This document shows positions 1 through 64,000 of a stretch of 64,000 bases of DNA, one piece after another. The stretch covers positions 36,703,194-36,767,193 of the forward strand of contig OV121086.1 in assembly GCA_921293015.1 (NCBI GenBank), given 5' to 3'. Positions within the stretch are counted from its first letter, which is position 1, and every line of letters starts with the position of its first letter. Below the pieces are notes generated by a model. It saw nothing but the letters and a program-made list of their open reading frames with translations, did no database searches and was not told the origin of the DNA. The DNA is from Phorcus lineatus. Its lineage: Eukaryota; Mollusca; Gastropoda; Trochida; Trochidae. The position numbers and the translations under genes were made by a program.

Positions 1-928
1 AAACATTCCTATATTTTTGAAACTTTGTTAGCATATAACTTAACAATTAAACAACAAACCACTTTTGATATTAGGAGAGAAATTATCATTTAACAATGAA
101 GTTTCCTGAATATTCATGAATCGTAAACACGAAAGCTACGACGTAAATAAAGGTCCCAAAATAAGCAGAGAGGTGTTTTATCATTTCTTCTCGTTTTTTA
201 AGGAGAATACATACAAGAAAACCTTCTAAATTCTTTATTTCTTACAAATTCAAATACAACATTCTTGCAATATGTTCTTTTGTATTGATAATGCATACAA
301 GACATTTTGACATATATCAGGCAATGAAATTGAAATACATTGAATTTTTTTATAATGATTATTCGAACTTTTACTTCAAGGGTCCATTAAAGTTTATGTT
401 TATGGATTAGTCTAGTTTCATTGAAGTATTCTCCACTAAAACTGAATGAAAAAGTATGTACTACATGTAGACTGCTAGTACGATTTGGAACATGTTCTAG
501 TACAAATAGATTTAGTGAATATCATTAGATGATATCTATATCATAAAATATCTACAAATATTATCATAATGACATCTTTTTTTGTTGTATCAGAGACGCA
601 TCACTGATATATATGTAGAACACAATAATGATGTAAAAGCTACAAGGTCGTCAGCAGGAAAAATGAAACGTTAGTAGATAGACGCAAGGCACAAACGAGG
701 TAGTTATCTGAAATACAATCGTTCACCTTTCCTTGAAGAAGATTGTTCTCTTGTTTCTATAGTTACAACAACAACATAAATAAACGATCATTTAGATAGC
801 CACCATTTGTATGTGCATATCAACAATTCATATAGTTTATCATTCAGAATATGTTACGTATGATACTGTTGTATCTGTAAATTTGTATGGTCTGTGCCTT
901 ACTTCCATTTAACCATTTTAAAAGGTCC
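1..928. other. AT-rich stretch without a recognised gene
   Basis: No convincing coding exon, RNA gene or transposon protein was seen on either strand. Every frame is closed at short intervals. Confidence 0.5.
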
Positions 929-1154
929 TTAAAGTGACACACAGTATGTTATAAATATAAATGAATTATATATACGATATATTATATATATTTTTAAAAA
1001 TATATAAACATATTATATATTATATATACAATTATATATGATACATTTTGTATGTGGCTTAGATGAGAGCCAAAATACAATGTAACCTGATGACAAAAAT
1101 GCTTAAGTTGATGAATTTTGGTAATAAACAAGCTTTTACTCTGTACCCCTTTAA
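929..1154 (+). mobile_element. MITE family A, internally deleted copy
   Basis: The segment starts TTAAAGTGACAC and ends CCCCTTTAA, the two ends of the family A element seen about ten times in this window. The middle is mostly lost and partly replaced by AT-dinucleotide sequence (about 965-1040). TTAA stands at both edges, which fits either a TTAA target duplication or a TTAA inside the inverted repeat. Confidence 0.6.
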
Positions 1155-1554
1155 GATAATATCAATTGGTGTGTCTATCAGACCTTTATCTTGAAGATGA
1201 GCCAAACAATGTCACAGCATATCAAATCAAGAAACCTTGATATGATTTATCAGAAAATGAAGACGTATCAAAAGTTCATATATGTATCATCTTTTTGCTT
1301 TTCTGTGACGGACATTATATGTTGGAATCGGATTTTCAATTTTAGAGCTTGGTAACAACGTTCCTGTGTGTTCTCATCTACCCGTGTAAAACATTGACTA
1401 GAAAAATGCATATCAAGGCACATCTTCATACTTAATTTAAGCATATTTATGTTGATCTCATTTGCGAGAATGTGATATACCTATATATATTCAATATACA
1501 TATGATATATATTCGTGTTCCCTGTACCTTACTACTTGTGTGTTCTTGTGTGTT

Positions 1555-2354
1555 CTAGTCTACAACTGTGAAAACAAACTGACCAGAAAAACGAGGAGTG
1601 AGATCTATCAACTGGTGTTGACCAGTGGTCGGGTCAATCTCACTTAGTTTACAATAATCCATCTTATCGAAAGACACATAAAGTCGGTACCCATTCACTG
1701 AAATGTGCCTTATTGGGTGAGCTAAAGAAAGAACCTTTGAACTTATCCTACCTGAAAATTTTCTTACTTCCCGGTCATCGTTATAATAAAGAGACCTATC
1801 TACTTTGTTAAAAGAAACTGCATTATACATTGCATTGCTTTTCTTCATCAACGTTTTGATAACTCTGCCCCTTTCCAAAACAAGAAGATGCGTTCTACGG
1901 CATGCGTACAGAGTCTTCTTGTAAGGGTCTATTGTGATGCTGTAAATCTTCATATGGCCTCTTATATTAATAATCTTTTTCCTAGTTCCAGTTACTGTCA
2001 TTTTGTACAAAATATTTTTGTGTGTGCAAAAGTAGAACTTGTATGGTACCATGATGTTTTCGGCAATCAAGGCTGTTACTGTCAACTTATCGCTTTTCTC
2101 CAAAAGTATTTCATTATCATACTTGTCTAACCTATAACTTTCTATGACAGAAGGAATGGCCGATACTACGAATACTTTCTTCATATCCTTAATATATACC
2201 AGAGCAGTTACATATATGCTCTCGATGAATTTATAGCCTGTCACTGATTGGTTTAACATGTTCATCTGAAGATAGTTAGTGAAATCATTCTTGTGAAAAT
2301 CTGTCATTAACAAACGAACGTTTAATCCTCTTGGCACCACCAGAGAACCGGAAG
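1555..2354 (-). CDS. Secreted YWTD-like beta-propeller protein, exon 3 (terminal)
   Basis: This is the largest exon of a proposed three-exon minus-strand gene of about 370 residues. The 265 residues encoded here contain repeated blade-like units of about 40 residues, for example SITIDPYKKTLYACRRTHLL and NKVDRSLYYNDD. They resemble the LDL-receptor class B (YWTD) propeller of extracellular receptors and ligand-binding proteins. The canonical YWTD is degenerate and there is room for only five or six blades, so the fold is an inference. The acceptor is a clean TGTTTCAG ending at 2355. It opens in phase 1, matching the donor of exon 2 at 3002. The frame stops at 1555. An open frame also continues upstream to 2392 behind another AG, but that start does not fit the phase of the upstream exon. 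No transmembrane segment follows, so a secreted product is likely. NHL or other propeller families are alternatives. Confidence 0.6.
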
Positions 2355-3001
2355 CTGAAACAACAGACATCAACATCACCGGAGGCAATATTCTAAAAAA
2401 AAATCCAAAACTTTGCTTTAACTTGTTCTACCAAAGCAGGAGTACATGTTAAAACTTTTTATATCTTTGATCATTTGAATAATGTTGAAAAACGGTAAGT
2501 TTTTTCATTAATGTAATGCTAAAATAACGTTACATCTCAAAAAAGGTGAATGCACTTTTGAATAGGACAAATACTGTAAAGGTAAAACGTATGATAACAG
2601 ATGTGCAAATATAGTTTGAGAAATATTGTAACTTCTATTTTTCAATTTAATGGGACGTGTTTAAAGTTTAATTGAAATCTTCTCTTAATGCTATGATCTC
2701 AAGTTTTTTTATGCAAAAATGTTTGAAACAATGATTTTATCATATCATTTAACAGCCCGTGCAAAGTTATACTCTGATAATATTTGGTATAACAAGTCAT
2801 GATAAACATTTCTTTAAAAAGTTAATGATTTTTTTCTCGAAAACCTATTCTTTCAATCTATGTAATTTCTGAAATTTTGTTTTTCATTGTGTCTTTATAT
2901 AAAAGTCATGAACGCACGTTTTACTGAAATAGTTAGATTGGATGGTGTAACTTGATAAGTTAAAAGCTTTGATAAAAAGTAGCAACAAAACCAGTACATA
3001 C

Positions 3002-3092
3002 TCGAATGTGTCATGCATATGGTTCCCTTTGTCTTGCTTGAAACGATCCTTGAACAATTACGGTATTGCTTTATGCCCAGAAAATCACACTT
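3002..3092 (-). CDS. Secreted YWTD-like beta-propeller protein, exon 2
   Basis: A 91-base exon found by matching splice sites rather than by ORF length. A pyrimidine-rich tract ends in TTTTAG at 3093, and the exon closes before GTATGT at 3001. It enters in phase 0, as exon 1 requires, and leaves one base, as exon 3 requires. The 30 residues begin KCDFLGIKQYRNCSRI and contain three cysteines, continuing the Cys-rich N-terminal module. The three-way phase match supports it. RNA evidence would be decisive. Confidence 0.5.
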
Positions 3093-3154
3093 CTAAAAGT
3101 ATAATATAAGATGATGAACAAAAAAGATCATTTGAATTATACGTTATGGCGCTT

Positions 3155-3239
3155 ATTTATTGATCCAAGATATTTATTGATCCAAGATATTTATTGATCC
3201 AAGATATTTATTGATCCAAGATATTTATTGATCTAAGGT
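3155..3239 (+). repeat. 17-bp tandem repeat, five units
   Basis: The unit ATTTATTGATCCAAGAT is repeated five times without gaps. The last unit has two substitutions. It lies between the Cys-rich exons of the beta-propeller gene, inside intron 1. Confidence 0.9.
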
Positions 3240-3455
3240 AAGCTTTAACTTAAACAATGAAATTAGAAAGGGATTCTAATGGACATATGACATACAGTTA
3301 AGCTTCTGAACATTATAGGATAACTCCAAATTATATATAGTTTTTTTCTGGTAATGTTAATGTCTATAGCTCGTTAAACCTTTTAAAAAGTTAATAAAGA
3401 ATGTTAATAGTGTTTTCGTGAAAAATGAGAACGTTTTGTGATTACTTAAAGTTAC

Positions 3456-3677
3456 CTGGTGAAAGTTCAACATGGTGTTGTCTGAACTCGAGTTTGCCTC
3501 CTTGTTTCCAGTTGTTTGCAAGCACTTCATCAACTGTAACTCGTACACACAGAGCGCTGACCCGACCATGATGCAACATTGCCGCTTACATAGCTCTGGA
3601 CCAATAGGCTGGTGGATCCAACAGTTCACGTTTCCAAACCAGAGTTGAAGACAGAGGGTTAATATAACCACAAACAT
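3456..3677 (-). CDS. Secreted YWTD-like beta-propeller protein, exon 1 with signal peptide
   Basis: The ATG at 3677 has A at -3 and is followed by a hydrophobic signal peptide of about 19 residues (MFVVILTLCLQLWFGNVNC). The mature part has closely spaced cysteines, including ELCKRQCC and ALCVYELQLMKC, then a Ser/Asn-rich linker. The exon ends in phase 0 at a strong CAG|GTAACT donor (GT at 3455-3454). The Cys pattern with three more cysteines from exon 2 does not match an LDL-A, EGF or kringle module that I recognise. It may be a lineage-specific disulphide domain placed before the propeller. Confidence 0.6.
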
Positions 3678-3751
3678 GTTGACCTAATCGTGCTCTTCTC
3701 ACTGTCTAGTACACCAGCTTTTGTTCAATCGCTAGAAAATTTCAGAAAGTA

Positions 3752-3760
3752 TTATATATA
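3752..3760 (-). promoter_or_regulatory. TATA-like element upstream of the beta-propeller gene
   Basis: Read on the minus strand this is TATATATAAT, about 75-85 bases before the ATG at 3677. The spacing suits a TATA box with a short 5' UTR. The surrounding DNA is AT-rich, so chance occurrence is possible. Confidence 0.35.
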
Positions 3761-4891
3761 TTTTGGAAATTAACATATGTTTTCATTCCAAATGCAAATG
3801 ATAAATCATTTTATAAACCAAATTTCAGCCCTTTCAAAATAAAAAAATCAATCTCTGAAAAACGTTGTAGTTCCTTTGTATTATCAATACAATTTGTATC
3901 ATGTAGCTAACAATAAAGAAATACTAGATTTTTTAAATTTAAATCAGTCATTTGAAATTAAATGTAAAAATGTGATTCCTACCTTTTTTTGGGTTGATTC
4001 GTTGAACTTGAAAAAAATACCCACAATGTGGATTGGGCATTTACCTACGTGTTTATAATATTTATAGAAAGTCATTTGATGGGCAATATTGTACCTTTGA
4101 GGATAATTGAAGGTAACAAATATCACTATTGTGTATTTTGATATTCCGGAATTCTATCTTGATACAATAATTGTCGTTTACATCCTACGTTGAACGATAA
4201 CATCAATGGAAATATTCATAGCAATGTTAATATAGGAGAAGAATGTTTAAGATAATTGAGACAAAATCAACTGGAAAATGCTTTTATATCCTAATAAAAA
4301 CTATGGAATTATAACGAATTGCAAATGCACATCATCCTTTGTTTATGTGTCGTGTGTTTTCTTTAACTTGATGTATAAATATAAACTTGAAAAAGCTTAT
4401 ATGTATGACTCAACCACATGTTGGTGAAATATTTCAATAAATTACCCTTAATTATTACCATTATGTTAAAAGTGAAGAATCATTCACACCCTAAACTTTT
4501 TTATATAGACATCTAGGTTTATTATTATTTCGTCTAATCTAGAAAGGTTTTATAACCACTATTCTCCCTTATTTCCATAGTAGTGCTGTTGTATGAATTA
4601 TCATCTTGCTGTTATATTACTGTGAATTACAAAACTGTAATGTACTCCCTTACACCAACCTCAGTAGTCCTATTGAGTATTAAAGATTCTCGAAATAACT
4701 TAGCCTTGTTTTGTCCAAACTGAAGGCAGCGTTTTGTGTGAACGCCAAAATAGTGTTGCTTTACTGTGTAAACTGTTTGTTGGAATGTGCAAGTGTCATT
4801 ACCTTGTTGCGTAGAATCAGAAGGGAGCTTAGCGCTTAAATTTCAAGTCTATCGTATAATCAAGAATTGAATTTCGTAATGTGTCTGTTCA

Positions 4892-4926
4892 GTAGCAGTA
4901 GTAGTAGCAATAGTAGTAGTAATAGT

Positions 4927-4975
<49 letters not shown>
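4892..4975 (+). repeat. TAG trinucleotide microsatellite
   Basis: Imperfect TAG/CAG units lead into an uninterrupted TAG run from about 4927 to 4975. Its poly-tyrosine translation is an artefact. Confidence 0.9.
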
Positions 4976-5287
4976 CATTTGGTCATCTTTTCGGTCGTAC
5001 GCTTACTCACAGATTTTATGTAGTGACATTTCCACCTAATATTTAGTAAAACAATAAGCTTATACGCAATTTGATGATCTCTTCCCGGTAATATATACGC
5101 CCTGATCAAATCATCAACGGAATAACCACTTCAATGCCAAATTCCTTCGTGGTGTAATTGTTAAGTTCACTTGATCTAGTACTATGTATCCAACCTACGT
5201 TGGAACTGAAACATTTCGTAGTCTATCTTCATTTAGCCAGTGTGTAACGGCAAATCGAAGAAAATCATTTTAAACACAGCAATCGCG

Positions 5288-5625
5288 AGGAAGTATAGGT
5301 TTTAAGCAAATAATGCTACATTTCGGATCCAGTAAATGCAACAGAAGTGTCTGAATTGGTCTCGATGTATAGTGAAATAGTTCTCCCTCATTCTCGGATC
5401 GGCATGCAATCCCAATAAGGAAGTCTCTTTGATCCGAAATTATATATACCGAGGCCGTGAATTGTTTGTACTGTCGGATCCATTCGCTTTTAACGGTTTA
5501 CCGCTTCTCAAAATCTTACCATTTGACAGTGACTGACAGTATTAATAAAACTGCTGTTTCGTCATGCATTTCGTTAGAAGCCACACTTCGACTGGGAGTT
5601 TTGTTTGTAACAGTTATACAGTCAC
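5288..5625 (-). repeat. Duplicated segment copy 1 with a shared minus-strand reading frame
   Basis: The segment matches 22945-23255 over about 300 bases, including a TTTGATCCGAAATTAT motif and GATCGGCATGCAATCCC. On the minus strand both copies encode a related peptide, here GLHADPRMRENYFTIHRD followed by a YWIRN motif and then a stop. Sequence further toward 5625 also matches with small indels. The shared frame suggests a decayed coding exon or a transposon fragment. I do not recognise the protein. An AATG|GTAAG donor-like site lies near 5515 on the same strand. Confidence 0.45.
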
Positions 5626-5994
5626 TGTGATGAGCATCGACAGTGTTGGAATTCCTACACAGCGATATCGACTTAAAGATCCGACGTTTACATAACAAAT
5701 AAGTCTGTTTTTGGCATCTATTTTAACATTTCCCGAATGTTTGTTTACAAAAGACACACGTTTCTGATGCAAATTATAGAAACTGTAATCTCATGAAGGT
5801 AACGGAAGATGTCATATCTTAAGTAAAAACTCTACCTATCGTTATTTTATAAAATATTTATACCTTTTTGTCGATTTTGTTTATCATCCACATGTGTTCA
5901 TTTAGGTCTTTACATAAAGATAAGTTGCAGTCAAGAAAGAAATTTCATTGGCTGTCAAAGTAAATTGTTGACCGTTTTCATCTGTTATTTTAAT

Positions 5995-6335
5995 ACAGAC
6001 AGACAGACAGATATTTTATTAACGTCTCACCTTGCATATACAGAACATATATAAGGGTTAATATATCAATAAAATATACACAGCCATTCCTATGAATTAT
6101 GAGACAAAAAATAATAATTAAAAGTAAAACACTAAAAAGTATGACAAAAATTACATCAACAACGTTGGAAATAAACCGATAAACTGCAAAATGGTAATAT
6201 ACATTTATATATATATTTACAAAATTTTACTAATATAAACACCATCTTCTCCTGCGTATATCAAAACAGGCTTTGGCACTCAACATAGTTAAATCAACGT
6301 GTGTACAACTATTTGTTTGGGCGGTGTTAAAAGCA
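5995..6335 (-). mobile_element. LINE 3' end with CTGT microsatellite tail
   Basis: Read on the minus strand this gives a short LINE C-terminal peptide VDLTMLSAKACFDIRRRRW, a stop, an AT-rich 3' UTR with AATAAAATAT, and a terminal CTGT repeat (5995-6011 on plus). The same arrangement recurs at 48461-49140 with a different repeat at the very end. This is a severely 5'-truncated non-LTR retrotransposon insertion. Confidence 0.6.
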
Positions 6336-6349
6336 GTAAAAAGTAGCAC

Positions 6350-6640
6350 GAGTGCGACCAGTCAACCGAGACAAACGATAATGAGTGGCGCAACGTGATT
6401 GGCTTAAAACAGTTTTGCCGGTTGAAAAAGTGACGTTTGTTCTCCAAGTCAATTTTGGAATATTTTGCGTATAATTTGTAAAATTTGAATTATCGATGTT
6501 GTCAAAACAAATCTTTTCGCATTCCCTCCTTCAGTGTGTACTCGCGTGAAGACTTGAAAGTTCTAGTGAAACCTCCGGAAGCGAACTTTAGGAGAAAATC
6601 ACAAAGTCCTTTTAGTTTGTCATCTCCAGTTTTTAAAATG
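6350..6640 (+). promoter_or_regulatory. Candidate promoter and first exon ending in ATG|GTATGT
   Basis: A GATTGG (inverted CCAAT) at about 6397 and a TGACGT at about 6430 lie upstream of a pyrimidine-rich stretch, CTTTTCGCATTCCCTCCTTC. The proposed exon ends TTTAAAATG at 6640, directly followed by the strong donor GTATGT. First exons that hold only the initiator codon are common in animal housekeeping genes. A possible in-phase second exon is at 7899. Both are inferred from short motifs only. Confidence 0.3.
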
Positions 6641-7898
6641 GTATGTTAGATGTGAAACAGTATTTGTTAACAATCTATTTCTCTGTATTTTTATACATGA
6701 ATAGAAATAACAGACCCTTTCAACATGTAAACTTTGTCTGGAGTTTCGATTGCTTTAAAATAGATGAGGGCTCCCGGTTTCTGTCCGTTGACAAAGCGAA
6801 TGTGTAGATCAGTGCGAATGGGTCAATTTATTTGCCTGATTTTTAACAATCTCAAAGTGATTGAAATCAATAGATTACGTCAATATAAAGATTCGCGTTT
6901 GAATTACGTTGTTTGAAAATGACAATGCGTTGTGAGTTGCTACTGTGAACGAGCTAAGAATTTTTCGATATGTACGCGTTGCTACATTGATTTCACCATA
7001 CTTTTACTGATAATCGAAAATTTGATTTTATGACGATTTAACAGATTCGCGAGATGTCATTTTTTTTTATTAATTCGCTCTTGCCAGTAGACATATAATA
7101 TTCCATGCTCTCTCTTGGATTAAAACATACTCTGGAACATTGTTGAGGTGATAACTATGATGAAAGGTCAACATATTCTGATTTATGATTAATTCTGTTG
7201 AGATTACCTTCTTACAATATGATTATGAATCAGATTCTAATTGGGCATTTGATACGACATTTTCCTATTCCCTGAGGACTTTTGAATTCACTATCTAACA
7301 CCTCGAGACTAATGAAGACATTGTCCCCTAACAAATCATAAACAGTCTTTTTAAAACATCCCTTCTTAGTTGCTACGTATGGACTAAATTGAAAGGCGTT
7401 TTTTACTGCTGAAAATCATGAATCATTTCACTTTACGTACTAGCAGGTACACAGAGTAAACAATTATGGATTCTCACCTCTTAGCTATTGACTTCACTTG
7501 TATCCATCTGAACAACTTTGTCTCGATCAAGGACAAAGCGGTACCAGATATAAGATGGCTTTACCAATAAGATGAAACACGTTCATCCTGCTACATATTG
7601 GTATACGTATCTGCATAGATCCTGCAATACCTTAATATACATTGCGTTTGCGCATCCAGAGGGGGAGTTACATATGTAGACTGACGTCATAAAGAAACTT
7701 TACACATCTGATATATCTAAAATTATATTATATGGATGATGCCAGTAAAGTTTGAAATGACATAGTTGAACCCTGCAATGTTCATTGATATAATTGAAAA
7801 TTGAAGAAAAGTCAACAGCACGTGACCTTGCTTTTGGTGCTAAGTCCTATATAACACTAAAGTTTTATAACTGTCCATAATCGATGTTTGTTACCTAG
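6641..7898. other. Unassigned, possible intron
   Basis: No ORF, repeat family or RNA gene was recognised. If the exons at 6640 and 7899 belong together this is their intron. Otherwise it is plain AT-rich intergenic sequence. Confidence 0.3.
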
Positions 7899-8036
7899 GC
7901 GATAAACCCACCTAAAAACTATCAAAAGTTGCTGCAAAAATGTCCCGAAGAACCTCTGAAAATTGGCAAAAATGAGCAACGGTTAGCTTTGTTAGATGCA
8001 TTGCATTTGCTCCTCCACTTTGATTGGTACCCGTTT
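7899..8036 (+). CDS. Candidate coding exon of unknown function
   Basis: The frame opens immediately after TTACCTAG and runs 45 codons to a stop. Its composition is protein-like, with segments KNYQKLLQKCPEEPLKIG and NEQRLALLDALHLLL that read as amphipathic helices. A donor-like G|GTACCC lies at the end. It would follow the ATG exon at 6640 in phase 0. The opposite strand is also open across 7912-8145 and 8215-8406, so the real coding strand is not settled and the region may be a decayed element. No family is recognised. Confidence 0.25.
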
Positions 8037-9360
8037 TGACAATACAAAGAGAGTTTGAGGGTACAAAAACAGTTATTTTTGCTGCATGGAGGTCATTATC
8101 TTCAAAAGTTAGACCACCGTTAACGCTAGCTCTAAGTGATATCATGAATGGTACACAGCGAAGGTCGGAATGTCGATGTGTAGATATGTATTATAGGAGC
8201 TTGGACCGGTGTAATCAAAGCTTTTGGCCACTTATCTTCGAAATTGGGATTATGTCACCCGAATTGACAACATCAGGATGGGTCACAGTGATTGTTAAGC
8301 TCCCAAGGCCGGTTATCGATTGAACAACTCTTTGACTTTTCAAAATGACATAGGGCAAACTGACAGAGGTTCGGAGACCACCCGAGGTCGCCCGATCTTC
8401 GGACACTTTTTACTTTGAGCTGACGCAATAATACGTGCGACTATTGCGATCTGTTTATTGTAAAATGTTTCTTCTTAGTGTGTTATTTAATTTCTTTCCT
8501 TTGATAAACATTCTATTCTCGGTAATATTTCTTATCGAGGTTTTGCCTATAAAACCCCAATCATGCCTTATCGTTAACGAACAAGCTCTGATGGAGTTTT
8601 TTAAATGAAGTCTGATACAGCTGATATGTGACGTCATTAAACCTTTTACGTTTTTCGATAAAAAATGTCGTGTTTTAGAAATGTTGAGGCACGATTTTCT
8701 CTCAACATGTACCTAACTAACACATTTAATTACTTGAAAGAATTAAACGAGAAAAATTCATAAAATGAATGTCTGGAAACTCAAAATTTTGACTCATATA
8801 CGGCTTTTATTGTGCAAAAATGATTATTTCACCTTTGACTTCAAATAGTTTGTTGTTATCAGAAACGGCAGAGTTAAACGAGGTTCTTTAATCTTTAACT
8901 TCTATTTTTTCGTTGCTTTATTAAAGTGATTTTGTTTGGTGTAAAAGTTACTTTTGACTTCAGTTTAGTTTGTGTTGAGACTCGTATTTGTCAAACATGG
9001 AAAAGTATACAAGAAGAAGGTATGATCCTGAATCCGTCCCTGAATCGGGCCCAACGTCTCGTATTGACATTTATACCAACCAATTAAATGACTCGCATCC
9101 AGCAATAGATGCACTCCCTTAATGAGTTTTTTTTCAAAACATAGAAATTGCAAATCAAACTTACCTGTAAGACCGATCAATTTTATATACAACCTGGTAA
9201 CAGGACAGCATGCATCGTTGAGAACATCGATCTGCAACTGTGCCGGGTGCGGTAATACTAGCAATGAAGCAAACCTTAGGAACTGGATGTTTTGAACGTA
9301 AATGAACTGTATCGGCGGCTCTAATTCCTACTGAACATTTCTCTTCAACTCTTACCGAAC

Positions 9361-9409
9361 ATGGATTTGGCTCAAGTAGTGTGTGTCAGTCTTTGTTTCG
9401 GCAAGTTTG
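9361..9409 (+). CDS. Exon 1 of a decayed or diverged lectin-gene paralogue
   Basis: The ATG and 16 codons, MDLAQVVCVSLCFGKF, end in phase 1 before GTAAGTATTCAA. This is nearly the same as exon 1 of the F5/8C-PAN gene at 30942, and the preceding 5' UTR matches too (GAACATTT, then CTTCAACTC, then CCGAAC before the ATG). It encodes most of a signal peptide. No F5/8C or PAN exon was found downstream. Homology with the other locus resumes in intron 1 (about 10290-10440) and near 13095-13340. The locus is probably a broken duplicate, or a gene whose later exons have changed. Confidence 0.55.
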
Positions 9410-11109
9410 GTAAGTATTCAAGAAAAGTAATGTTTCGCAAGTAGTAATTCTTGTATGGTGTGTGTAGTATTGTAGATCATTTTCTCATCTGTAAGGAACA
9501 TACTTCTATGACAAACGCATGTGTTGAAACAACTAGAAATATTTCAAAATTCTATCTTAATATAACTCATTTGTAAGCTGAGTTTCAAACGTGATATTTC
9601 GAAAAAGGCAACTGGCTTGATCCAAAGAGCAAAGCTGTTAGATTGCAAATATTTAAGGTGAAGTTCAAAGTAGCCAAGGAGAGTTATCTTTGCAATCTGA
9701 CTATTCAAACTATGAAGCTGAATAACATTGAGTTCATAACTCCAGAATAAAAATTATACTAGTTTGTATACCAAATCAGAGAAAATTAGATTTAGAATCA
9801 CTCTTTGACTCCGATATCGCGCAAAATTTTGGGAAGAAATTGTAACTTTTCTATTTTAAAATTCACACTTCAAAATATAGTTAATGTTGATACTTGTATT
9901 TCTCTTATATGATGAAACTCTACAAGGAAATTGTAGGGCAGGGAACTAAAATTCAGTAAACATTCACACTCAAATCAAAAGAATGGGGCGCATCGAACCC
10001 AAACGAAAATCCTTTGTCCGCCCATAAGGTGAATGCACTCGTACGTACTAGATATCAACAAACAGGTTGAATAAGACCGATATGATTACCTTATAAACAT
10101 AGACAGACCTCTTAACTTTAACAAATGGTAATTTGATAGGCAGGAGTAACTTTTAAGCGTTTTATTGATTGTAAAGCTCTCAAGACCTATCACTAGTTGA
10201 CGCATAATCGATTAGAAAAAAATATACTGAAGTCAAACACAAGCATCGATGCAGGCTTAATATAAATACTTAAACAACAAAGAGATGACGTCAAAAGATG
10301 TTTGAAAAGTTTCTCCAAGATGTATATATTTTTGTGTTGACAACCGACTTTAATAATGATAATAATAATTTCATGATTCTAATCTTTCATAAATTTTGTC
10401 TGTACAAGGAATCATAGTGTCTGTGGATGGAAACATTTTGTAGATTGTTTCTATTTTACCCCTACTACACTGAGAAGGGTACCCCTCCAAAAATGGCGAC
10501 GCGGCTGATTGGAAGTTTTCTTTGAAATCTCATCACATCAATATTCCTTTGTCATACTACACAATTGAAATGTGCATGTATGGGCATTCATAAGGGAACG
10601 ATTATATGCCATGCTAACGCATAGGCAGTGTGTAGATACGTAGAGGATATTAAATGATGTTTGTCAAATACGATGTTTATCTCATCGACTGGCGTGGTCA
10701 AAGTTGATATTTTCACGAGTAGAGAAATTATAATCTGTGTTAAAAAGGTTCAAGCGATAGAAGGGTAACTGGGTAACTCAGAAATTGGAGAATGGTAACG
10801 TGGAAGGTTCGGGAATGGTTTTTCCATTATAAAATTGTTTACAATAATTTCTCCTTCAATATGGACAATATTAAAGAGCCTCGGTTGAGTTTATCCCTTG
10901 GGTGGTATTAGAATGGGCCTCAGCTGTCCATCCGGCCGTTATGACATTACAATATGAAGAAAAATGTCAGCTCAACCGTCTCAACTACATGTAGCCTTTC
11001 GATTTAATGCTGTGAAGGCAGACTATATCAACAACTTTCAAAATATTTACATGAAAAATAATGTTCGTAAATTTAATGACTAAGAAAAATATATTCGTCC
11101 TCTGTCGCC
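9410..11109. other. Intron-like sequence of the paralogue
   Basis: No coding exon was recognised. The part around 10290-10440 (ATGACGTCAAAAGATG and following) resembles 32770-32890 in intron 1 of the intact gene, supporting a segmental duplication. Confidence 0.35.
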
Positions 11110-11410
11110 TTGTTACAGCATTGGTGCAGGTGAATATGTTGTAGAAATTAGTAATGCACAGCTAATGCATTTCTCTTGATATCACTATCGATCCACACTC
11201 GGGTGATCTACCATATTAATTATTTTGAAAGCATGTAAGTATTAAGGTTAAAAAGTTAATTCTAAAAGATAAACAATTAAGAACTCATGCAAAGTTGTTA
11301 TTATTGATTGTAGGTCAACTTTATAGAATAAGCATTTTTTTGCATCGACATAAAGCTAAAGTAAGTCCACGAAAGCCATAAAATAGCTTAGCATGTGTGC
11401 TATAGTGACT
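11110..11410 (+). mobile_element. MITE family B, partial copy
   Basis: Motifs ATCTCTTGATATCA...GATCCA, CATGTAAGTATTAAGGTTA and the ending GCTATAGTG align with the complete copies at 29981 and 59136. The TTAA ends are lost. Confidence 0.45.
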
Positions 11411-11639
11411 CGGATTATCAAATTTATCTTAGAGATACTTACTTATTGTGAAGCTCATTTTGATATAGACTAATGGCTGGCTCATAACGTTTTCATAATG
11501 ATAAACTTACTTTAAGATATTACCCAAGAATATTTTATAAATATGTTTGTTTTATTTTTTGTTTTATTATTTATACTGCTTTGAAACAGCAAGTATCTTT
11601 ATAGCTTTCATAACACGTCAAATGTATACTAATATATTT

Positions 11640-12215
11640 GATATTTCATGAAAATCTTTAAACAGAGATTTTACGACTGCTTCACCCAGGACTGGCATTC
11701 GTCGCTTTTGTCATCTTCTAAATGTTACTACTACTCTCAATTCAAATCACTCCTCACAGTCGAACCATATCTAACCAGCGAATTACTACCAAGCCAGCGT
11801 GCAATCATAACCCAATTTAGATGTCGTAACTTCAGACTTTCAATCATACAAATACCCCTTATAATGAACGTCTCTGCTTGTATTGCCATGCTGTTGGCCT
11901 TGACTACATTGAGGATGAATTCCATGTAATGTTAATTTGCCAGAAATATGCCCAATTCCGAAATGACTGTTTTCAAAATTATCAGATTACACCACCAACG
12001 ACTGAAACTTTCCTTCGATTGATGTCATCTGACAATATTAATGTATTAAAATCAATGAGCAGTTATCTCACACAAGCTCGCCGCATCCGGAATTTAAAGG
12101 TATAAACGCTAAAAGAATTACCAGCATGTACATTATTTTACTTTCTCAATTTTTTTGTATTATGGGCCTGAGGCCTTAACTACTGAATAAACATGTCTGT
12201 CTGTCTGTCTGTCTG
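11640..12215 (+). mobile_element. 5'-truncated LINE, ORF2 C-terminus with TGTC tail
   Basis: The segment encodes the region after the reverse transcriptase of a non-LTR retrotransposon. It includes the Cys/His cluster LCLYCH followed by YIEDEFHVMLICQKY, a pattern typical of LINE ORF2 ends (CxxC, then H and C). A frameshift near 11865 splits the frame: residues up to RCRNFRLSIIQIP are in one frame and the cluster is in the next. The ORF stops at about 12105, a short 3' UTR follows, and the element ends in TGTC repeats (about 12193-12215). No RT catalytic core is present, so it cannot move by itself. Confidence 0.75.
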
Positions 12216-12597
12216 ATAAACAAAAAAAAACAAAAACAAAAACAAAAACATTTTAAACGAGTCTTTAACATATCTCACGCGCAGTTATCGAAAGATCTGA
12301 CATTAATAATAAAAGAGTAATAAATGAATTGAAAAACATTCAGCCATTTGCATGGAGCAATAGCTCTTTCACGTATGTTGTTTGTTATTTTTCAATTGAA
12401 GTTTGCCTTACGGTTCTAAACTTTGAAATTTGATTATAGAGAATATTTAAATGATAATCAACATCAGCCTTTTGTACTTAATAATTTTTCACTGTAGCAA
12501 TTTATCATAAATAACATTATTAATTGCAAGTTGCCCATTTTCGATAGATAAGTTCCTTTTTGCTGTATTTTTCCATTGCACATTTTTCTAAACACAG

Positions 12598-12709
12598 GGC
12601 GAGACAACAAAGGAAGACTTTACACCGGTGTCCGATAGTCAACAGGACTCTTATGAGATACATAACAATGATATCAAAAATATATTTTCTTGTCTTTATG
12701 AATTATAGT
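12598..12709 (+). CDS. Candidate terminal exon, receptor-tail-like
   Basis: A long pyrimidine-rich tract ends in AACACAG and is followed by a 36-codon frame to a TAG. The peptide starts GETTKEDFTPVSDSQQDSYE and is acidic and Ser/Tyr-containing, like a cytoplasmic tail. It lies between the orphan exon 1 at 9361 and the lectin-gene 3' homology at 13095, so it could be a tail exon of that paralogue. Nothing else supports it. Confidence 0.25.
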
Positions 12710-13094
12710 TGATTGTACTTTTTATACCCGGTAGCATCTGTTCTCAAATATATACCGTATTTATTATGTTTTTATCATCTGCATCTATTGCAAAACCATG
12801 AACTCTCACTCTTATGACCAAATGACCCTTAATATTGGTTTGTGACCTTTACTGCCCTTGAAAAAGCCTGGAACTTGATTTATATTGACGTATTGAATGT
12901 GTTAACTATTCACTAAAAATTATATCATAACATAGTGTGTACATGTACTTAACTCATATTGTATTACAACAAACTCATCGCAGGTATCACAAATGGCAGT
13001 GATGATGACAGCACGACTTGTAGTAGCTGGTTCCTGCTGCAAGTGTAAAAGAAAAAATTCAACAGTTATTCGTCCATTTCATCATCTTAATACA

Positions 13095-13340
13095 GGGCAA
13101 ATTAACAGTCATGAGTAGAAGATATTTTGTTTCTTCTCGGTCCTGGAGATTCTAAAGGATTAGTTTGTCTGTACACCTCCTTGTAAAAGCTTTTGCCATC
13201 TGGACAAGAATGTAAAGGAATATATCAGATTATCAGCCAGGTGAACGTCAACATCACAGAAAGGAACTATCATATCGTGAAACTCGTAAAACTCTTGAAG
13301 CGGTACACATCTAGAGGAGAGGTTTCTCAATCGGGATAAA
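13095..13340 (+). pseudogene. Remnant matching the region downstream of the lectin gene
   Basis: The segment aligns with 39735-39972: TTTCTTC...CTGGAG.TTCTAAAGG, GATTATCA.CCAGG and ACTCGTAAA.TCT.GAAG.GGTACACATC. At 39.8 kb the same sequence has a mostly open frame. Here it is interrupted. It marks the 3' boundary of the duplicated lectin locus. Confidence 0.5.
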
Positions 13341-13459
13341 TAGTAATAGTAAAAGCAGAGATAATTTGTTTTTTTTTCTTCTTATGTTACAAATTATTTT
13401 GTTCTTAATCAACATCTTGCTCTCGTGTGCCTATTGTCCCTCAAGTATGTTGGGCATTC

Positions 13460-14770
13460 ACGAAAACAACGAATAAACTGATTTTCCAAAATGACGTCTT
13501 CCGGTTACATAACGACTCGGTAATTTAGCGTTGACGTTACACTGTAGGTGTACAACCAGGTAAAGGAACATGAAATGTAAAATATGATTTACAATACATT
13601 ACATTTCCCCATTTTAAGAGTTCAAGAACGCTCGTACGCAGATAAGTAGGTCGGGGTTATGGGTGTTTTGGCCAGGTATACACCGCAGGGTCGAGAACGG
13701 ACTGCTAGGCTGACGACACTGAAAAATAAGACACCGGGCATTCCAACAGGTTCCATTTTGAAGTTTTTAAGAAAAATTACTGAGTCGATGACTATTATGT
13801 CTTGATTGGTACAGACTGTTGCTAATGTTGTAACCGGTCTTGAAGTTCAAACCCAATCATCTTGTTTGAACTTTTGCGGTGTAGAGTTCTGTACAGTGTC
13901 AGTGTATCTCTCCGACTTCTTCTGTCTCATGTGGATATTGTGTGGAGGTTTGTTTTACGATTCACTTGGATGGAAGTGAAGTGGCAACTTTATATTTCGT
14001 CCTAACATCAGCTCTAAGTGTGTCGCATGAGACTGGCCATGAGCGTTTGCTCGGTATATTCCCACAGAATTGACTGGATTGATTTGTTGATGAATTTAAA
14101 GGCAGACATATATACTTACAGACCTTGATCTTTCTCTTGAACCTCTACCCCTCTTGCTTTTTTAGGTTTATATAGGAGCATCAGACAATGTTCCGATGTT
14201 GGCTATATCCAAGTTTTCCTGAAAATCCGTGGAAGTGTGAGAAATAGAGTGAGAACCATTTTCTTTGATTACATATGGTACTCTCCTATGTTTGAAGAGC
14301 TTGATGACAATGTTTATTTAGACGTTAGGGGTGACAGTAGTCGCAATCCGGCCACTTGGAGTGTTTGTCATGTACCACGATTTCAAACTAGTTGTTCTGT
14401 GAAGCAATTTGAACTTCGCCAAATACATTTATGTCAATCTCCAAATGTTTCCATGGATCTTTTGGACAAGGAAGGTCCCTCGTCCGTTGACTCACTGGCA
14501 TAAAGACATCTCTATGAGTATGCATGGTTCACGATCTGTTCTAGTTGGTGATCAAAGCCAGGCACCAAAACAGATTCCTGGCACCAATGTTGAGTTCTAA
14601 TAATGCCGGGATGACCCTCGTGGGCCATGTTCAAGACTCTGTGTCCGAGAGAGTGAGGGATAATAGCACGCTGTCCTCGTCCGACACAGTGGCAACCAAA
14701 GTTAAATGGTTCATTCTTCATTTTGAAGTCTACAAAGTTTCAAGAAACGTTATTGGTTCGCCCTGTTAAC
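13460..14770 (-). mobile_element. Decayed Ty3/gypsy pol (integrase) fragment
   Basis: On the minus strand, from high to low coordinates, the order is an H2C2 zinc-binding segment (AHEGHPGIIRT, then WCQESVLVPGFDHQLEQ), the integrase core start (DPWKHLEIDINVFGE), FEIVVHDKHSKWPD, NGSHSISH plus a DFQENL motif, and the core end (ELMLGRNIKLPL). These are diagnostic of Ty3/gypsy integrase. Several stops and frameshifts break the frame, and reverse transcriptase and LTRs were not recognised nearby. It is a dead fragment. Confidence 0.75.
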
Positions 14771-16880
14771 TGAATTCGCATACAGTACGCGAGGAGTCGT
14801 CAGACCTTGAGCATGTTTTATCATACACATAGCCACGTTCGACCTTTATTCCATATCTAATTTCTTACGAACATACGATTGCAACATCCAGGTCAACCAC
14901 TTTTGGTATCCTATTGACTACACAACGTCTTGACCAAAAACAATCTCACCAAACTTACAGGAATCGTCTGCTTAAAGTGGTTCTTGCTAAAAGATCAGTA
15001 ATCGCCGTTGTTTTGAAAAACGTCAAATCATGAAATCACTTTCTGTGGTGTCGGAAAGTTAAAGACCTGAACCTAAGAAAATTTATAAAAATGTGGTTCA
15101 GAGATGAATTACAACGTCGTCTTCATCGGCGTGACAGAAATTAACACGACACTTTAATGTTTACCAAAGTTTCCTTCTAAAGGTCAACAAATTTATTTGA
15201 GATAGGGTCATTGTATTGATGGCAATAACATTCCCTTAATCGTTTCATTAACTATTGCTTCAGGGGACTTTTACAAAAAATAGGCAACAACGTACTAGAA
15301 CGTCATTTGACTTGTTGTTGGCCAACAGAGAGAGTTGTTCCAGCACTATGCAGCAGGCTTCATTGTCCACTACCTTGTACCAATTAAAATCTTGCAATTA
15401 CCTTTATGCACACCAGAATAATAATAATATAACGCTAATGGAAAAATCTAGTTCATCACGTTAATCACTTCAACGTCATTTCACGTTATACGTGTAGGTA
15501 CATCTACGAATCACATTCATTGAAGAGTTGGAAAGAAATTCTCAAAGAGATGTCGTTGACTTATCAATTCTCTGCCGAATGGATACCAAGAAAGTTTTGC
15601 TGGAAACGGTAGCCAAACAGAGTATATTGACTTTGATGCCGGCTTGTGGACTAATGAAATGAAAAACACAACAAACATTGCAGAGGTGTTGGCTAACTAT
15701 TTGCCTATATACATACAAATTTTTAACCTTGAAATTATATGATAGATTGCCCCTTGTGGTAAAGCGGTATCTTAATTTAAAAGTGTCATTTGCGTTTATT
15801 TTTAAGAGTGTATAATCAAATGCAAAGCATATCCAAGATCTATTGAACACATTTTAGGTATGGCAAACCAAGATCCTTCATAATGCGAAACATCCCATCA
15901 GGAGAAAATTGAGTGATAAAGATCGTTATGCTCTTCTGAACTTACATGAAAAATATTGATCGAATGATTGTGATAATATATGTTTCACATGAAAATCTTT
16001 AGAAAAAATCAAACATGACAAGTTTTATAAAGAAATCAATACTAGAACTTATACGACAGGAAATAATTATTGATTTGATTTAAAAATATTTGATGTTTGG
16101 TACGCAGGGACTTGACAGAACTCCTTGGAATGAATCCGCTTGCAGATGTTTTTGTAATCAATATGGAATTAACTAAATGACTTCGAACTAACATCACTCT
16201 CTCGGGTCAATGGTAAAGGATCCACTTTTGTAAAGTCAAGAAAAAATATTTGGAAATAACATAGTATTAGTAAGATTCATATAGTTCAGGGGATTGTGAT
16301 CATTGACATGTACAATAGTCGATTGGTTCGTAAGTTTCTAAGGAGCAAATGTGTACTTCGACAATGAATATCCAAAAAGTCTCGTTCGACATGTTTCATC
16401 TAAATTATGTAAAATGTATCAATTGGTATAGAAACTTGAGTAATAAGAAGTGGAATAATTTGCATAGGAAATGTTCGAAGGTGGAAAATTTCGGGAACTT
16501 AGTTCAAAAACAATGTTTGGATCATTATTTGATTATTTGGATCAGTTTAGGCCATTAAATTTGGCCATGTACTGCCATTTCATTGAATGACAAAACGTTT
16601 GTACAGCAACTGTACATGGCTTCAAGGAAAGGCAAAAGATCAATATTAATATACAGACTATACATGTCCTACGTTTTAATTTAGGTCAAAGGATCACCAA
16701 ATCTTTAAATTATAACCCCCATTAGCCAGAGAATCTGTATAGAAAACATTTATATTTTATCTTTATAGAAAATGTAAATCGGTTTGAAGGCGTGGCCATT
16801 TGCACATGAATTGGACACGTTAAGAGTATCAAAAGTGGTGATTTCTATCATTCATGTACTCGTGTTACGGGGAAAAAACA
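14771..16880. other. Unassigned region downstream of gypsy debris
   Basis: Short frames on both strands are present, but none was recognised. The part at 15840-16560 has protein-like stretches such as AKHPIRRKLSDKDRYALL in shifting frames, which suggests an old transposon, but the family cannot be named. Confidence 0.3.
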
Positions 16881-16889
16881 GAAGATAAT

Positions 16890-17800
16890 TCCCTTGTTTA
16901 ACAGCAGCAGAGCGAGAAGGAGTCATCGGAATGTCACAAGTTTCGAACAGTCAGATTACCAGGACGTTTGGTTGCACCAGACAAACAGTCATTCGACTCC
17001 TTCATCGCCTTAACCAAACGTGCCAGACATTCGACCGTCCTAGAAGCAGAAGACCAAGGGTAATAATCCCACAGAAGAGTGATATCTGCGCACACTACAT
17101 CTACGCAACAGATGCTTCACCATGACGTCGACGGCGTTAGGGAACCATATCAGCACGAACACTGTCTAAAGACGTCTTCGAGCTATCAGTATTCGGGCAT
17201 ATCGACCGTTCCGCGTATTGCGAACATCGCCTCAACTGTTTTCGCTTGACAAACTAAGGAGAGTGAGTCGCTGGCAACGTCGTTGGGCAAGAGTGATCCT
17301 CAGCGACGAAAGTCGGTTCAATCAGTTCCAAGCAGACGGCAGAGTGAGAGTATACAGACGTAGAGAGACAGACTGCATCACGTGTCCAAGAAGTTGTACC
17401 CTATGGCTGTGGAAGCGTTAAGTCCTGGGGCTGGATCTGCGGCGACCAGAAGACAGATTTGGTGACAAATCGTCAAATCCTTACAGCCAAGAGAGACAGG
17501 AATTAGATGTTACAGTATTTCGTGGACCCATTTATAAAGATGCAGCAGCAAGGGATTATTTTAGGCCAGGCCAGGCCAACGCAAGACCACATACCTCCAG
17601 GATCACCATGGACTAAACCTAAACCGACAAAACATCCAGGTTTTGGCTTGGCCATCACGCTCCCTGACTTGTTAACGATCGAGCATCTATGGGACCATTC
17701 TGGAAGACGACTTAGACGTCGCCCACAGAAACCAATCACCATACAACAACTGGAACATGCACGTCACGAATAGTGGCAACCCGAGTGACGTCATCAGAAA
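16890..17800 (+). mobile_element. Tc1/mariner-like transposase pseudogene 1
   Basis: In order: an N-terminal helix-turn-helix (ISNSQ-like region to TFGCTRQTVIRLLHR, about 16931-17125), the first catalytic block VILSDESRFNQFQADGRVRV (17218-17421) that contains the DDE Asp, and the C-terminal block TIEHLWDHSGRRLRRRPQ (17507-17773). These match the Tc1-like order. The blocks sit in different frames with stops between them, and the second-Asp region reads QARP rather than DNARP. Terminal inverted repeats were not identified. The copy is inactive. Confidence 0.8.
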
Positions 17801-18443
17801 TCGTGTCTATGCTATTTACTGTAATTGGGGTCACACCCGAAACTAACCCGACTGTATATGAAAATAATACAATGTAATGTCGACTGATCTGTCTATGTTA
17901 CTCACAAAATATACCCCCAGTGGTAATAAACAGATATAGAGAATTGATGGTTTTTTTGTATATTGATGTATGTCCTTGTAATGTTTGAAAATGTTTAACC
18001 TAAATATTAAACATTTTTAATGCTCGAAAGTTCGTCCTGTTTTCTTTAATACCTAAATACCTTGGGTGTGTACTATCATTTGTATACCAGTTTATATACA
18101 TGGCATATGAAGCGAAAACCATGAAAAATTATTAAGTTTTGAAAGACGTTTCATAACGTAGTTTTAACGTCGTTGTTCGTGCACATTTATCAATCTTGTA
18201 CCCAAACCTTTAACATATTTAAGAAATAATGAACATCAGAATTGTACCACTTTCACCATTGACAATCTACGGATGCGTGTAATGTTTAATAGGGAAAATT
18301 TGAGGCCCATTTCACGGAAAGGTAGATCACAATATGCCATCAGGCGTCTTTTGGCTTACGTTTAAGTTCTATTTCTATTACAGGTTATAAGGCGAACCCT
18401 CTCTCCACTCAGTCGAAATGATTTACCTTTAGCCTTTTTGGTG

Positions 18444-18858
18444 TAACGATTCATCGATAGTATCGATGTTTGCATCGTCTAATACGCGATACGAGTGCAT
18501 CGATTCAAAACACATTTAGACAATATATCAGGATCTTTATATCGTGAGGGTCCACGATACATCGATGTATCGCCATTAGTGGTCTAACGATTCATCGATA
18601 GTATCGATGTTTGCATCGTCTAATACGCGATACGAGTGCATCGATTCAAACACATTTAGACAATATATCAGGATCTTTATATCGTGAGGGTCCACGATAC
18701 ATCGATGTATCGCCATTAGTGGTCTAACGATTCATCGATAGTATCGATGTTTGCATCGTCTAATACGCGATACGAGTGCATCGATACAAAACACATTTAG
18801 ACAATATATCAGGATATTTATATCGTGAGGGTCCACGATACATCGATGTATCGCCATA
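18444..18858 (+). repeat. 140-bp tandem repeat, three units
   Basis: Three nearly identical units start TAACGATTCATCGATAG at 18444, 18585 and 18725. Each contains ATCGAT-rich inverted segments and ends CACGATACATCGATGTATCG. The unit ends resemble terminal inverted repeats, so the array may come from a short DNA transposon amplified in tandem. Related CGATAC-rich sequence continues to about 19240. Confidence 0.85.
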
Positions 18859-19631
18859 AGAGACAATATATCCTGATACTGTTAACATAATATGTCACAA
18901 ACAAATAACTCTCTGTTTCAGAGATTAGAGTGATCACACAAACATTACATTTATGATATTGTGATATTTTATCTGCAATTTCTCAACCTCTCTAATTTTG
19001 CGATTTCCCTTCATGTAATGTTTAAGACAGTTTGGTGTCTTAGAAAAAACATTACTTTTCTATGTCCTATTTTTCTTCTTTCGTGAACTGTAGAGCATCG
19101 TGATACGTATTGTATCGCAACAAAGGTATCGTGATGATAATCGTCTCGCAGGTTCCTTTGCAATACTTCAATGATATATTGTCTCGCCTCACAAAACTGG
19201 AATCGGGATATATTGTGTCGCCACTGAGGCCATGATACACAGGTCTATTTAACACGTAGTCATAACAATGAAAACTCAATCTCAACTCAAACTCTTTATT
19301 TCACAGGCGACATAGAGTACAATATAGCAGCTTATTGTCAGATGTTAATTCATAAAAAGTATGATAATATAAGATAATACTTCATATGTATATGCTTTAA
19401 AATCATCATTGAGCAATTAAGATACGCAGGCCTTTGAGATCTTTTACGCTGGTGGTTGAGAGTTTGTTGAGAAATGAATATGTTTGGAAATTTGAAATAT
19501 TTGGCGTTCAAAGCATTTAGTAGGAGAAACAATAATAAAACTAAAAGAAAATAAATAGTAGAAAAATAATAGTTGAATAGATTCCTTTAAAAGCATTAGA
19601 ATCGGTAGTTGAAGGTAGCAATTGTGGAAGT

Positions 19632-19706
19632 TATTAGTAGTAACAGTAATAATATATGTTAAAGTAGAAGTAGCAGCAGTATAGTAGTAGTAGTAGTAGT
19701 AGTAGT

Positions 19707-19759
<53 letters not shown>

Positions 19760-19939
19760 AAACAGCAGTTGTAGTGGTAGTAGAAGTAACAGCGGCACTA
19801 GTAGCAGTAGTAGTAGTAGTAATAATAGTAGCAGTAGAAGTAAACGTAGTGGTAGTAGTAGTAGTAGAAGTGGCAGCAGTAGACGTATAGTGGAAATATT
19901 AGTTTAGTAGTCAGGTCTAGATTAAAGGTAGTAGTAGTG

Positions 19940-19971
<32 letters not shown>

Positions 19972-20025
19972 TGTAGTAGTAGTAGTGGCAGGAGTAGTAG
20001 TAGTAATAATGATAGTAGTAGCAGC

Positions 20026-20065
<40 letters not shown>

Positions 20066-20210
20066 TAAGTGGTGGTAGTAGTAGTAATTGTAGTAGTAGA
20101 AGTAGCAGTAGTAGAAGAAGAAACAGCAGCAGTAGTAGTAGTTGTAGTAGCTTTAGAAGTAGTAGTAATAGTAGTAGCATTAGATAAAGGTAGCAGTTGT
20201 ACTAGCAGTC

Positions 20211-20245
<35 letters not shown>
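19632..20245 (+). repeat. Large imperfect TAG/CAG trinucleotide tract
   Basis: More than 600 bases consist mainly of TAG, CAG, TGG and AAG triplets. The long poly-Leu and poly-Val frames here are artefacts of this repeat, not genes. Confidence 0.9.
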
Positions 20246-20247
<2 letters not shown>

Positions 20248-20828
20248 GAAATGTATGCATACATGGTTTGCTTCACATTCGACAACAAAATTATAATCTC
20301 CAATGTCTAAACGTCACCTTTTGATAATAAAGATGATGCATATCCATAAAAAAAGAACTTAATTCATCAAAAGCTAAACATGGGGAATGCCAATCAAATA
20401 AATCACATGATATATATCGAAAGTTACCTTTACCTAAGAACTAATTCTTTAGGAAAGATAATTCCTTGTGAGAACCATGAATTATGTGAAAATATTTACA
20501 AATTTAAATCGTAGACCACCTAATTGCTGTAATAGTTGTCTGTGAACTTTTTTCTACCTAGGACGTATTTTCCAGTAAGACTGTGTTAAGAACAGTATCA
20601 AATACAGAAGAATAGATATCACCCTCAAAGAGATTCGGAGTATGTTTCATAATTTCTTATTAAGCTAAAATAAAAGCAAAACTATATAACCTGAGTAAGG
20701 TTCGAATCGCCCTCTAAATTTGAATCTTTATCTCTTAAATTCCCAGATTGTGATATTTTATTGTTTTCAATTGTATAAAACGGCCATATAAATAAAAAAA
20801 TGTCGATATTCTGCGTCCCAGTTACACA

Positions 20829-20829
20829 T

Positions 20830-20898
<69 letters not shown>
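20829..20898 (+). repeat. TA dinucleotide microsatellite
   Basis: An almost pure TA run of about 70 bases with one interruption, inside the family A element. Confidence 0.9.
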
Positions 20899-20901
<3 letters not shown>

Positions 20902-21160
20902 TTCAGTCATCACATGCTTTCAAATGGTGTGAAATAAAGTCAACATATTCAATCATTTTAGTTTTTGTGTTATATTTAACACACTTTGAGACGATCAAAG
21001 AAGTTCTCTGGTGATAATGATAATTGGCTTAGTCTAATCTGTGAAACACAACTTCATTAGAAGAAGCAAAGGCGATCACAGAATGAATCCCGTGCTCATC
21101 CTTTCTTCTCAATGATCGCTGTTTAACAATCAGTCAATCTCTACAATAATTGGGTTAATT

Positions 21161-21246
21161 AATCAGGCAATGTACACAATGCCTGGAATTTTTAGGCAAT
21201 GTACACAATGACTAGGCTCGTCAGTCATTGTACACATTGCCTGATT
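21161..21246 (+). repeat. Short inverted repeat with internal direct repeat
   Basis: AATCAGGCAATGTACACAATG on the left is mirrored by TCATTGTACACATTGCCTGATT on the right. A second direct copy of GGCAATGTACACAATG lies between them. It looks like a small foldback element inserted in the MITE. Confidence 0.7.
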
Positions 21247-22044
21247 GTAGACTTTGACTGATATATATTGCTTAAACGACCTACCAAGCACTACCAACCT
21301 TATCTGTCGTTGTGACTGCTGTAAAAGAAAGTTTCTCAAATTACGTTTCAGTAACTGGCGCTCGCCATCGTCGGGTTTCCGATCACAAATCTCTACTTTA
21401 ACATGTTCATTGTCACTTTACTGAACTGATAACTTCCAAATATTAACTGGTTATTTCAAGTTGGTAATTTGAAATTTCCAGTACAAGAGATACAAATATT
21501 TTCACATGGCCCTAATAATATTATGTTAATTTTCAGAAACAACAACTACTTCTCGATGAAATAACACCATTAGTGAAGTAGACATATTTGACCAAAACAA
21601 CTTTGGCCTACTCTGAGTCCCTTTAACATCGTCATAAAGTTTGATGAACCCCGCACACAATAATTACTTAGGAAGTTTTAGTCTTTGAGTTTACACAAAA
21701 CACAATATAATTTATTTCGTTTGAGGTACGAATTAGAATGAAATTGTTTTCTCCTGGCGTCGGAAAGTACTATATGTTCAGGCGAGGATGTCCACTAGAG
21801 GGCGTTGTTATAAGTATATAAGTAAAGGCGCGAATTGTAAACCCATTACGAGCGTGTCATCAGCTTTCGCTGGAAAGCGCTCGTAAAACTCTCAACCTAA
21901 GTAAGTATGTAAACCCATTCTCAGTTGCGGTGCGCTCGAGTCAGGTTTTGACCGGTGTTGATACATATTGTATCTGTTTAAATCGGTGGATAATTTGTGC
22001 CAGTGTACTGTGGGTTCTGAGAAATATGAATAATTGGTATAGTC

Positions 22045-22437
22045 TGTTCAGACGAGGCATCATAATACGTGTGGTATTTGTATGTTATTTGGGTTGGCAA
22101 GTCATGATAATACGTGCGGGTTATACATTGTTCTTGTTGACGAGCCATGATAACATGTTTGCAAGTATGTTCTTTTGATTTATGGCTGGCGATTTATGGA
22201 TAATACGTGTGAGTATTTGTATATATGGGCTGACGAACCATGATAATACGTGGATTTGATTTTATATATGCGCTGACGAGCTATGATAATACGTGTGAGT
22301 ATTTGTATGTTATGTGTGCTGGCGAGCTATGATAATACGTGTGAATATTTGTATGATATGTGTGCTGGCGAGCTATGATAATACGTGTGAGTATTTGTAT
22401 GATATGTGTGCTGACGAGCTATGATAATACGTGGGAT
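22045..22437 (+). repeat. Minisatellite of about 45-48 bp units
   Basis: The unit has the parts GCTGACGAGCTATGATAATACG and TGTGAGTATTTGTATG. At least eight copies are present. They degenerate toward the left, and the rightmost four are nearly identical, so the array has probably grown from its right side. Confidence 0.85.
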
Positions 22438-22944
22438 TCTTATGACAATGCCATTAACCGTCAATTACGTTAAGATGATGACGTTAAACGACGTTGTGAT
22501 GGGATGTGATGATGATGATGATGTATTGATGATGATGACGACGTTAATGTGTTGTACAGTATAAACGGAGTGCACCGCACATAATATTCCAAATATTGTT
22601 GTGTTGTTTATAGTACCCAGTGGAGTGTAGGAGAAATATAATTTCAGTTTGTGTAGGATATTTAGTTCCAAATGTGGAGGAAGACAAAAACAAGTTATAT
22701 AGTTTGTACTTTATCAAACATTTCCTGATGTAATGTCTTACTTTTACTTAGTTTATCTGGAAACACCAGTCTATCTCGTAATTACGATCTTTATTTAAAG
22801 ACAAACACAAATTTCAACTGTTGTTTCGTAGATTATAAGAACAATCATGTGACCAAGTGAAATCAGGTTGGGCATCTCTGTATGTGCGGATTGAGAGGCA
22901 AAGAACCCAGGTTGTAAACATATTGACAAATCGAAAGAAAATGA

Positions 22945-23255
22945 TTGAGAGGAGGAATACGTTTTGAGCAAATAATTCTTTATTTCGGATCCAGTAACGG
23001 TAAGAGAAGTGGCTGAATAGATCTCGATGTATAGTGAAATAGTTCTCCCGCTTACTCGGATCGGCATGCAATCCCCAACAAGGCGTCCCTTTGATCCGAA
23101 ATTATGAACTCGGCTTCTAGTTGTCTGTACTTTCGGATCCATGCGCTTCTATCCCTGCCAGTCGCATAGTGCCTGATAAATATCAACGTTATCGTTGTTG
23201 TCCATACATGAATTTTCGTTCGAAGCGAAGCTGTACCACGACTGGTAATTTTGGG
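22945..23255 (-). repeat. Duplicated segment copy 2 with a shared minus-strand reading frame
   Basis: Partner of 5288-5625. The minus-strand frame here reads GLHADPSKRENYFTIHRD, then YWIRNKELFAQN, and stays open to about 22814. The other copy stops earlier. Differences concentrate at positions that keep the peptide similar, which hints at former coding function. The family is not recognised. Confidence 0.45.
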
Positions 23256-23959
23256 TGTTTATTCGTTCAGAGGGACGAATAATGTTTGTGTGACTGTAAA
23301 TGCCACTTGCTGTACGTTACACACTAACCCGAGTTGCGTACATGTAGTAACGGTTTCATTTTGATCCAAACAGGATATAAAAACATTCTAAAAGTCGAAT
23401 AAAAAAAATCTCAGAAAACACAAAAATCTCAAAACCATTACCTGAATCAATGTCAGATTGTTAGAATTTCAAAAGAACACAGCATACATATGTCAGAAAT
23501 GTCATTGCTACAAGCTTCTGAATTGCCATAGCAATCAGATTTTGATAGAATTTGCAATATAATCGATATCATTACAATGAATGCCTTCATGATGTTTGAT
23601 GTTGAATCCATTTGAAATATTGATGCATACGAGATTACGTTTGATTCACACATCATAACATATGAAAAACTCTGAGGGTCATAGAAGTGTGCGCATCATT
23701 CATTGTAAACTGAACACCAAAGACATGTCACACCAATTTAAAATTCGAATATCAGACACAGTTATGTGCTCGGAGAAACTTGGTTCGCTGTGTTTTAACT
23801 TCGCATTTAGTTTAGTTTAGTATTTTGTGCTAAAATAATAGTCTTGAAAATTAACTGATAAATATGTCATCGCCAAATTTTCTTGGGTGAGGTCAATTGT
23901 CCTATTTTCAATCGTTTCAGTGGCATTCTAGAAGTTGGTAGTATAAGGACGACAATGAT

Positions 23960-24105
23960 ATATGGATATACAACTTCTTTATTACACAGTGGCGACGTTT
24001 CGGTATAGATCCACTGTGCCACACGAAGTCGAGCGTTTTCCTGTTGGAAAAGCATGTTGGGATTCTGTTGCATTGGTTGCATGCGTTGCCGCGCATTCCG
24101 CCGAA
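23960..24105 (-). mobile_element. Tc1-like transposase fragment
   Basis: The minus strand reads NPNMLFQQENARLRVAQW, corresponding to the Tc1-like motif around the second catalytic Asp (usually FQQDNARPHVA). Here Asp is replaced by Glu. Only this short piece remains. Confidence 0.55.
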
Positions 24106-27100
24106 ATCTTTACGATTAAGTTTGTTTTTTTTCGAGATATATTAGACAAAGATCCCTATGTCAGTCAGAGATTTTACATGGGAGTCAAAGGGGAAATGAT
24201 GACCTTTTTTGAGAAATCTTAAATTTAAATGCTTTTTACATGCTTTCTCCCACTCATTATCTAAAAACATACCTGAACGCATACATACATATTCTTTCAA
24301 CAACATCTACTTTCTAAGAAATACAGATTATAGAACTTGCTCAAATGATAGTTACAATTAAAATTGCTGAGTCAGCAAAATTGTGAATTATTTCAAAATG
24401 AAAAGTACTACGTTTCTTAATTTTGATGAATATTTAATCAGAAATCATCAAAATGAGAAATTACCTCTTTATTTTGGTTTATTATATAAGATCATTATGA
24501 TTTTAGTTTATTTGAGTTTTGTCACTGTGACTGAGGAGCGAACATCCTTAAACAATTGATATACTTTTATGCCATGCTAAGAGAATGACATCATTTGCAT
24601 ATTGTAATTTAAATAAATGAATGTATGTGATATGGTTCGAATACAGTTAATACGTAGAGGTCTCCAGTTACGTATATTTTACTGTACTGATATCGTAAGG
24701 CGCCCTTTTAGATTATGTCATTATTTTATCTGTTATTTATTCATTCGTGGCTTTTACGCGAACGCCAATCCTCATTGAATTCTACTTGAAAACTTTAATG
24801 AAAGTGTAATTGGTTTTTCATGTACAAATTTCTTAAATTTCTTTTAAGTTTTGATTCATTCGAGCTCGCACTTGTAATTTGCTCAAGTATAACACCTTTA
24901 TAAATTATATACTTTTTAAAAACTATCACTACAAAATATAAAATCGATGAAGAAAACTAGAAAAGCTTCTTCATTGTTTGTCCATAGAGACCTGATCACA
25001 AGTCATGATTACTGCTTCAACAATGTTTTGCCATCGGTTGTCCTGCCTCTCTTCCGGTAGAAGAGCGGTGACAATCTACTCAATATTGCAATGACCATGT
25101 TCCCTTTGTTCTTTTCAACGAGTTCAATCAGAATAAAATCTTATAAAATCTATTGATCGAATCTGGATAGCTCTTAACCCTTTAATCGAATGAAATATCA
25201 AACACGCATGTTCAAAATATATCAACTGCAATCCTAATCTATAGAGGAGTAGAGAGGAGAGAAATAGCTTGTTTGTACTTGATTGGCTCATGTTGGTAAT
25301 AGGCGTCCGTTAGAAGCAGTTTTGAGAACAAAATATTGTCACCATCAAAGACTGTTGCGTTTTTCTTTTAAGCCCATGAATGACTTAGTTATCCTGTCCT
25401 CAAAATCTTAGAAATCCTGATACGAAGCCATCTTCAGTGGGCGTATTTTCTTCATTTTCAACCAGATTATCATTATAAAGGATTGAGGGTTTTAGTTGCT
25501 GTGAATTCTTGCAACGATGTTAGCTGTATAATATGACACTCGACTGTATGGTTGGAATTCTAGTAAAACGCTGTGGTCATCTTTCAGATTTTAAAAAATC
25601 AATATACGAATAAATAACTTTATTAAACATTTAGGGATATACCAATACAAAAAAGCAAAATTTGACATGGATGTTGAGAAGTTATATAAGTGTTAACTTA
25701 GTTTCATTGCATGTTCAAATGCATCTGCGGAGATAATGTACAGTGCACTAAAAAGGGCCTGACAGATTGAAAAGGTGCCATTCATGGAGACTAAAGGAAG
25801 TGGTACACTTCAGTGAGCATGTCTTTACAAAACATCTCCAATGCACGAACCCTCACTCTGTTGTGTATCGCCCTGAAGGAATACATGCGGGATACCATGC
25901 CAGTCCTGCCATATCTTTGTCATCTTGGACTTCATTTTATTAACCGATTTCGTTTTATTTCTAGAGTAACACGATTAGAAATGCATTTCTTTCAAAACAC
26001 ATTGAGATAGGTCATTCAAGATCAAAGTTAAAACTATGAAAACACAACGAAAAGTCATTCTCCTGTTTCGATCAAGGTGAAGACATGCATAATTATTTAT
26101 CAGATCTTTCAATTTTCATTGGTAGTACAGCTTCTTATAATCAACAAGGTATGGCGTCGATTACAACTGATTTAAAAAACAACTTTTCCTGGCTACCTTT
26201 CACCTCTTCATCAGATGTTTGGAATAAACATGCTTTGGAGAAACTTTTGCAACTAATGCTTATATATTTAAACGTCACATTTTTGTAATTCTGAACAATA
26301 AATCATTGTTTAGCTTTAATAGAACTGTCATGTAGTAATTTGTGACCAATCTTTTAGAAAATCAATATGTTAACGTTTTATTTAAAGAGAATAATGATAT
26401 CCCCTACCACTACAAATTAAGCGGTTAAATTACCCCTCAAACATTTTTTTATTTAGAAAATAGCTTTAAAATGAAGAATATAAATACATTTAACAAATAA
26501 AATTAATGCTTGTTAACCAATCCTTTTTTTTCAAGACTCAAATCTGATTCTATGTCAAGTTTAATTTTCGTTGTTTCAGTATGGCTATGCATTTATACAC
26601 GCTCAAATCAATTGTTTGTATAGTTTGCCATATGGCTTTGATAAGTTTGAATGAATCAGTGAAAGTTTTATTAAATATTCTAAGATCAATCTCTCCTATA
26701 TTTTTAAAGTTTCACATATATGTTCTTCATGGTTGATACATACCATATAAGAGCCTCGTAGCTCGAGACCTTTCGCTTATAATGTACGCACGTCAAAAGA
26801 ATTCCCAACGGGTATAAGTATTATGTTATGATTAATAACAAGTTTTATATCGCTCTTTAAATGTGTTGTTAACATATCGCTTATGGACTAAATTGAAGGA
26901 CTTTGGTGGTCGCTAAATCATGAACCATGTCACCTAACCAGCTTGAGAGTTAGCAACACTATGGTTTCTTTGGATCGAATTGACAAACAACTTCAACTAA
27001 TTTTTCTCAATGTTAATGTATGTCTTTCCATTCACAAACCCCTGAGTTCACTTTACACCATGTCGAGGTAACAACGGGATTGGCCGTGAGGCCCTAACTT

Positions 27101-27455
27101 CTAAGAGTGGTGCTACGACCGTGACAAGTAAACGTAGAAATCAATGTAAGATAATCTTAAAGTACATATTTTGTATCAGACTCAAAGGGAAAGTTAAGAT
27201 AATGCATTAAGCGACATTAATAATACATATAGTAAAAAAGGTGTTGCACCCCCTAAATAAAAGTTATTTCGGCACATACCAAACCCCCGTTTATGTTGTT
27301 TGTACCAATTAATCTGCTATATAGTAGGTTTAATTTTATAATGTTTTTGTAAGGATATTATTCATCAAAACGCGATAAGCTGCACGTGCACTTTGCTCTC
27401 CACGATCTCCGAAATATTCAGTACGAGTTTGTGATCAATTTCGATTATACAAACG
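24106..27455. other. Unassigned AT-rich region
   Basis: No exon with convincing splice sites or domain was seen. Two plus-strand frames (25813-26010 and 26085-26288) are short and unrecognised and are not called. A Tc1-like element begins at the right end. Confidence 0.35.
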
Positions 27456-28230
27456 TTGATACAAGTCGTTGAAGCCATTGTAACCCAGAATGCCGGTGTT
27501 AGAATGTCAGAAGCTGTCAAGTGGCAGATTATTGGTCTTCTTGGAGCGGGTCTTTCTTTCAAGGAAATTGCAAGAAGAACTGGACGTCATTACTCTACCA
27601 GAAGTCGTTTAGCCAGAAAACATGCACGAACCAATGACGTGAAGAATAGCACAACCTCAGACAGACCACGTATCACCTCCGTGAGAGAGGATAGATCATT
27701 GCTAAGGCTCATAAAAAGGTATCCGTTCGCCAACGGCTTCTACACCGTCTGTTCTGTCACCAAACTGACAGAAATCTACTCAAACCCGCTGGGTTGAAGT
27801 CCAAAAGAGTTATCAAACGACCGAAACTCAATAACTACCACAAGCAGATGTGTGTGGCATGGTGTAGAGAAAGACATGGGTGGATTTTAAGATCAAGGAA
27901 GAAGGGTCACTGATCAGGTGAAAACAGGTTCCTTCTGCACTCTGTGGATGGCAGGATCAGGATTTTGAGGCGTCAAGGGACAGCGTATGCACCACGGTAC
28001 ATCATTCCAACAATACCTTATGGCGGAGCATCTGTGTCGTATGGGGGTGCTTCTTGTTGGCTGCAAATTTGATCTTGTGACCTTTTTAGGTAACTTGACA
28101 GGAGATCGCTACATCCGGGAAGTTATTGAACATGTTGTCGTGCCCCATTTCGACAACCATACACTTGCAAAAAGACCTGTAATGCTAGACCGCATCGTTC
28201 ACGAGTTGTGAGGCAGGTATTTCAGAACAA
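27456..28230 (+). mobile_element. Tc1/mariner-like transposase pseudogene 2
   Basis: The N-terminal helix-turn-helix is clear: KWQIIGLLGAGLSFKEIARR followed by TGRHYSTRSRLARKH. The frame then shifts. Further on are SKRVIKRPKLNNYHK, a degenerate GGASVVYG block and YIREVIEHVVVPHFDNHTLA, which corresponds to the region just before the second catalytic Asp. The end is lost after about 28230. It belongs to a different subfamily from the element at 16.9 kb. Confidence 0.75.
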
Positions 28231-29980
28231 TGCCCTGACACACCTAGTCTAACAATTAGACTCTGAAATGAAAATGTATCAGTTAATGAAAATTTAAAAA
28301 AAATATTAAATGAAATGAAAAGGAGACTGAAATTTCTCTTGAGTCTTTCATAGACTTGCTTAGGCTTCTTACTTATTTCAGGGTCTGGCCTACAGACTAT
28401 ATTAAGTGCAAAGTTTGCCTTTGTGGAAATGCATGTGGAAATAATTAAGGCCTTTCGAATGATACTATTAGAAGCCGCGTCGTCGATTGTGCAACTAACT
28501 CTGATCACATTCAATCAGGTTTCTATATCTATAGGTATTATAGGAATTTATGAGGGAGCTCTCTCTGAAGGGAGGGAATGGGTGACTACTTGTGATGAGT
28601 AATTGTTGTGTTTCTTCGAAATTAAGGACAGCCTTACTGAAGGACGACCGATTTTGGTTGACACATTAACAACTATTTTGAAGAGGCTGACATTCTGCGC
28701 GGTGTCATGTATGCTTCAATAGTCCCAAAGAATAGACTTTCAGTACACATTCAACAATCCATTAATGGGATTTCGTAATCGACAATACAGATTTGCCACG
28801 GATCACTTTGACAACAAGAGTCTTTTCCATCACACTTTCAATTGAGGTCTCCCTGAAGACGTTGCTATAGCAATTATGTGTTCATTAGATTCCTAATCAA
28901 ATAAGCAATATATATTCAATATACGTTCGTTAATACCTTTATTTACATAGCTTCTAGCATTGTACCTGCTCAACTTCAAATGATATTTTAAGATCAAACC
29001 GGAATACAGGGTTTACTAGTGCTATCAATTATCCTGATATTTCACCAACGATATTTTGTCTTAAAATCATATTCATAAGATCACTAGTATTTTGAGGAGC
29101 TAAGATATGACACTACACGCGGAGAACGTGTATTACATCAACCTAAACACCTGGCAAATGTGTGTAAACTGTGTTAAAGATACATTGCTCTTAAACAACA
29201 TAATTAATTAAGGCCAAGTAAGCGAAACACCAAAAAAGGCGACAGGATTGTTGTAGAGTGATATGAACACATAAGATTTCAAAAACTCCTGTGTAAATGC
29301 TATCATGCAGGCTTATACAATTCAGTTAAACAAGGTGAGTGTTTTGGAGATGCGAGCTTTTACGGGCTTAAGGGGCGGGCCAAACACATTGCCACGCGGA
29401 CAATTACTACCCATGGCTGAATCATGGTTTCTAAAGTAATGAAACAAAGTACATTTAAGCAGCTGTATAATATGTGATCGCAATATGTAAGCAATATCAA
29501 ATGCATGGGAGATTCAAAACAATAAATCTTCATAGATTTATTATACAATTCAATTATAACACCCGAACGATGTTATACCTTTTTTTAATCAACTTGACGA
29601 AAATTATCGTAAATCATGGGTTACTTATATAAAAAATATACATTTGTATACAAAGTTATACATTTGAGTTTCAAAATTTATCAACGTTGATATATGTAAA
29701 AATAACACATCTCTAAGTACTCTTTTGAAAAATGGAAATGAAAAACATCTACATTTGTGTGCAACGTTTTTCAGAGACGCTTTTTTTTACGATGTTTACT
29801 ACTTTAATTCCATGCATATATTTCTTAAGCCTGTAAAATGTTATGTTATGTGTACTTTATCAACACCAGATATGTTAAATTGATGACAATCTATCTTGTA
29901 ATATTGTACATGACCTGTGACCTTTATAGTGAATACATTCTATAAATGATTTTTTGGTGCCAATTGTCCTCCAAAATACA
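28231..29980. other. Unassigned intergenic region
   Basis: No gene, RNA or transposon protein was recognised on either strand. The sequence is AT-rich with frequent stops. Confidence 0.4.
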
Positions 29981-30595
29981 TTAAAAGCACAAGTACATAC
30001 ACATATTACAGATACATACATATACTGCATATCTCTTGATATTATTAACGATCCTAACTAAGGTAATCTACCTCATAAGTTGTTAAACAAATATGTATGT
30101 ATTAAGGTTATAAAGTTGTTTTTTAAACCGGAAGTATTTAATGCAACGTTGCATTAAATCCGCATGAGCTTCGATATCGGACATATTCAAATTTTGCGTA
30201 CAGCTTGTACAGCGAAATTGACAGTCGCTATCTTAAAAACGAATAAAAATTCGTAGACTACATTTTTTTAATATGCTAGTTAAAGGTTGCTTTGATAGAC
30301 AATATTGCACCTTTTCTTCCAAGTTCAGGGTAATATATCAAAAAGTGCAGTCATAACTACCCCCAGGTGTTTTAACTATCCATATTTCCCCACTTTGTAC
30401 ACAGCTGACTATAGAGTTTTTATTTCCAAAACTGACTTCGGTCATCTTGATTTTTCTATTATTAAGTACAGGTAAATTGTAAAGTAAAATATGCATTTCG
30501 TTGCAACGGTAGAAAGCTAAAGTGAGTGCCCATACCCTCATATGCCTTGAAATGGCATATTTTAACCCCAAAAAACCGTGCTATAGTGCCTTTAA
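29981..30595 (+). mobile_element. MITE family B, complete-looking copy
   Basis: The copy starts TTAAAAGCACAAGTAC and ends CTATAGTGCCTTTAA, an imperfect inverted repeat with TTAA at both edges. It is about 615 bases with no coding capacity. It aligns along its length with 59136-59764 and in part with 11110-11410 and 40640-40925. Confidence 0.65.
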
Positions 30596-30941
30596 AATAA
30601 CTGTTTTTCAACTGTCCTGGGTGGAAATTGTCTAAGCTTGCAATTGTCCAGGTGACAATTATCCTGGTGCCTGAGGGGGAGATTTCTCAGGTGAGGGGGC
30701 TTATCAGGCTCGTACATCGGTCTCTAATCTCCTTTTGTTGAACTGCGAATATGAAAAATTACAGATACGATCAATATTCATATAGACCTGGTTACAGAAT
30801 AACAACAGTGGATGAAAGTAGAATCCTAATGAATCTGTACCGAGTGACGTGTTACTACCACTGATGTTTCCCTTAGTAACTTAGTGTATGAGAGGCAGTT
30901 AAAGTGTCCTCCTGAACATTTATCTTCGACTCATTCCGAAC

Positions 30942-30990
30942 ATGGATGTAGCTCAAGTAGTGTGTGTTAGCCTTACATTCTGCAAGTTTG
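30942..30990 (+). CDS. Secreted F5/8C (fucolectin-like)-PAN protein, exon 1
   Basis: The ATG and 16 codons, MDVAQVVCVSLTFCKF, end in phase 1 before GTAAGT. Joined to exon 2 the N-terminus continues VLA-SYN, giving a signal peptide with a likely cleavage after Ala. The 5' UTR matches the paralogue at 9361. No clear TATA box is visible. Gene model: exons 30942-30990, 33148-33381, 35125-35361 and 39068-39300, all joined in phase 1, for about 250 residues in total. Confidence 0.75.
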
Positions 30991-31202
30991 GTAAGTATTC
31001 AAAAAAAGTAATCTGTTTCGGAAGTTTAAAATTTTCATATACTTGCTTTTATCAACTTAGTCCACAATATGATAAATTACACTGTGTATAGAAATGTAGA
31101 TTCCTTTTCTTATTGTGGAATTTTATCACTTTCTGTAAGGGAAAGAAAAACGCATTTGCAAATACAGCTAGGAATAATTCCAAATTTTAAGTTAATGCGA
31201 CT

Positions 31203-31207
<5 letters not shown>

Positions 31208-31261
<54 letters not shown>
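31208..31261 (+). repeat. TA dinucleotide microsatellite
   Basis: A pure TA run in intron 1 of the lectin-like gene. Confidence 0.9.
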
Positions 31262-31263
<2 letters not shown>

Positions 31264-33147
31264 ATTCGCCTTTGCAAATATGCGGATATTCATTGTCATT
31301 CAACATAGGGTAATATTTTCGAATCGACCAATCAGAATCGAGGATACAACGAAGTCATGTTACAATACTTGTTAGCTAATATAAAGTACATATATGTGTC
31401 TAGTTTTGTCAAATCATTATGAAATAAGGTTCAGCATCATCTCTAGTGCTAGTGGCCCATTCCCACAGGGGAGAGGGGACTGCTGGGTTAAAATTGATAT
31501 CACGAATGGAAAGTTTTACGCCACTCAGAGACTTCTGCTATGATAACTCACTTATCCGATCATATGACACTTACAGAGGCAAATTTGAATCTTAGGTAGG
31601 TGTATTTGTACTCTTTAAAGAGTAAGGGTATTGTTTCAAAATTACAGCTATGTGCTCTTCAAATACTGGTTTACATGAATGCAAAAAATTATTCTGAAAT
31701 TATAAGTAATTGTTTTGATAATTTGCTAGACAAGAGTGTACCCAAATATCAACTGAAAAGACACTCTTCACTGGGAAGATTGGCTCCACCTATTCTGTGT
31801 AAACTATTCAGTCGTAAAGTCCCTTCCACACAAAAATAAGTACTCAAAAACCGAGTTCGCTCTTAAACTTCTAATAACTAACGGTCATGTTACAATATCG
31901 ATAAATAGTTGCGTTTGTAAAATTTCCGGGATTCATTGTTATTCAACACCCGCAAATTTAGTTTAAAACTGACGGCGTTATTTATCTTCTAATTAAAGGG
32001 TCAAAAGGCCAAACAGTGTCATAAATATGATGTATACATAGTTTGGGAATCCACAACAAACACCACATATATGGACCTAAAATGAAATAGAAATAGGAAA
32101 TTACATAAAGAGACTAATAAAGGCAAAAAAATAAAAAAGAGGAATCTTTTACCAAAAAATATTTTTATCGTAAATACAATATTATTCAAGTCAATCTAAT
32201 AAACATCTTCTACGAGCACATTCATTCACTTATTTGATTTTTGCCATGAAATCTCATTTTACTACATGGCATATGTGTAGATCTCTTATAGTAAAATTCC
32301 ACATAACCTTTGACCTCCCTGACTCCAGCGACCGTTAGAAGGTGAGGCACATTGGCTGATACGATCTCCCCCAGTCTGCCAGTAGCCAATCACTGCTCTT
32401 GGAGCCTTTATTGTTTACCCATGGGTAAATCAGGCCTGTTTTACTTTCCCCTTTAAAAATGTAACACCAGAAACAAGGAATCTACGAGTAAACATGAATT
32501 TATCCTTTAATAAGATTGAAAATATTAAATGTGATGCTCTGGGCGGCGATTGTCGATTTTTTTTACAGACATGATTCGATCCGGTAATAATTTCAATTCA
32601 TAACTGAGTTGGAAGGTCGAAAATCAAATTGGAACTAATCTTTTAACAAAATAGAGAAAAGTAAACTTTATTAGTTAGAAAACATTTATGGTTGACACCA
32701 ATGCCTTCGACAAAAAAAAACTTGAAATTATGAAAAATGAAACATTTAGCATGAAAACTAAAACAGCAACATGATGACGTCAAAGGACGTTTTAATGTTT
32801 CGTCAATATAATGTTTGTTTTGTTTATGTTGACAGCAGACAACGGGGTATATTTGCTTGCTTTGTTTTACAATTTACAGTATTACTAAAAATGTATTAAG
32901 TATCGAAATATACATCTGGAAATGTTTGGCACCCCTACTGGCGTTGAATTTCTGTAGCACAAAAGTGTTTGTGTTTAATTAACTTCGTAAATGTTGAGTG
33001 TTTTGTTTTTTGGATTAGTTGATTTATTGCACTTATTTTATTTCAAGCCTCTACCATATCTTGGTTCAAAAGAATCATTTCAATTTATGATATGTTTCTT
33101 TTGCTGTTGGGTTTATACTCAAAGTGTAAAAATTATTTGCGTTTCAG
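31262..33147. other. Intron 1 remainder of the lectin-like gene
   Basis: No extra exon was recognised. The block around 32770-32890 is shared with 10290-10440. An ORF at 31600-31839 is unrecognised and not called. Confidence 0.45.
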
Positions 33148-33381
33148 TTTTGGCGAGTTACAACATTGCCCTAAATAAGCCAGCTTACCAATCGACTGTT
33201 TTCGTAAAGAGTTACTCAACTGATCCTGGGAACATTGTTGATGGTAATCTTGAAAGAAATATAAATTTTGGAAGTTGCTCGGTGACGGAAAATGATGATC
33301 TGCACCCCTGGTGGATGGTTGATTTAGAAGAACCTTTCAAGATTCACAACATTACAGTCGTGAACCGTGGAGACACGAGCA
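33148..33381 (+). CDS. F5/8C-PAN protein, exon 2 (first half of the F5/8C domain)
   Basis: The exon follows GCGTTTCAG and ends before GTATGA in phase 1. It carries the first half of a fucolectin / F5/8 type C (discoidin-like) domain: YNIALNKPAYQST, NIVDGNLE, DLHPWWMVDLEEPFKIHN and ITVVNRGDTS. ALNKPA-QS, W-VDL and NRGD are the usual signposts of tachylectin-4/fucolectin domains, which bind fucose-containing glycans in secreted innate-immune lectins. The family's fucose-contact His/Arg residues cannot be assigned by eye, so sugar binding is an inference. Read past the donor, the frame continues to 33431 before a stop; the splice is preferred because phase and domain continue in exon 3. Confidence 0.8.
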
Positions 33382-33646
33382 GTATGAATATTTTGATAAA
33401 ATTATCAGTTTTCATGTTACACACTGGCTGATCCGGGGATAAGGATTGGGAGGTTTACTTGGGACACGGGATTCAAATCCTTCCTTTTAGGTTTTTTAAA
33501 GCGATGCTGCGTCCAGAGTAGAATTGAGACCTATCGTTATCGACCCGGGTCATAGTAGTTGCCGTATCGTGGTTCCTTAGAGGGAAGGTTAATCAGCCCA
33601 GTTCGATAACGATGAGTTTCATTTTTATTGTGGACACACACTCGCT

Positions 33647-34133
33647 TTAAAGTGACACAGAGTATGTTTCATAATTTTTAATGTGGCTTTAGTAGGAGCC
33701 TAAATACCTTGTGACTTGAGTTCAGTAAAAATCGCCTCCCTTTACTTGAATCTTTATCTGTAATATTCCAAAATAATGGTATATTCTTTTTTTCACTAAT
33801 AATCGGAGAACGGCCCTATTAATGTACAGTATTCGAAAGTATGTGTCCAGTTAACGTGTATATAAGTTGAATGACCTACGTAACACTATCATCCAATGTT
33901 TTTCTTTGTGTCTGCTGTAAATAGGTTTCCGAAATTACGTTTGAATCATTGGCGCGCACCACTGTCCGGTTTTCGATCAAAAAGCTCGACAGTTACCCGT
34001 TTATTGTCACTATACTGAACTGGTAAGTATTAGGATTCTCATTTTCTGAAACAACCATTGCTTTTTGATAAAATAACACAATTTGTCAAGTTTGACATAT
34101 TTGACTCCAGCAGCATACTCTGTGCCCCTTTAA
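33647..34133 (+). mobile_element. MITE family A, complete copy in intron 2
   Basis: About 487 bases from TTAAAGTGACACAGAGTATG to CATACTCTGTGCCCCTTTAA. The terminal inverted repeats are about 20 bases and TTAA is present at both ends. It has no coding capacity and is a good reference copy for the family. Confidence 0.8.
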
Positions 34134-35124
34134 GATTGAACGTAAAATTGATGAATCCATGCGTGTACCCCTCCATCCTTTTCAACAGGATCTGCCAATG
34201 TTTTATGTGTCACTTTTGAACGATTATAATATAAACGAGGGACAAATGATAAATATATAGTCTGAGATAATAGAGAAAATTCGAATCAAATAATTTATCA
34301 TAAACTTTGTCCTGAAAAGTTTACCATGTGACGAGCTCGAGGCGTTGATGGATATGTGTTTTCGGGGGTTATAAACACAGCGTAAAAATGTCTATATCAG
34401 AATCGAAATATCAATTGATCATATAGTTTTTTTCATTCCATTATAAAAATATCCCAAAATTGCTGAAAAGAAAAGGAAGGTCTCATGGGCCACTGATGTG
34501 ACGTAAAACCATATCGTTAGCTTTTTTCACCAACTTTCAACCAAGTTTATATTAGACAAATTTTAGAATTGTTGAAATATATTCTTTTTAAGTATTTTGA
34601 AAGAAATAAAACCTTATTATTGACCTTCTTTTAGATTATCGGTTAGTTATAATATCCTAAAAAATAAAAATTACCACAGATAGTCAGTTTTCCTGTTTAA
34701 ATCAAACAATATCAATTGTTTATAATTTCACTCGCATGATACAAAATCGTTCCTTTTTCTATCAAATTGACTTCAACATTGGTTCTTTCCTGGCCAAACC
34801 GTTTTCATATTGATGTTTTCTTTGATTGAGGCACTTTCTCTTCGTGTCCCAATTTGTGTTTTAGACATAATTTATTCAGTTGAATAGGGATTGGTTAACA
34901 AGCCATGTGGCTTATATCAATACCTTTCCGAAAATACATTTTCAAAACATTTCGCGAGTATGGCTTAAAGCAATCAACATTATAGAATGTACAAGTATAT
35001 TAAATACATTACAGACAATGATGAGAAGAATGTTTACGTAATGAATAATCTATTGAATGAATACCCTCAAGTCCCCTGTTTAACATCTTCATTACATATG
35101 CATACTTTTTAATTTCATGTTCAG
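34134..35124. other. Remainder of intron 2 of the lectin-like gene
   Basis: AT-rich. No exon or named repeat was recognised. It ends with the acceptor TTTCATGTTCAG. Confidence 0.5.
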
Positions 35125-35361
35125 AGGAATACCTTCACGACTTCTACATCGAGATGTTCCTGGAGGATCCGCTGACGTCGAATTCCGCCAAACCTCAACA
35201 GTGTCTCTTTTATGACGGAATACTCTATGATATTGAAACTCTCTCATGTGAAGGCCCGGTTATCGGACGCTACGTAAAATTCCGGAAAATACCTAGACCT
35301 GGTCAATTGAAGTTAATGCTTTGTGAGGTGGAGGTCAGAGGAGTGAAGGTCCCAAAACTAG
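35125..35361 (+). CDS. F5/8C-PAN protein, exon 3 (second half of the F5/8C domain)
   Basis: A 237-base exon with phase 1 at both ends. It completes the lectin domain: KEYLHDFYIEMFLEDPL directly after NRGDTS, then CLFYDGIL, a Cys pair region, IGRYVKFRKI and the final strand LMLCEVEVRG. This corresponds to the family pattern of a core strand, G-YV-I and L-LCEV-V. The two-exon split of the domain with phase 1 borders is typical of shuffled extracellular modules. The donor is CTAG|GTACGT. Confidence 0.8.
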
Positions 35362-35407
35362 GTACGTCAATTCCTGGAAGGTATTGGTTAAAACATACCA
35401 AAGTTTC

Positions 35408-35527
35408 GATATGAAAGACACTGATTCAGGCCAGTATTTCGAAGATCAGTGTTAATAAATTTAGGTCGACCCAAATTCATTTACACTGAGCTTCGAAATA
35501 CTGGCCTGAATCAGTGTTTTTCATATC
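35408..35527 (+). repeat. Foldback with 44-base arms next to a MITE
   Basis: GATATGAAAGACACTGATTC... is mirrored by ...GAATCAGTGTTTTTCATATC around a short loop, with only a few mismatches. It lies 46 bases after the exon 3 donor and directly abuts the TTAA of the following MITE. Confidence 0.8.
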
Positions 35528-36002
35528 TTAAAGTGACACAGAGTATGTTTCATCATGTTTTATATGGTTTTAGTTCAAACCAAAATAACATATGACCTAA
35601 GTTAATTTCAAATCGGCTCCAAAACTTACATCCTTTTCTCGAATTGCCAAAATTATGCTGTTTTCTTGTTTTCAATGAAAATCGGTAAACGGATCTATAT
35701 ATGTTAAAAAGTCGAAATTAATATGTACATAAGGTAAATGACCTGCGTGACACTCTAACCCTATGTTTGTCTTTGTGTTTGCTGTAAATAAATTGTCCAA
35801 ACTTGCGTTTGAGTCATATATGCCCGTGCTACTGTCCGGTTTTCAATCAAAATAAAGACTTTAACCTGTTTATTGTCACTATAATGACCTGATATGCATT
35901 AAGATTCTGATTTTCTGAAACAACAAATGTTACTCGATGAAATAACACCATTTATGTAGTTTGACATATGTGACTCCAGCAACATACTCTGTGGCCCTTT
36001 AA
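35528..36002 (+). mobile_element. MITE family A, complete copy in intron 3
   Basis: About 475 bases, beginning TTAAAGTGACACAGAGTATG and ending CATACTCTGTGGCCCTTTAA. Same family and orientation as 33647-34133. Confidence 0.8.
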
Positions 36003-36943
36003 CCTTGGTACGATGTATGCTTTTGGTCGGTATGAAAGGTCGTCCCGCTGTCCCGCTCATGTATCATGAGCAAGAGATTTGGCCTCGATATAGAACCAAC
36101 CACGTTTGGCGCCTTAAAAAGGCATATCTGTGAAAGTTGGTAATTTGGACATAGCAAGAGTTCCAATAACTCATGTCCAGTTTTCGATAAAAGCGTGTCA
36201 ACACACACATAAATAAATAATTTGATATTTTTTTTGTTTTGGGAACGTGGTATTTTAGTTGTATAAATGATACTTGTTTTATGTAGAAACAATATTTTCG
36301 CCATTGTCGATAATATTAGATAATGTGAAAAGGTAACTAGAAGTGATTTTTGCATTAATCAGATTTATCTGTCTTAACATGCATTTTTCGTAAGTTGACA
36401 TTTGAGAATGCCTTTTTTTTATCTAAGAACGTCATTAATTTCGTAATCTGAGTTTTTGTGTGATGTGTATAGTCTTCGATACGTGATGATACCTTCGAAA
36501 CCATTTGCAAATTAAAGATTAATATCTATTTACACATCTCAAAAATCGAATTGTTCAACAAAATGCTACATTTGGTCGCTCGTCTTTGCCTTCCTAATAA
36601 AGATTAACTCAATGCATCGCCAAATTGTCAAACGATGTTTAGAGTGGAAAGGGTGAGGCTAGGTCACACATCTTTCCTGATTGGCTTGGCGGCATAGGAA
36701 CGGCCGTTATTACCGGTCAACGTTAGGTCAATAGAATGACATGTTATTAAAGAGCCACTCCGTGATTTTCATAACATATTATTTACCTTTGGTACGAACC
36801 TAAATGTCATAGGTGGTGATATTAAACAAAACATCTTAACTTTTCATGTTCAAAAGACATATATATGACAAATACTTTTTCAGTGAAAATCTAAAAACAG
36901 CTTTATAAATGCACAGAGGTGTAGATATCACGTCCAATAAATA

Positions 36944-37093
36944 GAGGTTATCATGCGAGTATGTTTTGGGATTGTAAATATCCTGCATTAGGAATAAACA
37001 TTGTATTTTGCGAGCCTTGGCGAGCTAAATACATAGTGTTTATTCCTAATGCAGGATATTTACCATCCCAAAACATACGAGAATGATAACCTC
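36944..37093 (+). repeat. 150-bp foldback inside a MITE
   Basis: Arms of about 66 bases: GAGGTTATCAT...CCTGCATTAGGAATAAACA is mirrored by TGTTTATTCCTAATGCAGG...ATGATAACCTC. Loop bases are few and mismatches rare, so it is a young inverted repeat or an element end. Confidence 0.8.
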
Positions 37094-37094
37094 T

Positions 37095-37967
37095 TTATCA
37101 TACAATGTCATTCTGCATTCATTTTGCCAAAAAAGGTCAGCCGTCATTGCTGAAGCTGTAATAGTTATCGTCAAATGTGCGCATTGATATATGCAAATGA
37201 ACAGCGTAATGATATCCACGGTAAATTGACGTTAAATTAATCCTCCATTCTTTGCCTTTGAGGCAACAAAGCTGTTGTGATGGCATGATCTAAATGTTCC
37301 AGTTGGTCTTAGAATTTGTTTCTAAATAAAAAAGATTTGCGTTTCGATAGTACGTGTAGATTTGAACCTTAAAGCTTTCGCCTTTGCGTTCACACGTACA
37401 CAGGCGGTGAGCGTATCTCACTTACAACGAGAGTTCCTTCCCTTTTCCAAATGCAAATGGCAGCTTGTGTAAATGCAGCGTTACGGATACAATAATTAAT
37501 ACTTACTTACTATACTTACTTATTTCCCGAAACCCAATAAATGATGAAAACATGCATGATGCATCGAAGCTAAATATGAGGTCATTGAAATTGTGACTCA
37601 ATCTGCCTTCGGTTCCCGTGAGTAAAAGATAACTCAGTTCATTCATTGAAATAGCTCGGCCTATATATTTCGTTAGATTTCAACCAGCGATGTAATTAAG
37701 TTATTTTGCACTGCTTGATCATGAACTTCTGCACAAAATCCGTTTGTCATTTCTTCAACTTAATTTTGATGCATTAGATGATGAATAATTTGCTGAAGCC
37801 ATCCGTTTGTGCAGGCATTCCAAAGCGTGTGACGTCATAGTAATTTTCAGAAAAAGTACCGGCAGTTGACCTCTGTAATTTGCATCGGTATCCGCATATG
37901 ACCCCAACGGATATCGAAAATATCCGTTGACTTTATTATGCCGAGAACACTATCCATTGTATGATAA
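37095..37967 (+). mobile_element. Nested non-autonomous DNA element
   Basis: Perfect 13-base inverted ends, TTATCATACAATG and CATTGTATGATAA, enclose about 870 bases without a coding frame. It lies in the interrupted MITE, right after the 150-base foldback. Confidence 0.5.
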
Positions 37968-38560
37968 ACATGGATACTAGTTATGTAACCTAACAAACAC
38001 TATCAAACTATCAACTCCTAACTGCTCTCCTGGCTGTTTTAGATAAGTCTCCGAAATTACGTTTGACTATTTGACGCGACGTCATTATTGCGACGTTCTA
38101 CCTTCATATTGTCACTGTAAAAAACCAAAAAGCTTTAAAATGTGTCTTTTTGGTAACAGTCGATACTCCGCGATCAAATGACACCATTGATTAAGTTTGG
38201 CATATATGACTCCAACAACTCACGGAGTGGCGCTTTAACTAACTGTTGATCTAAATTCGTTTAAATTGTTCTAAGCTATAAGCCATATATAGATTAAACA
38301 TAACTCTTTATCTCGGCGTGACCGACTATCTCAATTCTGGTGACCTACAAGATGTAAGTTAAATAAATACTTATTATGATACCTTAAAACGTGTATATAT
38401 GTTCAGGCGACAGAGTAAATTTGAAGACCGGATTTACTTTATGCAACTTTACATTGAATTCGTGTGAAATACGATATTGGAAATATTAATTTTTTTATCA
38501 AAAGCATCAGCAGTTACGATTATTGAATCAACAATGTTTATACTGTATATGAACATAAAT

Positions 38561-38892
38561 ACCGTATTTCCTCAAATAAGCGCCGGGTCTCTTATAAGCG
38601 CCGGGTCTCTAATAACCAAATGGAAAAAAAATCATATTAAAAGGGTTTCCTCGTCCAATCATGAATTTGTATATGGCTGCTTTATACTTAAAATTGAATC
38701 AAATATCGATTGAAGAAATAAGCGCCGGGTCTCCAATGAGCGCCGGGCCTCTAATAAGCATGATAAGATTGTTGCATATCGATTCACACAGGCTGAGGTT
38801 CGCTTATGTATCTTATATTAATGAAAAATCAGTATGTCATCTCATCCCCCGGCGTCTATTCGATATCCGACCTCTCTTTGAGGAAATACGAT
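38561..38892 (+). mobile_element. Short inverted-repeat element with AAGCGCCGGGTCTC motif
   Basis: The ends ACCGTATTTCCTCAAA and TTTGAGGAAATACGAT are inverted. Inside, AAGCGCCGGGTCTC (or a one-base variant) occurs four times. It is non-coding, and the ORFs across it are chance. Confidence 0.65.
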
Positions 38893-39067
38893 ATCACGTA
38901 TTTTTCTTCTGTGCATTCAGTATTTTATTGATACTCACCGATGATCAAAATTTAGGAATGGTAATTAAACAAATGATACTTTTAACATTTTTTGGTTCAT
39001 TTATTGATACGTAAGACCTGTTCTTAATTAGATTCATCTTTAATTTTCCCCGTATAATTTATTTCAG

Positions 39068-39300
39068 AATGCGGATCAAACAGTTTATCCATCCAGGTTG
39101 GAAAGATGCTTCACACCTCATTCAAAGAAGTGGTTGCATCTGATTCCCTACCTGACTGTGTCAACCGATGCAACTACAACCTGGACTGTTACGACATCAA
39201 CTACAGCGGCCTGACACATAGCTGCGAGATGATCCTGGCCATATCGGACACTGATGTTATGCTTGATGACCAAGATTGGAGATATGTCTCCCTTGCATAA
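39068..39300 (+). CDS. F5/8C-PAN protein, exon 4 (PAN/Apple domain and stop)
   Basis: The exon follows TTATTTCAG, accepts the phase 1 base of exon 3 to give Glu-Cys, and runs to TAA at 39300. It encodes a PAN/Apple-like module: SLPDCVNRCNYNLDCYDINY, then a HSCEM motif before the end. The DC-xx-C-xxx-xx-C spacing and the later Cys match the Apple fold used for protein or sugar binding in secreted and receptor proteins. There is no transmembrane segment, so the product of about 250 residues is probably a small secreted lectin-like protein. Confidence 0.75.
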
Positions 39301-39713
39301 TGGATCAACTGGAAAATCGTCAAACTAACGTCTTGTATCGCCTACAGGAACCCATTAGCAGTGCCAAGCCAACAAACGAGTTTATCAAAGATTGGCTTGT
39401 TTGTTGGACGAAGGATGCATTGTTTTCATTCTATTTGACGAATATATATAAAACATTACTTCGCTGGCTTTTGTTATCCGATACAAAAAAATTGAAGCAT
39501 TGGCTTTTCCTCTTCGTTGCGTTCAAACGTATATCTCTGAAAATAGCAGTGCCAGGCGTCATATCAGATCATAAGAACGACAAGGCGTTTATGAGGTCAT
39601 GTCATTTGAGATCATTGTATCAACTTGTAACAGCGTGAAAAATCTTATAGTTGTGGAATCAGACAAGCAAATCTTCTGCTGAATACAATTTTCAATGAAA
39701 CCTTTTTTTATCT

Positions 39714-39972
39714 GATCCAACTGTGATTGAGTCTTTGGGCAGTTTTCGTTTCTTCGACTTGCTGGAGTTTCTAAAGGAGAAAAGAAGCGGTATATATTGA
39801 TGAGGACGTTCTTGTCATCCTTCTAGGCAGGGACGTGAAGGATGTAAGTCCAGATTATCAACCAGGACAACAATTACGTCCGAGAAAGGAGCCATCTGAT
39901 TATATAACTCGTAAAATTCTCGAAGTGGTACACATCAAGAAGACATGTACAGGTCTCGCTCTATCTCAATAA
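39714..39972 (+). pseudogene. Coding-like fragment downstream of the lectin gene
   Basis: From 39714 a frame reads DPTVIESLGSFRFFDLLEFL up to KEKRSG. A one-base shift near 39784 leads to a second frame, YIDEDVLVILLGRDVKDVSP, ending at a stop at 39972. Together they look like one protein end broken by a frameshift. The same segment recurs in worse condition at 13095-13340, at the equivalent position of the duplicated locus. The family is not recognised. It may be an exon of an alternative isoform or an older neighbour gene. Confidence 0.4.
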
Positions 39973-40639
39973 GAGGCTTTTCAATTCGCAGTGTCTATAT
40001 ACTCTTGATAAAGAAGAAATGTTTTATTCAGTGTTGTTTTTTAAATTTTTATGTTTAATATAATTGTATGCTTAACCAACATCATGTTTAGATGTTATTT
40101 TTCTTCCTAATGTATACCATAAACATCAGATTCAGTCATGGTATAATCTTGCACCTTGTTTCAAGTCGCTGCCTTGGTGCTCCAGTAAGTGTTCATCGCA
40201 TAACAGACATCCAATTCATTTACTCAAAATCGAATACAACCTCTGTACACCATATTTTTTAATTATAAAAGCAACACATCTCCGAGCCTGTTAATTGTAT
40301 TGACATCTCGTTAATTATTTAATTTTCTTCTTCAGTTTAACTTTCTCCATAGACCATTTAACTGTTTGACGAAATATTGCCTACACATAATAAAAAACAT
40401 ATATATTTATCCGTTTTGTTACCACTCAAATACAAGTTCCAGTGATCACTATCCATTCCACATCAAGTTTGCATCATGAATAAAAGAAAACAGTGTCCGT
40501 CACGCGTACAGGCTGTAAGCATCGTTGGATTGCTTTGCCTTGACTTTATATAGCTAAAACAGTTTAACGGCTTCCTGGTCCGCCATTGTGGATTTATTTA
40601 TTGGGTTAAGTATAAATTTTGTTACAAATGATGTCATTT
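39973..40639. other. Unassigned
   Basis: No exon or repeat family was recognised. Confidence 0.4.
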
Positions 40640-40925
40640 TGATAGTTTTACATTTTAGGTTATTTCGAAATGACATTTTAAAAACTTTAACATGCATATC
40701 CCACTCAAATTGGCTATTATAAGGCATATGAGAACATATGCACTCACTTTAGCTGTGTACTGTTGCAGTAATATATTATTATTCTTTACAGTCGACCTGC
40801 AATCAATAATGAAGAAGTCGGCTTTGAGCACATGCACGGGAGACATCGATACAGATCATATACAATATATAACAAGGCAATTCACAAAGCCATATCAAGC
40901 TCCGATATATATGATATTATAAACA
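40640..40925 (-). mobile_element. MITE family B, partial copy
   Basis: In reverse orientation it aligns with 30390-30570: GGCATATGAGAACATATGCA, then CTCACTTTAGCT and a GTCGACCTGCAATCAATAAT segment. The ends are lost. Confidence 0.45.
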
Positions 40926-42564
40926 TACACATAAAGTGACATCGGTAAGTATCACTCCTAACGTGTTCGTAAATGACCTAACCTCCATTCAACAATTGAA
41001 TTACGTATATGTCACCTTTTTGATTATAGCTACGTTACTTCAATTAGTGAAAGGCGAGTTTTATGGCGTCATCGCAAGACGGAAGTGTCCAGATCAAGGT
41101 AAAAAGCTTCGTTCAATATGCAACCTCCCTTCACATTTGCCCATTTTCAAAAAACGACAAATGCACATGCTCAACTTTGATATGTGTCGTTGTTTTTTAA
41201 AACGGGCAAATATCGATGTCACTTTATGAGTATGTTTATAACAGTACATATATTGGACCTTGATATGGCTGTGTGAGTTGCCTTGTTATATATTGTATAT
41301 GACCTGTATGTATGAACTGTGCTCAAAAGGAATTGAATATGGACTTTTAAAAACTAGTAATCTGTGCAGCTTTTGAATTACCATAATCTCTTAAATGACA
41401 TCAAAGGATTTTGTTTATAAGGGCAATCCAGAAACTTGCCCAATTTCATAAACACAGTATAAGCATTTCTGTTGTTTAACCATTGCGGTCTGCCGTTTTT
41501 GTTTTTCCGGCTGTATGCAAATTTTAATATATCCGGTATCGCTGTACATACGTATTTACTGAAGAGCTCGATTAAATACTTCCGTTTTCTATAAATCGAC
41601 TGCATAATCTGACTGCGTAAATATTTGCCAAATAACTGGTAGATTCCCTGAGTGCGGGTCGTTAGAAATATCAAGATATATTCATTATATGTGCATTAGA
41701 TGTAAATTAAGTAGTGTGCGCTAGTGTATTTGCCAAACACAATAAATAAGACCGATCGATTGAGGCATTGAAAGAATCTGAGGCTCGTAGCACCAGTGAA
41801 TGTATTCATTTCTCAAGGTTTTTCGGTTTGAATGAATGCGCGCTATTTTTGGGATATTGTCAGACAATAATAAACAACCTAAGAAAAACATACTAGCGTG
41901 TTATCAATTTCATCTTTGTCATATCTAAATTAAAAAGTGGTCGACGTCATTGCTGAAAACATATAAAAACAGTGTTTACTCAAAGTGCACAAGTCATTAT
42001 ATATCAACTATGTTGACATATGTGGATAGAAAACCCTCGGTGGAACGAGTTCGTACCCCGTGAATTTAAGTTCGTGAAGTTTTTATGCTCTGGACATTAT
42101 GAACTTACAATATTACCCTCACAGCACTGCCAGGTAAATATCTATGGACCGCCCAATTTATCATCCAAATTGCAAGATACGTTCAATCTTTGAACTAAAT
42201 TGACATAAGAACATCGAACTGTTATATCGAAGCTCACCAAGGTCACTACAGGTTACACTTTACATGTGTCAGACATGAGGCCTTCTAACATCTGATTTTG
42301 AAATCCTTATGTCTCCTTTGGGATATTCATCTTCCTTGTAAATTAGCCCAATACCCTTGTAAATTACCCCAATATCCCTTCCATCCAATAAATACTTGGC
42401 CTTTAGTAAGTAGCCTTTTGAAACTCTTTAAAGTAGAACATATACTAAAAGGGGTTTTAGGGGTTTCGATTTGACTGAATTGGTTGCTTCCTGCAGCGAT
42501 TTCGAACCCGTTTTTTATATTTAGGTTCTACTCATTTGATAATGGCATTGTTTCAAAGTTTCTT
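40926..42564. other. Unassigned; one weak exon candidate
   Basis: An ATG at about 41061 followed by MASSQDGSVQIK and GTAAAA could be a first exon, but its start context is poor (T at -3). A minus-strand frame at 41378-41674 is open for 98 codons with no recognised domain. Neither is called. Confidence 0.3.
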
Positions 42565-42801
42565 TTATCTTTTTGTTAGCCCTGAAAAGGGCTGTAAGAA
42601 TGTTGTGCTCTGAAATAGAGTTGCGTCCGGTTCCTCTACCTCGGCCTGTTTCTGTACGTCTGTGCGGTCTCCTTCGTTCCATCCTCGATCCGTCACCTCG
42701 TTCCCAGTAACAAGACTGCCAAAGCTAAAAGGTTTTAAAAAGGTAAAGAGGATATTATCTTGGATGACAAGAAAGTTTGCTTTTGATTTTTGAATATCCA
42801 T
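42565..42801 (-). CDS. Small ORF downstream of cassette gene A
   Basis: 78 codons starting 24 bases after the stop of the 42825-43646 gene, on the same strand. The ATG context is good (CAGGATGG, A at -3). The peptide is acidic in its second half (EGDRTDVQKQAEVEEPDA). CTTCTCTACCACAG just before it looks like a splice acceptor, so it may be a second cistron, a spliced exon or chance. It shows no similarity to the small ORF after cassette gene B. Confidence 0.3.
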   Translation of the reverse strand: MDIQKSKANFLVIQDNILFTFLKPFSFGSLVTGNEVTDRGWNEGDRTDVQKQAEVEEPDATLFQSTTFLQPFSGLTKR

Positions 42802-42824
42802 CCTGTGGTAGAGAAGATCGTGAG

Positions 42825-43646
42825 TTATTCAAGAGCTGCAACTGCCTGTACTAGATCGGTGTCCAGGTCCTTGGTGAAGGTGATGTAGCTGGCTCCCATG
42901 AATTTCAAGAAGTTTTTGGAGAACTTGAAGTAGATATCCCCGAAGCCCAGTTCTTCACGATTGATAAACCTTAGGATTTGGCCTTTTGGTACTTTGTGGT
43001 GAACGTCATAGCCTGTTTTAAGATTCTCTAGCTGTATTACATAGGGGCCTTTGGGGATTTGATCTTGAGGGAGTATGGTGGCTCTCCAAGTGCGATCTGG
43101 GGTGTAGTTCGAGATGGGATGGTTTAGTACCATACTTGATGCCGCCCCTAAGACAAGCAGGTCGTAGGTTTCGTTGTTGGTGGAAGAATTGTTAGCAGTG
43201 GTAGTGTGTTCCACGGCTTGTTGTTCAGGGGAGTCTTCGAGTTTCCTCTTGTTTTTCTGCTTCCTCGGAGCCGGGGGAGGAGATGGAATCGCTTCAGGGG
43301 CCAAGGTCGTCTCTGTCGGTAGTGTGGGAACCGGGATCGCTGGTGAAAGTGCCGTGGCTGGCGTCGAGGTCGCCGCTGGAGGTACATCAAGTGGTGTTTC
43401 TGGAGCTTTGGATGGTGTGACGACTGTGCAAGGAGATAGTACAAGGGAGTCCTGGGAGGGTTGAGCCATCCGTTTCGTCCCCTGTTCCTGTTCCCTGGTG
43501 GTGTCAAATACTATGGTAAACGTTTTTCTGCCTTCTTCCAACTGGTTGGTGATAAAGTATTCTTTCACCAGGTACTTGAGACAGTTGTCCAGGTCCAAGA
43601 GAAGATCCTCAGGTAGTTGGTCGATAAGAGTGCTAGTCTGCTTCAT
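42825..43646 (-). CDS. Cassette gene A: intronless 273-residue protein of unknown family
   Basis: An uninterrupted frame of 273 codons. The ATG at 43646 has A at -3. Layout: residues 10-52 form a conserved N-terminal region (LPEDLLLDLDNCLKYLV, TFTIVFDTTR), 65-128 are Pro/Ala/Thr-rich and probably disordered, a basic cluster RKQKNKRK at 128-135 could be a nuclear localisation signal, and 184-273 form a conserved C-terminal region (DRTWRAT, YVIQLEN, FKFSKNFLKFMGASYITF). The two ends align with the gene at 49807-50733, and so do about 220 bases upstream. Base composition looks clearly richer in G+C than the flanks. There is no signal peptide, membrane segment or recognisable enzyme motif. It could be a recently evolved cellular gene, a transposon-borne gene or an endogenised viral gene. 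The sequence does not decide. Confidence 0.65.
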   Translation of the reverse strand: MKQTSTLIDQLPEDLLLDLDNCLKYLVKEYFITNQLEEGRKTFTIVFDTTREQEQGTKRMAQPSQDSLVLSPCTVVTPSKAPETPLDVPPAATSTPATALSPAIPVPTLPTETTLAPEAIPSPPPAPRKQKNKRKLEDSPEQQAVEHTTTANNSSTNNETYDLLVLGAASSMVLNHPISNYTPDRTWRATILPQDQIPKGPYVIQLENLKTGYDVHHKVPKGQILRFINREELGFGDIYFKFSKNFLKFMGASYITFTKDLDTDLVQAVAALE

Positions 43647-43900
43647 CTTCGATGGGGAATGGTCTGTCTACACCGTTTCGTAGATCCTTTCTGCTCAACT
43701 GCAGTCAGTGAGATGAAGGTTGCATCTGGAGTCCGTGTTTAAATGGGGACAAACCTGCCAGTTCGCGTAACAATTTACTCTCAGCTTGCGATGACGTAAC
43801 CAGTAAGTCTGATAATTAACTGGCTTTGAGAACAAGTGTCTGTCACGGATAGGTGTGTCTTGTGTTGACTGTGCTGATAATTAGCTGACAATGCAGCGTG
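43647..43900 (-). promoter_or_regulatory. Upstream region of cassette gene A, shared with gene B
   Basis: Two blocks match the region before gene B in order and spacing. The near block (minus strand) has TTACGTCATCGCAAGCTGAG, which carries a CRE-like TGACGTAA. The far block has GTCAGCTAATTATCAGCACA. No TATA box is obvious. Confidence 0.5.
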
Positions 43901-44248
43901 TTAATACTGAAACTCTTCCTGATTGGGAAGTAATCACACCCTTTCATTGTCAATTTCCTATACATGCCCACTTACACTATTGTCCAGCCTTATCTAGAAC
44001 AACTTGTGACGAAAGTATATATCAACTTCACTTAGTTGTTATTTAAGTCTTATTAACAATGGACTTTATCTCCATAACGATCACTTGATGTAGCACATGG
44101 TTGCAAGCATGATATATATATATATTTAGAACTATGGGAAAATATCATTCATGACACCGATCAAATGAATATTGTCGAGTCCATTCAAAAGTCAAAGAAT
44201 TTAGCGTTTATATGAGTTACTGTATAACATGCTAGCGGCGTTCTACGT

Positions 44249-44335
44249 TTTGCCGCGCGGATCGGCATATCATTTGCGCGGAAAAAAGACGACGTTTGCG
44301 CGGAAGATTTTACTTCATTTGCGCGGATGCACTCA
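44249..44335 (+). promoter_or_regulatory. Cluster of TTTGCGCGGA motifs
   Basis: The motif TTTGCGCGGA or a close variant occurs three times, with a related TTTTGCCGCGCGGA before them, in about 80 bases of otherwise AT-rich sequence. It resembles the E2F core TTTSGCGC, but a decayed minisatellite is equally possible. Confidence 0.35.
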
Positions 44336-44378
44336 TGCGTAGTCACGTGCACTCACGCGTAGTTTTGTGATGGTTTGC

Positions 44379-44633
44379 TTAATTAATCCCCTGGATAACT
44401 ATATTAATATTACCCACGATAAGTAGTTGCTGAAAAGTCACAGTCATTAGAGAACAAATAAAAGGAAATCGCATTTCTTTTATTGGAGTGATTCTCTGAC
44501 CCATTTCGTTCAGGTATTCCATTTTGGTAAATTTTCCATCAACATATTTCTTGTACATTTTCATGGCAAAGTGTTCTCTCTCTTTACTTTGCGTGTCATT
44601 TGTGGGAGGTGAATTTTGTCGGTTTCCGAAAGT
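44379..44633 (-). CDS. Candidate exon of unknown function between the cassettes
   Basis: 84 codons without a stop, opening right after TAA at 44634. It is strongly protein-like in the middle: SKEREHFAMKMYKKYVDGK and MEYLNEMGQRITPIKEM, basic and amphipathic. A possible donor GTAATA follows near the end. No family is recognised and no acceptor is clear, so it may be an exon or a transposon relic. Confidence 0.3.
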   Translation of the reverse strand, partial: TFGNRQNSPPTNDTQSKEREHFAMKMYKKYVDGKFTKMEYLNEMGQRITPIKEMRFPFICSLMTVTFQQLLIVGNINIVIQGIN

Positions 44634-45341
44634 TTAAAATCCATTTTGATATATAACTTTTAAAACAAACATAAATAAGTAACAACGGTGACCTTATTAA
44701 ACATCAAATCTGACCACCCAGTAAACTGTGACCCGATGCTACTGACAATGTTTAGGAGGCTTATCGATCATACAAAAGTCAAGCCATAAGCAAGCCAACC
44801 GGGCTTGACTAATTAGCTTATCAAATCATCCAATGGCAGTCCAATGACCCGCGCAAATGAAACACAATGATCTTTCCAAAAATACGTAAACGCAGTGCGC
44901 CCCATGCTAGATAGTATAAGCTGAAGTGAAACAATTATAATTGATGCATTACATTTAAGTAGTGATATTTACAAAACCAAACTTTTTTGCTGATGTATGT
45001 TACATATACTTGAAGAATGGAACGATATCAAATTAATCATGAGTTTGCATAAAAAATGTTATTAGCATCCATTGTTTTATTGCAAGAAGATGATGCGATA
45101 CACTTCGGTCAGATAACCTGAATTTTATTCTCTATCGACTTGCATCTTCAATGTTTTATTCTTTCATTATTTGCTATCTTGTCCAAACGATACTTTATGA
45201 ATATTGTATAATAATATGAATAATAATAACAATAATTAAAATAATAATGATAATAATAAAACTAAGAAATGTTTTTATTCTGAAAATATTAATTTTGTTA
45301 CTACCTTTTTTTTCAAATATCATATCTATTATCAAACACAA

Positions 45342-45811
45342 GTTAAATTTTCATTCTCATGAATGTTGTTTGAGGCTTAAATACAGCCTAAATATCATAA
45401 GACCTTAGTTAACTTCAAATCGCCCATCAAAAGTTGAATCTTTATCTCTTAAATGCCAAATATATGACAAATTCCTATTGTTGGTTGTATATCAAAAACG
45501 ACTATATAACTGTTAAGAAGTCAAAATTCAGTATTCTATTTACATATATATTAGATTAATGACCTACTTAGCAAGACCAGCCTATATTTATCGTTGTGTC
45601 TGCTACAGATAAGCTTACAAAATTACGTCTGACCAATTTGCGCGCACCATTGTCCGGTTTTCGATCATAAATCTTGACCCTTTTTTCCTGTTTATTGTCA
45701 CTATGGTCACTGAGATGTTATCTTTCAGAAAATCACTATTTGAAGGTGAAATAACACCATTGTGGAAGTTTGACATATTTGACCCCAACAACATACTCTG
45801 TGCCCTTTTAA
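45342..45811 (+). mobile_element. MITE family A copy between the cassettes
   Basis: It aligns along its length with the reference copy at 33647 and ends CATACTCTGTGCCCTTTTAA. The left end is degraded. Confidence 0.7.
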
Positions 45812-46159
45812 CGAATATTTTTGTCACCAGTTTTCGTGGTAAAATATACACTAGCACAATAAGAATTTCTATTGTTGTTCTGATTTCCTAACACAAAATA
45901 ACAGTTTGAATTTACAATTCAGTTTATTGTAAATTATTTTCATACTTATGTTTAATAATTGTACATTGTAAACTTTTTCTCACTTGAGTTGTAACGATAG
46001 GGTGATAAAGCTTCATATTCCGATACATTAAATTGATATGAAGATGTGTATCACGATACATGACTGTCATGAATATTTACAATTAATTATAATACCGTTT
46101 ACACGTACGCCCTGGCCGTTCTGAAATTGTTAACTGTGATATGAACTATTTGTCTTTTT

Positions 46160-47060
46160 TAATTGGATCAGGCAAGTGCATTATTGGGTGTTAAGAGATC
46201 AACTTGTACTGCTATGATTTATGCTGAACTTGGGCGCTTTCCTTTAAAATGTAAAAGAATGTTTAATTTAGTAAAATTTTGGGTAAAATTGTTAGGAACT
46301 AATAATTGTATCCTAAGGGGCTATTATAATTATTTATACAATGAAGTTGAAACTCATTCTGTAAAAAATTGGGCTCATGAGGTTAAAAGTATCTTGTTTT
46401 CTATTGGTTATGCAGAAATATGGTATAAACAAGAATTACAACCTAATTTCTTGCCTGTAATAAAACAAAGAATTAATGACCAAGCTTTTCAATGTATTTT
46501 AAGCCAGATTTCTACCTCAAGAAAATGTATGATTTATAAGTATATCATTGAAGGTTGTACTCTGCAGTATTATTTAAGAAAACCTATTCCATTGATGTAT
46601 AGAAAGTATCTATCCAAATTCCGCCTGTCAGCTCATAACTCATCAATTGAATGTGGAAGATACAAAAATATAATTGCAAGTGAAAGAAAATGTATCCATT
46701 GTACATCTAATATTGAAGATGAGTATCATTTCATTTTAGTTTGCCCTTTATATCTAAATGTTCGACAACTTTATATTAAGCCTTATTACTGGAAAAATCC
46801 AAGTGTTTTCAAACTTACACAGTTACTTAGCATAAACAATGTTAAACAACTTTGCAATCTTGGCAAATTTTTGTTTAATGCATGCAACAAAAGAAATATG
46901 CATTTGAAATAAATATATGAATGTACATTCTCCATAAAAGATAAACTCTGAATTACCCGTCCACCTGTACCATGTTATTCAATATCTTCATGTAACCACC
47001 GATAAGTTGTTCAACTTCAGGTTAATAAAGTATTGAATTGAATTGAATTGAATTGAATTG
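46160..47060 (+). mobile_element. 5'-truncated LINE with intact ORF2 C-terminus and AATTG tail
   Basis: The frame from 46163 is open for 249 codons. It begins LLGVKRSTCTAMIYAELGRF (the region after the reverse transcriptase core) and contains the terminal Cys/His cluster CIHCTSNIEDEYHFILVCPL. It is followed by a 3' UTR and AATTG repeats at 47033-47060. The undamaged frame indicates a recent insertion. The 5' end is truncated just before 46160, so neither the RT catalytic motif nor the endonuclease is present. It is of the same broad type as 11640-12215 but not closely identical. Confidence 0.8.
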
Positions 47061-48460
47061 GTTATAGGGGTGAACTTTTTTATCGCCATTGTGCTAAACT
47101 GAAAGTAAGGCTTCGACGAGAAAATATTTTTGCCGAGATTGTTTCGGTTTTAGGCGGTGTTGGTATCCGATTTCTATGTTTGTGTAGCTCAATCGCTGAC
47201 ATGGTTTCCATTTCAGAAGAATAGTTGCCATTCGAGAGGCAATTTCTTCAAATTTTGAATATTTATTTTCCCATACGAATGATTTATGCTCAATTACAGC
47301 GTATTTTCCTTCTATTCCGCTGATTTATTCACCGTTTATATGGGAGGCCCGCAATCCATATTACTACAAATCTATATCAATAATGCAAACAAAAATACTT
47401 GTTTAAAGCATAAAAGGCCCGTTTTATGGTAACAATGAAAGTTCATCAACTGTTAATCAACATATTATCAAATCTGTACATGACTTCATTATTGAAACTT
47501 CGAGATATAATAGGTATAATACAATGTTCTTAAAAAAATGCCTTGCTATCATGATGACACTTCTGGTTTATGTCTTACCATGTTTACAAATTTATGTTTA
47601 ACGTTATATATTTGAGTTTTGTATGTATCAAGTATATGTATCTATCTTATGCCTTAACATAAGCACTGTGAGCTTCATGGCCAATCCCTTTCACAATGTA
47701 TATATGTATATGTATATTGTGAAATAAATATGTTAAAACAAAGCCCGTTTTAGCTTCTTCTATTTCAGGACATCTTCGCCATCCTGTTAACCTTGTTAAA
47801 CAATGTACAAGTAATGTCTGTCTATATATAGAGATTATTTATCTCTGACGAAATCATTAATGACTCAGAGTTACAATGGTACTAATATTTTGAACTCTGA
47901 AGTTGTTTTAATGGTTACATACACTGGTTTTACTCACAAACTGAACTTCCTTCACTGGGAAAAGAATGCATATATTATGTGCCAACCCTTGACATACAAA
48001 CATAGAAATATTTTATATAGAGAGAGAGACAGAGACAAAATATTTTATTTTTGTGTCACATGTTTGTAAAATATATTTATAATTATAAATGACTCTGTGA
48101 TATGTAAATATGTTTATAGCTATATACCTTATTTGCCTTTTACATGCCTTTTTTCCATTTTATATGTTCTCATCATCATTCTTAGCTGTATTTTATACAT
48201 TTTAATGGATATTTACATCTTTTTTAATTTATTTGTGGAAAATCGTTTCTCATAAATCGCTAAACGATTGGTTGTGTAAAACAAAAATAAAATATTCTGT
48301 CTACAAACAGAAAAATACAAAATTTAAACGAACTTTTTAACATCAAAGTCCTTGACCTTGTTTCGCGTAAACGGACACCAACCTCTGGATAAAATGGAAA
48401 GCCTCCACTAATGCTATTCCATTCGAATTCGTGTCATTGCACATATTATGTATAATTATA
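47061..48460. other. Unassigned spacer
   Basis: AT-rich with no exon or named repeat recognised. Short ORFs near 47860 are not supported. Confidence 0.4.
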
Positions 48461-49140
48461 GAAGAAGAAGAAGAAGAAGAAGAAGAAGAAGAAATATATT
48501 TTATTAACGTGTCACATGTCGTTATAAAAGCATTTTAAAGACATTTTTAAAATCAGTTTAAAAAAACAACAACGTCCAGCCTTATAGGCTTATGAGACAC
48601 AAGCATAATTCAAACATTAATATTTAAAACTTCACACACACGCAAGCACACACACACGCACCCACCCACATACACACGCGCACGCATACGCATAGATCAA
48701 CACAAATGCACAAATATCTATATGAAAGCAAAATAAAAATAGCACATTCAAAGAAACTACTAGTCAGTCGACATATTTCGTCTTTTATACATATTATAGA
48801 CGAGGGCGGTAAGGGATTTTACATAATGCTTGTTATTTAACAGAAACATCATTTTCTCCAAAGACGACATATATTGGAAAGGAGGATGAACAATATGTTA
48901 CACACATGCCAATCCATATGAATTATAAGAGAACAAAAATTAAATTATAATACGAAAAATATTGCAATATAATTACAAGTAAAAATCGTTTGAGCATGAA
49001 AGTTAAAGATTTTATAAACAAGAATATATGTACAGGCATTAAAATTGTATTATTTGTATCAACACCATCTTCTCCGTAAAATTTTAAAACAGGCTTTGGC
49101 ACACAACAAAGTTACATCAACATGTGTAAATAAGTTAAAC
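48461..49140 (-). mobile_element. LINE 3' end with TTC tail
   Basis: On the minus strand, a LINE C-terminal peptide VDVTLLCAKACFKILRRRW is followed by a 3' UTR and a terminal TTC repeat (48461-48493 on plus, read as GAA). About 250 bases at 48890-49140 align with 6078-6330. A CA-rich stretch lies at 48636-48690. Confidence 0.6.
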
Positions 49141-49527
49141 TATCAACAGCCACTGAAACTCCATTATTTAACCATTTTTTCATGTTTGTAAGAAAACATA
49201 GACAATTAAACCAAAACAAAGTGATATAGAGTTCGTTTCATTCAGCAGTTGCTCTATACCAGCCAAAATTCCGATTTTCTGTCAAATAAGCACTAAAATA
49301 TAATATAAGAATCCCGAAACGTAAAATATATGACAATTAACAGTTTTAAATGGATTCCAAATAAAGGACAGTATATGGGTATTTAACCGGAAGTAGACGT
49401 CGAAAATATGGTCGACAAATTATACCGATAGGCATTAAATGATAATTTACAGTTCTCACGGTAAAATATCATAAACATCTCTATGTCGCTCTTAGAGGTT
49501 CTGTCAACTAAATATTTTTTACATATT
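49141..49527. other. Spacer, partly LINE-derived
   Basis: The first part may continue the minus-strand LINE upstream of its C-terminus (degenerate peptide). The rest was not recognised. Confidence 0.35.
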
Positions 49528-49725
49528 TTATATTTTATAACCCATGATTTCAGGGTATGCATTTATTTTATATGCATCTTGCTTGTAGTCCTGCAAAGGG
49601 TAGTTAGGACAGTAAAACCATAAAGAATGATGGTTCTCGTTTCTTGCTTTGTCATAACGACGCTGTAGACCCTCCAGTATGTCCTTCAGGAGCACGACTT
49701 GCTCCCAGGCCTTCTTGAACTTCAT
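49528..49725 (-). CDS. Small ORF downstream of cassette gene B
   Basis: 65 codons starting 81 bases after the stop of the 49807-50733 gene, on the same strand, with G at -3. The N-terminal half (AWEQVVLLKDILEGLQRRYD) reads as an amphipathic helix or short coiled coil. The second half contains HSLWFYCPNYPLQDYKQD. It looks more protein-like than chance, but no family is recognised. It shares no sequence with the ORF after gene A. Confidence 0.35.
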   Translation of the reverse strand: MKFKKAWEQVVLLKDILEGLQRRYDKARNENHHSLWFYCPNYPLQDYKQDAYKINAYPEIMGYKI

Positions 49726-49806
49726 CTCGGTTCTAAGTTGTGGCTTGTGTGAGTTTGGGTTTGGACAAGCCCTTCAACGTTGCTGATTAGACGAGAGGGA
49801 TATTGT

Positions 49807-50733
49807 CTAAACGGAGGCCAGCAGGTCTTTGATGGCGCACAAAGAAGCGGAGTCGTTGTCTCTCACGTCGGTGTAGTTGATAAAGCCCGCTGCAAACTGG
49901 ACGAGAAACTTCCGCGAGAGCGGGAAAGTGAGGAAGCCTGTGCTGAAAGAACCAGAGGTGATGGCATGTTGGACCTGCTTGGTGGAGGTAATGTTGATCA
50001 CGGTGGTAGCTAAGCTTTTTCTGTTGACGAGTTCGAGGTGGAAGTTGCTGGAATGTTTTTGTTGGTGCTGGGGCGGGAGGGTTAATCGGTGAGTTTTGTC
50101 GGATGAGTAGACTTGTTGGTAGTCTTTGGGCTTGTGGATTTTGGCCAGGACGGCCAGGCTGTTGTTGACCTCATGGCGGTTTGGAGGTGTTAGTTGAGTC
50201 TCTTCGGCGTTTGAGGTTTGCAGTAGGATGGTCTCTTCTTCTTGGATGGCCTGGATGTCCAACTCATTGAGTGAATCGGACACGTCATGGACAACTATAG
50301 TGCGGTTCTCGGAGGCTTCCGTGGAGTAATCTCTATTCCTAGCGAAAATACTTCTCAAAGGATTAAACGATGCTGCGGGGATCGAGGGAGCGATGGGGAC
50401 ACAAGGAGCAGCAGGGACAGCTGGATGTTTGGGGACAGACTCAGTGGGGACGGCGGGAGCAGCATGAGGCTTCTTCATCTTCTTCTCTTTACTTGGGCAG
50501 CTTGGTGCAGAGACAGCAGATGATGACAGACCAGGGTTTTTAAAAGAGGTGTTGGTCTTCTGTAACTTCTGACCTTTCTTCCTGGACGTATCGAAGACTA
50601 TGGTGAAAGTGATCCTCGATCCGGAGAGGTTGGCCTGGAGATCGTAGGAATCTACCATGTATGCGAGGCAAGGACGGAGGGTGTCTAGCAGAGCCTTGGG
50701 CAGATATTCCGCGAGGGGGACGGAATAGGTCAT
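49807..50733 (-). CDS. Cassette gene B: intronless 308-residue paralogue of gene A
   Basis: An uninterrupted frame of 308 codons. The ATG at 50733 has the strong context CACCATGA. The N-terminal region (LPKALLDTLRPCLAYMVDSY, TFTIVFDTSR) and the C-terminal region (DKTHRLTLPPQ, FHLELVN, FPLSRKFLVQFAAGFINYT) align with gene A. The Pro/Ala-rich middle (about 72-122) does not. A basic cluster KEKKMKKPH at 82-90 could be a nuclear signal. An acidic, Gln/Glu-rich stretch at 155-180 is unique to this copy. G+C is higher than in the flanks. A second ATG 10 bases upstream opens a different frame of 67 codons (50743-50540), probably a shadow. The function is unknown. Confidence 0.65.
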   Translation of the reverse strand: MTYSVPLAEYLPKALLDTLRPCLAYMVDSYDLQANLSGSRITFTIVFDTSRKKGQKLQKTNTSFKNPGLSSSAVSAPSCPSKEKKMKKPHAAPAVPTESVPKHPAVPAAPCVPIAPSIPAASFNPLRSIFARNRDYSTEASENRTIVVHDVSDSLNELDIQAIQEEETILLQTSNAEETQLTPPNRHEVNNSLAVLAKIHKPKDYQQVYSSDKTHRLTLPPQHQQKHSSNFHLELVNRKSLATTVINITSTKQVQHAITSGSFSTGFLTFPLSRKFLVQFAAGFINYTDVRDNDSASLCAIKDLLASV

Positions 50734-50970
50734 GGTGACGCAATGCAGAAGCTTATTAGATGTTACGTGGTAAAACGACGTGAGACCTAATGGACAAGGT
50801 GTGGACGCCTCAGTTCAAATATGTAGTCGACCTGCCGTCTGAAATTAGAGTACACTCAACGCTTGCCTTGACGTACCCAATTAAATATAAATCACTTCGC
50901 TTGTAGAACAATTGACTTTCATGGATGGCTGACCATGGGGTTTGGCTGTGCTCACAATTAGCTGCCATAA
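50734..50970 (-). promoter_or_regulatory. Upstream region of cassette gene B, shared with gene A
   Basis: On the minus strand, the blocks GGCAGCTAATTGTGAGCACA and GGGTACGTCAAGGCAAGCGT match those before gene A in the same order, about 7 kb away. Conservation of non-coding sequence at this level suggests a shared promoter or a young duplication. Confidence 0.5.
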
Positions 50971-51929
50971 TTCGTGTCATACGAAGAAGATTTTGTAAAC
51001 GATTAATTTGCAAGCAACATTTTTTAACAAATATACGTAAAGTTCATTCAGAAAGTTTAGACTACCACGCACAGATTATTTCGCATACAAAGACTAATGC
51101 ACATAAAATTACTATTACGAGTTTACTAAATAACTGCACTAAAGTAATCTTCTATATAAGTGACATGAAACATGTAATATAAACGTGAACATATGAACGG
51201 TAATAAACATATTTCATACTTTATTCTCAGTTCGAGATTAAGTTACATTCAAGTCTGCACGCAATTCTAGTTTAGGCATTTTCAACAGACAAGGTCTTTT
51301 AATTTGTAACATGAACTCTTTCATTAAGTTGTCAAATATGCAGAATCTATCCATGAATTAAATTTAGGTTTGATACGTTCAAAAAAATTATATGTACCGT
51401 TTTAGACTTACGAACATACAGACAAAAATGTTATTAAGTATTAGGCCTCCGGTCCAATATACTTATACGTATATCGTTTTATGCGCAAAATAATGTAGAT
51501 TGATTTAGATTTGTGTTTCTTTTCAACGCTATATAGGTATTGGCAAAACTCCTTTATCATATTAACGTTAACGTACTGTAGGATTGATATAAAATGTGTC
51601 AAAGTTGGGTTTTTACTGAAATACTAGTATTATATAGTTGAGTATTTTGTTTAAAAGTTTAAAGGTACCGTTTTAAGTTTATATCAACACACTGGACCTA
51701 CTCATCGACTTAATATCATGCATTGGCCGGTATACAGTTTCGTTAAGAGGTAATGACTTCAAAGTTTTATTGTAAGTTATACTGAACCAATTAGTAATAA
51801 AATGGTAATTTTCGGCAACAGCAAATAAATCGGTTTAAAATCTGAGCGCTGACAACTTATATATATAATATACTTACTTGAAGCCAACGACAATCATGTA
51901 CTCTTTGTCACTGAGTAAGTTGTTGGTTC
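50971..51929. other. Unassigned, with a MITE B fragment
   Basis: About 51195-51300 resembles 59462-59565 of the family B element (CATATTTCAT...TTCTCAGTTC). The remainder was not recognised. Confidence 0.35.
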
Positions 51930-52240
51930 CTCATGATATCTATACTTGATATCATGATATCAGTACTTGATATGTCATCAACCGAGATGTGTTGGCAATA
52001 CTTGATGCAAATATTGATATCATCTCATCAACCAATAAGTGTTGGCAATACTTGTTATCATGATATCAATACTTGATATGTAATCAACCGAGAAGTGTTG
52101 GCAATACTTGATATCATGATATCAATACTTGATATGTAATCAACCGAGAAGTGTTGGCAATACTTGATGCAAATATTGATATCATGTCCTCAACCGAGAA
52201 GTGTTGACAATACTTGATATCATGTTATCAAGTATGATAC
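51930..52240 (+). repeat. Tandem repeat with palindromic TTGATATCATGATATCAA core
   Basis: Units of about 65-75 bases contain TCAACCGAGAAGTGTTGGCA and the self-complementary ACTTGATATCATGATATCAA. About four units are seen, with an isolated related piece at 52520-52560. Confidence 0.75.
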
Positions 52241-52833
52241 CACTTGAGATTATACAATTATAGACTTCTGTAGAGGTCAATCTCGTTTTTTATTGATCTG
52301 AGTAAAACAATATCGACCGAGCTTGCGAGCTTGATATTACACAATTATAGACTGGTGATGAAGTCAATACCTGTTTTTATAAACCCGATGTCTATTTCAA
52401 GTCAATATCACCTTTTGTCGGATTCGGAGTCAAGTCAATATGCTTTTCTGTCGACTGACACGTGACCGCTTCTCGTCCAATCGGATCGTCGGGAAAATAA
52501 GCTCACATAATAACATGTCATATTGATATCATGTCATCAACCGAGAAGTGTTGGCTTTTGATGAAAAGTATCGTTATAATACTATTCGGTATAATGACAA
52601 CGTATAGGTATGAAGTCGCGTTTTTCATCGAAACCGGACAATAACCAACGCGTGTAAATTAGAAAAAATGTAATTCGGGAAACTTATCTAAGCAGGTGGA
52701 CGACGTAATTTGAGTTGAAATGGTTAATAAGGTTATATAATTGGTATTCATATAGATTATGCTACATGCGAATTCGAAAAAGAAAACAATTTAATCAATA
52801 GTTAATCAATATATTTCAATAAATTTAGGGGTT

Positions 52834-53327
52834 TTAAAACGAACGTACAGAGTTCAGTCAAACAATTTCCCTCGGATTATTTATATGCCAAACTTAATCA
52901 ATGGTGTCATTTGATCGCGAAGTGTAGACTGTTACCAAAAAGACACATTTTAAAGCCTATTGGTCTTTTACAGTGACAATATGAAGGTAGAACGTCGCAA
53001 TTATGATCGAAAACCGGACAGTAGCGCGCGTTAAATAGTCAAACGTAATTTTGGAGACTTACCTGAAACAGCCAGGAGGGCAGTTAGGACTTGATAGCGT
53101 TTGTTAGGTTATTTAACTAGTATCCATGTATATTGGACGGGATATCTACACCTCTGTGCATTTATAATTTTTATTTTTTAGATTTTCATGGAAAACCAGT
53201 ATTGTCATAAATATGTCTTTTGGACATGAAAAGTTAAGATGTTTTGAATTTGTATCACCAAATATGACATTTAGGTTCGTATCAAAGGTAAAGAATATGT
53301 TATGAAAATCACGAAGTGGCTCTTTAA
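52834..53327 (-). mobile_element. MITE family A copy, reverse orientation
   Basis: An uninterrupted relative of the split copy at 36747-38238. It ends GTGGCTCTTTAA. It provides the reference for the site of the nested insertion there. Confidence 0.75.
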
Positions 53328-53924
53328 GGTTTTACACTGAAATTACCGTACGTTTGCTGTATACGTCATATTTTTTATGACTTGCAATGTCGAAAGTATA
53401 AAAAGTAAAAATATTGACTGTCCTCATATTTACATTAAAAAACAACCAGAAAATGAAAGCGGGACATTTATTTCCTGAGCTGAAAACCAAAACTCATGTT
53501 AAAGGTAAACATTTACTGTGTGTCATGTTGATACTACCAATCATCTTTTCACGATAATTCTTTTGAACGATGAGGAAATGTAATACAACATTGATCGCTT
53601 ATGAATATCCTCTTTCCGTTGCAATCCTTCTCCATCTATTCTATTTTTAACTATTTCGTACCAGATTTTGACCGCTCGAAAAGTTCAAGAAGCAGCTTAC
53701 TACTGAGTTACTTCTTTTTTCTTTAAATTCTACAAAATGGATTTCCAGGTTATCTGCTTTAAATAAATTAAGGATAATTGACAACGTAGGGTAGTTCAAC
53801 ATAGTTAAAACAAATGGCGAGGAAAAGGTTAGAAATACTGTTATCGTAAAAATATCACAATACATCGTGCGTGTTTTGATTTCTGTTTTTAACCTTTCTT
53901 TCCAGATTCCTTAAAATACATCTT

Positions 53925-53934
53925 CGGAAAGTCC
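53925..53934 (+). promoter_or_regulatory. kappaB-like site upstream of the TBK1-like gene
   Basis: CGGAAAGTCC matches 9 of 10 positions of the NF-kappaB consensus GGGAAAGTCC and lies just before the TATA box. It is a single match, so chance is possible. Confidence 0.35.
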
Positions 53935-53941
53935 GGAACGC

Positions 53942-53950
53942 TATAAATAG
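53942..53950 (+). promoter_or_regulatory. TATA box of the TBK1-like gene
   Basis: TATAAATAG is a near-canonical TATA box. It is 81 bases upstream of the ATG, leaving a 5' UTR of about 50 bases. Confidence 0.55.
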
Positions 53951-54030
53951 AAATATAATACGTCATCTCGAATTATCTCCCTTTGTATATTATCAATGGA
54001 GTTGAAATCAGCGACACCATTCATAGTATT

Positions 54031-54126
54031 ATGGCGAATGTACGAGGTACAGCGAATCATACCTACTCTACCGACGATTGTCTAGGCCTAGGTGCAACAT
54101 GCGAAGTTTTCAAGGGGATATCGAAG
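54031..54126 (+). CDS. TBK1/IKK-epsilon-like protein kinase, exon 1
   Basis: 32 codons from the ATG at 54031 to a GAAG|GTAAAT donor, phase 0. The peptide includes DDCLGLGATCEVFKG, which is the glycine-rich ATP loop at the extreme N-terminus of the kinase. In TBK1 and IKK-epsilon the kinase domain also starts within about ten residues of the N-terminus and the loop reads G-GAT--VF-G. Those kinases phosphorylate IRF-type factors downstream of STING, RIG-I-like and Toll-like receptors and also act in autophagy. That role is inferred here from family resemblance. Confidence 0.75.
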
Positions 54127-55606
54127 GTAAATTAACCAACAACAGATCATGTAAAATGAATGTAACAGGCAAAATCACTTCGAACGGTCTGGTGCTACTA
54201 ATACTATTTCCGGGTTTTCAGCAATGCACTTTCGTTTCATATGTATGAATTTTCACTTGAAATAAGGTTTATAGTATGAATGTTAGTTTTATATGTCATT
54301 TATGATAAAGGTAAATCTTAATCTTATCTTATGCAGATCTATATCACTATATATACTTTGTCTTACGATTTACGTTGATTCACAAGCGTTTTATAGCCTA
54401 AAATATAAGTGTTAGGGGGTTCAAAGTAAAATTGACCATAAGATTGATAGCCTCCAAGGTTGTACCCCTCCCACCATTCTAAAGGTGGTAAAGTAACCCT
54501 TACCTATAATAGCCAATTAAATATTTCAGAAGATGCAATATTTCTAATATTATCGCACCTTTCTCCACAAATCTTAGAATTGGTATGCAACAATATAGAT
54601 CCGTATTTGAGTGCAATCCCCGTCGGCGATAGATACCTTTTGGAGATATCTTATACGAATATCACATATTCAGATACAGTTCTCGGAAGAGCTCACCAGA
54701 AGAAGATGCAGTACTAGTGTAGCAAGGGTTAAATAGCAAGTGGTTAAGGCTGGCTCAAGTAGGCCTAATTAATGCCTTTCGGGGGGAGTTTGATTTCACT
54801 GTGCATGTTTTCTCTCAAATTTTGAAGGCAGTTGAGTTTGATTTTAGTTTGGAAAAAAAGGCTTTCGAGTGTCAGATTCATGGACTCTGCCTCGGCCTCA
54901 TTGAGTCGTCCGTGTAACAATATTTTGAAAAAATAAAGCCTCCAAACCGGTGTACGAACTCGTTCTTGGGTTTCCAATTTACGTGATCTTCAAGTCAGGC
55001 ATGCGACCATATGGAATTGTTCCCGGACAGTTTAGCAGATGAAACTCCCTCACGGGTCGGGTTCGTATCCCGGTTGGGGTTTCATTCCTTGTGGGAGACA
55101 CTCGATCTTATATCAGACTTGACTGTGACTAAAAAGAACGATATGACAATATTTGGGGCGTGGTATATTTGTGTACACAGTAATCAATATAGCTCGTGTT
55201 GCAAGTGCATAAATGTGAAATAAAGGCATGTTCAAACAAGATTTATGTCGATCAGCTGTATTAGAACAAACGATAGTAACAGCTCAACTTGTTGTCGACA
55301 AAAAAACCTAGGGTTTCAGTTCGTCAAGTATATGTTTTACTGTCCCTTTCTCTAGGCTTCGATGGGCCCACCATTTTGTTAAATTTAAGGTAAAATGATG
55401 AAGAATGAGCTGTTTTTGTTCATCTATCTAACAAAATATTGATGATAAGTACTCCACATTTTAGAATAATAACTCGTTAGACTGATTAAAGGCACCGTAG
55501 TACATTTTTAGGGAAGTAACGAGATCTTACAAACAGAAAAATAATAATTATAAATTCAGATAATCGTTTAAAGCAATAAAACGAGTCCGTAACGAGCGTA
55601 TTTCCG
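54127..55606. other. Intron 1 of the TBK1-like gene, first part
   Basis: A plus-strand frame at 54460-54717 (SEDAIFLILSHLSPQILELV...) is protein-like but unrecognised and is not in phase with the kinase exons. GGTCGGGTTCGTATCCCGG at about 55056 looks like a tRNA T-arm or SINE fragment. Confidence 0.35.
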
Positions 55607-56090
55607 CTAAAAAGGGCACAGAGTATATGTTGTTGGAGTCAAATATGTCAAGTTTTATAAATGGTGTTATTTTATCGAGACGTAGTCATTGTTGATGAAA
55701 TTTACCATTCCAACCCTTATCCGTTCAGAGTAAGGACAATAAACAGGTTTTTGTTGTTATTTGTGATCGAAAACCGGACAGTGGCGCGCTCCTATGATTT
55801 AAACGTAATTTTTAGAAGTTATTTACAGCAAATACAAAGACAAACATTGGTTGATAGTGTTAGTTGGTCATTTAACTAATATTCATGTTGATTGGATGCA
55901 GAATTTTTAAAGATGTAAATGAGCGTTTTTGTGTTACCATTGATAATAAGAAAATAACAATGGTGCCATTTTTTATTGAAAAAGGTGCAAGTTTATAAGG
56001 AAGATATTTGAACTTACGTCAAGAAAGACAGCATTTTGGTTCTTATTAAGTCACAAAAACAATTTATGAATCTTACACCGTGCACCTTAA
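55607..56090 (-). mobile_element. MITE family A copy in the kinase intron
   Basis: Reverse orientation, from AAAGGGCACAGAGTAT to GTGCACCTTAA. About 480 bases, and the middle aligns with 33647-34133. Confidence 0.7.
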
Positions 56091-56570
56091 AGTGATGCTG
56101 ACCGATGTTCATTACTTCAATGAAAAGTCTTCATACGAGAAAGGCCGCATGCAAATTTCGACTACGGGTGATCGGGTTGATTGTGAGTGAGATGTTACGG
56201 TAAATTTGAAGAAATAAAATCGCAATGAAACAAGTTACAATGCCTTTGAAATGTGTATAATTTAATGATTAATAATCCATAGATTAATCATAAATACCTC
56301 ATTAGACCAGATAAAGGCTTGCCAACACTGTAGCGCGGATTTTCGGATCTGTTTTCTTTTTGGATGGATACTGTTATATCAAATTTCAAGTCTTTGGCAA
56401 TCAAAATACTATTTTCAGAAACACATTTCAACTTTCAACTGGATTGTAGAAACATTTGTGAAAAAACATGTGTGTAAGTAGGTCTACATGCTTGATATTT
56501 GTCATAGTACCTTTTGTCTCGTCATTTCTGTTTAAAAGGTAAGTTTAATGTCCTATGACATAATTTACAG

Positions 56571-56696
56571 AAAGGAGAGATCCGAGCCTTGAAAGTGTTT
56601 GGCCACCGAGCTGATCGAGACATTGGACGGGAAATAAAAGCGCTAAAGGAACTGAGGCATGAAAACATCATCAAATACTACGGGTGCGAGGAAGAG
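56571..56696 (+). CDS. TBK1/IKK-epsilon-like protein kinase, exon 2
   Basis: 42 codons after TAATTTACAG and before GTAAGC, phase 0 on both sides. It holds the ATP-anchoring lysine in IRALKVFGH (VAIK-type motif), the alpha-C glutamate in REIKALKELRHENIIKYYG, and ends CEEE. TBK1 has the equivalent AIKVF, followed by an E-L-L-H-NIV block and then EEE, so the match extends beyond a generic kinase. HRD, DFG, the ubiquitin-like domain and coiled coils would be in later exons not found in the window. Other IKK-family members are the main alternative. Confidence 0.75.
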
Positions 56697-56956
56697 GTAA
56701 GCTTTCATGTTTATACAATATATTGAAATGCATCCTTTGATAGATAGAGATTTACCCGAAGAAGTATATCGTCGGAAAATTTTACGAAACAAGTTTGATT
56801 ATTTGTATTATCCGAGCGACAGCGAGAGTTATACAAAAATTTGCAAAAGTCATATGAAACACTTCCGAGTCACTGTCACTATTTATGATGAACCATATTG
56901 GAAATGTTATTCATATCCAAGCAAAGCGATATTTTCTGAATAACAACCCTCTATTA

Positions 56957-57262
56957 TGAAGCAGAGTGTTGTAGTGGTTAAGGTGCTTGCCTCTCACGTC
57001 GAAGGCCCGGGTTCAAATCCCTGTTGGGACACCAAAATGTTGTGACTTGGGTCCTAAACTGTGATGTGCACTTGGCTCTTCATCCACTTTGCACTCATTC
57101 TACCAAGCTGTGAAATTGGTACCTGAAACCAGGATGTACAGACCACACGATCGCGCTTAGCGCTAAGTAGCTGCCTCAAAGTATATTTCCCTTTAGGGAA
57201 ATGATGTCGATAGTGCTTTGAGCATCCCGCAGGCCGCTTTTGAAGAATAATGACACTTTTCG
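56957..57262 (+). mobile_element. tRNA-derived SINE
   Basis: The head is tRNA-like (56957-57033), with an A-box TAGTGGTTAAGG and a B-box GGGTTCAAATCC at the right spacing and an anticodon-arm-like segment between. It is followed by an unrelated body ending near GCAGGCCGCTTTTGAAG. The acceptor stem is imperfect and the body is long, so it is a SINE rather than a working tRNA gene. Confidence 0.7.
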
Positions 57263-58440
57263 CAGATAAATAATTAGAAAAAGTACTTTTAGGAAACTAA
57301 AATTAAAATACATTTAAACAAAGACTAATGCAACCGGGTATCCTCGGGAGGAAATTCCAATTTCCGTTTGTATGCATAATGCAATGAATCTGTCAGATAG
57401 GCTGCTTTTCAGATAGGAGAGCATTCACATCATTGTAATCAACATTCCCCGCAAAATTGACTTTTTTATCATAACTCCACAACCGCTAAATCAGAATAAA
57501 ATAACCGCGCGCTTCCCGTCTTCTTTACTTCTAATGTTATCCTGATCGAAATTTGGTCTCTGAGGAAAGCTGTCCCAATTTAAGGTTCGAACAGAGCAAA
57601 AAACGACACAAGGACAATAACTCTAAAAAGAATAATTGCACGATTAGAACTTATTTTCCAACTTTAAGGTATTGATACCCTGTAGCCATTCACCAAATTT
57701 GATTATCATAAATTAGATGGCGTATGAGAAAAAATGTTTTCTAGATCGGCGTACCCTCTAACAGAGTAAAAAAACGAACAAGGGAATGTCTTTGGAAAAT
57801 ATGATTACGCGCTTCTTGTTCCATCAAGGTTTGATACCCTGAAGACAAAAACCAAATTTGGTTATTCTGTCAAAAATGTTTTCTGATAAAAGTTGCCCCC
57901 ATTTAACTCGGACATACATACAAACAGACGGACGGACAGAGCTCAAACGGTTTGACCTAAATCCACCTTCCCCTTCATGGCGGGACATAACATCTACAGA
58001 TATGTGTGTCACTTCGACTGATCTGATTATGCAATCAATGCCATAATTACAAAGTGGGGGAAGTCCCTCGAATTTCGTCGTCGCGAAATAGATATTTCAG
58101 TCCCTTTAAGTTTGACCCCATATTCAAAGCTGTTTGCAAGATAAACGCAAAGGGTCGTTATCTTCTTGACAATGAAGTACTCATTGCACTTAAGTTGAAA
58201 GTGGGATGAGACAGTTTGATAAAATGTCAACCCCATTCATAATTTAAGACACGATAGCACTATTTCGAGTCAGATAAATTGCATACATGCTTAGTGCAAA
58301 ATGTGAATCCGGAAGTTGCTCAAACTTAGAGATTAGATGCTCAAGGGCGTGGCGACCTGTCTTAAGCTTGAGGCTATTGGGTCTGTAATGGAGACAAAAA
58401 TATGTGACATTGTCAAAACTCATAACATCTAACACTTGTT
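57263..58440. other. Unassigned, presumed kinase intron 2
   Basis: No kinase exon was recognised. ORFs open on both strands near 57824-58046 have no domain. Confidence 0.4.
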
Positions 58441-58828
58441 TTAAAGGGGCACAGAGTATGATGTTAAGGTCAAATGTGTCAAACCTGGTGCTATTCCATC
58501 AACAAGTAGCGGTTACATCTGAAATTAACATCTCATTACTGGCCAGTTTGCACGATGACAATAAACAGGAAAATAGTCGAGATTTATGATAAAAAAACCG
58601 GACATTGATTCAAACGTAATTTCGAAACTCATTTACAGCAGACTAAACGAAGAATATAGGTTAGTATTGCTAATTAGGTCATTTAACTAATAAACATGTA
58701 AATGGGAAGCTGAATTTCGACTTCTTAACATTTAAATGGCTATTAAAATTTCTATTTTAAAAACACACACACAAAATGTCATTTTGGCTCTATTCAAACC
58801 AAGTACAAAACGTACTCAATGTCACATT
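58441..58828 (-). mobile_element. MITE family A copy
   Basis: Starts TTAAAGGGGCACAGAGTATG in reverse orientation. The far end is eroded near GTACTCAATGTCAC. Confidence 0.65.
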
Positions 58829-59135
58829 TATGATCTAAATACCTTATGGGTTCAAGATAACCAAAATCGACACTTTTGAAAAAATAGCGTCACACATGAA
58901 AAATAAAAGCAAGCGGTAATTCTAATGCACTGAATAAGTCGTCTTTTCTTCAAATTATATCACCAACTGCATCCACACCATTAAAGAAATTTACCATCCT
59001 ATTTTGTTCATCATCACCTCTGAAATCCCTCTCAACGAACACGATGTTTAACCTAACGGTGTACGAAACCTTACATTTTACTAATCATGGTTGCTTAAAT
59101 GATATACAGGTTGTTCATTGGTCGAAAAATACAGC

Positions 59136-59764
59136 TTAAACGCACTAGTGCACGCCAATATTTCGTAAACACAACGAATGCACAGATACTGCATATCTCT
59201 CGATATTATTCACTATCCTTACTCAAGTAGTCTACCTCGTAAGTTATTTAACAAATATTTTCGTATTCAGGTAGTAAAGTGGATTTTTAACGGCCGGAAG
59301 TATTTAATGTTACGTTACGTTACATCATCATGAACTACGATATCGGAAATACTAAGATTTTGCTCATAACCAGAAAGGCGGAAACGGCAGCCGCTATGGT
59401 CAATCTAATAACAATGCTAATACTGTGTTTTTAAATCGGTTAATTCACAACATTGCTTTCATAAAACATATTTCATGATTTGTTCTCAGTTCATAGTTAA
59501 GGTAAATTCAATAGCTGCAAACAGTACTAGTTCAGCCGTTTCCAACTGTCAATAATTTATCTGTTTTGTGCACAGCTGACCATAGATTTTTATATATCCA
59601 AGCCGACAGCGGCTGTCTTAACGATTTCATTGTTGATTGCAGGTAAATTGTAGAGAATGTTTAGTATTTCATTGCATTGATAGAAAGTTTAAGTTAATGC
59701 ATAAGTCCTCGTAAACCTTAAAATAGCCAATTTAAACCGTAAAAGCGTGCATTAGTGCCTTTAA
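59136..59764 (+). mobile_element. MITE family B copy
   Basis: From TTAAACGCACTAGTG to GCATTAGTGCCTTTAA, about 629 bases, aligned along its length with 29981-30595. TTAA is present at both ends. Confidence 0.65.
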
Positions 59765-60011
59765 ATATAAATACATTTTTACCTAGGCTCCTCGCTAGAA
59801 ACATGTTTCCGCTGCACACGTCACTTTTGCATGTTCACGGTTTTACACAGAAAAGAAGTCAACGTGACATGATGCGGTAGTGAGAAGTAGAGAAACCATT
59901 GTCATGCAAAATCTGTATGGAAACCTAAAAAGAGAAAAGTGAGGCCACCCTGTCACATTTATGTGCTTTGATATCTTTAAAGCACCATTCTAGCGTAACA
60001 CTTATGAATAG

Positions 60012-60042
<31 letters not shown>

Positions 60043-60045
60043 TTA
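60012..60045 (+). repeat. TTTA microsatellite
   Basis: About eight uninterrupted TTTA units. Confidence 0.85.
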
Positions 60046-60248
60046 ATAGTTTATTTAGTGATTTATGTCATAAACATATCAACGTAACTTAGATCCTTGT
60101 TAGATGGAGGTACGTTTACCTCAACTTTCTTAAAGGGGCATTACGATTTTCATGCTATTTTATTTTGCTTTCATACGTGCCAAAATACAAGTTAAAGCTA
60201 TATTCATCTAAAAATGCCGTATATGCATGTATGGAAATTATTATTTTA

Positions 60249-60358
60249 AAATATTTACTCTAGCGGGGTTCGAACGTACTCTATCAGGGGCTATCCTTGA
60301 TCGCTGTAGATAGGATAGCCCCTAGAATACGTTCGAATCCCGCTAGAGTTAATATTTA
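60249..60358 (+). repeat. Foldback whose arms carry B-box-like GGTTCGAA
   Basis: Arms of nearly 50 bases: AAATATTTACTCTAGCGGGG... is mirrored by ...CCCGCTAGAGTTAATATTT. Both arms contain a GTTCGAA core as in tRNA T-arms, so a tRNA or SINE piece may have been copied into an inverted repeat. Confidence 0.75.
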
Positions 60359-60385
60359 AGGATTCAGCAATTTTGCTGAATCCTT
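60358..60385 (+). repeat. Perfect 12-base-stem hairpin
   Basis: AAGGATTCAGCA, a four-base loop and TGCTGAATCCTT, immediately after the larger foldback. It resembles the subterminal hairpin of some rolling-circle (Helitron-like) elements, but no CTRR end was confirmed. Confidence 0.7.
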
Positions 60386-60554
60386 ATTGTTATTGGCGTG
60401 TTTTATTATTTTTTTTCCCACCGATTTTGTGTACGCGATTTAGCCCAAACCGATACAGCTACAACAGCCAAACTTCGCAGTCTGGTAGAACTTCATGAGA
60501 AGGGGTTCTAATAAGCTTTTGGGCTTAATCAGATTAAGCGTTAAAGGCACAGTA

Positions 60555-61180
60555 CCACTCAAATTTTCAAAAATTAACATGGGATTTTTTTTCAAAATGC
60601 ACTTAGAGACCTGTAACTTTTTTTTAAACGATAGGCAATTACATTTGGAGCAAAAAAGTAAATCATGGCGACGTCGTAGCATGCATACTTACGCCGCCAT
60701 ATTACTTTTTTTGACTTTTTGAAATTTTTGGACCCCACGCACCTTTGAGAATCTTCTCCTCCGAAGATACTAGCATCTCAGACCTGAAAGTTACATATGT
60801 TGTAGCTGAAGTACTGAGGAGAAAAAGTTAGTGAAATTTTTTCTCAAACTTTAATACTTTTTACTCAGCAACCCTTCGAAGTCGGGCGACTTAGCACATG
60901 TGAGCATGTTCAAGGGGCGATAACTCAAAAAGTTAGACTCACAACTGCACCATTTTCTCAGGAATGTGAAACCACTATGGGCACTTTACAAATCAATAAA
61001 AACATTTGTCGCGAACAGTCATTTCCGTTCACAATAATCGATCAAAATCGGGAAAAGTACCTTTTTCAAAATTAACATGGGGTAATTTTTCAAAATTGAC
61101 TTAGAGACTTGAAACTTGTTTTGAAAGAAGCGTAATATCAATTCAAACAAAAAAGTAAATCATGACGAATTCGTATGTGT
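60555..61180 (+). repeat. Pair of diverged direct repeats of about 115 bases
   Basis: 60560-60675 and 61062-61175 share AAATTAACATGGG, ACTTAGAGAC.TG and AAAAAAGTAAATCATG.CGA in the same order, separated by about 385 bases. They could be an old tandem duplication or repeats within one element. Confidence 0.6.
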
Positions 61181-61429
61181 CATGGTTTTTTAGCATTATC
61201 AACTTCTTTGCAATAATCGCAGTTTGGTTACGAAACTTGGTCACATAAAACATGCTGCTGTGGACTAATGCGTGAGCCAATCTTCATGAAACGTTCAGGG
61301 TTGATTGCTAACATGACTATGTTTGTACTGAATGTGCTTTTACAGCGCTGAATCCTGTCGTCGTCGCTTGCGACTATATTTAAAAACTTATATTCCTCGG
61401 AACACGGGCGATTTTAATCGGACCCTCAT

Positions 61430-61550
61430 ACCTTTATCTTGTCACTGTACAACCCCGATTAGCATTAGAATGATACTTTAGAGCAAATGTCAGTACTTCT
61501 GTATAAATGACACCATTCATAAAATTAGATATATTTGACTCCAACAAGCT
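61430..61550 (+). mobile_element. MITE family A fragment
   Basis: The 3' part only: CTTGTCACTGTAC...TGACACCATTCATAAAATTAG and ATTTGACTCCAACAA. The long ORF starting at 61507 begins inside this fragment and is not supported as a gene. Confidence 0.5.
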
Positions 61551-63284
61551 CCATGAGTGTCTCGATCTTTGGATTTTGCTTGTCCGTGCATTTTCCCAGT
61601 CAGAAAGTACAACGTCCCTTTGTTTTATTATAACAATGGGCTATACAAACATTTATCACAGAACAAGAGGACAAATACGTTGTGTACTTTGTAGTAAGGT
61701 GTTGTATAGAGCATCTGCTTTCAGTCAGCAATACAAGCGTGTAATGTTAAAAAATCTCGATGAGCTACACCACACGAATGGACGGAGCAATTACACATCG
61801 TTTTTTTATATATCCAATGAACATTTTTATCTCATTATTTCTTTGCATGTGACACCCTTCTCCAACAGTGAAATGTCTATCTTTCGACCAAATACATGAT
61901 CTACATAAGTATGTTTCAGTAAATAACTAAAAATATTAAGCACTTAAAAAGTGACGTCTTTTTGATGCATTGTTTTAATTGCTTAAGTAATAATCAGTGA
62001 TAATGTCCAGTCACTGACCACGTCAGTGTATTTATTTTATTGATGTGTTATTAATATCTCATGTACCACAAATTCATGGTTGAGAAAAAACTGTTCTGTC
62101 TGTCTGTCTGTCTTTCTATATGACAGTAAAGCATACAATTTTCAGAAAATGATATGTCATTATCCAAGGAACTTGAAGCTAATATTTCAAATCATCAGTC
62201 CTAGCATCCGGGTAGTGCGGCTGTCGCTGGGTACAAGTCATGCCATTGGTAGTTCTATCTCATATCGTTCTATATCAGGGTGGGGCTCCTTGAATTCAAA
62301 TACACTAATGTGACAGGATGTTCAACACGGCAGTTGTAAAAACTTCAAGATTACATGCTCAAGCACTCGACGTCCTGTCATGTCTCTTGAAATGGATGAG
62401 TATTATCAAGATTAGGTGTTACTGTTATTTGATAACGTATGGTAACTTCTAATAATTGCTTAAAGCATTAAAGGATATATACGTGACGTCAATTCTATCC
62501 TAATAAATTATTTGTATTTTCTAGTCCAAGGGGCGTGTATTGTCAAAAACAACAGTCAAAAACTCAAGATGGTGTCACGACCAAGCAAGCTGATTTCTAA
62601 AACGATGTTTGCAACGATATACAGAACAGAACAGAAGTTTAGTTCAGACTTGCGCTCCTTGAGCCCCTCATCTACAGTGCAATAATGTTTTCGAGTATGA
62701 GGCAGGACTTGGAATATTTACGATACATACATTGTTTGATATAGCTTGATAGCTAACAACAACATGGTATATTAATCAGAAGACTGCAACAGTTTTGTGA
62801 ACTTACGTCTTGATAGACACTCCCGAAAATGATATGTGCTTACAAAGCTGTAACAAATGGTAAGATTCCATATGCGACAACGGTTTTCTAGTCCTCTAGT
62901 ATAGTATAAGCGAACTTGTCCATTGTTCAACCTACCTGAAGAATGTTTTTATATTGTAGAAGCTAATAAACATTATTCAGTGACAAACAAATTTGTTAAA
63001 ATCCCACATGTTCCTGCGATATGACATGGGAGGCCTTTGCTAAGATACGACTTCATTTTCCCGAAGGAATTATCAGTTGTAACGGATCAGAACCGACTTG
63101 AAGTTTTGTTTGAGGAAGTAGCTTGCGGCAAATTGGGGAGGCCCGAAGGCGGAAAACTGAAGGGAAGGATTTAATTTAACTTATGAACCGATTAAAAACA
63201 AAGTAAAGACATGATTATAATATTTTGATACTTTCCGTCTCGTGAAGAACACAGGGAAACTACTGGCAATCATTGAAAATCGTA
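61551..63284. other. Unassigned; no kinase exon found
   Basis: Contains a short CTGT microsatellite (about 62095-62114). No further TBK1-like exon, transposon protein or RNA gene was recognised. Confidence 0.4.
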
Positions 63285-63287
63285 ATA

Positions 63288-63356
63288 GCAATCGTGGTCG
63301 AGTTGGTAAGATTGTCGGTCTAACAAACTAGGGTTCCGAGGTCGAAACCAGCCTGG
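63288..63356 (+). repeat. tRNA-Ser-like SINE head or tRNA relic
   Basis: ATCGTGGTCGAGTTGGTAAG has a good A-box and GAGGTCGAAACC a near B-box (one base missing from GGTTCGAAACC), at tRNA spacing. The stems do not pair well, so a working tRNA is unlikely. Confidence 0.4.
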
Positions 63357-64000
63357 AATGTTTTCATTATTGGATATTCTAGTTTGTGGTATTTATGTAA
63401 TGGGAGGAAGAGTTGAAATAATCTAATTTAAAACATGAATAATATACATTTTGAAAATTAGTTATGAACGAAGCCCCGCGCACTCCTCAAGATTACTACA
63501 GAGGTTCACCCAGAACAGAGGCAACAGAACAATAGAGTGACGTCAGGAGAGGTTTATAAACATTGAATACACACACAAACAGGGAAAAAATATTGAATCA
63601 CAACATATCCAATTCCACGACGTGTGTCGCCGACGAGCAATGGTAACTGTGGGTGTTGAAGGTGTGTTTACGAACATTGATGCGGCACGCCTGCCCAGCG
63701 CTAGTTTCCTTCAATTCACCGCTCTTCTTTGACCTTATGTAAATCATTCTCTCTAAAACAAATCATATCTTCCTAGCGTGAAGGACTGGGTTATTGTTTG
63801 GCGCCGCTTGGGTAATTTTTAAACCATTAGCGGCGAGCATGTCTTCCTTGCAAGCACTGTTTAAATCAAAATTTCCTCTTTTGCCTACGACAGGCAATCT
63901 TGTTTAGTTGTAATCAGATTTAGTTGGGCAATCGGCGACGCTAAGGCGACGAAATTTAAGGAATGCGCAAATTCAATGCGCACATTTTGATTATCAAATA
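63357..64000. other. Unassigned right edge
   Basis: The last 350 bases look less AT-rich and could be near an exon or promoter, but no frame or domain is recognised. Confidence 0.3.

Follow-up and report, generated by a model that had tools for sequence, protein, structure and literature searches.

The 64-kb window (the whole stretch of DNA that was analysed) contains two real, related protein-coding genes on the minus strand, which go back to an old duplication and have stayed under constraint as proteins. Their synonymous sites are almost saturated, yet the ends of the proteins have been kept, and DNA just upstream of the two copies has been preserved better than their coding DNA. We give about an even chance to the reading that these are anciently duplicated tandem genes with a common kind of compact promoter, and that they would encode a nuclear adaptor which may be either cellular or domesticated.

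The two genes and their proteins

Copy 1 is an open reading frame of 273 aa running from ATG to TAA (42825-43646, minus strand) and copy 2 one of 308 aa running from ATG to TAG (49807-50733, minus strand), both based on ORF calls, BLASTP and shuffles. The start codons are 7,087 bp apart, consistent with the same-strand genes 7.1 kb apart of a preliminary description of this DNA. The stop-to-stop open lengths of 280 codons (copy 1) and 335 codons (copy 2) both exceed the longest frames that arose when each region was dinucleotide-shuffled 500 times, 228 and 213 codons, respectively. The proteins are homologous, with 78/295 columns identical in BLASTP (26%, E=6e-15 in one comparison) and 27% identity in a MAFFT alignment. 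The genes also occupy the two 1-kb bins with the highest G+C content of the window (0.484 and 0.492, with the next bin at 0.460), as expected from the earlier statement that they are richer in G+C than their surroundings, whereas their description as intronless holds for the open frames only. There was no third copy within the window in tblastn, hmmsearch or nhmmer searches; a single hmmsearch row, which aligned 14 residues at 40219-40290 on the minus strand with E=0.23, was taken as chance on inspection.

Both proteins have conserved ends around a diverging Pro/Ala-rich linker with a basic cluster, as had been described. The N-terminal conserved regions (residues 1-51 in both copies; 43494-43646 and 50581-50733, minus strand) are 45% identical, and the C-terminal conserved regions (residues 180-273 at 42828-43109 in copy 1, residues 209-308 at 49810-50109 in copy 2, minus strand) are 28% identical, and together with the divergence between them this supports the idea of a two-ended protein with a fast linker. 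From the MAFFT alignment and composition, the linker of copy 1 (43110-43493, minus strand) is rich in Pro, Ala and Thr and contains the basic cluster RKQKNKRK at residues 128-135, while that of copy 2 (50110-50580, minus strand) contains KEKKMKK at residues 82-88, and the Pro+Ala share is 27% and 22%, respectively. In the low-confidence model of copy 1 the N-terminal region is predicted to form a helix and a beta-hairpin and the C-terminal region to be alpha/beta, but with a mean pLDDT of 45.6 for copy 1 and 33.7 for copy 2 both models are poor, and the division into domains is therefore drawn largely from sequence.

With regard to the age of the pair, 23 of the N-terminal 51 residues agree, and 16/23 of these are encoded by different codons. 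Agreement in the N-terminal block at codon positions 1, 2 and 3 is 27/51, 34/51 and 17/51, respectively, and the proportions of synonymous differences (Nei-Gojobori) are 0.715 for the N-terminal region, 0.833 for the C-terminal region and 0.783 for the linker. The third-position agreement and the synonymous differences at or near saturation therefore indicate an old duplication; the same divergence rules out a recent duplication, and the young orphan gene proposed earlier does not fit. The dN/dS comparison which had been suggested was also made, and while dN in the N-terminal region (0.62) is below dS (about 2.3), the ratio is unreliable because dS is saturated.

The short ORFs downstream of copy 1 (78 aa, 42565-42801, minus strand) and copy 2 (65 aa, 49528-49725, minus strand) look mutually unrelated, and from the downstream alignment and ORF count they are probably chance reading frames that are not part of the genes. 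The alignment of the downstream DNA of both copies scored 723, within the range of 200 shuffles, the best of which reached 806, and the window contains 44 ATG-initiated ORFs of at least 65 aa, including the two genes and the two short ORFs. Shuffle-level alignment and the commonness of such ORFs argue against a second cistron, leaving the two-ORF cassettes or bicistronic unit of the preliminary description unsupported, and a Pfam search with short downstream ORF sequence gave no match.

The conserved upstream block

Each gene is preceded by a conserved block, located at 43775-43890 for copy 1 and 50852-50967 for copy 2 (both minus strand; columns 24-140 of alignment A3, with coordinates counted by hand). 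Within the block 78/117 alignment columns are identical, and the whole upstream alignment agrees in only 134/273 columns. The block scored 59 vs background maxima of 28 and 26 (two queries, 1,713 windows), while the same scoring gave no more than 25 for the coding DNA of the two copies and 22 for the DNA downstream of them. The order of motifs is common to both copies (CAGCTAATT, AGCACAG, TTGTTCT, TACGTCA, GCAAGC, GGCAGGT and a TATA-like ATTTRAA) and their spacings are near-equal (12/40/37/9/30/15 vs 12/41/36/9/30/16), with the motifs chosen post hoc from the alignment and thus candidate sites by sequence only; within the window, TACGTCA occurs nine times and TTGTTCT 21 times. The putative TATA boxes were taken from the motif listing, and are ATTTAAA in copy 1 (43738-43744, minus strand) and ATTTGAA in copy 2 (50814-50820, minus strand), with 5' ends that precede the ATG by 98 and 87 bases, respectively. 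The block did not feature in the earlier account, and we consider it the most telling feature of this DNA.

As the block precedes the TATA-like site, it would be absent from the mRNA, and this points to duplication at the DNA level. The best reading of the block is that the two genes share their regulation, which would have been duplicated along with the gene at the DNA level, and the block also suggests that the two genes may be switched on together; the homologous neighbours and common upstream region of co-regulated tandem paralogues are both present at this level. Two other roles were considered for the block. Folding as RNA showed nothing unusual on either strand when compared with shuffles (z -0.79 to 1.08) and the whole window had no Rfam match at the gathering threshold, which argues against a structured RNA, while a coding exon is unsupported by the alignment differences, as judged by eye.

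In the reading that we prefer, the tandem genes arose by an ancient duplication, each has its open frame in a single exon, and both would have the same kind of promoter, in which an array of regulatory sites about 240-100 bases before the ATG would be followed by the TATA-like box and a short 5' leader. The protein would consist of a small N-terminal domain, a disordered linker rich in Pro, Ala, Ser and Thr, and a C-terminal domain, with the basic cluster in the linker probably targeting it to the nucleus, where it would most likely act as an adaptor bridging two partners, and both copies would follow a common expression programme even as their linkers drift apart. More tentatively, the pair may represent an undescribed family of animal nuclear adaptors, perhaps a domesticated selfish element, whose cis-regulatory module would have been conserved more tightly than its coding DNA ever since the ancient tandem duplication; the constrained property would then be the timing or place of expression, with the linker free to change. 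If the block holds in other species, the pair would show clearly how regulatory DNA can outlast the coding DNA of paralogues, here in an orphan family missed by profile libraries. The two divergent sequences and the putative promoter block would then also serve as a seed with which to search invertebrate genomes for the family and to address a possible origin by domestication of an element.

Searches for relatives and alternative origins

There was no Pfam family up to E=10 for either whole protein, nor for the ends of both proteins searched separately, either C-terminal region included, although the HMMER filters may hide very remote Pfam matches. No relatives were found in PHROGs (weak rows at E=0.035 and 0.32), in NCBIfam (one weak row at E=0.15), or in prokaryote genomes with the two-sequence alignment as query. 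Searches of PDB sequences gave no rows with copy 1 alone, the two-sequence profile or the N-terminal profile, whereas the C-terminal profile gave three rows, the best being eL22 at E=0.33, and each C-terminal region searched singly had best values of E=0.65 and 1.1, with unrelated names. Fold searches were limited to the poor copy 1 model, with that of copy 2 excluded as too poor, and gave nothing significant; no family stood out in VIA-align among the families listed there, and a literature search at the level of titles and abstract openings found no recognisable paper on such a gene pair. The claimed lack of a family match is thus borne out within prokaryotic, viral, domain and PDB collections; the profile search and structure prediction advised earlier have yielded no family in the collections searched, and models that are poor. 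That the pair belongs to a rapidly evolving known cellular family, for which the Pfam profile would be too narrow to detect it, we regard as very unlikely.

Viral phosphoproteins are two-domain proteins with a disordered linker, and endogenised viral genes (e.g. of DNA-virus or negative-strand RNA-virus origin) which were duplicated later would also be consistent with single open frames and a G+C content above that of the surroundings. We consider such an origin unlikely, as there was no relative in the viral_contigs scans (which need short exact peptide patterns and can miss remote relatives), no match in phages with copy 2 as query, and none at E<=0.001 with Foldseek against viral models (best 0.07, with the copy 1 model of pLDDT 45.6), while a common upstream control block is unexpected for an RNA-virus insertion. 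The viral phosphoprotein-like character suggested earlier therefore lacks sequence evidence in the viral_contigs scans and a significant match in the fold searches with the poor model.

A possible but doubtful alternative is that the genes belong to a family of mobile elements, being its gag-like or ORF1-like first ORF with the 5' control region, preserved as two remnants or as insertions of one element that have lost the rest. This would account for orphan, compact proteins with a basic linker and a composition like that of nucleic-acid proteins, and for a 5' control region kept together with the ORF, and apparent retrotransposon debris lies between the copies on the other strand (46163-46912), its tail of tandem ATTGA units being at 47032-47060. 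This debris may be a LINE, its Pfam match being only E=0.1, and similar N-terminal sequences with FTIRF-like strand ends are presumably also present in invertebrate retroelement proteins. Mollusc ORF1s are very divergent, according to a paper on gastropod elements (PMC11203168). However, neither gene has a same-strand reverse transcriptase or transposase frame of at least 110 aa beside it. In 23149-64000, minus-strand frames of at least 110 aa are limited to those overlapping the genes and a frame of 119 aa at 35999-36358. The downstream same-strand reverse transcriptase ORF of a non-LTR retrotransposon was thus not seen, although the same picture would result if ORF2 had decayed or been lost. 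Neither protein has an RRM, CCHC or esterase domain among Pfam families up to E=10, and the copies have no repeat termini in common, with their similarity ending near the block and nothing downstream. There are only two copies within the window, and both frames are intact despite saturating synonymous divergence. Should the unit be widely repeated in the genome, a mobile element would become likelier.

Comparison with known systems

The C-terminal region has weak profile similarity to ribosomal protein eL22 around FSK..LK....Y (E=0.33, two-sequence profile), but it has no Pfam match and single-sequence searches did not recover eL22, and the similarity is probably due to chance. With the P protein of the Mononegavirales the pair has in common a disordered linker between two conserved ends, but it differs in having no neighbouring N- or L-like gene among the ORFs, and no sequence relative or significant fold relative in the viral collections searched. 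The ORF1 or gag-like proteins of non-LTR retrotransposons are alike in size range, in a basic disordered stretch and in a 5' control region adjoining the ORF, whereas the pair described here is without a same-strand ORF2 of at least 110 aa and without a Pfam RRM or CCHC match. Tandem lineage-specific (orphan) paralogues with conserved proximal promoters, a general kind of animal gene cluster, resemble it in being same-strand neighbours with homologous proteins, a common upstream block and no family match, although in the pair described here the upstream DNA is more alike than the coding DNA (59 vs 25).

Two related open reading frames and their duplication

Copy 1 (42825-43646, minus strand, 273 aa) and copy 2 (49807-50733, minus strand, 308 aa) are open reading frames whose start codons are separated by 7,087 bp, each frame consisting of an N-terminal region, a Pro/Ala-rich linker and a C-terminal region. 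When the two proteins were compared by BLASTP, 78/295 columns were identical (E=6e-15, in a single comparison), while identity in the MAFFT alignment was 27%. Counted from stop to stop, the frames cover 280 codons in copy 1 and 335 codons in copy 2, compared with maxima of 228 and 213 codons respectively in 500 dinucleotide shuffles per region, and the bins containing the two copies are the top two in G+C of the 64 one-kb bins. With this BLASTP match and with lengths exceeding those in all shuffles, the pair of related same-strand frames noticed in the preliminary description is real, and on sequence grounds the two copies are homologous. Their family is unassigned with searches of the collections used: no relatives were confirmed in Pfam, PHROGs, NCBIfam and PDB sequences, in viral contigs (five scans) and prokaryote genomes or, for copy 2, in phages, and because these collections are poor in eukaryotes, this absence of relatives is no evidence for an unknown family.

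Within residues 1-51 the copies share 23 amino acids, 16 of which are encoded by different codons, and the codon positions agree in 27/51 (first), 34/51 (second) and 17/51 (third) cases; as read from such codon comparisons, both copies have been held under protein-level constraint. The proportions of synonymous differences according to Nei-Gojobori were 0.715 for the N-terminal region, 0.783 for the linker and 0.833 for the C-terminal region, and by this measure the duplication must be old, which contradicts the earlier suggestion of a young gene. The corresponding dN values were 0.62 for the N-terminal region, 0.87 for the C-terminal region and 1.06 for the linker, and these values fit a ranking in which the N-terminal end is the most constrained, followed by the C-terminal end and then the linker. 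The dN/dS ratios are indicative only, since dS was approximately 2.3 in the N-terminal block and not finite in the C-terminal region and linker.

DNA upstream and downstream of the two genes

The feature making this pair worth a second look is a block of similar DNA 5' of both copies, which was absent from the preliminary description and emerged from comparison of the flanks. Alignment of the whole 5' flanks (~750 bases) gave a score of 672, whereas the best of 200 shuffles reached 629. With stricter scoring, the 254 and 257 bases 5' of the ATG scored 59 between copy 1 and copy 2, versus background maxima of 28 (copy 1 query) and 26 (copy 2 query) among 1,713 windows taken elsewhere within the 64-kb window, and the same stricter scoring gave only 25 for the coding DNA of the pair and 22 for the downstream DNA, both at background level. 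In the MAFFT alignment of this upstream DNA, 78 of the 117 core columns were identical, as were 134/273 over the full length. Six exact motifs and then a TATA-like ATTTRAA follow each other in identical order, and the spacings from 5' end to 5' end of the motifs are 12, 40, 37, 9, 30 and 15 bases for copy 1, compared with 12, 41, 36, 9, 30 and 16 bases for copy 2; as the motifs were chosen from the alignment itself, their order is the same evidence as the score and not a second proof. Predicted RNA folding of the upstream block was no better than that of shuffles on either strand.

With regard to the downstream side, each gene had been described as forming a two-ORF cassette with the short ORF following it. 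The short ORFs after copy 1 (42565-42801, 78 aa) and copy 2 (49528-49725, 65 aa) have no visible mutual similarity, the alignment score of the downstream flanks (723) falls within the shuffle range (mean 699, maximum 806), and the window contains 44 ATG ORFs of at least 65 aa, the short ORFs included, leaving a two-cistron unit unsupported.

Other features of the window

With its repeats and F5/8 type C-like sequences, the window resembles DNA of an animal, perhaps of a mollusc. A frame on the plus strand at 32991-33431 encodes an F5/8 type C-like galactose-binding domain (Pfam F5_F8_type_C_2, E=1.7e-08), likely forming one exon of a lectin-like gene. The open frame at 27435-27797 (plus strand) has helix-turn-helix matches to HTH_23 (E=7.2e-05, below the Pfam cut-off) and HTH_38 (E=1.8e-04), and presumably resembles a fragment of a Tc1/mariner-type transposase. 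The 290-aa open frame at 1555-2427 (minus strand), searched as its stop-to-stop frame, was without Pfam match up to E=10, and by eye appears beta-propeller-like. The window also contains a tandem array of three 140-bp units with 98% matches (18439-18857), a pair of related repeat copies in opposite orientation (5263-5533 and 22795-23258, 55-71% translated identity), and a diverged dispersed repeat family, of which translated comparison identified members at 33884-34134, 35751-36033, 45571-45887, 52901-53101 and 55596-55876, among others.

Probable duplicated genes with a putative promoter, or possible parts of a mobile element

The two copies look like anciently duplicated genes sharing a compact promoter. 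The chief rival explanation is that each copy represents the first ORF of a mobile element together with the 5' part of that element. The stretch at 46163-46912, between the copies and on the opposite strand, is probably retrotransposon debris. A search for the upstream block elsewhere in the 64-kb window found no further copy.

On the favoured reading, the genes would be of cellular origin, and the putative promoter would have been copied as DNA together with the gene, with the control of expression appearing to be the more constrained trait. The protein combines two kept ends with a flexible linker carrying a basic cluster, and would most likely act as a nuclear adaptor bridging two partners. 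Within the upstream block, the TACGTCA motif includes the core of a candidate CREB/ATF-type bZIP site.
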